Shown: one piece after another, positions 1-64,000 of the stretch
How positions within the stretch are numbered: the first letter of the stretch is position 1
How the letters are laid out: each line of letters begins with the position of its first letter
Source of the DNA: Bacteriovorax sp. Seq25_V
Lineage (GTDB): Bacteria > Bdellovibrionota > Bacteriovoracia > Bacteriovoracales > Bacteriovoracaceae
Length of the DNA: 64,000 nt
Direction: 5' to 3'
Assembly: GCF_000447795.1 (NCBI RefSeq)
Contig: NZ_AUNI01000021.1
Location: 350,824-414,823, forward strand
Translations under genes and position numbers: made by a program
Notes under the pieces: model-generated
What the model saw: only the letters and a program-made list of their open reading frames with translations
The model's database searches: none
What the model was told of the DNA's origin: nothing

Positions 1-662
1 ATGAAACTTTAGTTAATGAATTTTTAGATGTTGCAGAATATGAGCGTATTCCTGATGTTGATAAGCTTGTCATCGACATGCGATATGCACTTGCCCCATT
101 CATTGGATTAACTATTAAACAGACAGATTTTACAGCTGTCTTTAAAATTATCACTAAGACTCTTAGAGAGCATGAAATTTATCTGCCACGAGAGTGGTTT
201 GTTGTATTTAGGGCACTGATCACCTTAGATGGTGTTGGTAAATCTTTAGGAATGGACTTTGATTTATTTTCGTTTTTACAAGATGACATTGAAGGCATTG
301 TTAAAAAGAATTTTCAAAAAGAATATTTTATTGAAGATGCATTTTGGCTGGGGAAAGATATTTTAAACTCATCGAGAGTCGTCCCTAGGCATCTTAGGTG
401 GTTCCTCAAAGAATGGTCAAAAAATGGTTATGCATTTGAAGTGAAACATCAAGGTTTTGAAAAATCATTTGATAAACTAGCTTCATCTTTAATTTTTTTA
501 GGATTTTGTCTATTTAGTTGTATTCTTTTTATGTCAGGCTTACAGCTTGTAAATATCGACACGTTACAAACGCTTGACCTCAGAAGTATTCCAAGTGTTA
601 GTTACTTATTATGGGCAGCCTCTTTGGGAATGTTCTTTTACGGATATACAAAAGCTAGATAG
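1..662 (+). CDS. ABC1/UbiB (AarF) family atypical kinase, C-terminal part
   Basis: The reading frame is already open at base 3, so this is the end of a gene that begins before the window; the first ATG at 78 is internal. The visible part resembles the C-terminal region of the AarF/UbiB/ABC1 atypical kinase family, around the segment PREWFVVFRALITLDGVG, which matches the family's 'lP..~..l.Ral..leGvgr.L' block. Two hydrophobic segments near the end (about residues 135-160 and 172-190 counted from the ATG at 78) look like the C-terminal membrane hairpin of UbiB proteins, which assist quinone biosynthesis at the inner membrane. The catalytic motifs lie outside the window, so activity cannot be judged. 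It converges on the acetyltransferase gene with one base between the stop codons. Confidence 0.75.
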   Translation, partial: ETLVNEFLDVAEYERIPDVDKLVIDMRYALAPFIGLTIKQTDFTAVFKIITKTLREHEIYLPREWFVVFRALITLDGVGKSLGMDFDLFSFLQDDIEGIVKKNFQKEYFIEDAFWLGKDILNSSRVVPRHLRWFLKEWSKNGYAFEVKHQGFEKSFDKLASSLIFLGFCLFSCILFMSGLQLVNIDTLQTLDLRSIPSVSYLLWAASLGMFFYGYTKAR

Positions 663-663
663 A

Positions 664-1686
664 TTAAATACTATCTAGGCCAGGGATATAGAAAAAGTTT
701 GAGTAGGGAAGTAATTCTAATGCAGGTCTTGGGCCGAAGATCATATGAATAAATTCAGTGTAGGTTGTCTTATAGTCTTTATCTAAAAAGCTAAAATGAA
801 TAATGTCATTTTCTAAACTTGAAATCACAATATCTTTTTTGAAAATATCCTCAATAAAATTTTTAAAGAGGTTGTTGGGATTTATCTTGATAAGGCCAAC
901 GTAAATTTCGTGATGACTTTCAATATACTGAATATGTTTTTCAGGAAGCCAGAGACGATAATCTTTGAACGCATTTACTAATTCTTCGTCATTGAGAAAA
1001 CTACATTCGTGAATAATGCCCGGTAAATCAAAACCTTTATTGAGTAAGAAATAATTTTCAATGCGATCATTCTTTCTCGAAATATATAATGAACTACTAG
1101 AGATAGAAGCGATAGTGTCCCAATCTCTAGAGCTTCTTAGTGGGTGAATGTAGTGTTCTAGTCTGTTTGCATAGAGTTCTTTGATTCTTTTAAAATCTTC
1201 TTTCGAAAGTTTTGAGAAACTTTCTTTTCTAAAGCCATTAATCTCATCTGTTAGCTCTTGCATTCCTGTCTGAAGAACAGAACCAAATTCGATAAAATTA
1301 AATTTGGCGTACATATCATCCTTCTCACTCCAAAGAATAAAAAATGCACAACTCTTTTCATATCTACTTAGAATATCTGTAAGGAACTCTTTGAATATTC
1401 CCTTTCCTCTTAACTCCTTTGAAACAGCTATGCCACCGATGAAAGCAGCTTGTGTTGAAATACTCTTCTTTGCCATTGTTTTTAAAGCAACTCCAATATG
1501 TGCAACAACTTCTTTCTTATCGTTAAGAAGGATGTGGCAATGATCATGATTAATAGGATTCATTAATGTATAGAAATCTGTATCAAATGCATGCTTTGAG
1601 GGGTAGTTGAATGATTCTTCAATAAGCGTAATAACTTCTTTATAAAGCTCTGGTGATTTTGCGAGTGTTGAATGGATTAATTTCAT
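664..1686 (-). CDS. GNAT family N-acetyltransferase with long C-terminal extension
   Basis: The first ~150 residues form a GNAT acetyltransferase domain that uses acetyl-CoA. The diagnostic motif A is IAVSKELRGKGIF at residues 86-98 (R/QxxGxG/A type), followed by the beta-strand CAFFILWSEKD. The remaining ~190 residues show no motif I recognise; two-part GNATs of this size often carry a second GNAT-like or sterol-carrier-like domain. The substrate is unknown. It is a single gene transcribed toward the kinase gene, with a start near 1686 and a 264-base gap before the oppositely directed flagellin. Confidence 0.75.
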   Translation of the reverse strand: MKLIHSTLAKSPELYKEVITLIEESFNYPSKHAFDTDFYTLMNPINHDHCHILLNDKKEVVAHIGVALKTMAKKSISTQAAFIGGIAVSKELRGKGIFKEFLTDILSRYEKSCAFFILWSEKDDMYAKFNFIEFGSVLQTGMQELTDEINGFRKESFSKLSKEDFKRIKELYANRLEHYIHPLRSSRDWDTIASISSSSLYISRKNDRIENYFLLNKGFDLPGIIHECSFLNDEELVNAFKDYRLWLPEKHIQYIESHHEIYVGLIKINPNNLFKNFIEDIFKKDIVISSLENDIIHFSFLDKDYKTTYTEFIHMIFGPRPALELLPYSNFFYIPGLDSI

Positions 1687-1836
1687 TTTTATCCCTTAAA
1701 AGACATTAACTATTTTTACATTCTTTAAAATATTACTTAAGAGAACCCGTGTTATTGCCCTTTAATGCTCGAGAAATCAGTGACTTAGATGGCGTTTCGG
1801 CAATATTTTCCTCTTCGAAAATAAAATCAAAAAAAA

Positions 1837-1863
1837 TAAAGAAAGAAAAATTGGGGGCGATAA
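1837..1863 (+). promoter_or_regulatory. Sigma-28 (FliA)-type promoter of first flagellin
   Basis: TAAA at 1837-1840, a 15-base spacer, then GGCGATAA at 1856-1863. This matches the sigma-28 consensus TAAA-N15-GCCGATAA except for one base and has exactly the expected spacing. It lies 87 bases before the flagellin ATG, as expected for a late flagellar gene. Confidence 0.8.
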
Positions 1864-1950
1864 GTCTCTTGTAACTGCTATTGATCGGTGTCAGTAGCGT
1901 ACATCTAGTTAAGAAGGAATCTTACTAGACCCAAGATCAAGGAGGATGAC

Positions 1951-2799
1951 ATGGGATTAAGAATTAACACCAACGTTGCATCTTTAAATGCTCAGAGAAA
2001 CCTGAGTACGACAAGAATCGGAATGCAACAATCTCTAGAAAAGCTTTCATCAGGGCAAAGAATTAACAGAGCTGGTGATGATGCTGCTGGTTTAGCAATT
2101 TCAGAAAATTTAAAAGCACAAATCAGGGGTCTTGGACAAGCTGAAAGAAATGCTGAAGATGGTATCTCTTTAGTTCAGATTGCTGAAGGTGCATTAGGTG
2201 AAGTATCAAATATTATGATTCGCTTAAGAGAACTATCTGTACAGGCTGCTTCTGATACTATCGGAGCAACAGAAAGAAAGTTTCTTAACGTAGAATTTGA
2301 ACAATTAACATCAGAAGTCGATCGTATCGCTAACTCGACAGAGTTTAACAGAGTGCCTCTTTTAAATGGTACTGGTGCGGTTTTTGATATCCAAATTGGG
2401 ACGAGAAACGATCCTATATCAGACAGATTAACATTTGATGCCTCTTCGGCGGATGTTAACGTTGCTGCACTTGGACTTAACCTTGCTTCGGTAGCAGACA
2501 AAATCTCTGCTCAGAACTCGTTATCTTCAATTGACCAGGCAATTGTATCTGTTTCTGGTATTAGAGCGGACTTTGGTGCCCTTCAAAACAGACTACAGTC
2601 GACGATTAACAATATCTCGACAAGTATTGAAAACCTTTCTGCCGCAAATTCACGTGTTAGAGACACTGATATCGCAGCAGAGACAGCGAACTTAACGAAA
2701 CAAAACATTTTAATGACTGCCGGTACTTCGGTTTTAGCGCAAGCGAACTCAAGTACAAAAAATGCCTTAAGTCTCATTCAAGCAGCGTCTCAAGGGTAA
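1951..2799 (+). CDS. fliC: Flagellin
   Basis: This 282-residue protein is a short flagellin that forms the helical flagellar filament after export through the flagellar type III apparatus. The N-terminal D0/D1 region (MGLRINTNVASLNAQRNL, then SSGQRINRAGDDAAGLAISE at about residues 36-55) and the C-terminal D1/D0 region (ANSRVRDTDIAAETA, then an amphipathic end with STKNALSLI) are both present. The variable D2/D3 domains are almost absent, as in other short bacterial flagellins. A strong AAGGAGGATGAC ribosome binding site precedes the ATG. A sigma-28-type promoter lies upstream. It is about half identical by eye to the second flagellin downstream, so they are paralogues from a duplication. Confidence 0.97.
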   Translation: MGLRINTNVASLNAQRNLSTTRIGMQQSLEKLSSGQRINRAGDDAAGLAISENLKAQIRGLGQAERNAEDGISLVQIAEGALGEVSNIMIRLRELSVQAASDTIGATERKFLNVEFEQLTSEVDRIANSTEFNRVPLLNGTGAVFDIQIGTRNDPISDRLTFDASSADVNVAALGLNLASVADKISAQNSLSSIDQAIVSVSGIRADFGALQNRLQSTINNISTSIENLSAANSRVRDTDIAAETANLTKQNILMTAGTSVLAQANSSTKNALSLIQAASQG

Positions 2800-3051
2800 T
2801 CCCCTTAAGACGTTTGTTTGAAGACTTGAAGAAATTTTTAATAAAAGCATTTTTATAATGGAGCAGTGTATGTTGATGACAACAGGATGAATATAAAAAC
2901 GCAATTATTGGCTGCAATCTTTAATTGCTTATCAATCAAATAATGAGGAAAAAAAGAGATTGATTTGTCCATTGTTAGTTAGCAAAAATTTTATTAACAA
3001 AAAGGCAAGCTTGCGCACGGATGCACAAGTACTTAAACAGGAGGTTTGGAT

Positions 3052-3069
3052 ATGAATGAAGGAGATTAA
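3052..3069 (+). promoter_or_regulatory. Five-codon leader ORF (MNEGD) overlapping the flagellin ribosome binding site
   Basis: ATG at 3052 follows an AGGAGG site at 3039-3044 with 7 bases between. The frame reads five codons and stops with TAA at 3067-3069, two bases before the flagellin ATG at 3072. The second flagellin's own GAAGGAGA site lies inside this mini-ORF. Translating ribosomes would therefore open or cover that site, which suggests translational coupling. That the leader is actually translated is inference. Confidence 0.4.
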
Positions 3070-3071
3070 AA

Positions 3072-3908
3072 ATGGGCTTAAGAGTAAATACGAATGTTAT
3101 GTCTTTGTCGGCGCAAAGAACATTAGCACAAACAAATAAAAATGTTGGAGATAACCTTAGAAAATTAGCTTCTGGGGAAAGAATAACTAGGGCAGGGGAC
3201 GACGCTGCCGGTCTGGCGATCAGTGAAAACTTGAAAGCTCAGATTAGAGGGATGAGACAGGCTAAGAGAAACGCAAATGATGCAATCTCTCTCATCCAAA
3301 CTGCTGAAGGTGGATTAAGTGAAGTATCAAATATCATCATTAGGCTTAGGGAACTCGCAGTACAAACTGCAAACGACACTCTTGGACCACAAGAGAGAAA
3401 GTTTACAGACATTGAGTTTCAAAATCTTAAAGAAGAAATTGATAGGATCTCAAGATCTGCTGAATTTAACGGAATCAAGCTTCTCGATGGAACAGGCGGA
3501 AGACTTGAGTTCCAAGTTGGGATCAAGAATGATCCAATTCTGGATAGACTTGTCTATGACGGAACTGGCTCAGATGCTACGCTTGCAGCACTTGGTCTCT
3601 CAGCTGACTCTGTTGCTACAAAAGAAGGTTCTCAAGCCGCTCTTAAAAAACTCGATGATGCGCTCGTGCAAGTCAACGGTGTTAGGGCAGGAATGGGTGC
3701 TCTTCAAAATAGGCTTCAGTCTACCGTCAACAATCTTGGCGTTAGTGATGAAAACCTATCGGCAGCAAATTCGCGAATTAGGGATGTCGACGTTGCAGAT
3801 GAGACTGCAAAGTTAACTAAAAACAACATCCTAATGCAAGCAGGTGCATCTGTATTATCTCAGGCGAATCAGGCACCAAATGTAGCGTTATCGCTAATTA
3901 AAGGATAA
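3072..3908 (+). CDS. fliC: Flagellin (second copy)
   Basis: A 278-residue flagellin paralogous to the one at 1951. It has the conserved N-terminal segment MGLRVNTNVMSLSAQRTL, the block SGERITRAGDDAAGLAISE, and the C-terminal block AANSRIRDVDVADETAKLTK. The central variable domains are reduced. It starts at the ATG following GAAGGAGATTAAAA. I found no sigma-28 promoter of its own in the 272-base gap, so it may depend on read-through from the first flagellin or on another promoter. A strong hairpin follows the stop codon. Two or more flagellins of differing sequence usually build different segments of one filament. Confidence 0.97.
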   Translation: MGLRVNTNVMSLSAQRTLAQTNKNVGDNLRKLASGERITRAGDDAAGLAISENLKAQIRGMRQAKRNANDAISLIQTAEGGLSEVSNIIIRLRELAVQTANDTLGPQERKFTDIEFQNLKEEIDRISRSAEFNGIKLLDGTGGRLEFQVGIKNDPILDRLVYDGTGSDATLAALGLSADSVATKEGSQAALKKLDDALVQVNGVRAGMGALQNRLQSTVNNLGVSDENLSAANSRIRDVDVADETAKLTKNNILMQAGASVLSQANQAPNVALSLIKG

Positions 3909-3920
3909 ATCAATCTCTTG

Positions 3921-3971
3921 GGCGGCTATAGTTTCGAATGAAACATAGCTGCCTTCCTCTATTTTCTTTCT
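3921..3971 (+). terminator. Strong hairpin terminator after the flagellin pair
   Basis: The arms GGCGGCTATAGTTTC and GAAACATAGCTGCC (3921-3953) form a long stem with two mismatches and a four-base GAAT loop. A pyrimidine-rich tract (TTCCTCTATTTTCTTTCT) follows, consistent with rho-independent termination. Confidence 0.7.
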
Positions 3972-3985
3972 GTAAAATCAATTAA
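3951..3985 (+). repeat. Imperfect ~33-bp repeat, copy 1
   Basis: The segment starting GCCTTCCTCT and ending TAAAATCAATTAA recurs at 4828-4859 in the same orientation with a few substitutions and a small length change. Copy 1 includes the tail of the flagellin terminator. Confidence 0.55.
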
Positions 3986-4076
3986 TTATCAATGATGACT
4001 CTGTTGTCACCTAGTAACCATTTAATATCGTTCAAAAATGTTAAAATTTACACAAACTTTTCAATTAAACGATTGT

Positions 4077-4121
4077 TTGAATTTTGTTGACGTGTTAACT
4101 ATATTGTTAGGACATTAACTA
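4077..4121 (+). promoter_or_regulatory. Promoter of the marR-type gene with TTAACTA direct repeats
   Basis: TTGAAT (4077-4082), a 17-base spacer and TATATT (4100-4105) form a sigma-70-type promoter. TTAACTA occurs at 4095-4101 and again at 4115-4121, exactly 20 bases apart and overlapping the -10 box and the start region. That is a plausible binding site for the adjacent MarR-type regulator acting on itself. Confidence 0.45.
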
Positions 4122-4135
4122 ATGGAAGGAAATAT

Positions 4136-4594
4136 ATGCAAAGAAAAGAAATTAAACTTCATGAGCTTGATTTAGACATCCTTGCCGCGAATATTAGGAC
4201 AACTAAGTTATTCGATGATCTTATAACTAAAGGAATCGCACAGTACGGAATTTCAAAACCTCAATTTGATATTATGGTTTTCATTTATTTTGGTGAGGAA
4301 AAGAAAACTACAGTAACAGAAATTGCAATAAATAACTCTGTTTCAAAAGCAAATGTAACTGGCATTATGAATAGAATGATCACTCAGGGACTTATTCAGT
4401 CTGTCGTTGATCAAAAGGATGCAAGAGTCAAAAATGTTACTCTGACTGAAAAAGGTGAAGAGTTAATGAAAACAACAGTGCCTGTGTATCAAGATCTGAT
4501 AAGAAAAACCCTAAGCCCATTTTCTCACGCTGAGAAAGAATTACTTCTGAAGCAATTAAAGCACATTGAAGGCTGTATTAGAGAGAAGCTTTAG
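4136..4594 (+). CDS. MarR family transcriptional regulator
   Basis: A 152-residue protein of typical MarR length. It has a winged helix-turn-helix: TVTEIAINNSVSKANVTGIMNRM at about residues 61-83 is the helix-turn-helix, and DQKDARVKNVTLTEKGEEL is the wing with the family's D-x-R-x5-LT pattern. MarR proteins bind palindromic DNA as dimers and are released by small ligands; the ligand here cannot be deduced. The ATG follows GGAAGGAAATAT. The neighbouring downstream gene is separated by 274 bases, so the target is not obvious beyond possible self-control. Confidence 0.9.
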   Translation: MQRKEIKLHELDLDILAANIRTTKLFDDLITKGIAQYGISKPQFDIMVFIYFGEEKKTTVTEIAINNSVSKANVTGIMNRMITQGLIQSVVDQKDARVKNVTLTEKGEELMKTTVPVYQDLIRKTLSPFSHAEKELLLKQLKHIEGCIREKL

Positions 4595-4827
4595 AGTTCA
4601 TTATAAAAAATATGCTTATGGTGGCTTCTTTGCTTGGGCTATATTGGATTTAAAGTCGTGTGGTGGATAAGGGGTGCAAGGTGGCATAAGTGGAGGAGCA
4701 TGAGTTCCTATCAGTAACGCTAAATTTTGAGAGAGGGTTAATTGATTAGGTATGATGAATGCTCAAGTGGAACTCTGAATTCTAATAATTTTTTTGAAGC
4801 TAACTGATTAAGGATAGGGTCATACTT

Positions 4828-4859
4828 GCCTTCCTCTCTTTTTCTCTAAAATCAATTAA
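4828..4859 (+). repeat. Imperfect ~33-bp repeat, copy 2
   Basis: Second copy of the segment at 3951-3985, here reading GCCTTCCTCTCTTTTTCTCT then AAAATCAATTAA. It ends ten bases before the ATG at 4869 and so forms the 5' leader of the next gene. The hairpin that precedes copy 1 is not preserved here. The 274-base gap before it (4595-4868) shows no convincing ORF or RNA. Confidence 0.5.
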
Positions 4860-4868
4860 AATATAAGA

Positions 4869-5861
4869 ATGAGTGAAAACACTGTAGTTCGACGTAAGAC
4901 TGTATTAATTTTTGGTATCTCTTCATTTGTTGGTTCATCACTAGCAGAATTCTTTAAAAAAGATTACCGAGTGGTTGGTACGTATAATGATACACCTGTT
5001 ACAATTCCTGGGGTCATGACAATTCCTTGTAGTGTTCTTTCTAAGGAAGAAGTGCAACTTATTATGTTTTCGACTCGACCGGATATTACGATCTATGCGG
5101 CAGGGATGTCTTCAATTGTAGACTGTGCACTTGAGGAAGGAAGAGCAGATGCTTTGAATACAAGTGGTCTTTTCAATGTTGTTGAGTATTGTCAGCGCTA
5201 TAAATCACAAATTATTTATATTTCATCTAATTTTGTTTTCGCTGGTGAAGACAAGAGTTATTTGGAAATGGACATTCCAGATCCCAACACCGTTTACGGT
5301 AGAACACAGGCTTCAGCAGAATTTTATATTCAAAAGACATCACTAAACTATTTAGTTTTTAGATCATGTAAACTATATGGGAGAAATATCAGTCCAAGAA
5401 AGAGTGGATGGTTTGAAAAGTTGCAAGACTATACCCACTTTAGAAAGCAAATGACTGTAGATGATTATGTGAGTGTAGGCTTCCTTGATGTGAGTTACCT
5501 TGGAATGATCATTAAGATGTGTGTCGACAAGGGAATTCAAAATAGATTGTTCCAAATCAGTTCTGCTGATAAAATGACTCACTATGAATTTGCCAAAACA
5601 TATACAAAAGTTTTTGGAGAGACAGACCACAATATCACCAAAGGGAAATGGTCATACCCAGTAATGGCGACAGCACATGCCGCCGCTGCATCATCTGATA
5701 ATAAACTACACTTTAAGCTGGATGTTACAAATGCAGAGGGTTTCTTAAACTTAAAATTTCCAACAATCGAAGAGTCTCTCGAGTTTACATTTAGAAGATT
5801 GAAGGGCGTCAAGAAAGAGAATAAGAAGTCGGATCAAGGACAGGGCATTACTTTTATTTGA
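4869..5861 (+). CDS. NAD(P)-binding sugar epimerase/reductase-like protein (RmlD type)
   Basis: A 330-residue extended short-chain dehydrogenase. The Rossmann motif GxxxFVG is at residues 16-22 (GISSFVG), and the strand IIYISSNFVFAG at about 115-126 matches the SS[TD]YVFxG block of dTDP-4-dehydrorhamnose reductases. The catalytic Y-x3-K motif reads YGRTQ (143-147), so the usual lysine is glutamine and classical reductase activity is doubtful. Substrate-binding features (RSCKLYG) remain. It probably acts on, or senses, a nucleotide sugar or polysaccharide precursor. There is no good ribosome binding site before the ATG. Alternative: a non-catalytic NmrA-like regulator. Confidence 0.7.
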   Translation: MSENTVVRRKTVLIFGISSFVGSSLAEFFKKDYRVVGTYNDTPVTIPGVMTIPCSVLSKEEVQLIMFSTRPDITIYAAGMSSIVDCALEEGRADALNTSGLFNVVEYCQRYKSQIIYISSNFVFAGEDKSYLEMDIPDPNTVYGRTQASAEFYIQKTSLNYLVFRSCKLYGRNISPRKSGWFEKLQDYTHFRKQMTVDDYVSVGFLDVSYLGMIIKMCVDKGIQNRLFQISSADKMTHYEFAKTYTKVFGETDHNITKGKWSYPVMATAHAAAASSDNKLHFKLDVTNAEGFLNLKFPTIEESLEFTFRRLKGVKKENKKSDQGQGITFI

Positions 5862-5868
5862 TTATATT

Positions 5869-5897
5869 TTGACAACCTTCGCGCTATATCGCATCAT
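5869..5897 (+). promoter_or_regulatory. Possible promoter of the gene at 5905
   Basis: TTGACA at 5869-5874, a 17-base spacer and CATCAT at 5892-5897. The start of transcription would fall next to the ATG at 5905, implying a leaderless or nearly leaderless message, in line with the weak ribosome binding site there. The -10 box is poor. Confidence 0.35.
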
Positions 5898-5904
5898 ATA
5901 GAGT

Positions 5905-6444
5905 ATGGATATCGTAAAATATAATAAAGACAATAAAGAAGTTTCGACTAAGTGGATCGAAAATCTAGCGCTTGAAGAAATCAACATGGAAGAGTCTGGT
6001 GTCGTGAGTTTTAATGATCACCTCAATCCAGCTTATCTTCTTGAAGAGTCGTCTATTAATTTTATGAATGAACTAAGAGATCTATTCGAGATCTTCGTTC
6101 ACCAGTTTAATGAGTTTAGAGGTGGAACACCTGGAAGCGTCATTAAAATCTTTAAAATCGCCAACACTGTAAATGACTTTATGCTTTATAGAAATTCTCT
6201 TCGCTTAATTTTTGCAAGAAGAGCCGATGATCTTATTTCAATTGGTTTTCTTGCAAATGGAAAAGATGTTTTCTCTGCAAGGTTAAGCGATAGCCAAGGT
6301 TACGGCGAAACAACTGTTCATGAGATTAGAGCTCATATTGGGCCATTTAATCAAATTTCATGGAAGTTTTCTAATGAGCCGGTAGAGATTGAAGCATTAG
6401 CAAGACATTACCTGGCTGAATTTATCAAGTTATCAGCAAGATAA
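5905..6444 (+). CDS. Conserved-looking hypothetical protein, 179 residues
   Basis: I do not recognise a family. The protein is soluble, with no signal peptide or membrane segment. It has an acidic N-terminal third and a mixed alpha/beta C-terminal part (RLIFARRADDLISIGFLANGK, then VHEIRAHIGPFNQISWKF). Codon use is like that of its neighbours, and it fills the space between the reductase-like gene and the Tad locus, so it looks like a real gene. The ATG has only a weak GAG upstream; a TTGACA element lies 31 bases before it. Confidence 0.6.
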   Translation: MDIVKYNKDNKEVSTKWIENLALEEINMEESGVVSFNDHLNPAYLLEESSINFMNELRDLFEIFVHQFNEFRGGTPGSVIKIFKIANTVNDFMLYRNSLRLIFARRADDLISIGFLANGKDVFSARLSDSQGYGETTVHEIRAHIGPFNQISWKFSNEPVEIEALARHYLAEFIKLSAR

Positions 6445-6741
6445 TAATAAGAGTCCCATAGTTGGTTTTTCGAAAGTCTCCGCCCGTCAATCGACAGGTG
6501 GATGCAGTATTTAATCATTTTAGGCTTCTCAATTTACATGAGCTTGCTCACCATAATCAGGGACCGCTTCCTTTCATATATTTGTAGGGCAAAGAACTTG
6601 TTATTGCCAACTACAGGACCCAAATTCATTATACATCTTCCTCTACATTCTGGACAACAAAGAATCGTGGCACTAAATTTTCAATCTTGACACAAGATTT
6701 CAACACTTTACCAATATCTTGTTTAAGTTTGCGCTGCAATG
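6445..6741. other. Intergenic region upstream of the Tad locus, no gene supported
   Basis: About 390 bases separate the preceding stop codon from the first pilin. A 62-codon ORF at 6502-6690 has no ribosome binding site and no recognisable protein pattern. A short hairpin (CCGCC/GGTGG around 6481-6503) is present. On the minus strand a ~47-codon stretch encodes a CCPEC-like motif, which might be a decayed zinc-finger fragment, but I cannot support it as a gene or transposon remnant. Confidence 0.4.
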
Positions 6742-6750
6742 TGTTATAAT
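6742..6750 (+). promoter_or_regulatory. Extended -10 promoter upstream of the pilin operon
   Basis: TGT-TATAAT at 6742-6750 is a perfect -10 hexamer with the extended TGn. The -35 region (TTTAAG, 17 bases upstream) is weak, which extended -10 promoters tolerate. The leader would be about 78 bases and contains the TCTGAAG/CTTCAGA stem (6775-6781 and 6804-6810). Confidence 0.55.
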
Positions 6751-6767
6751 TTTAATAACTAATCTAC

Positions 6768-6795
6768 TAAAGTTTCTGAAGGAAAGCTTCGATAA
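6768..6795 (+). promoter_or_regulatory. Sigma-28-like promoter of the Flp pilin
   Basis: TAAAGTTT at 6768-6775 is identical to the E. coli sigma-28 -35 element. TTCGATAA at 6788-6795 matches six of eight -10 bases. The spacer is one base longer than ideal (N16 counted from TAAA). A transcript would start about 32 bases before the pilin ATG. Confidence 0.45.
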
Positions 6796-6834
6796 GTTTG
6801 GAACTTCAGACATAGTTAATTTTAGGAGAAGTAT

Positions 6835-7017
6835 ATGAAGAAGTTTATGGAATTTCTTAGAGACGAAGAAGGTCAGACATCGACAGAGTACATTCTACTC
6901 GTTGCCGTTGCGGCCATGTTAGTTTTTAAGTTCAAAAACGCAGCAGCGCCAAAAATTGATGAGTTAACTCAGAAAGTATTCGGTGAAGCTATGAATATGG
7001 ACTTTACAGGAAATTAA
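6835..7017 (+). CDS. flp: Flp/Tad major pilin
   Basis: A 60-residue prepilin. After a short charged leader (MKKFMEFLRDEEG) comes QTSTEYILLVAVAAMLVFKF, a class III-type pilin motif in which the prepilin peptidase cuts between G and Q. The conserved E-Y pair and the hydrophobic polymerisation helix follow. Flp pilins assemble into thin adhesive pili through the Tad machine. It is first in the operon, has the best ribosome binding site (TTTTAGGAGAAGTAT), and is followed by the peptidase and assembly genes, so it is probably the major subunit. Confidence 0.9.
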   Translation: MKKFMEFLRDEEGQTSTEYILLVAVAAMLVFKFKNAAAPKIDELTQKVFGEAMNMDFTGN

Positions 7018-7063
7018 GAAGAATTTTCGCTATCTAGATATAAGTTGTAGCTTCTAGTACCCT

Positions 7064-7276
7064 ATGAGTATGTTAAAACATGCTCAAGGTCAGGCGCTGC
7101 TTGAATATATTTTCGTATTTGCAATATTCTCATTGATTGCCATCAGTGCAGCGAAGGGTATTGCAATATTTTCTGAAGGATTCTTCAAAAATTTCACTTA
7201 TCATTTAACTCAAGAACTAACGACTGGTGCATGTGCTCAGGGATGTTGGCATAACGGCTACGAGAACTTGGAGTAG
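7064..7276 (+). CDS. Tad minor pilin or pseudopilin
   Basis: A 70-residue protein with the same N-terminal plan as the Flp pilin: a short basic leader, then GQALLEYIFVFAIFSLIAI, with cleavage expected between G and Q. The C-terminal part holds two cysteines (GACAQGC) that could form a disulfide, a feature missing from the first pilin. It lies 46 bases after the first pilin and three bases before the peptidase gene. The ATG at 7064 has little ribosome binding site; a second ATG two codons later is possible. Confidence 0.75.
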   Translation: MSMLKHAQGQALLEYIFVFAIFSLIAISAAKGIAIFSEGFFKNFTYHLTQELTTGACAQGCWHNGYENLE

Positions 7277-7278
7277 CG

Positions 7279-7785
7279 ATGCCATTTGTTGTCTTTGCTT
7301 ACTTAGCTGTTCAAATTCTTATCGTTGCCTATCATGATTTTCAAACGAAGAAAATTTCTAATAAATGGTCGCTGATCAATATTGGTTTCTATGTTTTCTT
7401 TACATTAATTTTTCCAGAGTATTATACATTCTCTCTAGAAACATTTATTTGGCCATTAGGATTTTTCGTAGCAGGATTTATTCTCTTCCTGATGAAGATA
7501 ATGGGAGGGGGAGATTCAAAGTATCTCGCTTCTTTCTATCTCCTCATTCCTTCTCAGTTTCATGAGCAGGCTTTCTTTTCTCTCGCAATTGCAACTGTTC
7601 TAGTTGGAGGCTCTGTATTCACTAAAAATATCATGAAGAATGCAGACCTTATTATGACTGCTTTTAAGAACAAAGACATTAAGCTCGTGAGAAGTATTTT
7701 TGGAAAGAAATTTGCTTTTGCTCCAGTTATTTTTATTTCATGGATATGGTTTGGTTGGATCATTAAGGAGAAGATATTATTTTGA
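7279..7785 (+). CDS. cpaA: Prepilin peptidase of the Tad system (A24 family)
   Basis: A 168-residue polytopic membrane aspartyl protease (TadV/CpaA). The two catalytic aspartates are visible in YHDFQTKKISN (Asp at about 20) and in GGGDSKY (GxGD motif, about residue 77). It cleaves the leaders of the Flp-type pilins at the inner membrane. There is no N-methylase domain, as usual for the short Tad peptidases. Its stop codon overlaps the next gene by four bases. Confidence 0.9.
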   Translation: MPFVVFAYLAVQILIVAYHDFQTKKISNKWSLINIGFYVFFTLIFPEYYTFSLETFIWPLGFFVAGFILFLMKIMGGGDSKYLASFYLLIPSQFHEQAFFSLAIATVLVGGSVFTKNIMKNADLIMTAFKNKDIKLVRSIFGKKFAFAPVIFISWIWFGWIIKEKILF

Positions 7786-8066
7786 ATAATCGAGGGCAAG
7801 GTACTGTTGAATATATTTTATTGCTTGTTGTTCTAGCAAGCCTTGTGAATTTTATTATCAAATCTTCAGTGATGTCTAATTTTATTGGAAGTGGTAATGG
7901 TCTCTATGACCAAATGGCCAGATCTATTGAGTTCTCATATCGTTACGGTCATAATGGTAGTGTAGATGACTTCTCAAATAATTATAACGATATTGAGTTA
8001 CATAGCTATAGGAATGAAAATGGTAAGTCACGATTCTTCGGTCCCACGTCGACGTATGATCAATAA
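7782..8066 (+). CDS. Tad pilin-like protein
   Basis: A 94-residue protein with a very short leader (MNNRG), then QGTVEYILLLVVLASLVNFII, again a G-Q-x-x-x-E-Y pilin motif. The start must be TTG at 7782: AAGGAG lies 11 bases upstream and no ATG fits. The stop codon of the peptidase overlaps it by four bases. The hydrophilic C-terminus (about 60 residues) is rich in Asn, Ser and Tyr. It probably enters the pilus as a minor subunit or a priming pseudopilin. Confidence 0.75.
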   Translation: MNNRGQGTVEYILLLVVLASLVNFIIKSSVMSNFIGSGNGLYDQMARSIEFSYRYGHNGSVDDFSNNYNDIELHSYRNENGKSRFFGPTSTYDQ

Positions 8067-8568
8067 TAAAGGTCAATCGACAGTTGAATTCTTAAGTTGC
8101 ATCACGATTGCTTTTGCATTTATCTTCTTTTTCATGAAACAGGCATTAAATTATACGAATGGCTATTTAGTTCAATATGCAACATTCATGGCTTCAAGAG
8201 CTTATTTAGTTGCTGATAATAATAATGCTAATGCTCCTCAGGTATTTAACTTTGCGGAAGTCGTAGGGAAAGAAGTATTTAACTCTTATTATCTAACAAA
8301 GTTTATGCCCAACTTTGATGGTGAAGTTAAATTTAATAGTCCTGCTGACAATGTAATTAAAGCGTTCGTTGGAGCTTATGTAACTTATACAGATAAGTTA
8401 TCGTTTACAAAAACAGTCGGTGGAAAAATTCCAATGGAATTTAGAAGTGAATCATTTCTTGGAAAAGAACCCACAAGAACAGAGTGCGCTAAAAGAGTCT
8501 GTGATGCATTAAATGTATCAGTGGGATCTTGCCAAACGCATACAACATTATTTGATAATGGATGTTAG
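8056..8568 (+). CDS. TadE-like pseudopilin
   Basis: Start chosen at ATG 8056, giving MINNKGQSTVEFLSCITIAF, a TadE-type leader with cleavage after KG and a hydrophobic helix. A longer reading from 7966 would bury the leader and is unlikely. The mature protein is ~165 residues with four cysteines near the C-terminus (CAKRVC, SCQ, NGC). It overlaps the preceding gene by 11 bases without a clear ribosome binding site, so it is probably translated by coupling. Confidence 0.75.
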   Translation: MINNKGQSTVEFLSCITIAFAFIFFFMKQALNYTNGYLVQYATFMASRAYLVADNNNANAPQVFNFAEVVGKEVFNSYYLTKFMPNFDGEVKFNSPADNVIKAFVGAYVTYTDKLSFTKTVGGKIPMEFRSESFLGKEPTRTECAKRVCDALNVSVGSCQTHTTLFDNGC

Positions 8569-9092
8569 TCGTGAAAGATTTTTTTAAAAAAATTAAGGAG
8601 AATGAAGAAGGACAGGCTATGTTTGAGCTTGTTCTTTTTGTACCAATAATGGTCTACCTAGGTGGATTGATCATGAATTTTGGAAACTCTATTAATGCAT
8701 CAATAAATCAACAAAAAGCAACAAGAGGTTATTCTTATTATCTTTTAAATGGAAACTCTAATGGGCTAGCAGATCGCGAACTTAAGCAATTACCAAATCT
8801 AAGTATTGTGAGTAACAACATCATTGGTTGGAGATTTCAGGAAGAGGGAAATGGAAGTATTTCCTTTGGTTCTTTTTATCGACTACCAAATGTGCCTTTT
8901 GCTGGAAGTGATGCGGAAGATTGTCTTGAGAAATATTCAGAAAACCAGACTTCTTGTATCAAGATATTTACTCTCTATGGGGTATGCGGAGAGACCTACG
9001 CTCGTATGGCCACTGACAACTCATTTTTTCGTGTTGATTACCCTGGTAACTCTGTCGGATATTCATCTAAGTCGATTTGTGCCTTTAAGTAG
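8562..9092 (+). CDS. TadE/TadF-like pseudopilin
   Basis: About 176 residues. The N-terminus has a charged leader ending in NEEGQ, then AMFELVLFVPIMVYLGGLIM, matching the TadE/TadF pattern (EG-x-A-x-x-E). The remainder is periplasmic, with four cysteines (EDCLEKYSENQTSC, YGVC, SIC). It overlaps the upstream gene by seven bases; GTG at 8571 is an alternative start that would shorten it by three residues. A 90-base gap with a promoter-like element follows, so this may end the pilin half of the locus. Confidence 0.75.
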   Translation: MLVVKDFFKKIKENEEGQAMFELVLFVPIMVYLGGLIMNFGNSINASINQQKATRGYSYYLLNGNSNGLADRELKQLPNLSIVSNNIIGWRFQEEGNGSISFGSFYRLPNVPFAGSDAEDCLEKYSENQTSCIKIFTLYGVCGETYARMATDNSFFRVDYPGNSVGYSSKSICAFK

Positions 9093-9131
9093 TAGGTAGC
9101 GGCTCTTTTTACCTAGTCATCTAAGCTTCGT

Positions 9132-9158
9132 TAAAGTTTGATAAAATGCTAATGATAA
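9132..9158 (+). promoter_or_regulatory. Sigma-28-like promoter upstream of cpaB
   Basis: TAAAGTTT at 9132-9139, an 11-base spacer, then AATGATAA at 9151-9158. The -35 box is perfect and the spacing exact; the -10 box matches five of eight bases (GATAA). Confidence 0.4.
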
Positions 9159-9182
9159 TAACATCTTAAATAAGGTTTGAAG

Positions 9183-9989
9183 ATGAATACTAGAGCATTT
9201 ACCTTAGCACTCGTCATCGCAATTTTTGCAATGTTCATGGTCCATACATATGTTGAAGATCAAAAAACTGAATTAGTAAAAAGATATGGTTCAATGACAT
9301 CTGTTATTGTAGCCAAAAAAGATATTGGAGAGTTTGAATTAATTGATGATTCAAAAGTGACAATCATTTCTGTTCCGCAAAGATTTGTATCTCCTGGAAG
9401 CTTTAAAACAATGAAGGAAGTAGAGAATACAATTGCAACTGTTCCAATTTTAAAAGATGAGCAAATAACAAAACCAAGAATTACATATCCAGGTGAGAGT
9501 ACGGGTCTTTCAAGAGAAGTATCCGTAAATAAACGTGCCGTTTCAATTACTGTTTCGGATCAAACTTCAGTTTCAAAACTTATCAAACCAGGGGATAGGG
9601 TTGATGTTCTAGCAGCTATTGATTACTCGGGTAGAAGAGATAGACAAAAAATTATGACAATCCTTCAAGACGTTAGAGTTTTATCAACAGGGAGAAATAT
9701 ATCAAATAATCTTCCGGTAATTGGTGTACAAACTCCTAAAGTAATTAAGCAGATGAAGCTAAACACATATAGTAATTACAACTCTGTAACATTAGAGCTA
9801 GATCCATTCGAAGTACAAAAGTTAATTTGGTTATATCAATATGGAGAAAGTACTCCTTACTTAATTCTTAGAAATATTAATGACAAGGAAAAAGTTCGTA
9901 TTGAAGGAACTAGACTCTACGACATTCTTGGAGAAAAAGATCAAGTTGAAGCTAAGAAATTCTTCCAAGATAAATATGAGAAACGATGA
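9183..9989 (+). CDS. cpaB: CpaB/RcpC, periplasmic Tad assembly protein
   Basis: A 268-residue protein with an N-terminal membrane anchor (residues 6-24), then a SAF domain (VIVAKKDIGEFELIDDSKVTI ... VPILKDEQITKPRI) and a CpaB-type C-terminal domain (SVSKLIKPGDRVDVLAAID). CpaB/RcpC helps gate or stabilise the outer-membrane secretin. Start chosen at ATG 9183, seven bases after TAAGG; an in-frame TTG at 9177 is less likely. Its stop overlaps the secretin start (ATGA). Confidence 0.9.
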   Translation: MNTRAFTLALVIAIFAMFMVHTYVEDQKTELVKRYGSMTSVIVAKKDIGEFELIDDSKVTIISVPQRFVSPGSFKTMKEVENTIATVPILKDEQITKPRITYPGESTGLSREVSVNKRAVSITVSDQTSVSKLIKPGDRVDVLAAIDYSGRRDRQKIMTILQDVRVLSTGRNISNNLPVIGVQTPKVIKQMKLNTYSNYNSVTLELDPFEVQKLIWLYQYGESTPYLILRNINDKEKVRIEGTRLYDILGEKDQVEAKKFFQDKYEKR

Positions 9990-11473
9990 TTATAAAAAAC
10001 TTATTTAAATTATTATTTATGACAATTCTCTGCTTCTCAAGTGTCGCTCAACTGACGCCAAAGGAGGAGAGAATTGAAATTTTTATGGGAATCGATAAAG
10101 TAATCCGTCTGGATTTCGTACCGACAACGATAAAAGAAATTGCCGATAATACAGTTGTTGATATGACGTTTGTTCCTCAGAAAAGAGAGATTACAATAAA
10201 AGGTTTAAAACCCGGAGTCTCTTCAATATCTGTAAGAAATGATGCCACAAAAGATATTGCGATTAGATATTTTGTTACTGTAACAGCGACTGAGAAAACA
10301 AAAGTTATCAACGAACTTAAAGATTTTTTCAGTGATATTGAAGGGGTTGAGGTTGGAATCAAAGGTGGGAAGGTTTATGTCGGTGGTCGCCTAGTTGTTC
10401 CAAGTGATATTGGTAAGGTTGTTTTGTTTTTAGATGACTATAAAGATGTGTTGAATCTTCTCGAAGTATCGCCGCAAACATACCAGATCATTGCAAAAGA
10501 AATGCAAGAAGGTATGAGAAGAAATAATCTTAAAGATGTGACTGTGAGATTTTTTAATAACTCATATATTCTCGAGGGAATTGTTGGTTCAGAAAAAGAG
10601 AAAGAGCTTGCAACAAAGATTGGAATTACTTACTTACCAGATAGAATTGAAAGTTTAGCGAGAAGAACAGATTCTGTTCAAAAGCTTGAACAAGAAATTA
10701 TCAAAAACTTCATTGTTGTCAATGAAACGGAACCACCGCCTAAGCCAGTGAAGATGATTAAGTTCACTGCTCAGTTTGTCGAGTTAACAAAAGACTATAG
10801 CAAAGTTTTTGGGTTTAAATGGAATCCAACACTTGGTGGAGAAGGTGGAAGTATTTCTTTTGGTCGTACTTCATCGGGTGGAGTATCTACAAGTTCAGAT
10901 GGGACTCTCTCTGGAACTATTTCACAGCTATTCCCAAAATTAAACTCAGCTAAAGCAGCTGGTTATGCCAGAATCGTTCAGTCAGGGATGATTATTGCAA
11001 AAGATAATGAGAATGGAACAATTACAAGAAAGACCAAAAAGAACACAACTCTTGGGACTGGAGAGTTTCAACAACCAACATCAATTGATGCCGGGTTTGA
11101 TTTAAAGCTCAAAGGTACAATCATGCCAGAGGAGAAAGTTAATATCGAAATTTCACTCGGTGTAAGTTTTGGATCAGGAACAGATGTATTAGAAAATACC
11201 ATTAACACAATTATTATCGTTAAGACGCGAGAGTCGGCAGTCGTCGGTGGAGTGTCATCGACAAAGTCATCAACACAATTTGATAAAGATCCTCCTGGTG
11301 GAGCAGATACAGTAGAGGCCGGAACTGGATTCCCGTTATTCTCATTTATTAAGTCGAAATCACTACAAAGAAGTAAGGAGCAATTCGTTGTCTTTATTAC
11401 GCCAGAAATTATCGACAGTGCATCACAAGGGTCTGAAGAAATTAAACGAAAGTTTAGAAAGAGGGGACAATAA
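9986..11473 (+). CDS. cpaC: CpaC/RcpA Tad secretin
   Basis: A 495-residue outer-membrane secretin. The signal peptide (about residues 1-22, ending SSVAQ) is followed by an N-terminal pilus-formation domain (about 25-110), a BON-like stretch (about 115-200) and the secretin domain (about 250-490). The secretin signature ESAVVGGVSS and the closing FPLFSFIKSKSLQRSKEQFVVFITPEI are present. Secretins form the ring through which the pilus leaves the cell. Translation is coupled to cpaB (4-base overlap) and to the next gene (1-base overlap, TAATG). Confidence 0.93.
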   Translation: MIIKNLFKLLFMTILCFSSVAQLTPKEERIEIFMGIDKVIRLDFVPTTIKEIADNTVVDMTFVPQKREITIKGLKPGVSSISVRNDATKDIAIRYFVTVTATEKTKVINELKDFFSDIEGVEVGIKGGKVYVGGRLVVPSDIGKVVLFLDDYKDVLNLLEVSPQTYQIIAKEMQEGMRRNNLKDVTVRFFNNSYILEGIVGSEKEKELATKIGITYLPDRIESLARRTDSVQKLEQEIIKNFIVVNETEPPPKPVKMIKFTAQFVELTKDYSKVFGFKWNPTLGGEGGSISFGRTSSGGVSTSSDGTLSGTISQLFPKLNSAKAAGYARIVQSGMIIAKDNENGTITRKTKKNTTLGTGEFQQPTSIDAGFDLKLKGTIMPEEKVNIEISLGVSFGSGTDVLENTINTIIIVKTRESAVVGGVSSTKSSTQFDKDPPGGADTVEAGTGFPLFSFIKSKSLQRSKEQFVVFITPEIIDSASQGSEEIKRKFRKRGQ

Positions 11474-13707
11474 TGGCCGAAGGTCATATCATTACAGTAA
11501 TTGGTGCTAAAGGCGGGGTTGGTAAATCTCAAGTCGCGGCTAACTTAGCATTTTCCCTTGTGGCGGAGTCGAGAGGTAAAACGTTACTTTTAGATTTTGA
11601 CCAACGAGCAAGTGGTGATCAAAATTTAATTACTGGTATTAAAACTAAAAAGAATATGAAAGATCTCTTCACTTTTAGTGGAAATATTGATCCTCGAACC
11701 ATTACACCTTTTTTAAATCCACATCCGGCAGGTGTAAATTATATTGGGCTTCCAAACGATCCGACAGCTACAGATGGTCTTGATTCAGAAGCAGCTGGGA
11801 AGTACTTAAAAGCCTTTACTTCGCTTTTCCCGATTACTGTTATCGATGGTGGTAGTGAATTAACTCCATTAACTTTAAAGGCATTAGAATTCTCAACGAT
11901 GATCCTCGTTGTTGTTACTCCAGACTTATTGGCTTTAAATCAAACAAAGCGTTTGATGTCTGATTTAGTAACAATGATGTTTCCAAAAGAAATGATTCAT
12001 TTTGTAATGAATCAAGCACAGAAAGGACACCCTGTTACTCCTGATGTTGTTCAAAAAACACTCGGGCGTCCACTTCTAGGAACGATTATAAAAGATGATC
12101 AAACGTGTGCAATGGCGCTTAACCAGAGAAAGCCAGCACTTGTTGCACTAAAGAATAGTAACTTCTCAAAAGGTATTACAGAGGTTGCAAGAAAAATTAT
12201 TCAGTCAAATATTTTAAAACAGCTCGCTACACTTAATAGACCAAGCGGAGTATCTGTTAATAAGGGCGGTGGAGACTCTGCTGCTGGAGCACCTTCTAAA
12301 GGGGCTGCGAATGCGTGGCGTGACCTTAAGATTAGAATTCACAAAAGTCTTGTTGAAGAAATGGACCTTAGTGATGATGATAAGAATGATCCGAAAGCAA
12401 AAATTATTTTAAAAGAGAAAACTAAGAAGTTAGTTGTCGATCTTCTCGGTAAAGAAGATACAAAAGGAATTCTAAATTCTCGTGAAGATATGAATGCGAT
12501 TGTGAAGGAAATTATCGATGAGGCCCTAGGATTAGGTCCTCTTGAAGATTTACTTGCAGATAGAACTGTTTCTGAAATTATGGTTGTTGGACCAGATAAA
12601 ATCTATTTTGAGAAAAGTGGAAAGATCAAGAAGTCAGAAGTTATTTTTACTAATGATAGGCAAGTTTTAAATGTTATTGAAAGAATCGTTGCTCCGATTG
12701 GTAGAAGGATTGATGAAAAGACTCCTTACGTAGATGCACGTCTACATGATGGTTCGAGAGTTCATGCAATTATACCTCCGTCTGCTATTGATGGATGTTG
12801 TATTACTATCAGAAAGTTTCCTGAAGATCGATTAACGTATAAAGACCTCGTTAAATTCGGATCAATGACACAAAATATGGCTGACTTTCTTCGTATTGCA
12901 GTTGAAGGGCATCGAAATATTATCGTTTCAGGGGGAACAGGATCTGGTAAGACAACACTGATTAATGTTCTTGGAAGTTTTATCCAAGCTAATGAGCGTA
13001 TTATTACATGTGAAGACTCTGCCGAGCTAAACTTTCCTCAAGATCACGTTGTCCGTTTAGAGACGAGACCTCCTTCATTAGAAGGAGATGGTGAAATCGA
13101 TATTAGGCTTCTTGTTAAGCAGTGTCTTCGTATGAGGCCAGATCGTATCGTTGTCGGTGAGTGTCGTGGTGGTGAAACACTTGATATGTTACAGGCGATG
13201 GGTACTGGTCACGATGGTTCATTGACAACAGTTCACTCGAATAATCCAAGAGAATGTATCGGTCGTATTGAGACTCTCGTTCAATATGCAGGTGCTGGAC
13301 TTACCCCTAAAGCTATTCGTGAGATGATTGCATCGGCTGTTCACCTAATCATTCAGCAGCAAAGACTAGATGACGGTTCGAGAAGAGTTACTCACATCAC
13401 AGAAATTGGTGGTATCCAAGGTGAAGTCGTTACACTACAAGATATTTTCCTTTTTGTTCAAAAGGGTATTGATAAGAATGGAAAGATTATCGGTGAATTT
13501 CAAGCGACAGGATTTATTCCAAAATTTATCGAAACACTTGAAAAGAAAGGTTACAACGTGCCTCGTGGATTATTTAGTAATTCTTCTCCACCTAACCCTG
13601 CCGCAAGACCTGCGGCTCCGCAAGCTGGGGGAGCACCTAAACCTGGACAACCACCTCAAGGTAATCGTCCTCAACGTCCTCCTGGTAAGCCAGTTAAGAA
13701 AGAGTAG
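11473..13707 (+). CDS. cpaF: CpaE (MinD-like)-CpaF (TadA ATPase) fusion
   Basis: A 744-residue fusion. Residues 1-~255 are a ParA/MinD-type P-loop ATPase (GAKGGVGKSQVAANLA at about 11-26; LLLDFDQ), corresponding to CpaE/TadZ, which places the Tad machine in the cell. After a Gly/Ala-rich linker (~255-278) comes the secretion ATPase CpaF/TadA: Walker A GGTGSGKTT at ~486, the Asp box, Walker B RPDRIVVGECRGGE and the His box TGHDGSLTTVHSNN. A proline-rich tail (~703-744) ends the protein. CpaF hexamers power pilus assembly from the cytoplasmic face. Usually CpaE and CpaF are separate genes. The frame is uninterrupted, so the fusion appears genuine. Start ATG 11473 overlaps the secretin stop. Confidence 0.93.
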   Translation: MAEGHIITVIGAKGGVGKSQVAANLAFSLVAESRGKTLLLDFDQRASGDQNLITGIKTKKNMKDLFTFSGNIDPRTITPFLNPHPAGVNYIGLPNDPTATDGLDSEAAGKYLKAFTSLFPITVIDGGSELTPLTLKALEFSTMILVVVTPDLLALNQTKRLMSDLVTMMFPKEMIHFVMNQAQKGHPVTPDVVQKTLGRPLLGTIIKDDQTCAMALNQRKPALVALKNSNFSKGITEVARKIIQSNILKQLATLNRPSGVSVNKGGGDSAAGAPSKGAANAWRDLKIRIHKSLVEEMDLSDDDKNDPKAKIILKEKTKKLVVDLLGKEDTKGILNSREDMNAIVKEIIDEALGLGPLEDLLADRTVSEIMVVGPDKIYFEKSGKIKKSEVIFTNDRQVLNVIERIVAPIGRRIDEKTPYVDARLHDGSRVHAIIPPSAIDGCCITIRKFPEDRLTYKDLVKFGSMTQNMADFLRIAVEGHRNIIVSGGTGSGKTTLINVLGSFIQANERIITCEDSAELNFPQDHVVRLETRPPSLEGDGEIDIRLLVKQCLRMRPDRIVVGECRGGETLDMLQAMGTGHDGSLTTVHSNNPRECIGRIETLVQYAGAGLTPKAIREMIASAVHLIIQQQRLDDGSRRVTHITEIGGIQGEVVTLQDIFLFVQKGIDKNGKIIGEFQATGFIPKFIETLEKKGYNVPRGLFSNSSPPNPAARPAAPQAGGAPKPGQPPQGNRPQRPPGKPVKKE

Positions 13708-13714
13708 GTGATAG

Positions 13715-14605
13715 ATGTCATTTTTTCTAAGTTTAATTGGATTTAAAGGTTTAGTAGCTCTAATCGGAGTTATTCTTTTTTCATTTTGCTATAAGTATTC
13801 CGTGGGTATCTTTGATTTTATCGAAAGACAAACCATGGGGACGCGAACCTATATCTTAGAAAAATTTGATTTACTTTTTATTGAAGTCCAACCAGAAAAA
13901 ATAACATACGCATTACTCGCCTTATCCTTAGGTTCAGGGGGAATTGTTATTATTATTTTTGGTATTCTTGGAAAGTGGGTAATGGGCTTTATTCTAGGGC
14001 TTGTTTTCGCCTTTGTTGGATTTAAAATACCTCGTCCTATTATAAATAATCTCGTTTCTAAAAGAGTTAAACAATATGAAGCGCAAATGGTTGATGGGCT
14101 AACCCTTCTTGCCAATGGCCTTCGTGCGGGACTAAGTGTGCCACAGTCAATTGGCATGGTTGTCGATGAAATGCCGGCACCGTTATCACAAGAATTTAAT
14201 GTTATGCTACAGCAAAATAGAATCGGTGTGCCACTAGAAGAATGTTTCGAAAACCTCGCCAAAAGGGTTCCAACCCAAGATAATGACATGTTTGTGAGCT
14301 CTGTAAATATTCTTAGAGAGACCGGTGGTAATCTCGCAGAGGTCTTCGATACTATTGTTGACGTAATTAGAGAACGTGTACGATTGAAGCAAAAAATTGA
14401 TACTGCTACTGCTCAAGGGCGTTTTCAGGGTATGATTATGGCAGCTATGCCCTACGGAATTTTAATGATGTATGGATCAAGTGATCCTGAGGCCGTTGGA
14501 AAAATGTTTAGCCATCCCCTTGGAATCATATTGTTTGTGGTCGCCACAGTACTTGATTTTATTGGAACTATGGTAATTTTTAAGATTGTACAGATTAAAG
14601 ATTAA
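13715..14605 (+). CDS. tadB: TadB-type inner-membrane platform protein (T2SSF domain)
   Basis: A 296-residue membrane protein with helices near residues 8-25, 65-105, 240-258 and 270-290, and a type II secretion F domain between (QMVDGLTLLANGLRAGLSVPQSI ... VSSVNILRETGGNLAEVFDTI). TadB and TadC normally work as a pair to anchor the ATPase. Here no TadC follows; the next gene is unrelated. Either this protein acts alone or TadC is elsewhere. It begins seven bases after cpaF. Confidence 0.9.
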   Translation: MSFFLSLIGFKGLVALIGVILFSFCYKYSVGIFDFIERQTMGTRTYILEKFDLLFIEVQPEKITYALLALSLGSGGIVIIIFGILGKWVMGFILGLVFAFVGFKIPRPIINNLVSKRVKQYEAQMVDGLTLLANGLRAGLSVPQSIGMVVDEMPAPLSQEFNVMLQQNRIGVPLEECFENLAKRVPTQDNDMFVSSVNILRETGGNLAEVFDTIVDVIRERVRLKQKIDTATAQGRFQGMIMAAMPYGILMMYGSSDPEAVGKMFSHPLGIILFVVATVLDFIGTMVIFKIVQIKD

Positions 14606-14629
14606 GTTTTTTCCGACTACTCCCGATAA
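14603..14629 (+). promoter_or_regulatory. Sigma-28-type promoter of the YD-repeat gene
   Basis: TAAG at 14603-14606 (overlapping the tadB stop), a 15-base spacer and CCCGATAA at 14622-14629. The -10 box differs from GCCGATAA at one base. The spacing is identical to that of the flagellin promoter. Confidence 0.6.
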
Positions 14630-14672
14630 GTGAACAGAGAACTCGGAAAGTCATACGAAAGGATTGTGAGTG

Positions 14673-16298
14673 ATGAAGAATTTTAAATTTTTTGTACTTT
14701 TAAGTATTTTTGCAACAAGCGCTCTCGCAGGCGTTAATTTAAAGAATGGTAACTTCCATATCACTTATACTGATATTGTTGTTCCTGGTGGTGGGCATGA
14801 CCTCGTTATTGAGAGAACCTACAACTCTAGATCACCAGATAAAGGCTGGTTTGGTTTTGGTTGGGGATCTGACTACGAAACTTATTTGAATGTATCAGCA
14901 GATGGTTCTGTTGTTATTCATGAGAATGGTTCAGGTGCTACAACTAGGTTTGTTCCTAACAAGGCCGTAGATGCTGAAGCTGCTGCAAAGAAAATTATCG
15001 ATGCTATGAGAAAGAAAAACTCTATCTCTGAATCAGTGGCAAGCTCTTTAGTAACAAAACTAAAGAATGATGCTGAGCTTAGACAAGCGTATGCAAAGAG
15101 ATTTGATGTTTCAGCAAAACTCGCTGTTGGAACTGAGCTTTTCTCAAACGAAAGAGGGCTTCAGAAAGTTGTAAAGACTAAAGACGGTTACTCTAGAAAG
15201 TATAACGATGGTAAAGAGCACCTTTTCAATGAAGATGGAAAGCTTGTTAAAGTTACTGACAAGAATGGGTATGTTGTTGATTTAAACTACTCAGGAAAAG
15301 AACTTAAATCTATTAAAGATTCAATGGCGAAACAAATTTTCTTCCAGTGGTACCCAGATGGAAAAATCAAGTCTGCTGAGTCGGGTGCAGGAAAGAAAAC
15401 AGAATACGTTTATAAAGATGATAATTTAATCGAAGCCAAAGATATTGCTGGTAACGTATTTAAGTATGACTATGACTACAATCACAATATGACTTCTATT
15501 GGATACAAAGATGGTTCTTCAATGAAGATCAAGTATACAAAGAAGACGCAGTTTGTAGAGGAAGTGACTAAGAAGAATGGTGAGACAGTTGCTTATCAAT
15601 ATGAGTCAAACCCTAAGAATCCTGAATTTCACTACTGGACACTTGTTACAAAGAAAAACCCAGGTGGTAAAGATGTAACAAATCGTTATGAGTATGAAAT
15701 TAAAAGAAAGCCAGATGGTTCACACTATACATATAGAATTCTTACTGTTGTAAATAATGTATCGACTGAAACAATCTATACAGAGTGTTGTTCTCTTCCA
15801 AAACAAATTAAAAGAGGAAACTTCGTAACTAACTTTGAATACAATAGCAAAGGTCTATTAGTTAAGAAAAACTCTTCTCGTGGTGATTATGTTGAACTCA
15901 AGTATCACCCAGAATTTAACAAGATTACAAATGTAACAAATAATAATGGTTGGACTAAGTTTGAGTACGATAAAAAAGGTAACTTAAAGAGAGCAGAAAA
16001 CTCTAAGAAAATGTCAGTTCTTTTAACATATGATTCAAAAGGTAGAATCTCTAATATGTATGACATTGATAAGACTACTAATAAGAAACGTGAGCTTAGC
16101 TTCGTATACAATGCACAAGGTAAGCCAGTAGAAATTAAAATGAGTAATGTTGGGAAAATCAATGTGAAGTATGACAACTACGGTGAGATTTTAAAAGTTG
16201 AATCTGCAGCTGGGCATAAAATGGCATTACAAGTTACTCAGGCGTTCCAATCATTACTATCAATCGTTAAACCTGCAGGTGTTAACTTAAATATGTAA
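14673..16298 (+). CDS. Secreted YD-repeat (RHS-like) protein without toxin domain
   Basis: A 541-residue protein with a signal peptide (MKNFKFFVLLSIFATSALA). The first ~55 mature residues, with VPGGGHDLVIERTYNSRS and KGWFGFGWGSDYETYL, match the N-terminal domain found at the front of RHS/YD-repeat proteins. After an Ala/Lys-rich helical insert (~95-150) come about ten YD-type repeats (for example YNDGKEHLFNEDGKLVKVTD; FEYDKKGNLKRAENS). It lacks the RHS core motif and any C-terminal toxin, and is far shorter than polymorphic toxins. It is probably a surface or secreted carbohydrate-binding structural protein. ATG 14673 was chosen over GTG 14670; AGGA lies nine bases before. The promoter looks sigma-28 dependent. 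Confidence 0.8.
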   Translation: MKNFKFFVLLSIFATSALAGVNLKNGNFHITYTDIVVPGGGHDLVIERTYNSRSPDKGWFGFGWGSDYETYLNVSADGSVVIHENGSGATTRFVPNKAVDAEAAAKKIIDAMRKKNSISESVASSLVTKLKNDAELRQAYAKRFDVSAKLAVGTELFSNERGLQKVVKTKDGYSRKYNDGKEHLFNEDGKLVKVTDKNGYVVDLNYSGKELKSIKDSMAKQIFFQWYPDGKIKSAESGAGKKTEYVYKDDNLIEAKDIAGNVFKYDYDYNHNMTSIGYKDGSSMKIKYTKKTQFVEEVTKKNGETVAYQYESNPKNPEFHYWTLVTKKNPGGKDVTNRYEYEIKRKPDGSHYTYRILTVVNNVSTETIYTECCSLPKQIKRGNFVTNFEYNSKGLLVKKNSSRGDYVELKYHPEFNKITNVTNNNGWTKFEYDKKGNLKRAENSKKMSVLLTYDSKGRISNMYDIDKTTNKKRELSFVYNAQGKPVEIKMSNVGKINVKYDNYGEILKVESAAGHKMALQVTQAFQSLLSIVKPAGVNLNM

Positions 16299-16311
16299 TG
16301 ACAATTTATGT

Positions 16312-16328
16312 GGGCACTCTAAGTGCCC
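16312..16328 (+). terminator. Hairpin after the YD-repeat gene
   Basis: GGGCACT/AGTGCCC with a three-base loop, 14 bases after the stop codon. The following sequence is only moderately T-rich, so termination may be partial. Confidence 0.5.
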
Positions 16329-16401
16329 GATTGATTGTAAAAAATAACGTTTGTTGGTGATTAAATAATATATGATAAAATAGCCTCTGAAGGAGATTAA
16401 A

Positions 16402-16599
16402 ATGAAAAAGATATTATTAATGATGACTATATTGAGTACTTTAAATATTGTAAATGCTGCAGAAGGCGCTAAGGTTGGTGAAGGTGCTGGAAGTTGTGAT
16501 GATGTTGTAAACTGCGCCAGTGGTAACTGTAAATCTACTACAGCTTCAGATAGTTCGGAGAAAAAGGATGAAGCGACGTCTAAAGGTAAATCAAAATAA
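16402..16599 (+). CDS. Small secreted cysteine-containing protein, 65 residues
   Basis: The signal peptide (MKKILLMMTILSTLNIVNA) is followed by a ~46-residue mature part with three cysteines in a short block (SCDDVVNCASGNCKS) and a hydrophilic tail ending in lysines. A perfect AAGGAGATTAAA ribosome binding site and a strong terminator show it is a real single-gene unit. Function unknown. It shares size and plan with the proteins at 16851 and 20483, but lacks the sigma-54 promoter they carry. Confidence 0.75.
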   Translation: MKKILLMMTILSTLNIVNAAEGAKVGEGAGSCDDVVNCASGNCKSTTASDSSEKKDEATSKGKSK

Positions 16600-16627
16600 A
16601 GTTTCATGTGAAAAAGATAAATGAAGA

Positions 16628-16655
16628 AAGCCTGGTTTAAAGCCAGGCTTTTTTT
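16628..16655 (+). terminator. Rho-independent terminator
   Basis: AAGCCTGG/CCAGGCTT stem with a short loop, followed by seven T residues. It lies 28 bases after the small-protein stop codon. Confidence 0.92.
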
Positions 16656-16700
16656 ATTTCAGAATGCCTAAAATAAAATCAATCAGCCGTTTCTGTACAT

Positions 16701-16730
16701 TTTATACACACTGTCGAATATTTATACACA
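16701..16730 (+). promoter_or_regulatory. Direct repeat TTTATACACA, candidate activator site
   Basis: TTTATACACA occurs at 16701-16710 and again at 16721-16730, exactly 20 bases apart, with CTGTCGAATA between. It lies about 60-90 bases upstream of a sigma-54-type promoter, where an enhancer-binding activator would sit. A related TTATACACTGTC sequence (inverted) lies upstream of the gene at 20483. Confidence 0.5.
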
Positions 16731-16789
16731 ATAGTAATAACTAAAAGGCTTTAAGTTGTTAATAAGAGGTGGAGTACCTTAACTCCAAA

Positions 16790-16806
16790 TTGGCACGTGC
16801 TGTGCA
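16790..16806 (+). promoter_or_regulatory. Sigma-54 promoter of the small secreted protein at 16851
   Basis: TTGGCACGTGCTGTGCA has GG at 16792-16793 and GC at 16804-16805, the obligatory 12-base phase. TGGCACG is a perfect -24 element; the -12 element GTGCA differs from TTGCA by one base. Confidence 0.8.
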
Positions 16807-16850
16807 ATATATAAAACAAACAACTAACCATTAATATCTAGGGGGATATG

Positions 16851-17033
16851 ATGAAAGCTTTAATTTTAACAGTATTAGTATTAGGAAGTGTATCAAACGT
16901 ATTTGCAATGTCAGAAGAGTCTGAAACAAGTTGTGAGAAGACAGTTCACGTGAGCGCTTATCAAGAAAGTGTTCCTGCTGGTGAAGTAAGAAAAGAAGCT
17001 GAAGCAGGCAAGAAAGAAGCAACAAGAAAATAG
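16851..17033 (+). CDS. Small secreted protein, 60 residues
   Basis: The signal peptide (MKALILTVLVLGSVSNVFA) is followed by a ~41-residue mature peptide with one cysteine (SEESETSCEKTV), a Ser/Tyr/Gln segment and a highly charged Lys/Glu/Arg-rich end. The start at 16851 is five bases after GGGGG; ATG 16848 is too close. It lies behind a sigma-54-type promoter and before a strong terminator, so it is a single-gene unit under dedicated control. It is weakly similar to the protein at 20483 around the signal-peptide end (NVFA, then SE-S). Function unknown; a single cysteine suggests dimerisation or attachment. Confidence 0.75.
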   Translation: MKALILTVLVLGSVSNVFAMSEESETSCEKTVHVSAYQESVPAGEVRKEAEAGKKEATRK

Positions 17034-17045
17034 AATTAATATCGA

Positions 17046-17069
17046 GGGCCACACTAGTGGCCCTTTTTT
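17046..17069 (+). terminator. Rho-independent terminator
   Basis: GGGCCAC/GTGGCCC stem with an ACTA loop and six T residues, directly after the small-protein stop codon. Confidence 0.92.
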
Positions 17070-17070
17070 A

Positions 17071-17121
17071 TTTCCTGTAAATTACATATACCCTATAATG
17101 AAAGAAAACTTAGGGGTATAT
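17071..17121 (+). promoter_or_regulatory. Promoter and 8-bp inverted repeat before the aldehyde dehydrogenase
   Basis: TTTCCT (17071-17076), 17 bases, TATAAT (17094-17099). A perfect inverted repeat ATATACCC (17086-17093) / GGGTATAT (17114-17121) flanks the -10 box and start site; the right arm also covers the ribosome binding site. This is a plausible repressor operator. Confidence 0.55.
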
Positions 17122-17124
17122 TTC

Positions 17125-18486
17125 ATGCAAGATATCAATCAGTACTATCAAGACGTCACAGCTACGCAGAATAACTTTAAAGACATTTCAAAGCGCTTGG
17201 TAGCTCTAGAAAAGCTTAAAAGCTCAATAACTGAAATGAGTAGTGAAATTGCAGATGCTCTTAGAAAAGATCTTGGGAAGTGTGAGTTTGAATCTTATCT
17301 TTCGGAGATCGATTTTGTTCTACATGAGATTGATGTTGCTAAGAAAAATATTAAAAAGTGGTCAAAACCTAAGAGGGTTAGTTCTTCTTTAGCCTTCTTC
17401 CCTGTGAAAAGTTATATTGTTCCTGAGCCTTATGGAACAGTTCTCATTATTGGCCCATGGAATTATCCATTTCAGTTGGTTCTTGCCCCTTTGGTTGGTG
17501 CAATCGCAGCTGGAAATACCTCCATTATAAAGCCATCTGAAATGGCGCCACAGACCTCGAAAGTTATAACAGAGCTTATTAATAAAACATTTAGCAAAGA
17601 AGTAAAGTGTGTTGAAGGAGGTGTCCCGGAGACTACTGAACTTCTAGATTTAAAATTCGATTATATTTTCTATACTGGTAATGGTGTGGTTGCGAGAATC
17701 ATAATGGAGAAGGCCTCGAAATTTCTTACACCTTTAACCCTTGAGTTAGGAGGGAAAAGTCCATGTATGATTTTTACTGCAAATCTAAACCTCGCTGCAA
17801 AGAGAGTTGTGTGGGGGAAGTTCTTCAATGCGGGACAAACCTGTGTAGCTCCTGATTATATTATGATTCAGGAAAAAGATAAAAATTCATTTATTAATGA
17901 GATGAAGAAATGGATTGAGTTTTTCTATACAAGTGAAGTTAAGTCTAGTCCGAATTATGGGCGAATAATCAATGAGAGACACTTTGATCGCTTAACTAAA
18001 TATTTAAGCGAGGCGAAGGTACTTCTTGGTGGGGGGCATGAGAGAGAGTCTTTGTTTCTTGAGCCAACGGTTGTAGAGGGTGATTTAAATCACGCAATTA
18101 TGAAAGAAGAAATATTCGGACCGATACTGCCAATAGTAATCGTAAAAGACTATGAAGAGGCGCGTGATTACGTCCTTAAGAATGATAAGCCGCTTGCTAG
18201 CTATGGCTTCTTTGATCGTGAAGAAGATAAATCTAAATTTGTTAAAGAAATTTCATCTGGTGGGATGGTAATTAATGATACATTGATTCACCTGTCTAAT
18301 GAAAAACTTCCGTTTGGTGGTGTTGGCGAAAGTGGGATGGGGGCTTATCATGGAGCTTACTCATTTGATATTTTTAGCCATAAAAAAGCATTGATGAAGA
18401 GAAGTTTTATGTTTGAAAACTCTTTGCGTTATCCTCCTTATGAAGGAAAACTTAATCTTATTAGAAATATTATGAAGTACCTTTAA
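17125..18486 (+). CDS. Aldehyde dehydrogenase (ALDH3-like)
   Basis: A 453-residue NAD(P)-dependent aldehyde dehydrogenase that oxidises aldehydes to acids. Visible are the cofactor/oxyanion region PWNYPFQLVLAPLVGAIAAGN, the general-base glutamate in LELGGKSP, the catalytic cysteine in FFNAGQTCVAPDY and the closing block PFGGVGESGMGAYHG. Length and the C-terminal extension (YPPY) resemble the ALDH3 fatty-aldehyde class. Start chosen at ATG 17125, eight bases after AGGGG; the upstream ATG at 17098 overlaps the promoter -10 box. It is joined to a glycosyltransferase by a one-base overlap. Substrate unknown; medium or long-chain aldehydes are likely. Confidence 0.93.
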   Translation: MQDINQYYQDVTATQNNFKDISKRLVALEKLKSSITEMSSEIADALRKDLGKCEFESYLSEIDFVLHEIDVAKKNIKKWSKPKRVSSSLAFFPVKSYIVPEPYGTVLIIGPWNYPFQLVLAPLVGAIAAGNTSIIKPSEMAPQTSKVITELINKTFSKEVKCVEGGVPETTELLDLKFDYIFYTGNGVVARIIMEKASKFLTPLTLELGGKSPCMIFTANLNLAAKRVVWGKFFNAGQTCVAPDYIMIQEKDKNSFINEMKKWIEFFYTSEVKSSPNYGRIINERHFDRLTKYLSEAKVLLGGGHERESLFLEPTVVEGDLNHAIMKEEIFGPILPIVIVKDYEEARDYVLKNDKPLASYGFFDREEDKSKFVKEISSGGMVINDTLIHLSNEKLPFGGVGESGMGAYHGAYSFDIFSHKKALMKRSFMFENSLRYPPYEGKLNLIRNIMKYL

Positions 18487-19325
18487 TGCCGAAAATCAGT
18501 GTTATCATACCTACTTATAATCGCTCGTTGTTCTTAGCTCGAGCGATTGATTCTGTTTTAAGTCAAACCTATAAAGACTATGAACTTATTATTGTTGATG
18601 ATGGCTCAACTGATAATACTGAGTTCGTTGTACAACCATACTTAGAGGCTAATGAGAAGATAAAATTCTTGAAGACTGATAACAATGGGGTAAGTCATGC
18701 TCGAAATTATGGATTTAAGAATTCTCTTGGTGAATGGGTTGCATTTCTCGACTCTGATGATCAATGGTTACCAAATAAATTAGAGAAACAAATCCAAAAA
18801 GCTAATGATTTACCAGAGTCACTTATTATCTACACTGATGAGAAGTGGATAAGAAATGGAAAATTCGTAAATAAGAAAAAGTATCATCAGAAGTATGGGG
18901 GAAATGTTTTTGCCGAATGCCTGAAGTCATGCTTTATTGGACCTAGTACGGTGTTACTAAAGAGAGAGTTATTAGAACAGTATGCTGGATTTGATGAAAA
19001 TTTTCCTGTTTGTGAGGATTACGATCTTTGGTTAAAAGTATCCCTACATCATGATGTTGTATTAATTCCAGAGGAACTGGTAGAGAAATATGGTGGGCAT
19101 GATGATCAACTATCTACAACAACTCTTGCCATGGATTTTTGGCGAGTTAAGGCGATTTGCAATTTGATGGATAATTATGAGCTTGATAGTGAGCAATCAA
19201 GGAAAGCAATTGAAGTACTAAAAGTGAAGAGTGATATTCTTTTAAATGGTTATAGGAAACATGGAAATATAAAAGATTATAATGAACTAAATGATCTGAT
19301 TAAGAGTAAAATTAAAGGCCCATAA
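18486..19325 (+). CDS. Family 2 glycosyltransferase
   Basis: A 279-residue GT-A fold transferase. The N-terminus MPKISVIIPTYNRSLFLARA, the UDP-binding VDDGSTDNT, and the metal-binding DSDD in AFLDSDDQW are canonical, and the ExxD-like region CEDYDLWLKVS lies at about residue 178. It transfers a sugar from a nucleotide donor, probably to a lipid-linked or surface acceptor. It is cotranscribed with the aldehyde dehydrogenase (overlapping TAATG), an unusual partner. No membrane segment is visible. Confidence 0.92.
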   Translation: MPKISVIIPTYNRSLFLARAIDSVLSQTYKDYELIIVDDGSTDNTEFVVQPYLEANEKIKFLKTDNNGVSHARNYGFKNSLGEWVAFLDSDDQWLPNKLEKQIQKANDLPESLIIYTDEKWIRNGKFVNKKKYHQKYGGNVFAECLKSCFIGPSTVLLKRELLEQYAGFDENFPVCEDYDLWLKVSLHHDVVLIPEELVEKYGGHDDQLSTTTLAMDFWRVKAICNLMDNYELDSEQSRKAIEVLKVKSDILLNGYRKHGNIKDYNELNDLIKSKIKGP

Positions 19326-19333
19326 GGGCCTTT
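19314..19333. terminator. Bidirectional terminator between convergent genes
   Basis: AAAGGCCC/GGGCCTTT with an ATAA loop; it overlaps the glycosyltransferase stop and lies two bases beyond the stop of the opposite gene. T-rich sequence follows on the plus side. Confidence 0.75.
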
Positions 19334-19334
19334 G

Positions 19335-20282
19335 TTATTTTACACAGTAATATGAATACTCTTTTGCGTTGATAGAGCGAGGAGATCTTACTGGACTTGG
19401 GTTCATTAAACCTGGGTGATAAACCATTCCACCACTGATTGCCCAAACTCGACGTCCAATTGACACACCACCATTCCAATCTCCAAAAGCATCTATTGCT
19501 TCAAGTTCATCTGCACTTGGTAATCTTGCTCCTCTATTTTTACATGCGCTCTCAGCTTGTCTCATGCTAGTTGCTTTACCTATAGTGCCATTGTGAGTCC
19601 CTACGAGTTGTAGACTTCTCCCATTGATAAAAAGAGTGTTTGGAAATTTAGTTCCTTGAAAGTCTTCGAAGATTCGTGATGCGATTTGTGACATTACTAC
19701 GCTTGGGGAACCTATGGCTTGATATGAAGACGTGTTTCCATTGTTATCAACCATAGTTAAAGTAACTTGAATATTTCCTTTGCAGTTCGGTGCAAATGAA
19801 TATGTTCCGTAAGCAATATAATCAACAAGAGAATAAGAGTCAGCTGGGACATAACCAGTTCTTCTATCATTGCTGGCATTATTGATAATTGTTCTAATAT
19901 CATTCATATGACGAAATTGAAATTTACGATCAGAGACGGGGTAGCTTCTATAGTAACCATCAAGATAACCTTTAAGAGAATTCTCCAGTGTTACGTCGAG
20001 ATACTTATGTTGAGTTGCAAGATAAAGATTTTTATCATACATGGCATCGAAGGTTTGAAGCATTTGTAGAGCTTCTTTTCCTTTGGCCCCTGCCTGCATA
20101 AGATCAGAGGCAAGCCCAACCATATCTTGCATATATTCATAACGAGTTTGTGAATATGCTTGTTTATAAGCGCAAAGATCAGCCCCTCGAATAAATGGGA
20201 TTGAGGCCCACATTGTTTGAGATTTTGCTTGAACTACAGATGTTAGTGCAAGAATTGCGACAAGATACTTAATTAGTTTCAT
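19335..20282 (-). CDS. Secreted protein with C-terminal DUF1566/lectin-like region
   Basis: A 315-residue protein with a signal peptide (MKLIKYLVAILALTSVVQA). The middle has no motif I know. The C-terminal ~75 residues, with RQAESACKNRGARLPSADEL then an Ala-Phe-Gly-Asp-Trp region and VWAISGG, resemble the DUF1566/Lcl or formylglycine-enzyme-like fold often found in surface proteins. The start at 20282 is preceded by TAGGAGTTTATCT on the minus strand; an upstream extension is unlikely. It diverges from the small secreted protein at 20483, and the shared gap holds the TTATACACTGTC-type motif pointing toward this gene. Confidence 0.7.
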   Translation of the reverse strand: MKLIKYLVAILALTSVVQAKSQTMWASIPFIRGADLCAYKQAYSQTRYEYMQDMVGLASDLMQAGAKGKEALQMLQTFDAMYDKNLYLATQHKYLDVTLENSLKGYLDGYYRSYPVSDRKFQFRHMNDIRTIINNASNDRRTGYVPADSYSLVDYIAYGTYSFAPNCKGNIQVTLTMVDNNGNTSSYQAIGSPSVVMSQIASRIFEDFQGTKFPNTLFINGRSLQLVGTHNGTIGKATSMRQAESACKNRGARLPSADELEAIDAFGDWNGGVSIGRRVWAISGGMVYHPGLMNPSPVRSPRSINAKEYSYYCVK

Positions 20283-20341
20283 AGATAAACTCCTAATAGA
20301 TATTTCTACTGTAGCTGAAATAAGATTAAGGACTATGAAAG

Positions 20342-20385
20342 GTGTAAACAATACAGAGGTGTCAAAAGATTAGACAGTGTATAAG
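20342..20385. promoter_or_regulatory. Candidate activator site related to the one at 16701
   Basis: On the minus strand this reads TTATACACTGTCTAAT, then TTTGACACC and GTTTACACC. The first block closely matches TTATACACACTGTCGAAT at 16702-16719. It lies about 50-95 bases upstream of the sigma-54-type promoter at 20434. Confidence 0.45.
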
Positions 20386-20433
20386 AAGCAATCAGTAATA
20401 GGGAGGTAAGTAATTGATTTAATGAAGTATGAG

Positions 20434-20450
20434 TTGGCATGACCTGTGCA
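20434..20450 (+). promoter_or_regulatory. Sigma-54 promoter of the small secreted protein at 20483
   Basis: TTGGCATGACCTGTGCA carries GG (20436-20437) and GC (20448-20449) in the required 12-base phase. It differs from the element at 16790 mainly in the spacer and one -24 base. Confidence 0.72.
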
Positions 20451-20482
20451 TTAATTTTAGTAATACTAATTGGGGGTTTAAA

Positions 20483-20677
20483 ATGAAAAAATTATTACTA
20501 GTTCTACTATTAACAACTAATGTTTTCGCAATCAGTGAATCAAACACAGATCAGGGTACAGACACACAATGTCTACATAAAGGCTATTATAAAGAAATGG
20601 CAGAGATTGATCAGATGCTTGCTAATAGTAATAAAGAAGAATCTAAGGCCGTTGAACCAACGACATTAAGGCGTTAA
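20483..20677 (+). CDS. Small secreted protein, 64 residues
   Basis: The signal peptide (MKKLLLVLLLTTNVFA) is followed by a ~48-residue mature peptide with one cysteine (TDTQCLHKGYYKEM), an acidic helical middle and a basic end (TLRR). Start chosen at ATG 20483, behind GGGGGTTTAAA; the longer reading from 20429 would cover the sigma-54 promoter. It shares with 16851-17033 the promoter type, the GGGGG binding site, size, a single cysteine and charged tail. The stop codon overlaps that of the oppositely directed gene. Function unknown. Confidence 0.75.
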   Translation: MKKLLLVLLLTTNVFAISESNTDQGTDTQCLHKGYYKEMAEIDQMLANSNKEESKAVEPTTLRR

Positions 20678-21012
20678 TTAGACTCTTGCTTAAGAACGTT
20701 TAAAATAGCTTCTTTCTCTTCTTTTGTGTAATTGTCTTTTGGCAGTTTTGCTTCGATAGACTTCTTTACGCTAGAGAGATTGGTGAGAATTTTATCTTGC
20801 TTAGCAGAAGTATTATTAAACATCTTTGATGTGACTTCTTTAGTTTCTTTTAGACCATTAGTAAAAACCCCTTTTACGGTGCTAAATACTTTAGAAGTCA
20901 TTGGTTTTGCAATTTGATCCATATAGCTGAATACAACTTTATCTTCTCCTACTGGGATACTTAGGATTAAGAAAGATAAACAAAAATAAAAAGCAAATTT
21001 AATAACGAACAT
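20674..21012 (-). CDS. Hypothetical protein with N-terminal membrane/signal segment
   Basis: A 112-residue protein. A hydrophobic N-terminus (FVIKFAFYFCLSFLILSIPV) acts as a signal or anchor; the rest is a Lys/Glu/Thr-rich, probably helical periplasmic region (LKETKEVTSKMFNNTSAKQD). I recognise no family. It is directly coupled to the response regulator upstream (TAATG overlap at 21012), suggesting a shared pathway. Confidence 0.6.
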   Translation of the reverse strand: MFVIKFAFYFCLSFLILSIPVGEDKVVFSYMDQIAKPMTSKVFSTVKGVFTNGLKETKEVTSKMFNNTSAKQDKILTNLSSVKKSIEAKLPKDNYTKEEKEAILNVLKQESN

Positions 21013-21431
21013 TAACTATTCTCTTTGATAATATCAGCTTCAATTTTTTCCACTGATTTAATTAGATCTTGCTCTGTAAAAGGCTTTGATAGGTAATCTA
21101 CCGCACCATTTGAAATTGATTCGATAACAACACTTTCCATATCAAGAGTAGACATCATAATGATCTTTGGCTCTTTAATATTATCTCTAATGTGGTTAGC
21201 AAGCTCAATTCCACTAATCTCAGGCATCACGACATCAAGAAGAAAGACATTTGCTTTAGTATTGAAAGCCTGTTGCATGGCATTTTCCGCAGATGATGAT
21301 TCACCAACAACATTGAATCCATGAGTTTCTAAAATAGAAACGATTGTTCTTCTTGATAAGTCAGAATCATCAACAACTAGAATCCTGACTAAATCACTAC
21401 GCTTTGCTTTATTTATATTTTCTACAGTCAT
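21012..21431 (-). CDS. Single-domain response regulator (CheY-like receiver)
   Basis: A 139-residue receiver domain without an output domain. The acidic pair is in LVVDDSD, the phospho-acceptor Asp in FLLDVVMPE, the switch Thr/Ser in MMSTLD and the conserved Lys in LSKPF. Such proteins relay phosphate to a partner, as CheY does to the flagellar motor. The kinase is not in the window. It forms a two-gene operon with the downstream membrane protein and sits after the lon terminator. Confidence 0.92.
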   Translation of the reverse strand: MTVENINKAKRSDLVRILVVDDSDLSRRTIVSILETHGFNVVGESSSAENAMQQAFNTKANVFLLDVVMPEISGIELANHIRDNIKEPKIIMMSTLDMESVVIESISNGAVDYLSKPFTEQDLIKSVEKIEADIIKENS

Positions 21432-21457
21432 GAATTAATTGTAATCTTAAAAGGGAC

Positions 21458-21487
21458 AAAAAAAAAGGGGTCTTTAAAGACCCCTTT
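21458..21487 (-). terminator. Terminator of lon
   Basis: A perfect 24-base palindrome (21464-21487, arms AAAGGGGTCTTT and its complement) continues into a run of A on the plus strand, which is a T-run for lon transcription. T-rich sequence on the other side would also allow termination in reverse. Confidence 0.88.
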
Positions 21488-21492
21488 CTTTT

Positions 21493-23934
21493 TTATGCTG
21501 CCACAGGTGGCAAATCTGAATCTTTTTTTACTGGCTTTTGAGCAACATAATCTCTCTTATGTTGTTCCTTCTTGTATTCTTTCCAGTCAACAAGAGCGAT
21601 ATCTAAAACTTCATCGATAGTTTTTACTGCAATAAAGTTTAGTTTCTTTCTAAATTCTGCTGGAATGTCTTCAAGGTCTTTCTTGTTCTTCCATGGAATT
21701 ACAATCGTTCCAATTCCCATCCTCATCGCAGCAAGTGCTTTTTCTTTTAATCCACCAATTGGAAGAACTTTTCCTGTTAGTGTGATTTCTCCAGTCATTG
21801 CAACATCTTTACTTACTGGAACACCAGTGCAAAGTGATACAAGAGCTGTTGCTAGAGTGATACCTGCACTTGGTCCATCTTTAGGAGTTGCTCCAGCTGG
21901 TAAGTGAACGTGAAATTCTTGAGTTTCAAACATTGCTTCGTCGATACCAAGATATTCAGCTCTACTTCTAATATAACCAATCGCTGTTTGAGCAGATTCT
22001 TTCATTACGTCACCAAGTTGACCAGTAAGAGTTAAACCTCTTCCTTTCATCTTAGTTGTTTCGATATAAAGAACTTCTCCACCATGTGATGTCCATGCAA
22101 GACCTGTTGAAACTCCAACTTCGTCTGCTTCTTTATGGTCATCTCTTGTATAAATAGGTGGCCCTAGATATTTGAATACAGTGTCTTTAACGATATGAGT
22201 TTTAGACATGTCGCCTTTTGCAATTTTCATTGCTACTTTTCTACAAAGTGCACCGATTCTTCTTTCTAGATTTCTAAGTCCAGCTTCTGATGTGTAGTGT
22301 TCGATAACACTTGCTACACCTTCGTCTGTGAATTCAACATGATCATTAGTGATTCCATTCTCATCCATTTGTTTTGGAATAATGTATCTCTTACTGATCT
22401 CAACCTTTTCTTCTCTTGTATATCCAGAGAGGTTGATGATTTCCATACGATCTCTTAGTGGACCCGGAATATTTTCTAACATATTAGATGTTGCAATAAA
22501 CATAACGTTTGATAAATCAAATGGTACATTTAAGTAATGATCTCTAAATTCTACGTTTTGTTCTGGATCTAGAACTTCAAGTAGAGCTGCAGATGGATCA
22601 CCTTTATAGTCACTTGATAATTTATCAATCTCATCAAGAAGAACAACTGGATTATTTGTTTTTGCTTGTTTCATTGCCTGAATAAATCTTCCTGGCATCG
22701 CTCCAACATATGTTCTTCTGTGTCCTCTGATTTCAGCTTCGTCTTTTAGACCACCAAGAGAAATTCTAACAAACTCTCTTCCTGTTGCTCTTGCAATAGA
22801 CTTTCCTAGAGAAGTTTTTCCAACTCCTGGAGGTCCTTGAAAACAAAGGATTGGGCCTTTCATATTTTTACCTTTAAGCTGTCTAACGGCAAGGTGCTCA
22901 AGAATTCTTTCTTTGATTTTCATAAGATCAAAGTGATCTTCATCAAGAATTTCTAGAGATGCATCAAGATCAATATGTTCTTCTGATGAAACTCCCCATG
23001 GTAGGTCGCTCATCCATTCAAGGTATGTTCTTGTGATCGTAGACTCAGAAGAATCTGGGTGCATTTTCTCTAGACGAGTAAGTTGTTTAAGAGTTTCTTT
23101 CTCAACTTCCTCTGGCATATGTGCTTCTTTAATTTTCTTTCTAAACTCTGCAAATTCATCTTCTGGTTCAGATGAACCTTCGTCACCAAGTTCAGACTTG
23201 ATTGCTTTGATTTGCTCTCTTAAGAAATATTCTTTTTGAGTCTTAGACATTTCACCTTTAGCTGCATGCTTAATCTTTTGCTGCATAGATAAAATTTCTA
23301 ACTCTCTATTTAAGATTTCGCTAATTCTATGTAATCTTTCAATTGGATCTAAAGTCTCTAGAATAACCTGTGCTTCACTTACATGGAGGTTTAAGTTTGA
23401 AGCTACAAGATCTGCAAGTCTTCCAGGATCTGTAATATCTTCTAGTACCATTAAGATATCTGGAGATAAAACTCTTCCCATTTGAATAACTTTTTCAAGT
23501 AATTCTTTAATAGTTCTCATTAGTGCATTAGTCGCAACATTCTCTTGCTCAACATCCATATCTTCAACTTTTGCAATTTTAGTAATGAAGTATGGATCTT
23601 GCTGTGAATAATCCATAATGCGAGCTTTTGATAAACCTTGTACAAGAATTTTAATTCTTCCATCTGGAAGTTTTCTCATTCTCATAATCATTGCAACAGT
23701 ACCTAGTTCGAAAATCTCGCTTGGTTCTGGATGTTCTGCAACAATATCCTTTTGGCTTGATAATAAGATTAATCTGTCAGTATGGTTGATTGCATGATCA
23801 ACTGCTTTTATTGAAGCCTCTCTCCCAACAAATAGCGGCAGAATCATGAACGGGTAAATGACAAGATCTCTAATAGGAAGAAGTGGTAGTTCGTCCTTAA
23901 ATTCGATGTTATCACCCTCGTAGTTTGTCACCAT
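21493..23934 (-). CDS. lon: Lon ATP-dependent protease
   Basis: An 813-residue LonA protease. The N-terminal substrate domain (LPLLPIRDLVIYPFMILPLFVGRE) is followed by a coiled region, an AAA+ module (Walker A GPPGVGKTSLGKS, Walker B VVLLDEIDK) and the Ser-Lys protease domain (catalytic Ser in PKDGPSAGITLA, Lys in GLKEKALAA). It degrades misfolded and regulatory proteins in the cytoplasm. Start chosen at 23934: GGAGG lies eight bases upstream. The ATG at 23949 would place that site inside the gene. It is divergent from glmU. Confidence 0.98.
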   Translation of the reverse strand: MVTNYEGDNIEFKDELPLLPIRDLVIYPFMILPLFVGREASIKAVDHAINHTDRLILLSSQKDIVAEHPEPSEIFELGTVAMIMRMRKLPDGRIKILVQGLSKARIMDYSQQDPYFITKIAKVEDMDVEQENVATNALMRTIKELLEKVIQMGRVLSPDILMVLEDITDPGRLADLVASNLNLHVSEAQVILETLDPIERLHRISEILNRELEILSMQQKIKHAAKGEMSKTQKEYFLREQIKAIKSELGDEGSSEPEDEFAEFRKKIKEAHMPEEVEKETLKQLTRLEKMHPDSSESTITRTYLEWMSDLPWGVSSEEHIDLDASLEILDEDHFDLMKIKERILEHLAVRQLKGKNMKGPILCFQGPPGVGKTSLGKSIARATGREFVRISLGGLKDEAEIRGHRRTYVGAMPGRFIQAMKQAKTNNPVVLLDEIDKLSSDYKGDPSAALLEVLDPEQNVEFRDHYLNVPFDLSNVMFIATSNMLENIPGPLRDRMEIINLSGYTREEKVEISKRYIIPKQMDENGITNDHVEFTDEGVASVIEHYTSEAGLRNLERRIGALCRKVAMKIAKGDMSKTHIVKDTVFKYLGPPIYTRDDHKEADEVGVSTGLAWTSHGGEVLYIETTKMKGRGLTLTGQLGDVMKESAQTAIGYIRSRAEYLGIDEAMFETQEFHVHLPAGATPKDGPSAGITLATALVSLCTGVPVSKDVAMTGEITLTGKVLPIGGLKEKALAAMRMGIGTIVIPWKNKKDLEDIPAEFRKKLNFIAVKTIDEVLDIALVDWKEYKKEQHKRDYVAQKPVKKDSDLPPVAA

Positions 23935-23979
23935 AATTATTTCCTCCACTGGCGTGCGCGAATAAACGCAACTTACAGG

Positions 23980-23996
23980 TATAACATCGGGTTATA
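23980..23996. promoter_or_regulatory. Inverted repeat in the lon promoter region
   Basis: TATAAC-ATCGG-GTTATA, six-base perfect arms, 46-62 bases upstream of the lon start. It could be an operator. I did not find a CIRCE element or a good sigma-32 promoter in this gap. Confidence 0.35.
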
Positions 23997-24153
23997 TTTC
24001 AAACACTTTAAAGATATTTTGAATAAAATTCGCTTTTTATGTGCTTAAATTAATTGAATTCTTTGGTCGAATTTAGTTAAAATGCTGTAATTGCAGTATT
24101 CATCATGTTTTAATGAATGTGGAAATATTTTAACAAATAAAAGTGGAGTAAAT

Positions 24154-25533
24154 ATGTCTGGAAAAATGTCGCTGGTAGTTCTTGCCGCGGGTAAGGGAAC
24201 AAGATTAAAAATGGATTTTCCTAAACCTCTAGCGCCCCTGCACAAACGTACTCTGATCGATTATGTAATTGATTCTCTTCAAAATCTTGGCGATTTTAAC
24301 TTCATTGTTGGTCATCAAAACGAGTTAGTTGAAGAGCATATAAAGAATAATTTTTCATCAAAAATGAGTTTCAATTTTATCGAGCAAAAAGAACAGTTGG
24401 GTACAGGACACGCTGTGAGAACGTACTTTGAAGGTTCAGAAGATGCAGACTCATACGAGTATACGTTAGTTACTTGTGCAGACACTCCACTTTTAACAAA
24501 AGATATTTTTGAAAAACTTCTAGTTGAAATTCAAAAGGGATATGATGGGGTTTGTGCAACCTTTAAAACAGAAAATCCTTTTGGTTATGGAAGAATTAAA
24601 AGATACAACAAAGGTTTTGAGATCGTAGAACAAAAAGATGGAAACCCTGACGACTTAAAAATTAACGAAGTAAATTCTGGCGTTTATATTTTCAAGACAG
24701 CTTACTTAAAAGAGCACGTATACGGACTTTCAAGTGATAATAAAGCTGGTGAGTTCTATTTAACAGATACTTTTAAACGTGAAGCAAATGTTGTACCAGT
24801 ACTTTTTGACGATAAAAGAAAGTTTCTCGGCGTTAATGATTTATTACAATTATCTGAAGCGGAAAGAGGTTTAATTATTGAGAGTACACGCTACTTACTA
24901 ACTGAAGTAGGGGTTCGTGTTCTAGATCCATCCCATACATATATTTATTCAAAAAATATTGGACGAAATAGCGTAATTCATCCAAATGTTACAATTGATG
25001 AGAACTGTGTAATTGGATCTGGTGTAACTATTGAGCCAGGTTGTTTTTTAGAAAATGCTGTCATCGAAGATGGGGCTCACATTAAGGCCAATACTTATAT
25101 TACAGATTCAATAGTTCGAAAAAAAGCAAAGGTTGGCCCAATGGCACACCTTCGCCCTGGAAGTGATATTGGGGAAGGTTCAAAACTTGGGAACTTTGTT
25201 GAGATTAAAAAATCGATCATCGGTAAGAATACTTCAATTTCTCACTTAAGTTATGTTGGAGACGCTGAAATTGGAGACCAGGTAAATCTTGGCTGTGGCT
25301 TTATTACTTGTAATTATGATGGTGCAAATAAGCATAAGACGATAATTGGAGACGGATCATTCATTGGTTCGGATACACAGATGATTGCTCCAATTGAGAT
25401 TGGTAAAGAATGCTACGTGGCGTCAGGGTCGACAATTAACAAGTCGATGGTCGATGGATCATTTGCAATTGCTAGAGGGCGTCAAGAAACTAAGGAAGGA
25501 ATGGCCCGCAAATTCATCAAAAAGAAGAGCTAG
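24154..25533 (+). CDS. glmU: Bifunctional GlmU: GlcNAc-1-phosphate uridylyltransferase/GlcN-1-phosphate acetyltransferase
   Basis: A 459-residue protein making UDP-GlcNAc for peptidoglycan and lipid A. The N-terminal pyrophosphorylase half begins LVVLAAGKGTRLKMDFPKPL and includes QLGTGHA and EVNSGVY. The C-terminal left-handed beta-helix acetyltransferase holds GPMAHLRPG, the catalytic-region CNYDGANKHKT and the trimer-facing repeats. ATG 24154 follows GTGGAG; the longer reading from 24091 lacks a binding site. glmS follows 78 bases later, so two steps of UDP-GlcNAc synthesis are adjacent. Confidence 0.96.
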   Translation: MSGKMSLVVLAAGKGTRLKMDFPKPLAPLHKRTLIDYVIDSLQNLGDFNFIVGHQNELVEEHIKNNFSSKMSFNFIEQKEQLGTGHAVRTYFEGSEDADSYEYTLVTCADTPLLTKDIFEKLLVEIQKGYDGVCATFKTENPFGYGRIKRYNKGFEIVEQKDGNPDDLKINEVNSGVYIFKTAYLKEHVYGLSSDNKAGEFYLTDTFKREANVVPVLFDDKRKFLGVNDLLQLSEAERGLIIESTRYLLTEVGVRVLDPSHTYIYSKNIGRNSVIHPNVTIDENCVIGSGVTIEPGCFLENAVIEDGAHIKANTYITDSIVRKKAKVGPMAHLRPGSDIGEGSKLGNFVEIKKSIIGKNTSISHLSYVGDAEIGDQVNLGCGFITCNYDGANKHKTIIGDGSFIGSDTQMIAPIEIGKECYVASGSTINKSMVDGSFAIARGRQETKEGMARKFIKKKS

Positions 25534-25569
25534 ACTAGCTTTTCTTGGCAAAATCGTCCTCTAAATGCT

Positions 25570-25610
25570 ATCTTTCCCTGATTAAATTATTAATTTTTTA
25601 AGGGAAAGAT
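25570..25610 (+). promoter_or_regulatory. Hairpin sequestering the glmS ribosome binding site
   Basis: ATCTTTCCC (25570-25578) is perfectly complementary to GGGAAAGAT (25602-25610), with a 23-base AT-rich loop. The right arm contains the Shine-Dalgarno sequence and ends one base before the glmS ATG at 25612. Pairing would hide the site. No glmS ribozyme core is visible in this 78-base gap. Confidence 0.5.
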
Positions 25611-25611
25611 T

Positions 25612-27441
25612 ATGTGCGGAATCGTAGGCCACCTTGGTCCTCAAAACTCAGTTGACGTCGTACTTGAAGGTCTAAAAAGACTTGAATATCGTGGTTATGA
25701 CTCGGCAGGTGTTTCATTTATTTCATCAAATAACGAACTAAAAATTTATAAGAAAAGTGGAAAAATCCAAAACCTCATCGATGAGCTTGAAGATAAAGAG
25801 ATTCACGCAAGATCATGCATCGGTCATACTCGTTGGGCGACTCATGGTGGTGTAACTGATACAAATGCTCACCCGCATGTGAATGAAGAGATGGGAATCG
25901 CTCTTGTTCACAACGGTATCATTGAAAATGCTAGTGAGATTAAAGAGTATTTATTAGGCCACGGAATTGAAATGAAGTCTGAAACTGATTCAGAGTCATT
26001 CCTTGGTCTTTTAATGTATAATACCAATAAAGGTCTTTCTCACAAAGATGCTGTTATCGCATCATTTTCAAAAATTAAAGGATTCTCAGCATTCGTAGTT
26101 CTTTTTAAAGATACAGCAGAAATTTTTGCAATCAAAAAAGGTGCACCACTTGTATGTGGAATGCATGAAGTAAACTCAGAAGTACTAGTTTCATCAGATC
26201 CATATGCGCTTGCAGGTATTGCTAATAAGCTATACTTTCCTGAAGATGAAGTTCTTTGCCACTTAAGTGTTGGTAACCAAAACTTATTAAACTTCTATGA
26301 ACTTAATGGGGAAAAGTCGAAAAGATATTTATCAAAGACGCAATCAATGGATCACGATCCTGCTTCTAAAGGTGATTTTGAGCATTTCATGCTGAAAGAA
26401 ATCTATGAGCAACCTGAACTAATTAGATCTCTTACGCAATTTTATTTTCAAGGAGAAGGAAAAGAAAGTCTTGAGGCCGCGACAAAGCTTCCGAGAAAAT
26501 CATTTCACATAACTGCTTGTGGAACAGCTTACTACGCAGGTCTTGTTATACGTGACTTCTTTGAAAAAATTAATAGAATCCCTTGTCATCCAGAATTGGC
26601 AAGTGAATTTAGATACAGAGATCCACTTCTTAACGAAGATGAACTCGCTGTTTTCATTTCACAATCAGGTGAAACTGCAGACACGTTAGCTGCTCAAGGT
26701 TTATGCAAAGAAAATAAGCTTAAAACACTTTCAATCGTAAACGTTGAGGGCTCAACTCTTTACCGTGACTGTGATGTAAACTTACTGATTCGTGCTGGTA
26801 CAGAAATTGGTGTAGCTTCAACAAAAGCATTTACACAGCAAGTTTTAACTGGACGTACACTATCAGCTGTTATTGCAAATGGTGGTGTTGATGATAAGTT
26901 TAGAAACGAACTTTCTGCAAAGTATACTCTTCTTGCCACTCGTATTGATGAGCTACTTGATAATGCAGAAGTGATAAAACAAGTTGCTAGTGATATTTAT
27001 AAATACAAAGGATTCTTCTACACTGGTAGAGGTGTTTATTATCCAATCGCTCTTGAAGGTGCTCTAAAGCTGAAAGAGATTGCTTACGTTCACGCTGAAG
27101 GTTATGCGGCTGGAGAGTTAAAACACGGTCCAATCGCTCTTATTGACGAAGAAAAAGTAAACGTTGCTCTTGTTGGTCCAGAATTATTTGAAAAAACGGT
27201 TTCAAATATTCAAGAGATCAAGGCAAGAAAAGGTGTTATCGTTTCAATTGGTCCGAAGGGAAATAAAGAATTAGAAGAACTATCTGATCACTTTATTCCT
27301 TTAAACTTTGATGGTCTTGAGGAATTAAGTCCTCTATACATTAACGTTGTAAACCAACTACTTGCTTACTATATCGCTAAGAATTTAGGTACAGATATTG
27401 ATAAGCCAAGAAACTTAGCAAAATCGGTTACTGTAGAATAA
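25612..27441 (+). CDS. glmS: Glutamine-fructose-6-phosphate aminotransferase (isomerising)
   Basis: A 609-residue GlmS, the first enzyme of hexosamine synthesis (fructose-6-P + glutamine to glucosamine-6-P). The N-terminal nucleophile Cys2 is in MCGIVGHLG; the glutaminase domain shows HTRWATHGG and NGIIENA. Two SIS sugar-isomerase domains follow (TACGTAYYAG; ISQSGETADT; EGALKLKEIAYVHAEGY), and the usual C-terminus KSVTVE is present. Expression may be limited by the leader hairpin. It runs into the helicase gene after three bases. Confidence 0.98.
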   Translation: MCGIVGHLGPQNSVDVVLEGLKRLEYRGYDSAGVSFISSNNELKIYKKSGKIQNLIDELEDKEIHARSCIGHTRWATHGGVTDTNAHPHVNEEMGIALVHNGIIENASEIKEYLLGHGIEMKSETDSESFLGLLMYNTNKGLSHKDAVIASFSKIKGFSAFVVLFKDTAEIFAIKKGAPLVCGMHEVNSEVLVSSDPYALAGIANKLYFPEDEVLCHLSVGNQNLLNFYELNGEKSKRYLSKTQSMDHDPASKGDFEHFMLKEIYEQPELIRSLTQFYFQGEGKESLEAATKLPRKSFHITACGTAYYAGLVIRDFFEKINRIPCHPELASEFRYRDPLLNEDELAVFISQSGETADTLAAQGLCKENKLKTLSIVNVEGSTLYRDCDVNLLIRAGTEIGVASTKAFTQQVLTGRTLSAVIANGGVDDKFRNELSAKYTLLATRIDELLDNAEVIKQVASDIYKYKGFFYTGRGVYYPIALEGALKLKEIAYVHAEGYAAGELKHGPIALIDEEKVNVALVGPELFEKTVSNIQEIKARKGVIVSIGPKGNKELEELSDHFIPLNFDGLEELSPLYINVVNQLLAYYIAKNLGTDIDKPRNLAKSVTVE

Positions 27442-27444
27442 AGA

Positions 27445-29682
27445 ATGAATTTGAATCACTTAAATATACAACAAAGAGAAGCTGTCCAAAATATTAACGG
27501 ACCAATGATGATTCTTGCTGGAGCTGGCTCTGGCAAGACTCGTACCCTTGTTTCAAGAATTTCATATCTTCTTGAAGAAAAGAATATAAGTCCATTTCAG
27601 CTTCTTGCACTTACTTTCTCTAATAAGGCCGCAAAAGAAATGCGCGATCGTATTGGAAGAGAAGTTAGTTGTGATGTTGGTGCTCTTCAAATTACAACAT
27701 TTCACGCATTTTGCGCGAAGGTTCTGAGGACTGAAGCTCAGTACTTAGGTCTTAGTAAAAGTTTTACAATTTATGATGGCTCTGAATCTAAAGCAGTTGT
27801 TAAAACAATTCTTTCGCGTCGAGGAATTTCACAAAAAGACGTTTCTCCTTTTGAAGTTCTTTACTTCATTGAAGATCTAAAAAATCATGGTCATTATCCA
27901 GACAGAAAAATTGAAGACAAAGATTATACTGTTGATAAGAGTGATATCTTTTTTGATATGTACCTTGATTATGAGCGTGAATTACATAAAGCAAACGCAC
28001 TCGACTTCGGTGGTTTAATAACTGCAGTAATTCAGTTATTTGAAAAATTTCCGGATGTATTAACTCGCTACCAAGAGCGTTTTCACTATCTCTTAGTGGA
28101 CGAGTATCAGGATACGAACCGTGCACAGTTTGATTTAGTAACTAAGTTAGCTGATAAGAAAAGAAATATCTGTGTGGTTGGAGATGAGGATCAGTCGATC
28201 TACTCTTGGCGAGGGGCAGATATTAGAAATATCTTGGATTTTGAAGAAGTATATCAAGACGCAAAAATTTTAAAGTTAGAGCAAAATTACCGTTCATCAA
28301 AAAATATCATCGAAGCCGCAGGGGCAGTTATTGCACGAAATACCCAAAGAAAGGGTAAGGATATGTGGACTGATAATCCAGAGGGTGAGTCTATTGAAAT
28401 CGTTGAGTGCCACTCTGATAAAGAAGAAGCAGAATTTGTTGCTACTCAAATTAGAGAACTCTCTAAAGAGAAACATCCTTACGACGAGATGGCAGTTTTC
28501 TATCGTACAAATTCTCAGTCTCGTTTGATTGAAGATGCACTTAGAAAATCAAATATTCCTTACCGCGTTGTTGGTGGGATAAAGTTCTATGAGAGAAAAG
28601 AAATCAAAGACCTTTTAGCTTACGTCAGAATTGTTGTTAACGACAAGGATTCACTGGCCATTAGTCGAATTATCAATGTTCCTGCGCGTGGTATAGGAGC
28701 CACTTCACTTCGAAAGATTGAAGATGAAGCAGTTAAAACTGAAGCTACTATGTGGGAAGTACTTCAGAATATTGTGGATAACCCTGAAGAATATAAACAC
28801 ATCAGATTAACATCGAGGGTGAAGTCGTCGCTTTCACACTTTGTTCAATTTATTAATGACTCTAAACTTGCCATTAGTAGAGGAGATAGCCCTTCTGATG
28901 TTTATGAAAAACTACTCCATGAGTCTGGTTATTATGAAATGCTTCGTGCCAGTAAAGATTATGAATCGATGGCAAGGATTGAAAACCTTGAGGAATTAGG
29001 TAATGCTATTGCTCAATTTGAAGAAGCAAATCCAAAGGCAGGCCTACTTGAGTTTATGGAGACGATCACACTTGATACAAGTGAGAAGAGTGAGGGGGAA
29101 GAAGACTCTGGAGAGGTTTCTTTAATGACTATTCACGGGGCTAAGGGGCTTGAGTTCTTCTACGTTTTTGTAACAGGAACAGAAGAAAATGTTTTCCCAA
29201 GCTATCGAAGTCTCGAAGATGGTGAAGATGCAATCGAAGAAGAAAGAAGGTTATTCTACGTGGCAATGACAAGGGCCATGAAAATGCTATATATCACTTT
29301 CGCTCAAGGAAGAATGTTATTTGGTCAGTTAAAATTTAATGGACCAAGTCGTTTTATCTCAGAGATTCCAAATAAATACTATCGTTGGAAAAAGATCGGC
29401 GGTGGATATCAAGATCGATCATCAAATTACGATAGTGACAGTAAAGATTGGGATGATTACTCTGATCCAGTATATGAAGAACCGGTTTATCGTGTGGAAA
29501 GCTCTCCTAAGAAGTCTGAATCTAAGTACCAGAAGGGACTTCGAATTGTGCATGGACTTTATGGTGAAGGAAAGATTTTAGATTGTGAGGGACCTAAAGG
29601 TGATGAACGAGTAACGATCCAGTTTAAAGATGGAGCAAAGAAGAAATTTATGGCTAAATTCGCTCCATTAACTATTCTCTAG
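27445..29682 (+). CDS. pcrA: UvrD/PcrA-type superfamily 1 DNA helicase
   Basis: A 745-residue 3'-5' DNA helicase for repair and removal of blocks to replication. The motifs are clear: Q motif LNIQQREAV, Walker A GAGSGKTRT, motif II DEYQDTNRAQ, motif III GDEDQSIYSWRGAD, motif IV QNYRSS, motif V MTIHGAKGLEF and motif VI RRLFYVAMTRA. The C-terminal Tudor-like region (GLRIVHGLYGEGKIL) is the type found in PcrA and UvrD. Translated directly after glmS. Confidence 0.95.
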   Translation: MNLNHLNIQQREAVQNINGPMMILAGAGSGKTRTLVSRISYLLEEKNISPFQLLALTFSNKAAKEMRDRIGREVSCDVGALQITTFHAFCAKVLRTEAQYLGLSKSFTIYDGSESKAVVKTILSRRGISQKDVSPFEVLYFIEDLKNHGHYPDRKIEDKDYTVDKSDIFFDMYLDYERELHKANALDFGGLITAVIQLFEKFPDVLTRYQERFHYLLVDEYQDTNRAQFDLVTKLADKKRNICVVGDEDQSIYSWRGADIRNILDFEEVYQDAKILKLEQNYRSSKNIIEAAGAVIARNTQRKGKDMWTDNPEGESIEIVECHSDKEEAEFVATQIRELSKEKHPYDEMAVFYRTNSQSRLIEDALRKSNIPYRVVGGIKFYERKEIKDLLAYVRIVVNDKDSLAISRIINVPARGIGATSLRKIEDEAVKTEATMWEVLQNIVDNPEEYKHIRLTSRVKSSLSHFVQFINDSKLAISRGDSPSDVYEKLLHESGYYEMLRASKDYESMARIENLEELGNAIAQFEEANPKAGLLEFMETITLDTSEKSEGEEDSGEVSLMTIHGAKGLEFFYVFVTGTEENVFPSYRSLEDGEDAIEEERRLFYVAMTRAMKMLYITFAQGRMLFGQLKFNGPSRFISEIPNKYYRWKKIGGGYQDRSSNYDSDSKDWDDYSDPVYEEPVYRVESSPKKSESKYQKGLRIVHGLYGEGKILDCEGPKGDERVTIQFKDGAKKKFMAKFAPLTIL

Positions 29683-29793
29683 AGGGTACTGGTTACTGGA
29701 TGCCCTCTGGTAAAAAATTCACAATTCAATAATAATATACAATAATTACACTTATAATGAGGGACCATATTGGTCTAATATTTAGGAGTCCGT

Positions 29794-32046
29794 GTGAAAA
29801 CTAAATCACCGCTAAAGATAATATTTATCGCATTCATATCATTTACAATAATTTTATCTGGTGCAATTTTCTATGCTTCAAAAAAACTCAAACCAGAAGA
29901 GCTTAAGCATATTATGGTTGGTCAACTTGAGAGCGCTTTTCCAAACTCTATCGTTAAGACTAGCTCCGTAGACTTCTCATTAGGATTAACATCGGTTCTC
30001 AATATTCACGGTGTTGATATTACTTTGAAAAAGCCACGTGCCTTTCCTCTTTTACAGCTTGATAACCTTCGCCTTGAAATTCCATTTTGGGCAATCCTAT
30101 TCGGGGGAGGGAAGATCGAACTTGTCGCAAATAGTCCAAAGGTAAACTACATCGAATTTGATAAAACTTCGAACTGGGTTTATGCCATGACAGCAAAAAA
30201 TGCTAAGGTAACAACTAAGAAAGTAGAAAATACTAAGAAAGATGATAACGGATCAGTAGAAGAAGAGAGTTCTGAACTTGTAATTCCTGGTTTTATTGCT
30301 GCATCTGAATTGAATATTAAGGTTCAAAACTTAGAGCTTGATTATAAGCTTGCTGACAAATCTTCTGGACAAATAAACGTTGAGAAGCTTTTACTAAAAG
30401 ATGTTGGAGTAAAGTCAACGACAGCTTTTGAATTAAAATCAGCACTTGATCTTTTAAAAGGTACTCCAAACCATACAAAGCTTGATCTCTTAATTATAGG
30501 TGAGTCTCATCTTTTTAACTATATTAAAAACAAAGAGTTGGAAGTTAAATCCCAGGTGATTTTATCAAATATCGAGAATTCATTAGTACTTAGACCTATT
30601 AAAAAAATTTCGTTGAATTCATCAATGCACCTTAAAAAAGATAAATCTATTCTCGTAGATTTTGTTACTTCTCTAGAAGAGAAGCAGATTCTAAAAGGGA
30701 AGTTTGAAAGTAATAAAGGAGCTTCAAGAGTTAAAGATTTAGAACTCAATCTTGTGATTAGAGATATTCTTGATCTCGTTATTGCTGCTGATAAATTACC
30801 ACTACTTTTAAATGGTGGAGAGCAGTTTGAAATGAAAGGTGAAGTCGAGCTTGGCGAGAATCTAATTCCAAATATTGACTTTAACACAATTAAAACAATT
30901 AAAGTTAAGAAGGATAATATTGTTGCAGATGTTAGTGTTTCAGGAACACTTAAGAAAAGTGGACTTAGAGCAAATGTTGATGTCGATGTATTCTCTGGAA
31001 AAGTTAGTGCGATGACTTCGTTGAGCACAAACTGGAAGTCAGAGAGTTTTGCAAAGCTTGCGCCGATTGATATAAATATTGTTGCAAGGGATATGAAAAT
31101 CGACCCAACCTCTTTTATGGCAAATGCGAGTGAAGATACGAATGTACATAAAAAGAATGGGACTAAAGCAGAAGTGGCAGAAAAAAATAAGGCGGGGCCA
31201 CAAAAGATCGTACTTCTTCCTGTTCCAGTAAAGGTTAAAACACAGTTCAGTAATATCTTGATAGGCACAGCAAAACTCACTGGAGTAATAGATGTTGTAG
31301 GTGCTCAGAAAGGAATCAACATCTCATCATCAAACTTGAGACTTGATGAAGGGCAAATTGATCTCGGAGCAAATGTTACAATCAGTGGAAAAGATTTAAA
31401 AAACAGTTTTGATCTTAAGCTTAATAGACTTAATCTTCACTCATTGGTGGGTATGATTCCAAAAGGGATTTTAGACACGCTCTCTGGGGAAGTTAGTGGT
31501 GAAATAAAAGGACATGCTATTGGTGAAAAGTATTTTGCAAATGTCGCAGTGAAATTGAACCAGGGGAAGCTTGAGAAAATTAATATTGGTCAGTATGTAG
31601 ATGGTTTTATTGAAAAACTTGGGCCACTTAAAGACAAAATAGATGCTGACAGTTTGAAGGTTAATGGAGAGTTTTCAACGTTATCTTTTAAAGGAACATT
31701 TGATAATTCACGCCACCAAGTTACAAGCTCTGAATTTATCGATAAAGGTCATAAGATCAATTTTCAGTCGAGTGGTAATATTTATCTCACTGGTAATAAG
31801 AAAAGCTCGCTTGATGTGAAACTAAAAGTTACAGATGCCAAACTTGCAAAACAAATGAAGTCTGCAATAGGAACGGACACATTTCCAATGACTTTAAGTG
31901 GGACAGGTTACGCCTTAAGTCCAGATTATACAAAGACGCTCAAGTCTGTTGGAAAATCTGCTATTAAAGAACAGGGAACACAGCAACTAAAAAAATTACT
32001 TAAGGGACAAGATCCAAAAAAACTATTGAAAGGATTGTTTAAATAA
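29794..32046 (+). CDS. AsmA-like inner-membrane-anchored protein
   Basis: A 750-residue protein with one N-terminal membrane helix (IIFIAFISFTIILSGAIFYAS) and a long periplasmic region rich in beta-strand repeats. The pattern (ANSPKVNYIEF; LKSALDLLKGTP; ISSSNLRLDEGQIDLGANVTISG; a C-terminal SLKVNGEFSTLSFKGTFD) is that of AsmA/DUF748-type bridge proteins, which help move phospholipids to, or maintain, the outer membrane. A Lys/Glu-rich low-complexity insert lies near residues 440-470. The start is GTG 29794, five bases after AGGAG. The next gene overlaps it by one base. Confidence 0.8.
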   Translation: MKTKSPLKIIFIAFISFTIILSGAIFYASKKLKPEELKHIMVGQLESAFPNSIVKTSSVDFSLGLTSVLNIHGVDITLKKPRAFPLLQLDNLRLEIPFWAILFGGGKIELVANSPKVNYIEFDKTSNWVYAMTAKNAKVTTKKVENTKKDDNGSVEEESSELVIPGFIAASELNIKVQNLELDYKLADKSSGQINVEKLLLKDVGVKSTTAFELKSALDLLKGTPNHTKLDLLIIGESHLFNYIKNKELEVKSQVILSNIENSLVLRPIKKISLNSSMHLKKDKSILVDFVTSLEEKQILKGKFESNKGASRVKDLELNLVIRDILDLVIAADKLPLLLNGGEQFEMKGEVELGENLIPNIDFNTIKTIKVKKDNIVADVSVSGTLKKSGLRANVDVDVFSGKVSAMTSLSTNWKSESFAKLAPIDINIVARDMKIDPTSFMANASEDTNVHKKNGTKAEVAEKNKAGPQKIVLLPVPVKVKTQFSNILIGTAKLTGVIDVVGAQKGINISSSNLRLDEGQIDLGANVTISGKDLKNSFDLKLNRLNLHSLVGMIPKGILDTLSGEVSGEIKGHAIGEKYFANVAVKLNQGKLEKINIGQYVDGFIEKLGPLKDKIDADSLKVNGEFSTLSFKGTFDNSRHQVTSSEFIDKGHKINFQSSGNIYLTGNKKSSLDVKLKVTDAKLAKQMKSAIGTDTFPMTLSGTGYALSPDYTKTLKSVGKSAIKEQGTQQLKKLLKGQDPKKLLKGLFK

Positions 32047-33077
32047 TGAAGTATGAAAAAAAAGCACCACTTATATGGAATGGTAGAAGTTTAGAGTTAC
32101 TCGATCAAAGATTATTACCACATCAGCAAGTTGTCGTGAATGTTACGACTGTTAAAGAATGTTATGATGCGATTAGAGATATGGTTGTTAGAGGTGCTCC
32201 TCTTATTGGATTCACTGGAATCTGGGGTGCTGTTTTAAGTTGTATTAATAATGGAAATTTTGAAGAAGATATTGCTTACTTAAAAGAAGCAAGGCCAACT
32301 GCGATTAATCTTGTTTATGAATTAGATCGTTGTTTAGGAATCTTCAGGACAAATGGACCAGAGGGACTAAAAGAGAAGATTATCGACTTTGCAAATGAGC
32401 AAATGGCTAAGCTTGGTAGAGATAATCAGAAAATGGCTGATCTGGCATTAGAATTCATGGATAAGAATTATCACAGTGAAAATTATACATTTCTGACTAT
32501 CTGTAATACGGGATATCTTGCATGTGGGCCAATGGGAACAGCTCTTGGTGTTATTTCGAATGCAAACTCTAAAAACCGCTTAGCAAAAGCTTATGCAACT
32601 GAGACGAGACCTTATTTGCAAGGATCACGTTTGACGGCATACGAAATGATGACGGAAGAGATTCCTTTTGAAATCATCGTTGAAGGTGCCTTTTCTTATC
32701 TTTTAAAGACGAGAAAGATTGATGCTATTTTTGCTGGGGCTGATCGTATCGCTAGAAATGGTGATACAGCAAACAAGATTGGGACTTCAACACTTGCAAT
32801 TGTAGCAAAAGAGTATGGTGTTCCATTTTTTATAGTAGCCCCAACTAGTTCTTTTGATTTACAAATTGCTCATGGAGATCAAATCCCAATTGAATTAAGA
32901 GATGAAAAAGAAATTACTCATATTTCAGGACAGGCTATTGCACCAATAGGGGCAAGGGCGTTAAACCCTAGTTTTGATGTGACTTCTTCAAAGCACATCA
33001 CAGGAATTTTCTGTGAAAATGGAGTAATTACTGACTTTGACCCAGAAAATGTGAGAAGGATTGTTCAGGGTGAGTAA
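32046..33077 (+). CDS. mtnA: Methylthioribose-1-phosphate isomerase
   Basis: A 343-residue protein of the eIF2B-related MtnA family, converting methylthioribose-1-P to methylthioribulose-1-P in the methionine salvage pathway. The family blocks VRGAPLIGFTG, CNTGYLACG (catalytic Cys), YATETRPYLQGSRLTA and FAGADRIARNGDTANKIGT (catalytic Asp) are present. No other salvage gene is nearby, so it may serve a wider role such as 5-deoxyribose-phosphate disposal. It overlaps the neighbouring phosphatase gene by eight bases. Confidence 0.94.
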   Translation: MKYEKKAPLIWNGRSLELLDQRLLPHQQVVVNVTTVKECYDAIRDMVVRGAPLIGFTGIWGAVLSCINNGNFEEDIAYLKEARPTAINLVYELDRCLGIFRTNGPEGLKEKIIDFANEQMAKLGRDNQKMADLALEFMDKNYHSENYTFLTICNTGYLACGPMGTALGVISNANSKNRLAKAYATETRPYLQGSRLTAYEMMTEEIPFEIIVEGAFSYLLKTRKIDAIFAGADRIARNGDTANKIGTSTLAIVAKEYGVPFFIVAPTSSFDLQIAHGDQIPIELRDEKEITHISGQAIAPIGARALNPSFDVTSSKHITGIFCENGVITDFDPENVRRIVQGE

Positions 33078-33981
33078 TTACAAAGCATCTATTGATATTG
33101 GTTCAAATAGTACATTACTTCTTATTATGGATGTTAGCGAAAAGAAGATCCTTGCAGAAGAGTCTAGGATTACTGGACTTGGGAAAAATCTTGATAAGAC
33201 GGGATGTTTTGAAGAAAGTTCAATGGAAGCTACTTATGATGCACTAAGCGTCTATTGTGATATTGCAGAAAGTTTTAATATCAATCCAGAAGATATAATA
33301 GTGACGGCAACTGAAGCATCTCGTGTTGCAAAGAATGCGCAAGAGTTTTTTAAAAGAATAAGAGATGGTTTAAGAATTAGAATCCAAACAATTACTGGAG
33401 AAGGTGAGGCTTACTATACTGCCTATGGAATCTGTGCCATGGCGAAATCTCTAGGACAAGAAGTTGTTATTCTTGATGTTGGCGGGGCTTCTTCTGAATT
33501 TATTAAAATTCAAACAAATCCTTTTAAAATTTTAGAAACAATTTCTCTTCCAATCGGTTCGGTTCGAACTACTGACTGGTTGGAGAATGGGCTTTTTCAT
33601 TCTGAGCTCGATAAGATTTATGCAAAATTTGATTTGAAAAACTATATGAATACACCAATTCTTGGAGTAGCAGGAACATTAACCTCTCTAGCTCTTATGA
33701 TAGAAAATGCTAATGAGTATGATGCGGATTTAATTAACAATTTAAGTGTAAATGTTCAAAATTTTCAAAGCTTTGTAAGTGAAAAGCTTGTTGATTCAAC
33801 TAGTGAAGATTTTGAAAAATATAGTTTTTTAGGAAAAAGGGCCACTACTATCAGGGGTGGTGGAATTTGTTGTGCTGAGCTTTTGAAAAAAGTAAATTGC
33901 CCTAAAATTATGTTTTCAACTTTTGGATTACGTTACGGAACATTACTTAGTGGAGGAATTGATGGAATATACCTTATATAA
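33070..33981 (+). CDS. Ppx/GppA-type phosphatase
   Basis: A ~303-residue actin-fold phosphatase of the exopolyphosphatase/guanosine pentaphosphatase family. The phosphate-1 loop is IDIGSNSTLLLI, then VTATEASRVAKN, the catalytic-region Glu in GEGEAYYTAYG, and the phosphate-2 loop VILDVGGASSEFI. It is a single-module form without the C-terminal HD-like extension of longer Ppx proteins. Start chosen at GTG 33070, nine bases after AAGGA; TTG 33061 is possible. It probably hydrolyses polyphosphate or (p)ppGpp-related nucleotides. The gene for a cNMP-binding protein overlaps its 3' end by 20 bases. Confidence 0.88.
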   Translation: MSNYKASIDIGSNSTLLLIMDVSEKKILAEESRITGLGKNLDKTGCFEESSMEATYDALSVYCDIAESFNINPEDIIVTATEASRVAKNAQEFFKRIRDGLRIRIQTITGEGEAYYTAYGICAMAKSLGQEVVILDVGGASSEFIKIQTNPFKILETISLPIGSVRTTDWLENGLFHSELDKIYAKFDLKNYMNTPILGVAGTLTSLALMIENANEYDADLINNLSVNVQNFQSFVSEKLVDSTSEDFEKYSFLGKRATTIRGGGICCAELLKKVNCPKIMFSTFGLRYGTLLSGGIDGIYLI

Positions 33982-34396
33982 AGAAACACGTGTCGAAAGT
34001 GGGACTGTCCTCTTTAAAGAAAATTCTCCAGCCAATTGTATCTTTCTTTTTAAGTCTGGACGTGCTGTTGGGACAAAAGAAAGTGATGGCCGTCTAATTA
34101 AGGTTGGAAGTTTTACTACTGGAGATTTTGTCGGAGCCGTTGATTCAATTTGGGGAAAAGAATATAAAGAGTCTGTTTTCGCAGAATCTGAATTAATTGT
34201 AATACCACTTCCTATTGGTGATATTTCTAGTGTGATAGAAACTTGTCCTGAGTGGATTAGAAAACTGTTGAAAACAATTGTGACTAGGCTAGAGCACAGC
34301 TTAGAACTTGTCACCGAACATAAGATAAATGACGAAACATCAGAGCCGTTTGACAATGAAACGGAAGCAAAATTTAGAATGTTATTAAAGGAATAG
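33962..34396 (+). CDS. Cyclic-nucleotide-binding-like single-domain protein
   Basis: A 144-residue protein comprising a Crp-type ligand domain (SGTVLFKENSPANCIFLFKSGRAVG ... VGSFTTGDFVGAVDSIW) and a short helical end, with no DNA-binding helix-turn-helix. The phosphate-binding cassette RxAL is not conserved, so cAMP binding is uncertain. Start at ATG 33962 after GGAGG; it is translated from within the end of the phosphatase gene. Possibly a regulatory partner of that enzyme. Confidence 0.8.
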   Translation: MEYTLYKETRVESGTVLFKENSPANCIFLFKSGRAVGTKESDGRLIKVGSFTTGDFVGAVDSIWGKEYKESVFAESELIVIPLPIGDISSVIETCPEWIRKLLKTIVTRLEHSLELVTEHKINDETSEPFDNETEAKFRMLLKE

Positions 34397-34398
34397 TA

Positions 34399-34779
34399 AT
34401 GAAGTATCTTTTTATCGTTTTGTTTTTCATGCTGTCTCTTGCTTCTTGTTTCAAAAACAAAAGTACATGGCATGGTGGTGTTGATAGTAATGATAATGGA
34501 GTCAGGGACGATATTGAATCATGGATTCAAACAGACTTTCGCGGCAATCAGAGACTCGAGCTTGCAATGATGAAACTAGCATCGGTTGATCCGGCAGCTT
34601 GCGATTATAAGTATCATATCAAATGCCTAGGGCAAGTTAGTGAAGATGCTCTACTGCTTCAGTTAACACTTTTCGAAAGAATTCTAGATACCGAAGAAAG
34701 AAGGGAAGCTTTTAATCAAAGAATCAAAAACTGTCCCGCTATTGATGATAGAAATTTAAATTTTAAGTGCGAGTTTTAA
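34399..34779 (+). CDS. Small lipoprotein with a possible calcium-binding loop
   Basis: A 126-residue protein. MKYLFIVLFFMLSLASC is a lipoprotein signal with lipobox LASC. Just after it, DSNDNGVRDDIESWI resembles the D-x-[DN]-x-[DN]-G loop of EF-hand or thrombospondin-type calcium sites. Four further cysteines (AAC, IKC, KNC, FKC) could form disulfides in the periplasm. Function unknown. It begins two bases after the cNMP-like gene and its stop abuts that of the opposite gene. Confidence 0.7.
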   Translation: MKYLFIVLFFMLSLASCFKNKSTWHGGVDSNDNGVRDDIESWIQTDFRGNQRLELAMMKLASVDPAACDYKYHIKCLGQVSEDALLLQLTLFERILDTEERREAFNQRIKNCPAIDDRNLNFKCEF

Positions 34780-35208
34780 TTAAAGGGTGATTCTACCGCG
34801 ATTGTTTAAAGCTGCAATCGTATCACTTACTCTTTTCTTTGCGCGATCAACATCTCTTGTCTCTGTTGCACCAAGTTCTTTCATTAGATAAGAGTAAGCT
34901 TCTTCAGCGTAAGCTCTAGGTGCAAGACTTAAAAATGTTTTTTGAAATTCTTTTGGAGCACTCTTAAGGGCAACTCCAAAAATTGGTGCTTTTACGAATT
35001 GAATTAGTTGAGTTAGATCAACATCGTCAAGAGCATATACTGTATCAAAGGTAATACTTTCAGCATAAAGTTCTTTTGCAAGAGAAGGATTTCTAAGCTG
35101 AATATTTTTTAACAGAGTAGAGCGCTCATCTGCATTCATGAATTTTAACATTTCGATGATTTGTGCTTTTCCATTGATAAAAATTCCGTTCTGGCTATTC
35201 GCTTCCAT
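34780..35208 (-). CDS. Orphan FliG-like domain protein
   Basis: A 142-residue protein. Its central part (AKELYAESITFDTVYALDDVDLTQLIQFV, then FGVALKSAPKEFQKTFLSLAPRAYAEEAYSYLMKELG) matches the pattern of the flagellar motor protein FliG, in particular the 'LDD..iq.ll..v....l..aLk.a.....e.i...ms.r.a..l.eel' repeat. Only one such module is present rather than the three domains of a full FliG (~330 residues). It pairs with a coiled-coil protein gene 18 bases upstream. It may be a motor accessory or an adaptor on another machine. Confidence 0.65.
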   Translation of the reverse strand: MEANSQNGIFINGKAQIIEMLKFMNADERSTLLKNIQLRNPSLAKELYAESITFDTVYALDDVDLTQLIQFVKAPIFGVALKSAPKEFQKTFLSLAPRAYAEEAYSYLMKELGATETRDVDRAKKRVSDTIAALNNRGRITL

Positions 35209-35226
35209 TGCTTAGGTCCTTTGAGA

Positions 35227-35646
35227 CTATACGTCCCATTTCATTTTTTCTTTCATATATTTTTCACGTGCGCTCTCAAGAGTACGCTTGTGTGAAGAAA
35301 CAATATTACTTATCTCGCTATCTTGAGCTTTCTTTAGCTCATTAACTTGATCTTCGTGAGTTGATTTAAGAGTATCAATAACACTTGAAAGACGCGACTT
35401 CTCTTCTTTTAAAAGTTCTGTACTTTTTCTACGAACTTCAGTTAGCTTTTGATCGGTCTCATTTTTTGTTGAACTAACTTCAATTTCGAAGTCTTTAGTC
35501 AATCGTTCCATTTGAGCATTGTGTTCTTTTTGGGCAAGTTCAAACTCACGACGATGCTCAGCCTTCATTTTCTGAAGGTCAAGGAAGTGCCTTTTATTTT
35601 CGGCTTCCATATACCTCTGAGCTTTTAGTTGGGTGATTTCTGACAT
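35227..35646 (-). CDS. Coiled-coil protein, possible partner of the FliG-like protein
   Basis: A 139-residue, almost entirely alpha-helical protein very rich in Glu, Lys and Gln with heptad spacing (LQKMKAEHRREFELAQKEH; LTEVRRKSTELLKEEKSRL). No signal or membrane segment. Length and composition resemble FliJ or FliH-type export components, but coiled coils are similar by composition alone, so this is not a firm identification. It is the first gene of a two-gene unit with the FliG-like protein. Confidence 0.6.
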   Translation of the reverse strand: MSEITQLKAQRYMEAENKRHFLDLQKMKAEHRREFELAQKEHNAQMERLTKDFEIEVSSTKNETDQKLTEVRRKSTELLKEEKSRLSSVIDTLKSTHEDQVNELKKAQDSEISNIVSSHKRTLESAREKYMKEKMKWDV

Positions 35647-35661
35647 ATTGCCCTCTAGTCT

Positions 35662-35690
35662 TTGACGTGCTCTTAGTTACGTCATAATAT
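35662..35690 (+). promoter_or_regulatory. Thiolase promoter with inverted repeat
   Basis: TTGACG (35662-35667), 17 bases, TAATAT (35685-35690). An inverted repeat TGACGT-N10-ACGTCA spans the -35 box and the spacer up to the -10, a likely operator. A minus-strand promoter (TTGAGT-N18-TACAAT) for the coiled-coil gene is in the same gap. Confidence 0.55.
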
Positions 35691-35732
35691 ATTGTAGCGA
35701 TTAACTACTGCATCACTCAAGGGGAGGAAAAT

Positions 35733-36917
35733 ATGTCCTTAAACAAAGGCTCACGCGTATTTTTAGTGTCTGGGAAAAGAACACCATTTGGAAAATTTGG
35801 AGGCTCTTTACAAGATATTACCCCTGTAGATCTAGCAGTTTATGCTACTAAAGCCATGATTAAAGAAACAGGAATAAAACCAGATCAAATTGATCAGGTA
35901 ATCCTTGGAAATGTTGTTCCATCATCAACAGATGCCCTTTATGGCGGGCGACATTTAGCCCTAAAAGTGGGTTGTCCTCAAGAAGTCCCTGGTATCGTTA
36001 TTAACAGACTTTGCGGGTCAGGAATTCAAGCAATTTTAGATGCAACAAGATTAATAAAACTTGGTGAGGCCAATCTTGTCCTTGCTGGTGGTACAGAAAA
36101 TATGTCTATGGTTCCACACCTTACTTATGGTGCGAGATTTGGAACAAAGTATGGATCTTTAAAAAATGTTGATATGTTACTTGATGCTTTAACTGACCAG
36201 TATGCAGGAACACCAATGGGAATCACCGCTGAAAATCTTGGAGAAAAGTTTTCTGTTACACGTGATGAAAGTGATGTTTATTCTGTTAATTCACATAAAA
36301 AAGCACAAAAGGCATATGCTGATGGATTACTCCAAGGTGAGATCTGTGAGATCCCACTTCGAAAAGGTGTTTGTTCAAAGGATGAGCATTTAAGAGATGA
36401 TGCTACTGTTGAAGGAATGCAAGGGCTTAGACCTTCGTTTAAAAAGGATGGACTTGTAACTCCTGGATCTGCGTCAGGAATTGTTGACGGTGCAGCAGTT
36501 TGTTTTGTCGCGAGTGAAGAATTTGTTAATGCAAATAAGTTAACACCACTTGCTGAAATTCTTGATGGAGAAGTTGTTGGAGTTGATCCAACAATTATGG
36601 GTATTGGTCCATCTCCAGCAATCAAAAATATTTTAAAAAGAAATAACCTTTCATTTGCTGAGATCGATTTAGTTGAAATTAATGAAGCCTTCTCTGCTCA
36701 AACTTTATCTTGTATGAAAGATATGGAGCTTCCTGAGGAAAAACTGAATGTTTGGGGTGGGGCAGTTGCTCTTGGCCACCCACTTGCTGCTTCAGGGACA
36801 AGAATTGCCGTGACTCTTGCTAGACAATTAAATCATTATAATAAGGATATGGGGATTGCATCAGCTTGTATCGGTGGTGGACAAGGGATCGCCCTTTTAC
36901 TTAAAAGAGTTAAATAA
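35733..36917 (+). CDS. Acetyl-CoA acetyltransferase (thiolase)
   Basis: A 394-residue thiolase that condenses or cleaves acyl-CoA thioesters. The acyl-binding Cys is in NRLCGSGIQAI (~residue 90), the His in NEAFSAQ and GGAVALGHPLAASG, and the second active Cys in ACIGGGQGIALL. Length and motifs fit the biosynthetic/acetoacetyl-CoA type, although fatty-acid oxidation is possible. A strong GGGGAGGAAAAT site precedes the ATG. No other beta-oxidation gene is adjacent; the next gene, three bases on, is an unrelated membrane protein. Confidence 0.95.
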   Translation: MSLNKGSRVFLVSGKRTPFGKFGGSLQDITPVDLAVYATKAMIKETGIKPDQIDQVILGNVVPSSTDALYGGRHLALKVGCPQEVPGIVINRLCGSGIQAILDATRLIKLGEANLVLAGGTENMSMVPHLTYGARFGTKYGSLKNVDMLLDALTDQYAGTPMGITAENLGEKFSVTRDESDVYSVNSHKKAQKAYADGLLQGEICEIPLRKGVCSKDEHLRDDATVEGMQGLRPSFKKDGLVTPGSASGIVDGAAVCFVASEEFVNANKLTPLAEILDGEVVGVDPTIMGIGPSPAIKNILKRNNLSFAEIDLVEINEAFSAQTLSCMKDMELPEEKLNVWGGAVALGHPLAASGTRIAVTLARQLNHYNKDMGIASACIGGGQGIALLLKRVK

Positions 36918-36920
36918 TTA

Positions 36921-38231
36921 ATGAGTGATAAAATTACTTTTACAGAAAGGGATTTCTTATATTTTAGACAGTGGTTGTGTCTAGATATTAAAAGTGTCAC
37001 GTGGCAGGGGAAATACTCTTCAGATTTTGAAAAATTTTGGAGTATCTTCTTCAAAGATAGTTCATCTCTAACTGAGATGTCGAAGAGATTTACTTATGCC
37101 ATTGAACGTTCAAAGGTTGGTCCAATTAGTTCATGGTTTACATGGCTAAGAGATAAATTTATTTGTTACGTTTTTATTGAAAAAAGAATCAGTCTTTCTC
37201 TTCTTTCTGAAGAACTAGATATTCCATTCCAAGTGATCGCCAGAATTTTAAGAAACTTTTTAGCAGAAGTTTTTCCGCATCATGATGAATATTTAAATGA
37301 AGTATTTCTAGTTACAAATAAAGTTTCAAAGAATATTGATATAAATATCGAACGAATCGTTAAAGAGATTGGTGAAGAATTAAATTTTTCTGGAAGCCAC
37401 GATGAAGAAGTTATGACTTCAATGGAGGTAACTCTATATGAAGACTGGGCAATCTTTTTAAAGAAGATGGAAAAAGATTTTGGAGTTAAGTCTCTAAACT
37501 TATCTCAGGTTAATACATCTGAGCAAATTAGAAGTTACTTACAAACTTTCTCTAACGTTCTTGCTATTGTTGGAGTGACAATATTCCTTGTGTGGTTAGT
37601 TGAGTTCGCCAATAGAAACTACGAAAAATATCTATCTGATAAAATTAGTATCTATGAGCCACAGTTTCGTTGGGAAGATAAAGGTCTAAAGTTTACAGAA
37701 GATCAGCTTGGAGCTAATGAGCTTGCTAACTTTGAGCTTGATGTTGGAGACATTGAAAATGTTGATGACTCGGAAAGCTTACTCGGTGAGGCTTTAGAAG
37801 ATCAAGAGCGTGTAGGTGTAGAAACCGATGTTGTTTTAACTTCACTTGAATCATTACCAAAAGATTTTGATGTAGCCGATACAGAACAATCCTTATACGA
37901 AGAGGAGAGAACTTCTGGTTATCGTGACTCCCGCTATGGTAACACGAAAGTTTATAGAGTCATGATGAGATCAAGTGATACTGAAAGAGCCAATACAGTC
38001 TTAAAAGACTTACTTAAAAGATACGATGTTTCACAAGTTGATAACGTTGCCCCTGGACTCTCTGTTCCGGGTGGATATTATTATAATCTTTATGTGCCAA
38101 GAACTTACTTAAAAGAATTTATGGCGCAAGTTGGTGAAGTTGATACGGCGATCATTTATGAGTCACGTACAAGGACTCGTAGAAACCCACCAGGAAAAAA
38201 CAAAGTTTTTATTTGGGTGAAAAGTATTTAA
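36921..38231 (+). CDS. Unknown single-pass membrane protein with possible helix-turn-helix
   Basis: A 436-residue protein. The N-terminal ~190 residues look cytoplasmic and contain a helix-turn-helix-like segment (ISLSLLSEELDIPFQVIARILRNF). One membrane helix follows (FSNVLAIVGVTIFLVWLVEFA, ~213-233). The C-terminal ~200 residues begin acidic and finish with an alpha/beta domain (KVYRVMMRSSDTERANTVLKDL ... GGYYYNLYVPRTYLKEFM) recalling the ferredoxin-like extracellular domains of some anti-sigma factors. I do not recognise the family. The layout suggests a membrane-bound regulator or sensor. Translationally close to the thiolase. Confidence 0.6.
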   Translation: MSDKITFTERDFLYFRQWLCLDIKSVTWQGKYSSDFEKFWSIFFKDSSSLTEMSKRFTYAIERSKVGPISSWFTWLRDKFICYVFIEKRISLSLLSEELDIPFQVIARILRNFLAEVFPHHDEYLNEVFLVTNKVSKNIDINIERIVKEIGEELNFSGSHDEEVMTSMEVTLYEDWAIFLKKMEKDFGVKSLNLSQVNTSEQIRSYLQTFSNVLAIVGVTIFLVWLVEFANRNYEKYLSDKISIYEPQFRWEDKGLKFTEDQLGANELANFELDVGDIENVDDSESLLGEALEDQERVGVETDVVLTSLESLPKDFDVADTEQSLYEEERTSGYRDSRYGNTKVYRVMMRSSDTERANTVLKDLLKRYDVSQVDNVAPGLSVPGGYYYNLYVPRTYLKEFMAQVGEVDTAIIYESRTRTRRNPPGKNKVFIWVKSI

Positions 38232-38777
38232 TTACATTTGGCCGTCTGGAATTTCAAAAAGCCCTTTAACTTTTCTAAGTAGAATATGGGCTTTACCAAG
38301 GTACCACCACTGTCGCACGAATCCGATAAGTAGTGCAGCTGCAAAACCATAGACGACACCTGAGTGCGTTGTTTTCTCAACCATGTTTGTATCGTGTGCG
38401 CCACCAAGAAGGAACGCAATCATTCCTAGGATAAGCATTAAGATCGTCCATGGAATTGTTTGCCTTTTGGCAAGATCTGCTTCGTGAACAAACCTTTTAA
38501 CTTTTTCTTTATAAGGAGTAAGATCAGCAGGTGGATTATCGAAAAGCTCGTTAAGATTTGTTTCAGTGCTAACAATCAGGTGGATGTTATTTACTAATCT
38601 TGAAACACCTATAAAGTAGAACATGACAAAAGCTTGTGCAAAAATAGTGTAGATGAAAGTTGGAATAGCTAATTGAATATGACTTAGTGGGAAGTCAATA
38701 AATCTTAATGCTACAAGAACTGTTAAAGTAACGCTAAGAAGCATAATAAGAATTAAAGATCGTAGTAAGTATGCCAT
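38232..38777 (-). CDS. Four-helix integral membrane protein of unknown function
   Basis: A 181-residue protein with hydrophobic segments near residues 5-25, 38-60, 110-127 and 143-160, and a cytoplasmic-looking loop (ADLTPYKEKVKRFVHEADLAKRQ). No motif recognised. It is a single gene converging exactly on the preceding one (no gap between stop codons). Confidence 0.6.
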   Translation of the reverse strand: MAYLLRSLILIMLLSVTLTVLVALRFIDFPLSHIQLAIPTFIYTIFAQAFVMFYFIGVSRLVNNIHLIVSTETNLNELFDNPPADLTPYKEKVKRFVHEADLAKRQTIPWTILMLILGMIAFLLGGAHDTNMVEKTTHSGVVYGFAAALLIGFVRQWWYLGKAHILLRKVKGLFEIPDGQM

Positions 38778-38882
38778 AAAAAACTCTTTGGTTTTGACTT
38801 AAATCAATTGTCAGATTTTTGCGGATTTGCTAAATGTTGGCTCATACTAGAATAAATTAATACAAAAAGGCAACGATTGCTT

Positions 38883-39755
38883 ATGAATGATTCAAAAAAT
38901 ACTCAATCAAAAATTGATAAAAAATTACTTGAGAATCCTTTTGTTGGGTCCCTTGTCGTTCCGATAGCAATTGTACTTGTTGGTGCTTTAATTGTTTTTG
39001 GTGTAACAAAAATGATTTCAAGTGAACACTCATATAAAGACCTTGTTACAGAAATGAAGTCGAAAACATTCGGTAACAAGTGGGTTGCGGCTCTCGAACT
39101 CTCAAAACTTATTTCAGCTAAAAAAATTCCTGCCGAAGATATTCCATGGCTAGTACAGAGCATGGATGAGATTTACTCATCATCAATTGATCCTCGCACA
39201 AGAAACTTCATCGTTGTTGCTGCAGGCGCTTTGAACGATGATGGAGCGTTGAGAATTTTTCAAAAAGGTCTAAAAGATGTTGATCATGATGTGAGATTTC
39301 ATACAGTAGTTGCTCTTGCGAATGCTCCAAAAGGATTAGTGTTCGACTGGAAGCCAGTAATTGAATTTTTAGACTCTGAAGACCACGGAATGGTTCAAAC
39401 AGCGATCTTTGCTTTAAGTACTCATCAGGTAAGTGGAATAGAAAAAAAAATAGAGAATTTACTTAATACTGATTTAGGCGCGGGGGTAAGATACACCGCA
39501 GCAACAGCATTAATTGCATATAAAAATGAAAAATGTTTACCAATTATTGAGGAAATTCTTTCTTTAAATGAAACTTCTTTAGATGGGAAAATGACTGTTG
39601 ATCAGATCCGCGGATTGAAGTTTAACGTCTTCGAGGCGATCCAGAGGGCTCCTTGGAGTGCGCTTGCTGCGTCAATAGAGAAACTTGTGCAGAGTGACAA
39701 GGATGTAAAAGTAATTGGACGTGGAAAGGAAGTTTTAAAACTGTTGAAAAAGTGA
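38883..39755 (+). CDS. Membrane-anchored HEAT-repeat protein
   Basis: A ~290-residue protein with one N-terminal membrane helix (FVGSLVVPIAIVLVGALIVFGV) and an alpha-helical repeat region resembling HEAT/PBS-lyase repeats (RFHTVVALANAPKG; VRYTAATALIAYKN), used for protein binding. Start ATG 38883 is assumed; TTG 38877, six bases after AAAAGG, is possible. It lies 113 bases before the Rieske gene and separate from it by a promoter, so it may be an assembly or stability factor for the bc complex. That role is inference from position only. Confidence 0.7.
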   Translation: MNDSKNTQSKIDKKLLENPFVGSLVVPIAIVLVGALIVFGVTKMISSEHSYKDLVTEMKSKTFGNKWVAALELSKLISAKKIPAEDIPWLVQSMDEIYSSSIDPRTRNFIVVAAGALNDDGALRIFQKGLKDVDHDVRFHTVVALANAPKGLVFDWKPVIEFLDSEDHGMVQTAIFALSTHQVSGIEKKIENLLNTDLGAGVRYTAATALIAYKNEKCLPIIEEILSLNETSLDGKMTVDQIRGLKFNVFEAIQRAPWSALAASIEKLVQSDKDVKVIGRGKEVLKLLKK

Positions 39756-39791
39756 TAGTATCCACTCATAATTTTAGGGATTGTAATAATT

Positions 39792-39830
39792 TATAATAGA
39801 AATATTTTGAAGCATTGATTTTGAAATCAA
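39792..39830 (+). promoter_or_regulatory. Promoter and Crp/Fnr-like palindrome before the bc operon
   Basis: TATAAT at 39792-39797 has a weak -35. Downstream, TTGATTT-TG-AAATCAA (39815-39830) is a palindrome with TTGAT/ATCAA half-sites separated by six bases. Fnr sites use the same half-sites with four bases between, so this is only Crp/Fnr-like. Lying after the start site, it would act as a repressor site. Confidence 0.4.
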
Positions 39831-39868
39831 AGTTTTCTAATTGTTTTTAAGCTACTAGAGGTTAAAAA

Positions 39869-40372
39869 ATGTCAGAAGATTCGAAACTGCAACTTAACAG
39901 AAGAGAGTTCTTTAGTTTTATTACTGTTGGTTGGGTTGCTTTTACATCTGCTTGTGCAGGTTTATTAAGTTTAGCTTTTCGTTTTACTTATCCAAACGTT
40001 AACTTTGAACCAGAGATGGACTTTATCGCAGGTTTTCCAAGTGATTACGAAAACGGTGTAGATGAAAGATGGAAGAATGGTTACGGTGTATGGATGGTAA
40101 AGCAAGAAGGAAAACTAGTTGCTCTATCAAACATCTGTACACACCTTGGTTGTGTTCCGAACTGGCTACCAGCAGAATTAAAATTCAAGTGTCCATGTCA
40201 CGGTTCAGGTTATTACATGAATGGTGTTAACTTCGAAGGGCCAGCTCCAAGACCACTTGAGAGATATAAAATTTCATTGAACCCAGAAGGTAAAATTAAA
40301 GTCGATAAGACAAAAGTTTATCGTTATGAAAAAGGTCAATGGGATAGTCCAGATTCTTACTTATCAGTTTAA
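39869..40372 (+). CDS. qcrA: Rieske iron-sulfur protein of the cytochrome bc complex
   Basis: A 167-residue protein with an N-terminal membrane helix (SFITVGWVAFTSACAGLLSLAF) after an RR-containing stretch that may be a Tat signal, then the Rieske fold. The 2Fe-2S ligands are in CTHLGC (~90) and CPCHGSGY (~108). It takes electrons from quinol and passes them to cytochrome c. First gene of the bc operon. Confidence 0.95.
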   Translation: MSEDSKLQLNRREFFSFITVGWVAFTSACAGLLSLAFRFTYPNVNFEPEMDFIAGFPSDYENGVDERWKNGYGVWMVKQEGKLVALSNICTHLGCVPNWLPAELKFKCPCHGSGYYMNGVNFEGPAPRPLERYKISLNPEGKIKVDKTKVYRYEKGQWDSPDSYLSV

Positions 40373-40394
40373 TTAAAAAATAGAGGTTGTTGAA

Positions 40395-41177
40395 ATGGCT
40401 AAAAAAGGTGTAGCTGACTACATTAGAGAAACACAGGTCTGGAAATCTATTTTCAGACATGGTCCTCCGACCAATGCAAGAAATAGAGCTGCAGTAGTTG
40501 CAGGTAACGTGTTCTTGCACCTTCACCCAATTAAGCTTAAGAAGTCAGGTGTGCAGTTAGGATACACTTGGTGTATGGGTGGATTAACATTTTTTATCTT
40601 CTTAGCACTTACTGTTACAGGTCTTCTGTTAATGTTCTATTACAGACCAACAGCTGAGTATGCTTACAACGATATTATTGCACTAAAAGAGCACGTGCCT
40701 TTAGGGATCATGAGAGAGATTCATAGATGGGGAGCTCACGCGATGGTTATTACTGTTTGGTTGCACATGTTCCGTGTATTCATGACAGGTTCTTATAAAC
40801 CACCAAGAGAGTTTAACTGGGGTGTTGGTGTTATTCTTTTAGTACTAACTCTTCTTCTATCATTTACAGGTTACCTACTTCCGTGGGATCAGCTTGCGAT
40901 TTGGGCGATTGCCGTAGGTTCTAACATGGCGAAAGCAACACCATTTTTAGGTCACGGTGGTCCAGGGGCTGCATTAGCTCAGATTGGTGATTTCGTAATG
41001 GTTTCTGATAAAAACGACGTACGTTTCCAGTTATTAGCTGGGCGTTTTGTTGGTGAGCCAGCTCTTCTACGTTTCTATATTCTTCACTGTGTATTCATTC
41101 CACTAGTTGTAGGTGTTCTGATTGCTGTACACTTTTGGAGAGTTAGAAAAGATGGTGGTATCTCAGCTCCACTGTAG
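40395..41177 (+). CDS. qcrB: Cytochrome b, N-terminal (b6-like) subunit
   Basis: A 260-residue membrane protein with four main helices. The two b-heme histidine pairs appear in EIHRWGAHAMVITVWLHMFR and in FYILHCVFIPLVVGVLIAVH. The conserved WDQLAIWAIAVGSNMAKATP lines the quinol pocket. The split from the subunit IV region is as in b6f-type and Bacillus bc complexes. Confidence 0.95.
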   Translation: MAKKGVADYIRETQVWKSIFRHGPPTNARNRAAVVAGNVFLHLHPIKLKKSGVQLGYTWCMGGLTFFIFLALTVTGLLLMFYYRPTAEYAYNDIIALKEHVPLGIMREIHRWGAHAMVITVWLHMFRVFMTGSYKPPREFNWGVGVILLVLTLLLSFTGYLLPWDQLAIWAIAVGSNMAKATPFLGHGGPGAALAQIGDFVMVSDKNDVRFQLLAGRFVGEPALLRFYILHCVFIPLVVGVLIAVHFWRVRKDGGISAPL

Positions 41178-41227
41178 GTTTGAAAAGGATTTTGAAATAA
41201 CCAATTTGGTTTTAGAAGGATAGAGGG

Positions 41228-42304
41228 ATGAAAGAACTTATTAACTATATGGCCGACCCAATTAGATCGTTTCCGATTGCGTCGATTCTGTTCTTCCTAA
41301 TGATTAAATATTACAGAATCATTGGGACAAAGAAATTTGCTATAGCTTCTCTGGTTGCAAGTATACCAGTTGTGTTTTGGTTTTGTTTAGACAGTAACTT
41401 TAGAGCTATTATTTTATGGCCAGATAATATTCCTATTAACATTATTATCATCCTGATTGCTTGGCTTACTTGGTACACTCTTTATAGATGTGCCTTGAAT
41501 GACGAGAGAATTGAACGTGGTGATATGCCAATAGAGGCGACTCCTGAAAATAGAGAGAAAGTATGGACTTGGCCAAACCTTGTTTATACTGAACTTATGG
41601 TAATCGTTGGTACAACAATTTTCTTAGTTGTATGGGCAATTATCTTTAAGGCTCCATTAGAGGAACCAGCAAACCCAACTTGGGCACCGAACCCGGCGAA
41701 AGCTCCATGGTACTTCCTTGGTCTACAAGAAATGCTTGTATACTTTGACCCTTGGATGGCGGGGGTTGTTCTTCCTGGGATTATCGTTGTGGGAATGATT
41801 GCAATTCCATACATTGACACAAACCCAAAAGGAAATGGTTACTATACATTTGCTGAAAGACCGATGGCCGTAACATTCTTCCTTTATGGTTGGTTAGTAT
41901 TATGGGTTTACTTAATTATTGTTGGAACATTCTTGAGAGGGCCAAACTGGACATTCTATGGACCGTTTGAATATTGGGACTTCCACAAAGTTGTTTCTGA
42001 ATACAACGTCAACCTGTCTGAGTTTCTTTGGATTAAGTGGCTTAATATGCCAATGCCATCAAACTTAGTGGTTAGAGAAATTCTTGGAATCATTTTATCA
42101 CTTGTTTATATCGGTGTTCTTCCAGTTGTAATTGCTGCAACAAAATGGGGGAAAAAGATCATCGAAAATACTGGTGCGATTAGATATTATATCTTTATCT
42201 TTCTAGTGCTTATGATGACATCACTACCGATCAAAATGGTATTAAGATGGCTATTTAGTTTGAAATATATTGTCGCTCTTCCAGAGTGGGAACTTAACCT
42301 GTAA
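41228..42304 (+). CDS. Cytochrome b, C-terminal (subunit IV-like) protein
   Basis: A 358-residue membrane protein with about eight hydrophobic segments. The quinol-site motif PEWY is represented by APWYFLGLQEMLVYFDPW. It completes the split cytochrome b. It is longer than plant subunit IV (~160 residues), with extra helices at both ends. Follows the b6-like gene after 50 bases. Confidence 0.88.
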   Translation: MKELINYMADPIRSFPIASILFFLMIKYYRIIGTKKFAIASLVASIPVVFWFCLDSNFRAIILWPDNIPINIIIILIAWLTWYTLYRCALNDERIERGDMPIEATPENREKVWTWPNLVYTELMVIVGTTIFLVVWAIIFKAPLEEPANPTWAPNPAKAPWYFLGLQEMLVYFDPWMAGVVLPGIIVVGMIAIPYIDTNPKGNGYYTFAERPMAVTFFLYGWLVLWVYLIIVGTFLRGPNWTFYGPFEYWDFHKVVSEYNVNLSEFLWIKWLNMPMPSNLVVREILGIILSLVYIGVLPVVIAATKWGKKIIENTGAIRYYIFIFLVLMMTSLPIKMVLRWLFSLKYIVALPEWELNL

Positions 42305-42325
42305 GAGTATAAAAAGGGATTAGCA

Positions 42326-45163
42326 ATGTCGAAAAAACATGAGCCTGGTATGGCCTATGACATGAAAAAACTTCACAAGGTATTTGCCTTCTTCTCACTG
42401 GCATTTTTAATGGCAGTTGTGTGGGTTTTCCTTGATGACTATATTAGACCTTGGAAGGCAATCCAAGTTGAAGCGATGAAAATCGAGAAGCAAAAAATTG
42501 CTGAAAAGATTGCTGCTGAAGAAAAAGTGATTAGTAAAGAAAAGCTCGCTCTTCTTGAAACTCAATTGACTGAAGCTGAAGCTAAAGTTGCAGCAAGAAA
42601 TTCTGATATAGTAGCTCTTCAAGAAGAACTAAAACTTCTAAAGAGAGATATCAAAGAAGAAACTATTGTTAATGGACGTTTGAACTCAGACGTTGCTGCG
42701 TTAACTTTTTCTTGGGAAAATGCTCATGCTCATCATAAGCCAAATGCAGATGTATTATTTGCAAAACTAAGAAAGAATAAGCAGCTTTTTGCAGAATCTA
42801 AAGAGAGAATGAAAGAACTGCAAAATAATGAGAAAAAGACGAATAAGAAAATTGCTGAAATCGAAAGTGAAGTAGTTGAAGTGAAAAAAGAAATTTCTTC
42901 AATTACAATGAAGAGAGATCTTCTAAATAAGTCATTAGAGACGAAGAATATTACACCACTTTTTGCTGTCAGAAACGCGCCTTTCGTAGATTTCTTAGAT
43001 CCAACAATTAAGATTAAGCAAATCGTTCTTGAAAATATTACGGATGATCGTTACTTTCAACACGTTCCAAAAGTTGATCGTTGTATTACATGTCACACTT
43101 TTATCGACAAAGAAGGGTATGAGGATCAACCAAACCCACACAAAACACACCCGAATTTAGACCTTATGGTTGGAGCTAACGGTACTCACCCAATGAAGCA
43201 ATTTGGTTGTACAACTTGTCACGGTGGTGAAGGTCACAGAGTTACAGATTTTAACTCAGCAGCTCACATTCCAGCTAACAAAGAACAAGAAGCTGAATGG
43301 GTTAAGAAATATCACTGGCATGAACCGCACAAAGTTCCAATTGTTCAGTACTCAAAAGGGTCAGTTGAAGCAGGTTGTGTTAAATGTCACCAAGATGTTC
43401 AGTATATTCCAGGTGCAACTGTACTTAACGAAGGTCGTAAAGAAATCGAGAAGTTTGGTTGTTATGGATGTCACAAAATTGAAGGTTGGGAACACAAAAG
43501 AAAACCAGGACCAAGTTTAGAGAAGATCGCTTCTAAAGTAGATAAAGAATTCTTTAAGTCATGGGTATGGGATCCAAAAGCATTTAATAAGCATGCAAAA
43601 ATGCCACGTTTCTTTATGCAGGATAACAACTCTAGCCCAGAGTTTATTAAGAAAAATATCGCAGAAGTAAATGCGATGACTGACTTTATCTTTGCTCAGT
43701 CTGAAAGCTATAAGCCGTTCATGAGATATACTGGCGGAAATAAAGCTAACGGTAAAAAGATCATTGGTGAAGTAGGATGTTTATCTTGTCACGGAGCTCA
43801 GGAATTTGCTCTTGAGTCTAAGAAGATTGACGCTCACAAAGGTCCATATCTTTCAGGTTTAGCATCTAAGATAAAGAGCGCTGACTGGTTAGTGTCTTGG
43901 TTAAAGAAACCATCTCACTACCAAGAAAACACAATCATGCCTTCTTTCAGGCTAACTGATAAAGAAGTAAATGATGTTGCTGCTTACTTACTATCGCAGA
44001 GAAATGAAAGTTTTGATAAGCTAAAATTTGAACCAATGGATAAGACAGCAAGAGATGAAATTCTTGTAACGTACTTCTCTGCATTTGATACAGTTGAAGT
44101 AGCAAAGAAGAAGCTTGCAAGTATGACGGATCATGAAAGAACAATGGAGCTTGGTAAGAGATCTGTTGGTAAGTATGGTTGTTACTCTTGTCACGATCTT
44201 AAAGGATTTGAAGGAAGAGCACCAATCGGTCCGGAGCTAACAAAAATTGGATCTAAACCATTAACTCAATTTGGTTTTGGTCATGAGTACGATGTTCCGC
44301 ACACGAGAGATGGATGGATTAAAGCTCACTTACTAAACCCAAGAAGATGGGATAGAGGTGTTGATAAACCATTTGCAGATATTACAAGAATGCCTAACTT
44401 TAATATGACGGAAGAGGAAGCTCATAAAATTACCGTAGCCCTTATTGGTCAAGTTTCAGAGAAAGTACCTTTAACAGGTGTTAAGAGACTTAATGCAAAT
44501 GAGGAAATTGTTAAAGAAGGGATGAAAGTTGCAATTAAGTTTAACTGTATTGGTTGTCACCAAATTGATGGAATGCACGGAGATATCTTAAAGATCTACG
44601 AAGATGATATCAATGAAGGACCTCCAAGACTTGTTAATCAAGGACATCGTGTTCAATCTGACTGGTTCCACTATTTCTTAGGAAATGTGTACAAGATCAG
44701 ACCGTGGTTAAAGATCAGAATGCCTTCATTTGAAATGACAAATGAAGAAAGAAATAAGTTAGTAGCTCTTTTCCAGGCCAAGGCTGGACAAGGAACTTTC
44801 GAAGAAATGCACACTCAAGTTACTTGGGAACCAGGTGAGAAAGAGGGAGCGAAGAAACTATTTAAGCAATTAGACTGTGTTTCTTGTCACTCTGCTGAGT
44901 ACACAAAAGATGAGCCAGTAGCACCAAACCTAAAATACGCGAAGAGAAGATTACGTGCTTCTTGGATTGAAGAGTGGTTAGCTGGGCCAGATAAAATTTT
45001 ACCTGGAACTACAATGCCATCTTTCTGGATTGATGGAGAAGCGGCTGATCCAGATATCTTAGGTGGAGACGCGAAGAGACAGATTAAAGCTTTAACAAAA
45101 CTACTTCTGGAAGAGGGACATGATTTCTACTCACCAGATGATAAAAATGCGAATAAAAAGTAA
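42326..45163 (+). CDS. Eight-heme membrane-anchored cytochrome c with coiled-coil stalk
   Basis: A 945-residue protein. It has an N-terminal membrane helix (~20-38), a long Lys/Glu-rich coiled coil (~45-200) and then eight CxxCH heme sites at about residues 252, 294, 350, 378, 484, 619, 741 and 850 (CITCH, CTTCH, CVKCH, CYGCH, CLSCH, CYSCH, CIGCH, CVSCH). The last five sit in repeated cytochrome c-like modules, each with a downstream Met (for example TIMPSF, RMPNF, RMPSFEM, TTMPSF) as a likely sixth ligand. It lies between cytochrome b and COX III genes, so it probably carries electrons from the bc complex toward the oxidase, the coiled coil acting as a spacer. Confidence 0.9.
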   Translation: MSKKHEPGMAYDMKKLHKVFAFFSLAFLMAVVWVFLDDYIRPWKAIQVEAMKIEKQKIAEKIAAEEKVISKEKLALLETQLTEAEAKVAARNSDIVALQEELKLLKRDIKEETIVNGRLNSDVAALTFSWENAHAHHKPNADVLFAKLRKNKQLFAESKERMKELQNNEKKTNKKIAEIESEVVEVKKEISSITMKRDLLNKSLETKNITPLFAVRNAPFVDFLDPTIKIKQIVLENITDDRYFQHVPKVDRCITCHTFIDKEGYEDQPNPHKTHPNLDLMVGANGTHPMKQFGCTTCHGGEGHRVTDFNSAAHIPANKEQEAEWVKKYHWHEPHKVPIVQYSKGSVEAGCVKCHQDVQYIPGATVLNEGRKEIEKFGCYGCHKIEGWEHKRKPGPSLEKIASKVDKEFFKSWVWDPKAFNKHAKMPRFFMQDNNSSPEFIKKNIAEVNAMTDFIFAQSESYKPFMRYTGGNKANGKKIIGEVGCLSCHGAQEFALESKKIDAHKGPYLSGLASKIKSADWLVSWLKKPSHYQENTIMPSFRLTDKEVNDVAAYLLSQRNESFDKLKFEPMDKTARDEILVTYFSAFDTVEVAKKKLASMTDHERTMELGKRSVGKYGCYSCHDLKGFEGRAPIGPELTKIGSKPLTQFGFGHEYDVPHTRDGWIKAHLLNPRRWDRGVDKPFADITRMPNFNMTEEEAHKITVALIGQVSEKVPLTGVKRLNANEEIVKEGMKVAIKFNCIGCHQIDGMHGDILKIYEDDINEGPPRLVNQGHRVQSDWFHYFLGNVYKIRPWLKIRMPSFEMTNEERNKLVALFQAKAGQGTFEEMHTQVTWEPGEKEGAKKLFKQLDCVSCHSAEYTKDEPVAPNLKYAKRRLRASWIEEWLAGPDKILPGTTMPSFWIDGEAADPDILGGDAKRQIKALTKLLLEEGHDFYSPDDKNANKK

Positions 45164-45174
45164 GGAGTATGGAA

Positions 45175-45801
45175 ATGGCTCATAAAGAATTGGTACACGA
45201 CGGTCCAATAAAATATCCAAATGATCCACAATTTGGAACAGCTAGCCCAAGTAAAATTGGTATGTGGCTGTTCCTTGGGACAGATGCTATGTCTTTCTCG
45301 GGATTACTTATAGCTTATGCAGTTCTTAGAGCTACAAAGCCTTGGCCAGTTCCAGAGCAAGCTCTTGGTGGTGTTTTCCTTTCAGGGATTATGACATTCA
45401 TCCTTATTTGTTCTTCAGTATCAATGGTTCTTTGTATTGATGCTTGTAAGCAAAGAGATAAGAAGGGGATCAGAAACTGGTTACTTGCTACTATTGTTGG
45501 TGGAGCTATCTTTCTTGGAATTCAAGCATATGAGTACACTCATTTAATGCATGAAATGGGAATGACATTTAGTACTTATGAGCATGGAAATAACTTATTT
45601 TCATCTACATTCTTTGCAATTACCGGTTTTCATGGTCTACACGTTTTAACTGGTGTTATCTATCTAATCTGGATGTACGTTTTAGCTCTTCAGGGAAGAT
45701 TTGATAAAGGTGATTATGGAATGCTAGAGATCGTTGGTCTTTTCTGGCACTTTGTTGACCTTGTATGGATTATCGTTTTTACAGTGATTTATTTGATCTA
45801 A
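45175..45801 (+). CDS. ctaE: Cytochrome c oxidase subunit III (heme-copper oxidase)
   Basis: A ~208-residue protein with five hydrophobic segments. IGMWLFLGTDAMSFSG, GIQAYEYTHL, GFHGLHVLTG and LFWHFVDLVWIIVF are the conserved COX III helices. Start chosen at ATG 45175, eight bases after AAGGAG; ATG 45169 is too close. Its position in the bc operon rather than with subunits I and II is unusual, and a second COX III gene exists at 59633. Confidence 0.9.
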   Translation: MAHKELVHDGPIKYPNDPQFGTASPSKIGMWLFLGTDAMSFSGLLIAYAVLRATKPWPVPEQALGGVFLSGIMTFILICSSVSMVLCIDACKQRDKKGIRNWLLATIVGGAIFLGIQAYEYTHLMHEMGMTFSTYEHGNNLFSSTFFAITGFHGLHVLTGVIYLIWMYVLALQGRFDKGDYGMLEIVGLFWHFVDLVWIIVFTVIYLI

Positions 45802-45807
45802 AAATAG

Positions 45808-45830
45808 GCTCCTTCGGGAGCTTTTTTTTT
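45808..45830 (+). terminator. Rho-independent terminator after the bc operon
   Basis: GCTCC-TTCG-GGAGC stem with a stable tetraloop followed by nine T residues. Confidence 0.93.
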
Positions 45831-45855
45831 ACTATTTTTTAAGGTAAGAAAGCGT

Positions 45856-46077
45856 ATGAAAAACTTATTCTTTATATTACTAGTTGTTTTTGCAAATATT
45901 ACACAAGCTTGTCCTGGATGTGCTGGCTCTATGAGTAATCCAAAAGATTCAATGTTAGTTTGGATCCTATGCGGGTTTATTGCTCTAATTTATATTCCAT
46001 TCTACATTCTTTATAGAACGATTATTAAGAATAGGCATTTAAACGAAGCCGTTGTGGTTGTTAATGAAGAAGAATAA
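45856..46077 (+). CDS. Small membrane protein with CxxC motif
   Basis: A 73-residue protein. A signal-like helix is followed by CPGCAGSMSNP, a possible metal-binding or redox CxxC site, and a second helix (MLVWILCGFIALIYIPFYILY). Located beside oxidase genes and overlapping a DUF420 gene, it may assist copper delivery or oxidase assembly. That role is inferred. Confidence 0.65.
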   Translation: MKNLFFILLVVFANITQACPGCAGSMSNPKDSMLVWILCGFIALIYIPFYILYRTIIKNRHLNEAVVVVNEEE

Positions 46078-46600
46078 TAAGAATTATATTAATACTATTA
46101 TTTACGCTTTAAGTTTTGCTATTGTTGTATTTCTTGTTTGGTATATTTACATAAAACCAGAAGCTACAACTGTCTATGATTGGGTTGCCAATCTGCCTTA
46201 TGTAAATGCATCTCTAAATTCTCTCGCGGCCATCTTTCTCGTGTTTGGATTTGTTGCAATTAAAAATGGTAACGTAAAATATCATATTCGTTTTATGTCA
46301 CTTGCGACTGTGAGTTCAACATTGTTTCTCGTGAGCTATCTTTTGTATCATCACTTTCATGGGGATACGAAGTTTATAGCAGATGGACTAATAAGACCGA
46401 TATACTTTTTTATTCTTGTCTCACATATTCTTTTATCTGTCGCACTCGTGCCAATGGCCCTAATGACAATATTTAATGCAATTACAATGAATTTTGTAAC
46501 CCATAAACGTTGGGCAAAATGGACATTTCCTGTTTGGTTATATGTCTCAGTTACAGGGGTGGTAATTGTATTTATCTTAAAGCTCTTCAATCACGCATAG
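46064..46600 (+). CDS. DUF420 (CtaM-like) membrane protein
   Basis: A 178-residue protein with about five hydrophobic segments. LPYVNASLNSLAAIFLVFGF, KYHIRFMSLATVSSTLFLVSY and HKRWAKWTFPVWLYVSVTGV fit the DUF420 family. A member of this family (CtaM of Staphylococcus aureus) is needed for heme-copper oxidase function, and most bacterial examples lie near oxidase genes. Start ATG 46064 overlaps the previous gene by 14 bases; translation coupling is likely, as no binding site is seen. Confidence 0.8.
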   Translation: MKKNNKNYINTIIYALSFAIVVFLVWYIYIKPEATTVYDWVANLPYVNASLNSLAAIFLVFGFVAIKNGNVKYHIRFMSLATVSSTLFLVSYLLYHHFHGDTKFIADGLIRPIYFFILVSHILLSVALVPMALMTIFNAITMNFVTHKRWAKWTFPVWLYVSVTGVVIVFILKLFNHA

Positions 46601-46610
46601 GAATAAATTA

Positions 46611-47801
46611 ATGAAACAATCTTTATCGAAATTAACTGACTATATAAATTCAGGTTTAGGAAGATTTTGGTTGTTTCTAATACCATTAATTTACTTTATT
46701 AGGGTTCATAAAAAGAGAGTGGACTTTCCTTGTTATCATATTGCTGGTGGAAGATATTTTCATGCTGAAAATTTGTATTTTATGACTGATACTTGGCCTT
46801 ATAAGTACCCTCCTGTCGTAGCATTCTTCTTTCAGCCGCTAGCTATATTTCCCCTTGGTGTCGCGAAAGTTATTTTCTATGTACTTGCTTTTGTTGCGAT
46901 GGCTGCTACATACAAATTAATTCTTGATCTTCTTTTTGGTGATGAGCCTATCGAAAAGAAATATACAATCATTCCTTTCTTTCTCGTTTTAAGATTCCAT
47001 TTCTATGATTATGCAAACCTTCAAGTTAATAGCATTATGCTTTTTTTGCTTGTGTACGGTTTCGTTTTACTGAGAAAAAATAAGATTTTTAAAGGTGCCA
47101 TGCTTTTTGCAATAGGTGGAACTTTTAAGATTATTCCAATTTTTATTTCCTTCTACTATTTACTTAAAGGAGAGTTTAAAAAATTCTTCGCAATTGTAGG
47201 AAGTTTCGTTGCTCTTCAACTCATCCCATTGCTTACATATGGCTTTTCAGGATATAAAGAATTACTTAAGAATTATTCGTCACTAATGGGGCAGAGTCAT
47301 TCTTTTTATAGTACAGATCGAATTCTTCAATCTGCGACTTCATTAATTGCTCGTACGACAGAATATTTAAATATCTTAACAGGAGAGACGGAAAGGCATC
47401 TAATACTTGCAGTTCTCCTTCTTGTTGGTGTCGTTCCATTCCTTTTGATGATACTAAAAAAGTTATCTTCCAAAGAGAGTTCTCTGATAGAGCTATCATA
47501 CTGTTTACTTTTTTATCCTCTAGTAAATCCTGTTGGCTGGAGACATGCCCATGTTTTCATTCTTCCGGCTGTCGTTACACTTTTTTATTATATTTATAAG
47601 GAAAAACTTTTTAAGAGATTTGCTTATAAAATTCTAATAGGTCTGTACTTCTTGTTTAATGTCATTAGTTCAAAATTTCTGGTTGGATCTAAGTTTAGCC
47701 ACATTGGAGATTATCTCTCGTTCAATGTGTTGGGGATCTATGTATTATTCGCAGGATTGTTCCTTATACATGGGAGACTTACAACTGAGAGTAAGGACTA
47801 A
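46611..47801 (+). CDS. GT87-family polyprenyl-phosphate-dependent mannosyltransferase-like protein
   Basis: A 396-residue polytopic membrane protein with about ten helices. The segment DTWPYKYPPVVAFFFQPL resembles the signature of the DUF2029/GT87 GT-C fold transferases, which move a sugar from a polyprenyl phosphate to an acceptor on the outer side of the inner membrane. Substrate unknown. The ATG follows AGGAATAAATTA, only ten bases after the DUF420 gene, so it may be cotranscribed by position alone. Confidence 0.75.
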   Translation: MKQSLSKLTDYINSGLGRFWLFLIPLIYFIRVHKKRVDFPCYHIAGGRYFHAENLYFMTDTWPYKYPPVVAFFFQPLAIFPLGVAKVIFYVLAFVAMAATYKLILDLLFGDEPIEKKYTIIPFFLVLRFHFYDYANLQVNSIMLFLLVYGFVLLRKNKIFKGAMLFAIGGTFKIIPIFISFYYLLKGEFKKFFAIVGSFVALQLIPLLTYGFSGYKELLKNYSSLMGQSHSFYSTDRILQSATSLIARTTEYLNILTGETERHLILAVLLLVGVVPFLLMILKKLSSKESSLIELSYCLLFYPLVNPVGWRHAHVFILPAVVTLFYYIYKEKLFKRFAYKILIGLYFLFNVISSKFLVGSKFSHIGDYLSFNVLGIYVLFAGLFLIHGRLTTESKD

Positions 47802-47838
47802 ACGTAATTTCATATAGTTGAGTGTTCTTCTTTTTTCT

Positions 47839-47884
47839 TGTCTAGTTTCTGTCTAGCGTATTTTTGCCTAAGTTTTGTCATAAT
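47839..47884 (+). promoter_or_regulatory. Possible promoter with TGTCTAG direct repeat
   Basis: TGTCTAG occurs at 47839-47845 and 47850-47856, 11 bases apart (one helical turn). CATAAT at 47879-47884 could be a -10 box; transcription would then begin at or beside the ATG at 47891, implying a leaderless message. No good -35 box is seen. Confidence 0.35.
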
Positions 47885-47890
47885 TTGTTT

Positions 47891-49144
47891 ATGAAAAAAC
47901 TAGCAATTATTGGTACTGGTATTTCTGGTATGTCCAGTGCTTACATTCTTAAAGACCACTATGACATCACAATTTTTGAGCAAAATAATTACGTCGGTGG
48001 CCATACTAATACTGTCGATGTTGGAAATATTCCTATTGATACAGGTTTCATTGTTTTTAATTATCATACCTATCCAAACCTAGTGAAGCTTTTCTCTGAG
48101 CTTAATGTCGAACACGTGGATACTAATATGTCTTTTGCTGTTCATGACTCCGCCTCAGGTCTTGAATATTGTGGGAGTGGTTTAAACGGTCTTTTTGGAC
48201 AGAGAAAAAATATTTTTGATTACAAATTTTGGCGAATGTTGTTTGAAATAAATCGCTTCAATGAAACATGTCTGGAAGTTTTGCAAAGTCCTATTTTTGA
48301 TTCCATGACAATTGGCCAGTATCTTGATCTCAATAATTATGGCGAAATGATGAGGGAGAAGTACCTCGTTCCTTGCGCGAGTGCAATCTGGTCAACTTCA
48401 CCGAACGAGATGTTGCACTTTCCTATTAAAACACTGGTACGATTTTTTAAAAATCACGGTCTGTTAGGTTTGAATTCTCACTTTCAATGGAAAACAGTAT
48501 TGGGTGGGGCAAAACAATATAGAGATAAGCTAATATCCTCTTTTAAAGATAGGATAAAAATAAATGAAAAGGTTATTGGGTGTAAGCTTGAGAGCTCAAA
48601 ACATATTATTAGAACAGAAAATAGCTCATATGAATTTGATGAGGTTGTATTTGCTTGTCACTCAAATCAGGCCTTAGAAATTTTAGAAGAACCATCATTT
48701 TTAGAAAACGAACTGTTAAGTAAATTCAAGTATGAATATAACTTTGCCCAGCTTCATACTGATGAAGCATTAATGCCGAAGAATAAGAGAAACTGGTCTG
48801 CATGGAATTATTATTTAACAGGTGAGAAAGAACAGAAAGCGGTTACTACTTATTACATGAATGAGTTACAGCCCTTACAAACTGAAACGAAGTATTTTGT
48901 AACATTAAATGGAAAAGACCTAGTTAACCCGGAAAAAGTTATCAAGGAAATCCATTATGAACATCCATCTTTCAACTTTGAGGCCATAAATAATCAAGAG
49001 AGATTACATGATTTAAATAGACAGGGTATTGGTCGCTTTTACTGTGGAGCATATTTCAGATACGGGTTCCATGAAGATGGAATTTGGTCAGCACTAAAAA
49101 TGTGTGAAAAGATTTTGAATAAGGAAGGAGAACTATGCAAGTAG
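47891..49144 (+). CDS. FAD-dependent amine-oxidase-like oxidoreductase
   Basis: A 417-residue flavoprotein. The ADP-binding fold is at the N-terminus (LAIIGTGISGMSSAYIL, then FEQNNYVGGHTNTV), and DTGFIVFNYHTYPNL follows. It belongs to the amine-oxidase-like family that co-occurs with DUF1365 and Cfa, as here. In Rhodobacter sphaeroides genes of this kind help convert methylated fatty acids to furan fatty acids; that is family knowledge, not shown here. No ribosome binding site precedes the chosen ATG 47891, and TTG 47864 is less likely. Confidence 0.85.
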   Translation: MKKLAIIGTGISGMSSAYILKDHYDITIFEQNNYVGGHTNTVDVGNIPIDTGFIVFNYHTYPNLVKLFSELNVEHVDTNMSFAVHDSASGLEYCGSGLNGLFGQRKNIFDYKFWRMLFEINRFNETCLEVLQSPIFDSMTIGQYLDLNNYGEMMREKYLVPCASAIWSTSPNEMLHFPIKTLVRFFKNHGLLGLNSHFQWKTVLGGAKQYRDKLISSFKDRIKINEKVIGCKLESSKHIIRTENSSYEFDEVVFACHSNQALEILEEPSFLENELLSKFKYEYNFAQLHTDEALMPKNKRNWSAWNYYLTGEKEQKAVTTYYMNELQPLQTETKYFVTLNGKDLVNPEKVIKEIHYEHPSFNFEAINNQERLHDLNRQGIGRFYCGAYFRYGFHEDGIWSALKMCEKILNKEGELCK

Positions 49145-49860
49145 CCCCACTCTATTCTAGAACTACGCATGTAAGGCGAGGCAATGGAGAGAATAAGTTT
49201 AGATACACTTTTCTCAGTTTTCTTATCACTCCCTCAGATAAGAAAAATATGAAACCTTGGTGGCTTTCACTGAACAGATTTGGGTTATTCTCAATCAAGG
49301 AAAGAGATTATTTCCAAATCGGTAATCTTAATTCAACTTTAAAAGAAAGACTCGAAACTTTTGTTGGGGCTGAGATTGTAGATTATAAATTCTTATGTGG
49401 AGGAAGATTTCTAAACTATATCTTTAATCCAGTTAGTTTCTATTTTATTGAAACAAAAGAAAGAAAGAGGAAATTGATCGTTGAGATTTGGAATACATTT
49501 GGAGAGTTTAAACCTCTTGTTATTGATGAAGTCGCTAATAAATTTGAAATTAAATTTACCAAGAATTTTTATATCTCACCATTCTTACCAATGGATACAG
49601 AAATCTCAATTGAGGCAACGTATCCAGAGGGAGAAAATGGAAGTATCCGAATAATTAGTCAAAAAAATGGAGAAGAGGTTTATGCGGATTGGAATTTTTC
49701 ACCTCTTGGGGCAAGGATTATAAGTCTCTTTCCTTATAGTTTTAAAGTTTCGTTCGCGATCCATCTTCAGGCATTAAAATTATTTTTGAAAAAAATCAAA
49801 TACTATAAAAAGCAGGATGATAGAGAAAAACAACTAGGATTCTATTTATGGAACAAGTAA
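49135..49860 (+). CDS. DUF1365 family protein
   Basis: A 241-residue protein with the DUF1365 pattern: APLYSRTTHVRRGNGENKFRY near the start, FLCGGRFLNYIFNPVSFYF in the middle (~90-108) and SPFLPMDTEI afterward. Biochemical role unsettled; it nearly always sits between an FAD oxidoreductase and a Cfa-type methyltransferase, as it does here with overlaps of 10 and 13 bases. AAGGAGGAGAACT precedes its start. Confidence 0.88.
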   Translation: MQVAPLYSRTTHVRRGNGENKFRYTFLSFLITPSDKKNMKPWWLSLNRFGLFSIKERDYFQIGNLNSTLKERLETFVGAEIVDYKFLCGGRFLNYIFNPVSFYFIETKERKRKLIVEIWNTFGEFKPLVIDEVANKFEIKFTKNFYISPFLPMDTEISIEATYPEGENGSIRIISQKNGEEVYADWNFSPLGARIISLFPYSFKVSFAIHLQALKLFLKKIKYYKKQDDREKQLGFYLWNK

Positions 49861-51074
49861 TTAAAGCAAATGAGAGATTTTTGGACAGACTTTATAAGAA
49901 GCTAATAATCTCCACACTTTCAAATATTAAGAAGGGAAGATTAATAATTAATTATGGTGGTCATACTTATGAATTTGGAACATCCGGCACTCCGATTGTT
50001 GTCAATGTAAGTTCCCCTAAATTTTTTAGAAGACTAGTTCTTTCTGGAGAAGTGGGATTAGGAGAATCTTATATGGAAGGGGAGTGGGAAACGCCTGCAC
50101 TTGAGAAATTTCTGACCCTTTTAATTGAAAATCAAAGTTATCTCGGCGATAGTTCTGCTGCAAAAGAAGCTGGGCGAGTTGTTGGATTGAATGTCTTAGG
50201 TTTTATTAATAAAATTGAACATGCTTTTAATCATAATTCGATTGAGAATAGCAAAAAAAATATTAGCTATCACTATGATTTATCAAATCAGTTTTATCAG
50301 TTAATGCTTGATAAGACGATGACTTATTCAAGTGCTCTCTTTAAGGATAAGAGTAGTACTCTTGAAGAAGCACAAATGCTTAAGTACCTCAATATCGCTT
50401 CAATGTTAAAAGTTGAAGAAGGGGAGAAAGTTCTCGAAATTGGATCAGGCTGGGGTGGAATGTCTAGGTTCCTATCACAAAACTACGGAGCTCACGTAGA
50501 GACTTATACGATATCAAAAAATCAATATAGTTTTGTTCAGGAGCTTATAGAGAGAGAAAATATTGAGAATGTAAAAGTAAACTTTAAAGATTATCGAGAG
50601 CCTAAAGGTTTATTTAATAAAATTGTAAGTATTGAGATGATTGAAGCCGTTGGTGAAAAATATTTGGAAACATATTTTTCGGAAGTTGCAAACTCTCTAG
50701 AGAAAAATGGGCGTTTTGCTATGCAGGCTATTCTAATGCCAAGTTCTCGTTATGAAAATTATAAGAAATCTTCCGATTGGATTGAAAAGTATATTTTTCC
50801 TGGGGGCCATCTTCCTTCAGTTGAACGATTAGTCAGCTGCGCCTCAAAATTTGGTCTTGAACTTGTTGAATTTGAAGAGTTTGGTCTTTCTTACGCCGAG
50901 ACACTTAGAAGATGGTACAATAACTTTCACGTAAACTTGGAAGAAGTTACTAAGTTAGGATTTGATGAGCGATTCATTAGAATGTGGACTTATTATTTGA
51001 AAATTTGTGAAGCGGCTTTTGAAACAAGAAATATATATTTGGCCCAGTTTTGTTTCACTAGGCCAAATAACTAA
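49848..51074 (+). CDS. cfa: Cyclopropane-fatty-acyl-phospholipid synthase family methyltransferase
   Basis: A 408-residue SAM-dependent enzyme that modifies double bonds in membrane phospholipid acyl chains. SYHYDLSNQFYQLMLDKTMTYS is the family's signature; the SAM site is VLEIGSGWGGMSRFLS; VSIEMIEAVGEKY and IFPGGHLPS follow. Given its neighbours it may form methylated or furan fatty acids rather than cyclopropanes. Last gene of the three-gene unit; its stop abuts that of the opposite gene. Confidence 0.92.
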   Translation: MEQVIKANERFLDRLYKKLIISTLSNIKKGRLIINYGGHTYEFGTSGTPIVVNVSSPKFFRRLVLSGEVGLGESYMEGEWETPALEKFLTLLIENQSYLGDSSAAKEAGRVVGLNVLGFINKIEHAFNHNSIENSKKNISYHYDLSNQFYQLMLDKTMTYSSALFKDKSSTLEEAQMLKYLNIASMLKVEEGEKVLEIGSGWGGMSRFLSQNYGAHVETYTISKNQYSFVQELIERENIENVKVNFKDYREPKGLFNKIVSIEMIEAVGEKYLETYFSEVANSLEKNGRFAMQAILMPSSRYENYKKSSDWIEKYIFPGGHLPSVERLVSCASKFGLELVEFEEFGLSYAETLRRWYNNFHVNLEEVTKLGFDERFIRMWTYYLKICEAAFETRNIYLAQFCFTRPNN

Positions 51075-51875
51075 TTATTGAGGATCACCTTTATTTAATC
51101 TTGTCTTAGGAAGAAGGATGCTGTGAGGTTTAACAGTAACTTTCTCTCCTACGATCACATCACCCATGATTGATGCTTTCAGTCCAATTGTGGCACCTCT
51201 TTTAATCTTTACTGGAGCTAAGACTAAAATTCCTGCTTGAGCGTAGTGACCAAAGATTGTCGCGGAACCACCAATAGTAACGTTGTCTTCTAATTCAATT
51301 AAACATGGGTCAGAAATGTTTGAAGTGTTAATGACACAGTTTTTTCCAACCTTCATTCCCATTAGCTTGTAAAAAAGAACATTAAGAGGAGTCGGAGTAA
51401 TGAAATCTAGTACAGTGTAACGAACCAGTTGTACGAGAGCGTTATGATAGTACCAAGGAATTGTTTGTACAGAGTACCAATTTCCTCTCCATGGCTTTAT
51501 TTTAATTGGCATTAGCCAGTTTAAAAATGGAACAACTAAGATAAGAGAAATCATATATGTTCCATAGGAGAATGCAAAAATAGTACACATGATTAAAGCT
51601 TTAATGAAGATATTGAAGTCCGAAACATAATCATAAGCAGTTGTTAAAATAATATACCCTGGTGTGAGAGAGACACCAAGAGCAACAATATAGGCAATCA
51701 TCCCGGGAATGATCGCAAACACGAATGCTAGACCTTTGTATGATCGAAGCATTCTTTCAAAGGCTCCCATTAAGCCGGTATATTCAGATCTTGTATCATT
51801 TACATCAATGTACTTACTTTCTGACGGTTCAATGTGAGGAAGGTCTTCCATTTGTTTTTCTTTTTTCTTAACCAT
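51075..51875 (-). CDS. Membrane-associated hexapeptide-repeat acyltransferase
   Basis: A 266-residue protein. Two membrane helix regions (~50-75 and 90-120) precede a left-handed beta-helix with hexapeptide repeats (VGKNCVINTSNISDPCLIELEDN; IKRGATIGLKASIMGDVIVGEKV). This layout resembles the terminal domain of Pls-type nonribosomal peptide synthetases, here as a stand-alone protein. Acyl or acetyl transfer to an amine is likely. It overlaps the kynureninase-like gene by one base, so both are translated together. Confidence 0.75.
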   Translation of the reverse strand: MVKKKEKQMEDLPHIEPSESKYIDVNDTRSEYTGLMGAFERMLRSYKGLAFVFAIIPGMIAYIVALGVSLTPGYIILTTAYDYVSDFNIFIKALIMCTIFAFSYGTYMISLILVVPFLNWLMPIKIKPWRGNWYSVQTIPWYYHNALVQLVRYTVLDFITPTPLNVLFYKLMGMKVGKNCVINTSNISDPCLIELEDNVTIGGSATIFGHYAQAGILVLAPVKIKRGATIGLKASIMGDVIVGEKVTVKPHSILLPKTRLNKGDPQ

Positions 51876-53035
51876 TAAATTTCCTTATCTATCTTTTTGA
51901 TTACTGAAATTAAGTAATCGATATCGTTCTGATCTTGGTAAATACAAAAACCTAGCCTTAAGACACTATTTCTACTGTCACAGATAATATTTTCTTTTTT
52001 TAGTAATTCTACTACTTTCAGGCATCTTGTTGAATCATTAAAATCAAATGCTAAAAAATGCCCACGGAAATTTAAATTCTGTTTAATTGCTGAGCTTGCG
52101 AACTTAGTTCCTGCAATACCTGTGATGAAATAGTCCTCATTTTTAATCACATATTGATGGATGGTTTCGACACTAATCTTTTTATCTTTATACATTTCAA
52201 GTGTAGCGATGAAGCGATATATGGCCGTGTAGTCTTGTGTTGCTCCTGCAAAGCGAAGTCCATCATTACTGTATTGAATTTTGGAGTTATCTACAGTGTC
52301 GAGGTGAGCGAGGTCAGCAAACCATCCTGTATTGATTGGACGAAGTGTTGAGCATTGTGGAGAAATGAGAAAGCAGCTTCCTTCGCCAGCACTGGCGTAC
52401 TTATACCCCCCAGCTACAAAATAAGTATGATCTCCCATAAAGCTTAGATCTAGGGGGACGGCCATAAAGGAGTGGTAACCATCAATAAGTTGATAGTCTG
52501 CTTTAATGTTTAAGCTAAATTCTGCGAGAGCATCAATGGCGTAACCGCTATTGAAAAAAACGTTTGAATAGAAGGCTAATTGATAATTTTTTTCATGGCT
52601 CTTTTTTGAAAATCTTTCTTTAAAGGTTGAGTAAGGATAGGTTGGAACGATATCAACTTCACATAACCCTTCTTCGATAAGTCTATTGATTTGTCGTTCG
52701 AAACTATAGAATTCACTATCTGTACTTATAATTTTTAACTTACTATCCCGCCTAATAAGACTTGATAAAAAACGATAAACTAGCTCATGTGTATTAGGTG
52801 CATATGTAAAGTTCTTGTTTTTAATATTTAATACGTCACTGATTAGTTGATCTAGTCGCGAAATTTTCTTCTCAAAAAAATACCCCCACTTGTTATCAAC
52901 ATACTTAGCTGTATCATCCCAGTAGGCTAGTTGTGCTTCTCTCGAGCAATCTGGCCAGTAGTGGTGACTATGGCAAGCAAAGTGATACTTGCCTTCGTTT
53001 GCTTTTAGAAAATGTGTAAAGAGTGATTTATACAA
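51875..53035 (-). CDS. kynU: Kynureninase-like PLP-dependent enzyme
   Basis: A 386-residue class V aminotransferase-fold protein. The PLP-aspartate is in LIDGYHSFMAVPLDL and the Schiff-base lysine in VAGGYKYASAGEGSCF. Sequence order and the HSHHYWPD start fit the kynureninase family, which splits kynurenine to anthranilate and alanine. The neighbouring tryptophan 2,3-dioxygenase supports the assignment; some similar proteins act on other beta-keto amino acids. Starts two bases after the dioxygenase stop. Confidence 0.8.
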   Translation of the reverse strand: MYKSLFTHFLKANEGKYHFACHSHHYWPDCSREAQLAYWDDTAKYVDNKWGYFFEKKISRLDQLISDVLNIKNKNFTYAPNTHELVYRFLSSLIRRDSKLKIISTDSEFYSFERQINRLIEEGLCEVDIVPTYPYSTFKERFSKKSHEKNYQLAFYSNVFFNSGYAIDALAEFSLNIKADYQLIDGYHSFMAVPLDLSFMGDHTYFVAGGYKYASAGEGSCFLISPQCSTLRPINTGWFADLAHLDTVDNSKIQYSNDGLRFAGATQDYTAIYRFIATLEMYKDKKISVETIHQYVIKNEDYFITGIAGTKFASSAIKQNLNFRGHFLAFDFNDSTRCLKVVELLKKENIICDSRNSVLRLGFCIYQDQNDIDYLISVIKKIDKEI

Positions 53036-53036
53036 A

Positions 53037-54131
53037 TTAACCTCTGTAATTATAGTTCATCTGACTTGCAATAGATTCTGGGATTTTTGGAAGTGATGAA
53101 CGTGGAATTAGAAAGGTTGCTAGATTAAACAGGTCATTAAAGACTCTGTTATTTTCTGCAGCCATTTTTAAATATTGATGACCCGAAGATCCACCGGTTC
53201 CAATTTTTGTTCCAAGCATACGATGGGCCATTATTGCGTGACGATATCGCCAAGTCGTAAAGTTTTCGTCAATATCCATTAATGAATTTAGAATTTGAAA
53301 CGGCATGTGCAATATTGGTTGATCTCTATATAGTAGAATAAATAAAGCGTTTAAAGTTGCTTTTTGTGAAAGCCTTCTATCTCCCTTATCAAGTAGTTTT
53401 TTGTATTTCTTTTCATTGAAAAGAGAGTCAAACGTTTCTCTTGTTGCTGATAAGTTTGCAAGTTGAATTTGCAGTGACCTTTCATCTAAAAATGCCTGAT
53501 TGTCTTTGATCGTTATCTCATCGCCACAAAGCATATCTTCAACTGTTCCTTGATATTCACCCCAGAAATCAAATTCATCTGAAAATGAAAATGGCATTCT
53601 TTCTAGCCAGTCTTGGATAAGCTCTAGAAACGATTTTTCTTTTTCAAGATCTAAAAGTCTCGTCTGGTCTTCTTGATTTAATCTTCCAAGAAAATATTCT
53701 CTATCAACTTCTTTTCTTTGATTGGTTCTAAGCCCCATTAGAATTTCGATCTCTCTAAATTGTACACTTTGAAAACCCGAGGCCGGCACTAGTAGATCTC
53801 TAAATTCTAAGAAATCCATTGGAGTCATGGTCTCCATAATTGAAAGTTGATCGAGAAGGACCCCTTGAATTTTGATGATTCTTTCGAGGCGAGAGTTAAT
53901 AACTGAAAGTTCACTTTCTGGAATATTTTTTTGTTTAAAAATTTCACATCCACTTTTAAGTTCGTGAAGAATTTGCTTGAACCACAATTCATATACTTGA
54001 TGCACTATAATGAAAAGAGTCTCATCGTGAGCCTCATTTCCAGCATCTTTAGATTTTGGATGTTGAGTATCTAGTAATTTATTTAATTGAAGATAGTCTC
54101 CATAATAAACCGGCTCATGGATTTTTTGCAT
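53037..54131 (-). CDS. kynA: Tryptophan 2,3-dioxygenase
   Basis: A 364-residue heme enzyme opening the indole ring of tryptophan to N-formylkynurenine. VHQVYELWFKQILHEL is the substrate-binding block, and WRYRHAIMAHRMLGTKIGTGGSSG the heme-His and Gly-rich loop. It is longer than typical bacterial forms (~280 residues) and nearer the length of animal enzymes. First gene of a three-gene minus-strand operon with the kynureninase and an acyltransferase. No formamidase gene is present between them. Confidence 0.93.
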   Translation of the reverse strand: MQKIHEPVYYGDYLQLNKLLDTQHPKSKDAGNEAHDETLFIIVHQVYELWFKQILHELKSGCEIFKQKNIPESELSVINSRLERIIKIQGVLLDQLSIMETMTPMDFLEFRDLLVPASGFQSVQFREIEILMGLRTNQRKEVDREYFLGRLNQEDQTRLLDLEKEKSFLELIQDWLERMPFSFSDEFDFWGEYQGTVEDMLCGDEITIKDNQAFLDERSLQIQLANLSATRETFDSLFNEKKYKKLLDKGDRRLSQKATLNALFILLYRDQPILHMPFQILNSLMDIDENFTTWRYRHAIMAHRMLGTKIGTGGSSGHQYLKMAAENNRVFNDLFNLATFLIPRSSLPKIPESIASQMNYNYRG

Positions 54132-54208
54132 TTTTATACTCCTAAATTTATATCCTTAATGATAGCTTACATACACGTAATAGCTCAAATCTAAAAAGGT
54201 TGGATATA

Positions 54209-55177
54209 ATGATAAATATTAGTTATGAGAAATATAAAAAGTTTTTGCCAGTAGTCATCGCAACTGTCTTTTCATTAATTTTCGTAGGTAGTGTCGTTAG
54301 AACAACCGGCTCGGGTATGGGGTGTCCAGATTGGCCAAAATGTTTTGGACAATTTATTCCACCGACTCATATTGATCAGCTTCCTGCAGATTATAAATCT
54401 CTGTATAAAGTAGCAGGAAGAGAGATTGCCGATTTCAGTGCATTTAAAACATGGATCGAATACACAAATAGGCTATTTGGAGTGTGGACTGGAATTGCCA
54501 CTCTTATTCTTGCATTTCTTGGTTTAAAAATTAGAAAAAGTCATAGTCTCATTAATAAATTGTCTATATCGGCGCTTTTGTTAGTAATTTTTAATGGATG
54601 GTTAGGTTCAAAAGTTGTCTCAACTCACCTTATGCCGGGAATTATTACTGCTCATATGATCCTAGCGATGCTGCTAGTATTTTGTTTATTGAAAATTAAG
54701 TATCTTGTCGTAAATATTGAACCGGTTATTGTTGATAATATCAAAAAATATAAAAATGTAAGTCTTATTCTACTTGTAATGGTTTTTGTACAGATTATTT
54801 TAGGGACACAAGTGAGAGAGCAGATCGATCATATTACTAATCATAACCATGATCTTCCTAGGGCTAATTGGGTAGAGAATCTTGATATGGTATTTTACGT
54901 TCATAGAAGTTTTTCGATTGCTATCGTACTTGGACTTTTTTACTTCCTAAAGAATATTATCAAGGAAGTGAAGGGGAGCGTAGAACTTAAAAAAATTGCG
55001 ACGAAATTAGTACTTGTTATGTTTGGAGAAGTTGCTGCAGGAGCAATTCTTGTTTATTTTAAATTCCCTGCACCTATGCAGTCGCTTCACCTAATTTTCT
55101 CAATTTTAATGATAGCTTATCTCTTTGAAATTACAATGATTCTGTTCAAGTCTAAATCACGTGAAGTTGCCCTTTAA
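54209..55177 (+). CDS. ctaA: CtaA/Cox15-type heme A synthase
   Basis: A 322-residue membrane protein with eight predicted helices. The block VVRTTGSGMGCPDWPKCFGQFIPP is characteristic of heme A synthase. Three of the four heme-binding histidines are clear (AHMI, VHRSF, SLHLI); the first is Asn (YTNRLFG), a change known in some Cox15-type lineages. It oxidises heme O to heme A for the caa3 oxidase. Start ATG 54209 follows AAGG by nine bases; TTG 54200 is unlikely. Confidence 0.88.
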   Translation: MINISYEKYKKFLPVVIATVFSLIFVGSVVRTTGSGMGCPDWPKCFGQFIPPTHIDQLPADYKSLYKVAGREIADFSAFKTWIEYTNRLFGVWTGIATLILAFLGLKIRKSHSLINKLSISALLLVIFNGWLGSKVVSTHLMPGIITAHMILAMLLVFCLLKIKYLVVNIEPVIVDNIKKYKNVSLILLVMVFVQIILGTQVREQIDHITNHNHDLPRANWVENLDMVFYVHRSFSIAIVLGLFYFLKNIIKEVKGSVELKKIATKLVLVMFGEVAAGAILVYFKFPAPMQSLHLIFSILMIAYLFEITMILFKSKSREVAL

Positions 55178-55226
55178 TAGGGGAGAGTGTATAAGCATTT
55201 AAATTTGACTAATAAAGACATAAAAA

Positions 55227-56975
55227 GTGACGAAAACCTTTGCTCTAATAAATATACTACTGACTTTTGCTCTGATGACGCTGGGATCATACACGCAATC
55301 AAGTGCGGCTGGCCTAGAGTGTCTTAATTGGCCTATTTGTTATCAAGTTACTGCACAACCATCTATGTCTCTTTTTGGGATAAGTTATGCTTTTTTACAT
55401 CGAGCAATTGCTGGTCTTGTTATTATTCTCAATACTTACCTATTTTTTAAAGACCGAGAAAATAGAGCTTATCGCTTAGGCCTTTTTCTCCTTATCGTTC
55501 AGTCTATTCTTGGTGGCTTAAATGTATTTTATAAATTCCCAACAATTATGAGCGTGGCGCATCTTTATATTAGTATTGCATATATTATTATTTTTGCGCG
55601 TTCACTTTTCCACTTTGATTCAAGTCGTAAATTAACGGTTAAAACTGGGCTTATTAAAGATTTAATATCTCTTTCAATTGTCTTTGTTGTCATCCAGTTC
55701 TTTCTTGGTGGCATTATCAATCATACTTCCTCTGCTCTTACATGTAGTGACGGAGCGAAAGTTAGCTTCTCTTGTTTTGAAGCAGGTGCATACACATGGT
55801 TTCCAATGAAGGTTTCTTCGAAAATCCATATGCTTCATAGATTCAATTCAGTGCTTATATTATTAAGTGTTGTAAGTATTTTTTTAATTTCTGCTTTAAA
55901 AAAATTTAGAGAATTATATATGCCTGCAATATTTGGACTTTGGATGATTGGCAATCAAGTTGTTGGTGCCGGAAAAATGTTATCCGATATGGCCATTGGA
56001 GATAGTTCTCTATCTCAATCTCTTCACTTGTTGCTCGCAACGTGTTTACTGATAGTTCTTTTCTATCTTAGGGGACTGGTTTGCTACCTTGAAAGAAAAA
56101 GTTTTGGTGTTGAGAAAGAAACTTTTTTAAGTGATCTTTTTGAGTTAACAAAACCAAGGCTAGGTCTACTTGTTGTCGCAACAATTTTCTCTGGTGTTTT
56201 ACTCTCAGGAGAAATCGTAGATTTCTTTTACCTGAGCTGGGCAATTTTTCTTTCGACGTTAATTGTTGCATCTGCGACAACTCTAAACTGCTATATGGAA
56301 ATTGATGTCGATGCTAAAATGGAGCGAACAAAAAATCGCGCCCTACCTTCGGGCCGATTATCTAAGAATGCCGCTTTAACACAGGGAATACTTCTTATTG
56401 CAATTGCATTTCCATTAACTGGTCTTACTGTGAATTGGTCGACTGCAATTCTTGGAATGGTTGCATTCCTAATTTATCTTTTTGCTTACACTCCAATGAA
56501 GCAGCATAGTCCATTCGCCTTATATGTTGGGGCGATCCCTGGAGCAATTCCTCCTGTTATGGGAAGAACAATTGTAGTGGGATATATTGACCCGCTAGCT
56601 TGGATTTTGTTTGCGGTTCTATTTATTTGGCAATTACCACACTTCATGGCGATTTCGATTTATCACAATGATGATTATTTATCAGGTGGTATTAAGGTCT
56701 ATTCTCACTTTTGGAATGAGAAATTACTCAAAATTGCAATTTTTCTTTTAACAATAATTTTAGTTTTAATTTCTTTGCTTCCAACTTATTTAGAGTTGAT
56801 GCCATATGGTTATTGCATAGCGGCTTTTATCCTCGGCTTAGTGTTTATAGTCCTTTCGGCGATTGGCTTCTTTACTAAGACGAAAGAAAATTATGTTTCT
56901 TGGGCTAGGCGTTACTTTTGGGGGTCTATTATTTACCTTCCTCTACTCATGGCGGCAATGATTTTCCTTAGCTAA
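55227..56975 (+). CDS. ctaB: CtaA-like/CtaB (heme O synthase) fusion
   Basis: A 582-residue membrane protein. Residues 1-~280 form a second CtaA-like eight-helix domain (GSYTQSSAAGLECLNWPIC; histidines in FLHRAIA, VAHLY, MLHRFNS, SLHLLL, all four present). Residues ~290-582 are protoheme IX farnesyltransferase (FELTKPRLGLLV; NCYMEIDVDAKMERTKNRAL; WQLPHFMAISIYHNDDY). The two catalyse consecutive steps, heme B to O to A. The GTG start lacks a good binding site. Upstream of the COX operon. Confidence 0.9.
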   Translation: MTKTFALINILLTFALMTLGSYTQSSAAGLECLNWPICYQVTAQPSMSLFGISYAFLHRAIAGLVIILNTYLFFKDRENRAYRLGLFLLIVQSILGGLNVFYKFPTIMSVAHLYISIAYIIIFARSLFHFDSSRKLTVKTGLIKDLISLSIVFVVIQFFLGGIINHTSSALTCSDGAKVSFSCFEAGAYTWFPMKVSSKIHMLHRFNSVLILLSVVSIFLISALKKFRELYMPAIFGLWMIGNQVVGAGKMLSDMAIGDSSLSQSLHLLLATCLLIVLFYLRGLVCYLERKSFGVEKETFLSDLFELTKPRLGLLVVATIFSGVLLSGEIVDFFYLSWAIFLSTLIVASATTLNCYMEIDVDAKMERTKNRALPSGRLSKNAALTQGILLIAIAFPLTGLTVNWSTAILGMVAFLIYLFAYTPMKQHSPFALYVGAIPGAIPPVMGRTIVVGYIDPLAWILFAVLFIWQLPHFMAISIYHNDDYLSGGIKVYSHFWNEKLLKIAIFLLTIILVLISLLPTYLELMPYGYCIAAFILGLVFIVLSAIGFFTKTKENYVSWARRYFWGSIIYLPLLMAAMIFLS

Positions 56976-57009
56976 AACGTGGAAAATATATTAAAAAGAA
57001 GTTAAAATT

Positions 57010-57038
57010 TTGTACGTATTTCATTGTTAATATATATT
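57010..57038 (+). promoter_or_regulatory. Promoter of the caa3 oxidase operon
   Basis: TTGTAC (57010-57015), a 17-base spacer and TATATT (57033-57038), 24 bases before the ctaC ATG. Confidence 0.6.
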
Positions 57039-57062
57039 GGATTTCAATAGAAGGAAGGTTCT

Positions 57063-57872
57063 ATGGGATTTTTTAGCCCTCTTTTATCTGCCGCAGTTGT
57101 AAATACTGCTGGAAAACACATGAGTCTTTGGGAGAGTATGCAACCACCCGAAGATATCTCAGTTAATGGTCATCTTATTGATTGGCTATTTGGTTACACT
57201 ACTTACATGAATATTTTCTTTTTCATTTTAGTGTGTGCTGGTCTATTTGGTTTTTCTTACTTTTATCAAGCAAAGAAACATCCAAAAGCTTACTACACTT
57301 ATGGAAACAGAAAGATTCACGTTATCGTAGCAACGATCATTGGTCTTTCAGTATTCATCGGTATCGACATGAACATTACGAGAATGTCTAACAACGACTT
57401 CGTTGGTGTTTTCACAAATTGGCCAAAAGAAGAAGAGAACCCAGTTCAAATTCAAGCTTTGGCACAACAGTGGGCATGGCACTTTCGTTACGCTGGTAAA
57501 GACGGTGTCTTCAATACTGAAGATGATGTTGTTCAATTAAATGACCTTCGTCTTCCAATTGATAGAAAAGTCATTATTCAAGTTTTATCTAAAGATGTAA
57601 TTCATTCACTATATTTTCCAAATGCGAGAAGAAAAGTTGATGCGATTCCTGGAAGACTTACTAGAGTTTGGTGGGAACCAACGAAAGCTGGTAACTGGGA
57701 TATCGCTTGTGCAGAGATGTGTGGAACTTACCACTACAGAATGAAAGCGCACCTGACGACTTATTCGCAAGAGGACTACGCTGCATGGCTTGAGGAAGCA
57801 CAAGAAAAAGCTCTTCAAGAAAATGATCCAGAGAATCCAGAATTATTCTGGGGCTGGAAATGGCAGTGGTAA
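57063..57872 (+). CDS. ctaC: Cytochrome c oxidase subunit II
   Basis: A 269-residue protein with two membrane helices (~47-67 and 88-105) and a periplasmic cupredoxin domain. The binuclear CuA ligands are in DVIHSLYFP (His) and CAEMCGTYHYRM (Cys, Glu, Cys, His, Met). The aromatic patch QQWAWHFRY conducts electrons from cytochrome c. It has no fused cytochrome c domain; the separate diheme lipoprotein downstream may take that role. Confidence 0.96.
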   Translation: MGFFSPLLSAAVVNTAGKHMSLWESMQPPEDISVNGHLIDWLFGYTTYMNIFFFILVCAGLFGFSYFYQAKKHPKAYYTYGNRKIHVIVATIIGLSVFIGIDMNITRMSNNDFVGVFTNWPKEEENPVQIQALAQQWAWHFRYAGKDGVFNTEDDVVQLNDLRLPIDRKVIIQVLSKDVIHSLYFPNARRKVDAIPGRLTRVWWEPTKAGNWDIACAEMCGTYHYRMKAHLTTYSQEDYAAWLEEAQEKALQENDPENPELFWGWKWQW

Positions 57873-57899
57873 TCAAAGATTTAATTTAGGAGAAATAAA

Positions 57900-59633
57900 A
57901 TGGCGTTTTTTGAACAGCATATTCACTCAGAGCCTACATCTTTTTTATCAAAGTATGTATTTTCTTTTGACCACAAAGTAATTGGTAAGCAATTTCTTTG
58001 GTACGGAATTTTCTTTCTAGGTATCGGGGGTATGATGGCCCTTATGATCCGTTGGACTCTAGCTTTCCCTGGACAAGCTTTTCCTGTGATTGGTCAATTC
58101 TTATTCCCAGAAACTGGTGGGATTGTTCCTCCTGATACGTACGCGATGTTATTTACTATGCACGGTACAATCATGATCTTCTACGCAATTACTCCAATTC
58201 TTATTGGTGCGTTTGGGAACTTCTTAATTCCTCTGCAGATTGGTGCGAGAGATATGGTTTTCCCACTTCTTAATATGCTTTCATTTTGGTTAGCATTTAT
58301 ATCAGCAGTTATTCTACTTGGTTCGCTATTTACTCCACTTGGAGCAGCGGCAGGTGGTTGGACTTCTTATCCAACACTTTCAACGTTAATTGGTTCACCT
58401 GGTGCAGGTCAGACTCTTTGGACTCTTGCTCTGTTTATCCTTGGTGTTTCTTCGACAATGGGTGCAGTAAACTACATCACTACAATTATCGTTCTTAGAG
58501 CTCCAGGTATGGGATACTTTGATATGCCACTATCTGTATGGGGTCTAGGATTAACAGCTATCTTAAACGCAATTTTCCTTCCAGTTCTTGGGGCTGGTTT
58601 ATTACTTTTAATTTTTGATAGAGTTTTTGGAACAACTTTCTTCCTTGCTGGTGCTGCTGCAACTTCAGGAACAGGTGACCCGATTCTTTTCCAACACGTA
58701 TTTTGGATCTTCGGTCACCCAGAAGTTTACATCCTAATTCTTCCAGCGTGGGGGATTGTATCTGACTTACTTTCTTTCTTCGCTAGAAAACCAGCATTTG
58801 GTGCAAAAGCAACTGCTCTTGCAATGACTTCAATTACAATTCTTTCAACAATTGTTTACGGTCACCACATGTATACGACACAGATGAGTCCACTTTTAAC
58901 TCAGTCGTTTATGACTCTAACTATGACGATTTCAATTCCATCTGCGATTTTCTTTGCAAACTGGCTTGGAACTATTTGGAAAGGATCAATTAGATTCCCA
59001 ACTCCAATGGTTTTCTCTCTTGGTGTTGTATTCGTTTTTGGTCTTGGAGGTTTAACAGGTCTTTACCTTGCAACTGTAACAACTGACCTTTACCTACACG
59101 ATACTTACTTCGTAGTTGGTCACTTCCATTATACAATGGCCGCTTCTGTTCTACTTGGTGGATACGCAGCTATTTACTTTTGGATGCCAAAGATGTTTGG
59201 AAAAATGTTAAATGAAACTCTTGGACATATCCACTTTTGGCTAACATTCCTTGGGCTTAACGGTGTTTTCATGGGAATGATGATCGTTGGTTACGCGGGT
59301 ATGCACAGACGTATTTATAATCCATTTGTTTATGACTTCTTAAAGCACCTGATTCCAATGAACTCATTTATTACTTGGTCAGCGCTTTTAATGGGATTTG
59401 CGCAAATTTTCTTCGTGATCAACTTTGTTTACACAGTTTTCTTCAAGAAGGAAAAAGCAACTGACAACCCATGGGAAGTTGGAACACTTGAGTGGACGAT
59501 TCCATCTCCAGCTCCAGTTTATAACTTTAAAGAAATCCCTGTTGTTAAGTGTGGACCACACGAGTTTGGTAACCCAGCACTAACAGGTGATAGAGACTTC
59601 CAATATCAAACAGAAGAGATTGCGGGAGCATAA
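57900..59633 (+). CDS. ctaD: Cytochrome c oxidase subunit I
   Basis: A 577-residue heme-copper oxidase core with 12 or more helices. Heme a and a3 and CuB ligands are visible: MHGTIMIFYA, GHPEVYILILPAWG (with the cross-linked Tyr), YGHHMYTTQMSP and VGHFHYTMAAS. It reduces oxygen to water and pumps protons. It overlaps the next gene (TAATG). Confidence 0.98.
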   Translation: MAFFEQHIHSEPTSFLSKYVFSFDHKVIGKQFLWYGIFFLGIGGMMALMIRWTLAFPGQAFPVIGQFLFPETGGIVPPDTYAMLFTMHGTIMIFYAITPILIGAFGNFLIPLQIGARDMVFPLLNMLSFWLAFISAVILLGSLFTPLGAAAGGWTSYPTLSTLIGSPGAGQTLWTLALFILGVSSTMGAVNYITTIIVLRAPGMGYFDMPLSVWGLGLTAILNAIFLPVLGAGLLLLIFDRVFGTTFFLAGAAATSGTGDPILFQHVFWIFGHPEVYILILPAWGIVSDLLSFFARKPAFGAKATALAMTSITILSTIVYGHHMYTTQMSPLLTQSFMTLTMTISIPSAIFFANWLGTIWKGSIRFPTPMVFSLGVVFVFGLGGLTGLYLATVTTDLYLHDTYFVVGHFHYTMAASVLLGGYAAIYFWMPKMFGKMLNETLGHIHFWLTFLGLNGVFMGMMIVGYAGMHRRIYNPFVYDFLKHLIPMNSFITWSALLMGFAQIFFVINFVYTVFFKKEKATDNPWEVGTLEWTIPSPAPVYNFKEIPVVKCGPHEFGNPALTGDRDFQYQTEEIAGA

Positions 59634-60214
59634 TGAGTCAAGTAGCAGAAATAAAACATTTCGAAGGTAAGAAGATCGTTTCATCTATTGGGATGATAGT
59701 TCTTCTTATTTCTTTTACGATGCTTTTTGCAACGCTACTCCTTGGCTATGTTGTTTTTAGAATGACAAGTGAAGTATGGCCACCTATGGGGATTCAAAGA
59801 ATTTCTCTTGTGCTGCCAACGATCAGTACAATCATTATTGCCCTGAGTTCGTTAACATACTTTAATTTTGAAAAATCATATAAGGCGAAAGAATTAAAGA
59901 ATGCAAAGCTAAATTTTGCTCTTACTTTCTTGGCCGGGCTAGCTTTCATGTTTGTTCAAGTTACTTTATGGCAATCAATGAAGCTTCAAGGTCTATATGT
60001 AACTGGTGGAATATTTCCATCGATGTTTTATGCTCTTACATGGGTACACGCTGCTCACATTGTAATGGCAATTTTCGCTCTACTTCTTATTGTTCCATCT
60101 TTACTAAAAGGGTATGTGGCAACGAAAGAATTATGGGTTGAAAATATTGGGAAGTTTTGGCACTTCCTTGGGATTGTTTGGTTTGTAATGTACATAATAA
60201 TGTTCGTTTTTTAA
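59633..60214 (+). CDS. Cytochrome c oxidase subunit III-like protein
   Basis: A 193-residue, five-helix protein. MLFATLLLGYVVFRM, LAFMFVQVTLWQSM, TWVHAAHIVMAIFAL and GKFWHFLGIVWFVMYI correspond to COX III helices, in the position subunit III usually holds after ctaD. It is shorter and more divergent than the one at 45175. Confidence 0.88.
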   Translation: MSQVAEIKHFEGKKIVSSIGMIVLLISFTMLFATLLLGYVVFRMTSEVWPPMGIQRISLVLPTISTIIIALSSLTYFNFEKSYKAKELKNAKLNFALTFLAGLAFMFVQVTLWQSMKLQGLYVTGGIFPSMFYALTWVHAAHIVMAIFALLLIVPSLLKGYVATKELWVENIGKFWHFLGIVWFVMYIIMFVF

Positions 60215-60224
60215 GAGGATAACT

Positions 60225-61097
60225 ATGAAGAAAACTTGGTTAACATTAACAACTTTATTTGTTCTTCTAAGTATGGTTTCTTGTCAAGAAAGTCATTTTA
60301 GAGAGGATAAAGTATTTGCTGGTGGGCTTTATGTAAAAAAAGAAGTCCTAAACAAAGGTAAGCAAATATATACAGAGTTTTGTATGCCTTGCCACGGTGT
60401 CGATGGTGACGGTAAAGGTGTAGCTGCTAAATCAATGAAAGTACCACCAAGAGATTTTACTACTGGTGTATTTAAATTTGGTGAAGTTGTTGCCGGTGAA
60501 TTACCACATGATGCGCATTTATTTAAAATCCTAGAAAAAGGTCTACACGGAACAGCGATGCTTCCATGGGATTTAAAACATGATCAAATGTTTGCTGTTG
60601 TTCAATATATTAAAACTTTCGCACCACAAGTTTGGGAAGGAAAGGATAAGAAACTTGGAGAGCAAATTGTAATCACTAAAGACCCATATGGAGAAGCTCA
60701 CAAGGCTGCTGCTATCGAAGCTGGTAAAAAAGTTTACCACGGTGAAGCTTCATGTTGGTCATGTCATAGAGCTTATGTAGACAAGCAAGAGCTTGCAAAA
60801 ATCACTGACTCAAAAGTATCTGACATTGGAGAGGATGCTTACCAAGTAAAACTTCAAGAAACAGAGTGGGGATTTAAAAACCTTCCACCAGAGTTCACTT
60901 GGAATGCAGTTAGAAGTGCAACAACAGTAGAAGAGTTATATGTGAGACTTGCCGCTGGTGTTGGTGGTACAGCAATGCCAAGCTGGAAAGGTACAATCAC
61001 TGACGAGCAAATCTGGGCTGTTTCTCACTATGTAAAATCTCTAATGGATCTTAAAGATTCTCCTGAGAGAAAAGAATTTATGGAGAGTATTAAGTAA
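60225..61097 (+). CDS. Diheme c-type cytochrome lipoprotein
   Basis: A 290-residue protein. The lipoprotein signal ends in MVSC. Two heme sites, CMPCHGVDGDGKG (~57) and CWSCHRAYV (~180), lie in two cytochrome c domains, each with a later Met (AMLPW, AMPSW) as a likely axial ligand. Anchored at a membrane surface, it probably donates electrons to CuA. Ten bases after the COX III gene. Confidence 0.92.
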   Translation: MKKTWLTLTTLFVLLSMVSCQESHFREDKVFAGGLYVKKEVLNKGKQIYTEFCMPCHGVDGDGKGVAAKSMKVPPRDFTTGVFKFGEVVAGELPHDAHLFKILEKGLHGTAMLPWDLKHDQMFAVVQYIKTFAPQVWEGKDKKLGEQIVITKDPYGEAHKAAAIEAGKKVYHGEASCWSCHRAYVDKQELAKITDSKVSDIGEDAYQVKLQETEWGFKNLPPEFTWNAVRSATTVEELYVRLAAGVGGTAMPSWKGTITDEQIWAVSHYVKSLMDLKDSPERKEFMESIK

Positions 61098-61098
61098 A

Positions 61099-61776
61099 AT
61101 GACTGCATACGTAGGATACAAACGAAATGGAAACCTTTTTGAAAAGCTTGTGACAAACAAGCTTTTCTGGTTTTTATTTATTGCTTTTACATTTTCGTAT
61201 CCTATCTACAGATCAGTTTACCGTGAACTTCCACCACCGTTACCTGTTATTAAAAAAGTTCCGGACTTTTCACTTGTAAATGATTTCAAAAAGCCAGTTA
61301 CAAATAAAGATCTTCTTGGAAAAGTTTATATTGCAAATTTTATTTTCACGACTTGTCCTTCTTCTTGCTTAAGACTTACTGCCGAAATGGAAAAAGTCCA
61401 GAAAAGAGTAAGAGGTCTAGGTCAAAATGTAGCTCTTGTCTCTTTTACTGTTGACCCATTAACGGACACACCAGAGGTTCTTTATAAGTATGCACGTAAG
61501 AAAAATGCTAACCCATTTGTATGGAGCTTTTTAACAGGAGATAAGGAAGAATTGAAAAAACTTGTTATCGATGGCTTCAATGTCCCAATGGGAGACAAAG
61601 AAGCTGTAGATGCAGTTGTTGATAGAGAAACAGTAACAATGTTCGATATTGCTCATACTGAAAAATTTGTGCTTGTTGATCACCATGGGGATATTCGTGG
61701 TTATTACGATTCAACGAGTGACGATATTAATAAGATGATGATCGATATAGGTTTATTAATTAACAGAAAAAATTAG
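61099..61776 (+). CDS. Sco1/SenC copper chaperone
   Basis: A 225-residue protein with one N-terminal helix and a thioredoxin-like fold. The copper ligands are CPSSC (~92-96) and the His in DIAHTEKFVLVD (~190). It matures the CuA centre of subunit II. It follows the diheme cytochrome with a one-base gap. Confidence 0.93.
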   Translation: MTAYVGYKRNGNLFEKLVTNKLFWFLFIAFTFSYPIYRSVYRELPPPLPVIKKVPDFSLVNDFKKPVTNKDLLGKVYIANFIFTTCPSSCLRLTAEMEKVQKRVRGLGQNVALVSFTVDPLTDTPEVLYKYARKKNANPFVWSFLTGDKEELKKLVIDGFNVPMGDKEAVDAVVDRETVTMFDIAHTEKFVLVDHHGDIRGYYDSTSDDINKMMIDIGLLINRKN

Positions 61777-61797
61777 TTTAATACTTAGGAGAAGACG

Positions 61798-62082
61798 ATG
61801 TCAGAATCTACACATCACAGTCACAAAAAGTTATACATTGCAATTTTCTTTGCTCTTGCTTTCTTAACTGGAGTTGAGCTTGTAATTCCTGGTCTACCAA
61901 ATGTAGCAAAGATTCTTAAGGACACTGCCCTTATAGCTCTTGCTCTTGGAAAAGCATTCTTAGTTGCTTACTTCTTTATGCATTTAAATGAAGAGAAAGG
62001 TTGGCTAAAGTTTATCGCTGCAATTCCTATTTCTGCGGGACTTTATGCGGTAGTATTAATTTTAGAATCAATGTTCAGATAA
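61798..62082 (+). CDS. ctaF: Cytochrome c oxidase subunit IV-type protein
   Basis: A 94-residue protein with three helices. LYIAIFFALAFLTGVELVI and GKAFLVAYFFMHLNEEKGW fit the prokaryotic caa3 subunit IV family. Small stabilising subunit. GGAGAAGACG precedes the ATG. Confidence 0.88.
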   Translation: MSESTHHSHKKLYIAIFFALAFLTGVELVIPGLPNVAKILKDTALIALALGKAFLVAYFFMHLNEEKGWLKFIAAIPISAGLYAVVLILESMFR

Positions 62083-62103
62083 TAAGGTAATAGAGGAGCT
62101 ATT

Positions 62104-62343
62104 ATGGAAGATAATACACAACAAACTACAGATCACTCAACTGAGCACGCAGGTCACAACACTACTGTTCAGGAAAACCCTGGATTACCGACGACAAAAA
62201 ACGTTGTTTCAGAAGAATTGAGCCCAGTAAAAGGTGGACAATTTAGCCTTCAAACTTGGTGGATTATAGGGGGACTTGTTGTTGCTCTTCTTATACTTAA
62301 AACTTTTATCTATATAAAAGACGGAAAAAGACACGGAAAATAA
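62104..62343 (+). CDS. Small single-pass membrane protein with His-rich N-terminus
   Basis: A 79-residue protein. The first 30 residues carry histidines and acidic residues (DHSTEHAGHNT), a possible metal site; a single membrane helix (TWWIIGGLVVALLILKTFIYI) and a basic tail follow. No family recognised. As the last gene of the caa3 operon, before its terminator, it may be a small subunit or a copper-handling factor. Confidence 0.7.
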   Translation: MEDNTQQTTDHSTEHAGHNTTVQENPGLPTTKNVVSEELSPVKGGQFSLQTWWIIGGLVVALLILKTFIYIKDGKRHGK

Positions 62344-62349
62344 AAAATG

Positions 62350-62376
62350 GCCATCTATTCAGATGGCTTTTTTTTT
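62350..62376 (+). terminator. Rho-independent terminator of the caa3 operon
   Basis: GCCATCT-ATTC-AGATGGC stem followed by nine T residues, six bases after the last stop codon. Confidence 0.93.
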
Positions 62377-62548
62377 CTCTCAAAATAAAAAGATATCGAA
62401 ATATTCTTTTAAATACAAAAAAGTACAATTTATATTAAACAAAGAGTTACTTAATCAATTTATAGTTTTTCTATAAAAAATAAGTGCTATATAAAAATTC
62501 AATTTTTTTATAGATAAAACTCCAAAGAGAATTAAGCCGTTGTCTTTT

Positions 62549-62700
62549 AGCTTTTTATCTTTTTAGCTTTTTAGCTTTTTAGCTTTTTAGCTTTTTAGCT
62601 TTTTAGCTTTTTAGCTTTTTATCTTTTTATCTTTTTATCTTTTTATCTTTTTATCTTTTTATCTTTTTATCTTTTTATCTTTTTAGCTTTTTAGCTTTTT
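62549..62700. repeat. Octamer tandem repeat, 19 units
   Basis: An uninterrupted array of 19 eight-base units of two kinds, AGCTTTTT (10 copies) and ATCTTTTT (9 copies). The order is one AGC, one ATC, seven AGC, eight ATC and two AGC units. Degenerate units flank both ends (TGTCTTTT and ATCTCTAT). The blocks of identical variants are what slipped-strand duplication would leave. Confidence 0.97.
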
Positions 62701-62703
62701 ATC

Positions 62704-62775
62704 TCTATTTCTATTTCATGTCTAAATACTATCTAGGTTACGATATACGTTAATCTAGATAGAAATAGAAAATAC
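62704..62775. repeat. Nested inverted repeat beside the octamer array
   Basis: CTATCTAG (62729-62736) pairs perfectly with CTAGATAG (62755-62762) around an 18-base loop. Outside it, CTATTTC on the left can pair with GAAATAG on the right, with an unpaired bulge on the left. No T-run follows, so it is not a normal terminator. Confidence 0.55.
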
Positions 62776-63103
62776 TCTTCAGTAAAGAAGGGATATATAA
62801 TTAAAATAAAGATAATAAATAACTAAGTTGAAGCCAGTTAGAGTTTATCAGGAGATAGACGAATAAACTCATAGTTAAGTTATGAAAAATAGTTGATTAA
62901 ACATATCTAGAAGCAAGAATTATACAGTTTACACAGGAAAAGAAGTGGTTTTAGAATTAATTGGGGAGTCGATTTTTTCAATAATTATTAAGCTGTCTAA
63001 TTAATAGATAACAAATGAAAGCGAAACCTAAGAAATAGCTTATGGTGAAATTAATCTAAAGTGTGTTTTAATGCGTTTAAATCGTATTTTAAAGACAATC
63101 TGG

Positions 63104-63658
63104 TTATCTGATAATTTGAATAGAAAGTATCTTGTCACCCTTTTGAATCTTATCTAGTACATCAATCCCTTCTATAACCTGTCCAAAAATAGTGTACTTC
63201 CCATCTAGATGAGGAAGTGATGATAGTGATATATAGAACTGTGAATCGGCACTATCTATATTATTATGACTTCTAGCCATTGCGATAGTTCCCTTTATGT
63301 GCTGTAACTCGTTGATTTCCGCCTTCAAAATATTGCCGGAACCCCCTTTCCCACTGCCTGTAGGATCACCTGTCTGAATAACGAAGCCTGGTATAACTCT
63401 ATGGAATGAAAGGCCATCATAAAAACCTTCATTTATAAGTTGTAATAGACGAGTAACCGTATTTGGTGCTGATTTTGGGTAGAATTTGAATGAAATATTA
63501 CCATGCACTGTCTTTAAGACTGCTTTTGTACGAGATAATCCATCATTATCAGTCTCAAGATCGAAAGCATTCAAGGAAATTTCAGGTGAAATTGTCTCTT
63601 CAGGTGAAAATGTCTCTTTATTCTTTGTACAAGAACATAGAAAAAGTACAAAAAACAA
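63104..63658 (-). CDS. Cyclophilin-type peptidyl-prolyl isomerase, probable lipoprotein
   Basis: A ~184-residue protein that speeds proline isomerisation in folding proteins. The cyclophilin core is clear: FHRVIPGFVIQTGDPTGSG, KGTIAMARS and DSQFYISL. A lipobox LCSC near the start suggests envelope location. The only standard in-frame start, TTG 63658, leaves a short signal without basic residues. In frame upstream are K-T-R and a longer hydrophobic run, and an ATA at 63700-63698 has GGAG seven bases before it, so translation may begin there with a non-standard codon. Confidence 0.88.
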   Translation of the reverse strand: MFFVLFLCSCTKNKETFSPEETISPEISLNAFDLETDNDGLSRTKAVLKTVHGNISFKFYPKSAPNTVTRLLQLINEGFYDGLSFHRVIPGFVIQTGDPTGSGKGGSGNILKAEINELQHIKGTIAMARSHNNIDSADSQFYISLSSLPHLDGKYTIFGQVIEGIDVLDKIQKGDKILSIQIIR

Positions 63659-63771
63659 ACAAATAACATTGAAAATACGTGTTTTTTCTAGAGGTTTTAT
63701 TGATGCGCTCCGTGTTTTTTAATTATTATTAAAAAAAAATGAAAAAAATGCAAATAAAAGTAAAAATAGTG

Positions 63772-63800
63772 TTGACAGATAATCTAAGAAAACTTAAATT
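63772..63800 (+). promoter_or_regulatory. Promoter of tRNA-Ala
   Basis: Consensus TTGACA (63772-63777), 17 bases, TAAATT (63795-63800), about 40 bases before the tRNA. Confidence 0.75.
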
Positions 63801-63843
63801 CCTTCTCACCTTAAGAAATTAAGAAACGCGAAACAAACAACAC

Positions 63844-63919
63844 GGGCGTGTAGCTCAGTTGGGAGAGCACCTGCTTTGCACGCAGGGGGTCGCAGGTTCG
63901 ACTCCTGTCATGTCCACCA
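63844..63919 (+). tRNA. tRNA-Ala (anticodon TGC)
   Basis: A 76-base cloverleaf with acceptor GGGCGTG/CATGTCC, D-arm TAGCTCAGTTGGGAGAGCA, anticodon stem CCTGC/GCAGG around TTTGCAC (anticodon TGC) and T-arm GCAGGTTCGACTCCTGT. CCA is encoded. Confidence 0.98.
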
Positions 63920-63928
63920 TATTTGTTT

Positions 63929-63977
63929 CGGCTCTTTTAAAATTGAATATTGTAAAGAATTTGTTGCCTTCGGGTAA
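63929..63977 (+). promoter_or_regulatory. boxA-like antitermination element and UUCG hairpin
   Basis: GCTCTTTTAAAATTG (63931-63945) resembles the rRNA boxA sequence GCTCTTTAACAATT. A small hairpin TTGCC-TTCG-GGTAA lies at 63964-63977. Together they suggest that an rRNA operon may start beyond the window. Confidence 0.4.
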
Positions 63978-64000
63978 TGAATAAGATGAGAAAGGAAACC

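Follow-up and report, generated by a model that had tools for sequence, protein, structure and literature searches.

The stretch of DNA analysed (the window) comprises 64,000 nucleotides of Bacteriovorax sp. Seq25_V, and the features that concern us lie in its first third as follows.

6835..14605, + strand: Tad (Flp-type) pilus gene cluster, from Pfam and open reading frames
6835-7017, + strand: Flp1-like pilin (PF16982, score under its cut-off)
9986-11473, + strand: secretin (PF00263)
11473-13707, + strand: CbiA/T2SSE fusion protein, TadZ-TadA-like (PF01656 with PF00437)
13715-14605, + strand: T2SSF protein, TadB/C-like (PF00482)
14670..16298, + strand: secreted RHS/YD-repeat protein (PF05593, E 1.1e-16; PF20148, E 3.8e-15)
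16402..16599, + strand: 65-residue secreted ORF with three cysteines, directly 3' of the RHS gene, in the Bd0108 position
16694..16710: palindrome 1, TGTACATTTTATACACA, upstream of microprotein gene 1
16712..16728: palindrome 2, TGTCGAATATTTATACA, 18 bp past palindrome 1
16790..16806, + strand: sigma-54-type -24/-12 element TTGGCACGTGCTGTGCA, before microprotein gene 1
16848..17033, + strand: microprotein gene 1, encoding 60 or 61 residues with a predicted signal peptide and a single cysteine in the mature part
17098..18486, + strand: aldehyde-dehydrogenase-like gene (by sequence, without Pfam), between the two microprotein genes
20360..20376: palindrome TGTCAAAAGATTAGACA, upstream of microprotein gene 2; a second, weak site follows at 18 bp
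20434..20450, + strand: sigma-54-type -24/-12 element TTGGCATGACCTGTGCA, before microprotein gene 2
20483..20677, + strand: microprotein gene 2 (64 residues, one mature cysteine)

The remaining members of the Tad cluster were named by sequence only. Tad genes, an RHS protein and a small secreted protein follow one another in this order, by which the region is, judging from gene content, the hit locus of a marine predator of the Bacteriovorax type, and its RHS protein is, by position and family, the counterpart of Bd0109. This Bd0109-like protein has 17 named relatives, and its profile matched 59 of 61 Bdellovibrionaceae genomes. No credible sigma-54 site was found for the ORF at 16402-16599; the sole sigma-54-like match, at 16311 (score 19.2), sits inside a GGGCACT/AGTGCCC hairpin. 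In B. bacteriovorus, bd0108 is transcribed together with bd0109.

The first-pass annotation had described two genes for secreted proteins of about 60 residues, and an ORF check found both where it had placed them, although the start of gene 1, given as 16851, may instead be 16848 (ATGATG). Gene 1 is followed by a hairpin and a T run. For gene 2, the signal-peptide-like start was judged by eye and was not flagged by the mechanical signal-peptide rule. The single cysteine per mature peptide was borne out in all 29 aligned family members (alignment A2, from which two microproteins of L053 were left out), and CxxC was accordingly absent from these 29. The GGGGG ribosome binding site described for both genes is real and recurs in L052, L053 and L068, but most relatives carry GGAGG, AGGAG or similar.

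Because a single-sequence protein search found almost no relatives of the microproteins, synteny was used to find the family. Of 17 named contigs, 13 have behind the RHS gene a gene with a predicted signal peptide, one mature cysteine and a sigma-54-type site, and the same gene type lies 3' of the RHS gene in 29 of 30 Bdellovibrionaceae loci; microprotein genes were absent from the other four named contigs and from L144. A mechanical rule, which was shaped on the same hit loci, recovered 57 microprotein genes from hit-locus contigs totalling 1,008,214 bases but none from control contigs totalling 1,013,816 bases. The proposed family of small exported proteins is thus real as far as predicted export goes. 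Its mature parts are small, charged and fast-evolving. For Bacteriovorax marinus SJ, PMC4267844 describes a pair of small genes, BMS_0183 and BMS_0184, whose products have putative signal peptides and do not resemble Bd0108 and which lie beside a Bd0109 homologue; from this description they are probably of the same kind as the window microprotein genes, for which, unlike in that description, we give a promoter and a family. Like Bd0108 as described in PMC3818213 and PMC4267844, the microproteins are small, predicted to be exported, cysteine-containing and encoded near the Bd0109 RHS gene and the Tad genes. However, Bd0108-like frames have no sigma-54 site, begin 8-17 nt past the RHS stop codon and encode CxxC in 24 of 28 cases, whereas each microprotein has one cysteine and a sigma-54-type promoter to itself, and the conserved N-terminus of Bd0108 is missing from it. 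A profile comparison of the two groups aligned 20 columns past the cysteine with a low probability (7.5%; P = 0.0047, against 0.92 for the reversed profile).

We then examined the promoters. Both sigma-54-type elements proposed in the first-pass annotation were present, and TTGGCACGTGCTGTGCA and TTGGCATGACCTGTGCA are the only exact matches to TTGGCAYG-N4-GTGCA in the window; with two mismatches allowed, the window holds 3 matches against 1.35 expected, which is unremarkable. Genome-wide, TGGCAYN6TGCW occurred at 49 places, compared with 4 for the reversed control pattern, and TTGGCAYGN4GTGCA with up to two mismatches at 83, compared with 27. GG and GC stand 10 bases apart within TGGCAY-N5-TTGCW, as in sigma-54 promoters, though the final element frequently reads GTGC or ATGC rather than TTGC. 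Four genomes of the same genus also have sigma-54-type sites before their microprotein genes, and the promoter together with its upstream element is conserved across these, the named contigs and Bdellovibrionaceae. The genome of the window encodes five GAFTGA activators; a motif scan for RpoN over partial stretches of it found none, as partial coverage predicts. HD100 is described as carrying an RpoN-like gene, bd0843 (PMC3464611). The sigma-54 pattern stood out less cleanly in the HD100-like genome (46 against 19).

The shared upstream element had been seen as direct repeats before one gene and inverted repeats before the other. The element is real, but the two repeat arrangements reflect 17-bp palindromes that stand in tandem in one case and singly in the other; TTATACACACTGTC (16702-16715) joins the second half of palindrome 1 to the first half of palindrome 2. 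The 14-mer TTATACACACTGTC was dropped as a unit, having 9 occurrences in the window against 5.68 expected (up to three mismatches), which is near chance. Of 31 Bacteriovorax-type promoters, a set picked after the promoter survey and drawn from the window, four same-genus genomes, L056-L065, L067 and L068, 18 have TGT-N11-ACA (0.9 expected), whereas the NifA-type spacing TGT-N10-ACA was not enriched (2 of 31). The Bdellovibrionaceae form of the palindrome was present in 22 of 33 promoters (0.15 expected) and absent from 11 at the 11-of-14 threshold; these 33 come from 35 rows, two being dropped as frames that overlap a counted gene and have five cysteines each, and do not include L142 and L145. 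In 12 of the 33, only 21-23 nt separate the palindrome from the -24 element, closer than is usual for enhancers. NtrC enhancer sites share the 17-bp geometry, and NifA sites read TGT-N10-ACA. Sites of both types likewise place a palindrome upstream of -24/-12, while here the letters are TGTC...GACA with N11.

An independent weighted matrix placed the palindrome at 11 of 47 other sigma-54-pattern sites of the window's genome (0.70 expected). Further genomic copies of promoter plus motif, whose absence would have refuted the first-pass annotation, therefore exist. Exact TGT-N11-ACA at these sites was modest, at 6 against 1.07 expected and a largest value of 5 in 100 shuffles, so the claim for these sites rests on the weighted matrix. 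The sites concerned lie mostly before genes for exported proteins, several of them larger, including a subtilase, and the idea of a regulon dedicated to tiny proteins is not supported. On its own, the palindrome was not enriched genome-wide (TGTNNANNNNNTNNACA, 110 places per strand; control, 119), and it is therefore informative only beside sigma-54 sites. In the HD100-like genome, few sites besides that of the hit locus carry it (30 of the 46 sigma-54 sites read), so we claim no HD100 regulon. Shuffles preserved dinucleotides for the 31-promoter set, the 47 other sites and the first Bdellovibrionaceae promoter test, and single letters for the 22-of-33 count and for the upstream counts of L075, L074 and L194.

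A shared activator of the microprotein promoters, as first proposed, appears likely from these patterns. We infer with fair strength that the palindrome is its site and that it is the single-copy AAA+/Fis-HTH protein encoded at G000:C10:14907-16475 (L075), whose HD100 orthologue lies at G074 141137-142690 (L194). Both L075 and L194 have an AAA+ domain and a Fis-type HTH (PF00158, PF25601, PF02954), the activator loop reads GAFTGA in L075 and GSFTGA in L194, and the match of their N-termini to the PocR domain is weak (PF10114, 17.8 and 15.8 bits against a cut-off of 23.9). The palindrome was found upstream of 19 of 30 L075 relatives and 21 of 30 L194 orthologues (0.85 expected in each), counts that kept partial matches (including L216, L226, L232, L284 and L293), so that coding sequence makes up part of the upstream DNA; L291 was given its start by hand. 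This activator is widespread. For the control activator L074 the palindrome was found in 1 of 29 (0.61 expected; the partial L261 was left out), a weak control, as the upstream DNA is coding in the window's genome. An upstream site marks a gene as a target, not its product as the binder, and in the window's genome one 11-of-14 site lies upstream of L073, too; it is possible, although the less probable reading, that an activator of the L074 or L073 type drives the promoters and that the L075/L194 gene is merely a further target. Against this, the L075/L194 sites occur in two families, often in each family's own form (12 of the 21 Bdellovibrionaceae sites upstream of L194 orthologues are nearer TGTCTCA), and they have no nearby sigma-54 element, a pattern more in line with self-repression than with activation by a different protein.

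With L075/L194 as the candidate, one autoregulated enhancer-binding protein would likely switch on the microprotein genes through the palindromes. The roles first suggested for the peptides, in surface change, prey contact or signalling, are conjectural; the hit-locus setting, together with the published HD100 transcript data, points to the pilus and growth-switch system. In HD100, Capeness et al. (2013) describe a hit-locus small non-coding RNA that is raised in bd0108 mutants (PMC3818213). These RNA levels suggest that functional Bd0108 would keep the circuit low and that losing Bd0108 would release it. The microproteins are predicted to be conditional partners of the RHS protein in a pilus-to-growth signal, and an exported microprotein might, more tentatively, be the switched counterpart to Bd0108, binding either the pilus machinery or the RHS protein. 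We lean, by a modest degree, toward this explanation as a whole, namely a hit-locus family of single-cysteine proteins behind sigma-54-type promoters and palindromes, with one activator and a role as partners of the RHS protein. Alternatively, the microproteins might be secreted outside the cell as signals or prey-directed factors unrelated to the RHS protein, sharing only its timing, as their small, charged and fast-evolving mature parts and the exported proteins (including the subtilase) behind other palindrome-bearing promoters might suggest. Since the microprotein genes are invariably placed beside the RHS and Bd0108-position genes, and the published transcript tracks bd0108 status (PMC3818213), we regard this as a minority possibility.

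The published HD100 RNA (96455-96716, 261-bp) gave RNA-seq and RT-PCR signal (PMC3818213). In the HD100-matching genome, a 66-codon microprotein frame covers this RNA and contains both published RT-PCR primers. Compared with a close relative, the frame has changed at 15 of 42.7 synonymous sites and 3 of 155.3 other sites, with three like pairs, and third codon positions account for 15/18, 12/13, 15/15 and 3/3 of the changes in the four pairs; by these counts, purifying selection acts on the frame in HD100 relatives. Because the frame covers the RNA, encloses the primers and changes mostly at synonymous sites, the hit-locus RNA is likely the messenger of a predicted secreted microprotein, and what was reported at this place as a non-coding RNA (PMC3818213) is here read as a message whose frame is conserved and whose promoter is of the sigma-54 type. 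That the transcript acts as a small regulatory RNA, as published on its RNA-seq and RT-PCR signal (PMC3818213), with the frame incidental or secondary, seems improbable to us even though a dual-function RNA is possible, given that the frame, with its signal peptide and single cysteine, is kept in 29 of 30 loci, changes mostly at third positions in four pairs and is preceded at its ATG by a ribosome-site-like sequence. The messenger reading would tie the microprotein to the switch between prey-dependent and prey-independent growth, a long-standing question in predatory bacteria linked to the hit locus. It is a doubtful further step that a sigma-54-switched secreted peptide, not an RNA, relays the loss of Bd0108 to prey-free growth, with the same peptide-RHS-pilus circuit in locus-bearing Bdellovibrio-like lineages. 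For the hit locus, a deeply conserved protein gene is new, a published regulatory RNA is recast as likely protein-coding, and the promoter class, the operator and the single candidate activator named here can all be tested in Bdellovibrio strains already kept in laboratories.

The Tad operon of the same Bdellovibrio neighbourhood is reported to be FliA-controlled (PMC3627812, PMC5430801). Attack-phase genes of this kind have FliA promoters, whereas those of the microprotein genes are sigma-54-type, and in HD100 the hit-locus RNA is low in attack phase. The microprotein is not put forward as an HD100 attack-phase gene, Table 2 of PMC3627812 giving no attack-phase small RNA near 96 kb.

Counts inside the window alone are weak, but chance hits to loose consensus patterns are a wholly implausible source of the promoter and palindrome matches, in view of 57 genes against 0 in equal DNA, 49 sites against 4 and conservation across genera. 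In L052, L056, L059, L060 and L064, too, two microprotein genes stand about 1.8 kb apart.

The two genes under study (16848..17033 and 20483..20677, plus strand) encode predicted secreted proteins of about 60 residues with a single cysteine, hereafter microproteins, and the positions that the first-pass annotation had given for both proteins and both promoters proved exact. Because the statistics within the window alone were thin, testing was extended to the whole genome and to relatives. In the 3.45 Mb of the Seq25_V genome, the pattern TGGCAYN6TGCW occurs 49 times, compared with 4 times for the reversed pattern; this excess indicates a genuine set of sigma-54-type promoters, the class to which the microprotein promoters almost certainly belong. 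Sigma-54 has been described as frequently serving the cell exterior (PMC3162934).

Five genomes of the same genus were searched. At E 0.011 or better, G001 and G003 have relatives of both microproteins, G004 has one of the first and G005 one of the second; G002 contained no convincing relative of either. The expected conservation of the promoter in related species was borne out, as a GG-N10-GC sigma-54-type site lies 49–61 nt 5' of the ATG in all six relatives.

In the window, Tad pilus genes are followed by a gene for a secreted RHS/YD-repeat protein with DUF6531. The gene order is the same as in the Bdellovibrio host interaction (hit) locus, where bd0109 (RHS) and bd0108 adjoin Tad genes (PMC3818213, PMC4267844). 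In Bacteriovorax marinus SJ, BMS_0183 and BMS_0184, two small genes with putative signal peptides, flank a Bd0109 homologue and are stated not to resemble Bd0108 (PMC4267844). Neighboring features are as follows.

Features near the microprotein genes in the window
1951-3908: two tandem flagellin-like genes, named from sequence, 5' of the Tad genes
11473-13707: TadZ-TadA-like fusion, one protein combining a T2SSE ATPase with a MinD/ParA-like (CbiA) domain
19335-20282, minus strand: 315-residue secreted-looking protein between the microprotein genes, with zero Pfam matches
21012-21431, minus strand: stand-alone response-regulator receiver protein close to microprotein gene 2 (contigs L057 and L059 also have receiver-like frames near the corresponding place)

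With the window's RHS protein as query, 17 named contigs were retrieved. In 13 of these, one or two secreted-looking ORFs of 58–98 residues lie 3' of the RHS gene, each behind a sigma-54-type site scoring 20.2 or more; L066, L069, L071 and L072 were without such ORFs. By a rule-based count, 13 of 18 loci (the window plus the 17 contigs) have an extra small secreted ORF, without a site of that strength, adjoining the RHS gene; this is the Bd0108 position. All 29 aligned Bacteriovorax-type microproteins have one mature cysteine, and they have little in common beyond this residue and the signal peptide.

The RHS profile matched 59 of 61 genomes of Bdellovibrionaceae, and 30 of the 59 loci were read. 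A Bd0108-like frame begins 8–17 nt past the RHS stop in 28 of the 30 loci (it is also present at L142, and short at L157), with CxxC in 24 of the 28 frames collected by rule. A single-cysteine ORF with a sigma-54-type site was found at 29 of the 30 loci (27 plus L142 and L145), the first one starting 429–618 nt past the RHS stop; six loci have a second such ORF, and the exception is L144. A rule applied mechanically (ORF of 45–110 residues with a signal-peptide-like sequence, site score of 20 or more, 42–90 nt 5' of the ATG) gave 57 matches in 1,008,214 bases of hit-locus contigs on both strands, each a gene of the microprotein kind, with one more from the window, and 0 matches in 1,013,816 bases surrounding the activator and related genes; the rule was fitted to the hit loci themselves and misses some members, including the window's second gene.

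We surveyed trinucleotide pairs with gaps of 0–20 bases (the 60 commonest, compared with shuffles) in 31 Bacteriovorax-type promoters. The greatest excess was that of TGT-N11-ACA, found in 18 promoters (0.90 expected; maximum of 3 in 50 shuffles); other spacings were near chance, with N13 a little higher (5 versus 0.74). The consensus is TGTCtAAAnTTTAgACA. In a raw tally from the site list, the two best sites are 17–18 bp apart in 13 of the 31 promoters, mostly near –74 and –56 relative to the first base of the –24 element. In Bdellovibrionaceae the form is TGTCTCA-N3-TGAGACA, matched at 11 or more of 14 letters in 22 of 33 promoters (0.15 expected), with 11 promoters lacking it at that threshold; TGT-N11-ACA itself occurs in 14 of the 33 (0.62 expected). 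The upstream element proposed in the first-pass annotation recurs in both groups, as part of a palindrome. The palindrome stands unusually close to the –24 element, at 21–23 nt, in 12 of the 33 promoters (11 loci: L131, L132, L133, L135, L141, L143, L152, L153, L155, L156 and L159), where repression could be another role.

The 47 remaining sigma-54 sites in the Seq25_V genome were scored with a matrix derived from 11 sites in other genera; 11 of the 47 reached 8 or more, compared with 0.70 expected and a maximum of 4 in 200 shuffles. Seven of the downstream genes have products classed as secreted by rule, and on visual inspection the products of L122 and L089 also look secreted. L100 combines a hydrophobic N-terminal start with a WYL domain, and L110 encodes a DAHP-synthase/chorismate-mutase. 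Since L095 in this set encodes a subtilase and L122 a protein with an Lnb_N domain, control extends beyond tiny proteins, and the idea of a system dedicated to them was not upheld.

Five proteins of the genome carry the GAFTGA loop of sigma-54 activators. Of the three reciprocal-best pairs with the HD100-like genome G074 (L073/L190, L074/L193 and L075/L194), only L075/L194 has a palindrome of 11/14 letters upstream in both genomes; random DNA contains one in 2.5–3% of such stretches. It lies within 220 nt upstream in 19 of 30 L075 matches among 38 relatives, and within 260 nt in 21 of the 30 L194 orthologues, out of 40, whose upstream DNA was read (0.85 expected in each case); 12 of these 21 are closer to the TGTCTCA form of Bdellovibrionaceae. 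For L074, used as a control, the count was 1 of 29 (0.61 expected); this control is weak because its upstream DNA is coding in the Seq25_V genome. L075 comprises AAA+, lid and Fis-type HTH domains, with a PocR-like N-terminus scoring under the cut-off. From these sequence patterns we infer that L075 binds the palindrome and controls its own gene, and an L075-type protein is somewhat favored as the activator of the microprotein promoters.

We take G074 to be HD100, because all six HD100 primers tried match at 20/20 letters and the published coordinates also fit.

Features of the G074 locus
96873-97178: Bd0108 frame, 101 codons
96743-96759, minus strand: sigma-54 site
about 96732, minus strand: predicted transcript start
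96483-96683, minus strand: microprotein frame

Capeness et al. described a "small non-coding RNA" at 96455-96716, whose level in bd0108 mutants exceeds that in HD100 and HID2, and proposed an sRNA pathway (PMC3818213); section 14 of that paper does not give its strand. Both published RT-PCR primers for this RNA lie within the microprotein frame. Between close relatives, the frame differs at 15 of 42.7 synonymous sites versus 3 of 155.3 other sites, and three further close pairs show 12 versus 1, 15 versus 0 and 3 versus 0 changes. The frame is thus very likely coding rather than RNA only. The frame per se is not new, because public databases hold a 95% identical B. bacteriovorus protein, annotated as a hypothetical protein or lipoprotein; the open-access literature yielded no description of the family or the promoter, and none that equates the frame with the published RNA.

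The promoter elements are present, and a sigma-54 polymerase (HD100 has an RpoN-like gene, bd0843; PMC3464611) would wait there. An L075/L194-type activator on the palindromes would fire once its sensory part is triggered, and the published RNA levels suggest that this trigger rises when Bd0108 is missing. Given that the linkage is constant and that a short stretch gave a profile match to Bd0108-like proteins (probability 7.5%; P 0.0047 versus 0.92 for the reversed control), the exported microprotein might act as a switched equivalent of Bd0108 by entering the complex of RHS protein and pilus; its partnership with the RHS protein is a tentative suggestion, more doubtful than probable.

Both microproteins of contig L061 (12218-13096) are longer (87 and 98 residues), with an N-terminal insert common to the two after the signal peptide. 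Outside the hit locus, another tiny secreted ORF, of 49 residues with two cysteines, near position 1500 of L109 (G000:C15:154713) has both a sigma-54-type site and the palindrome.
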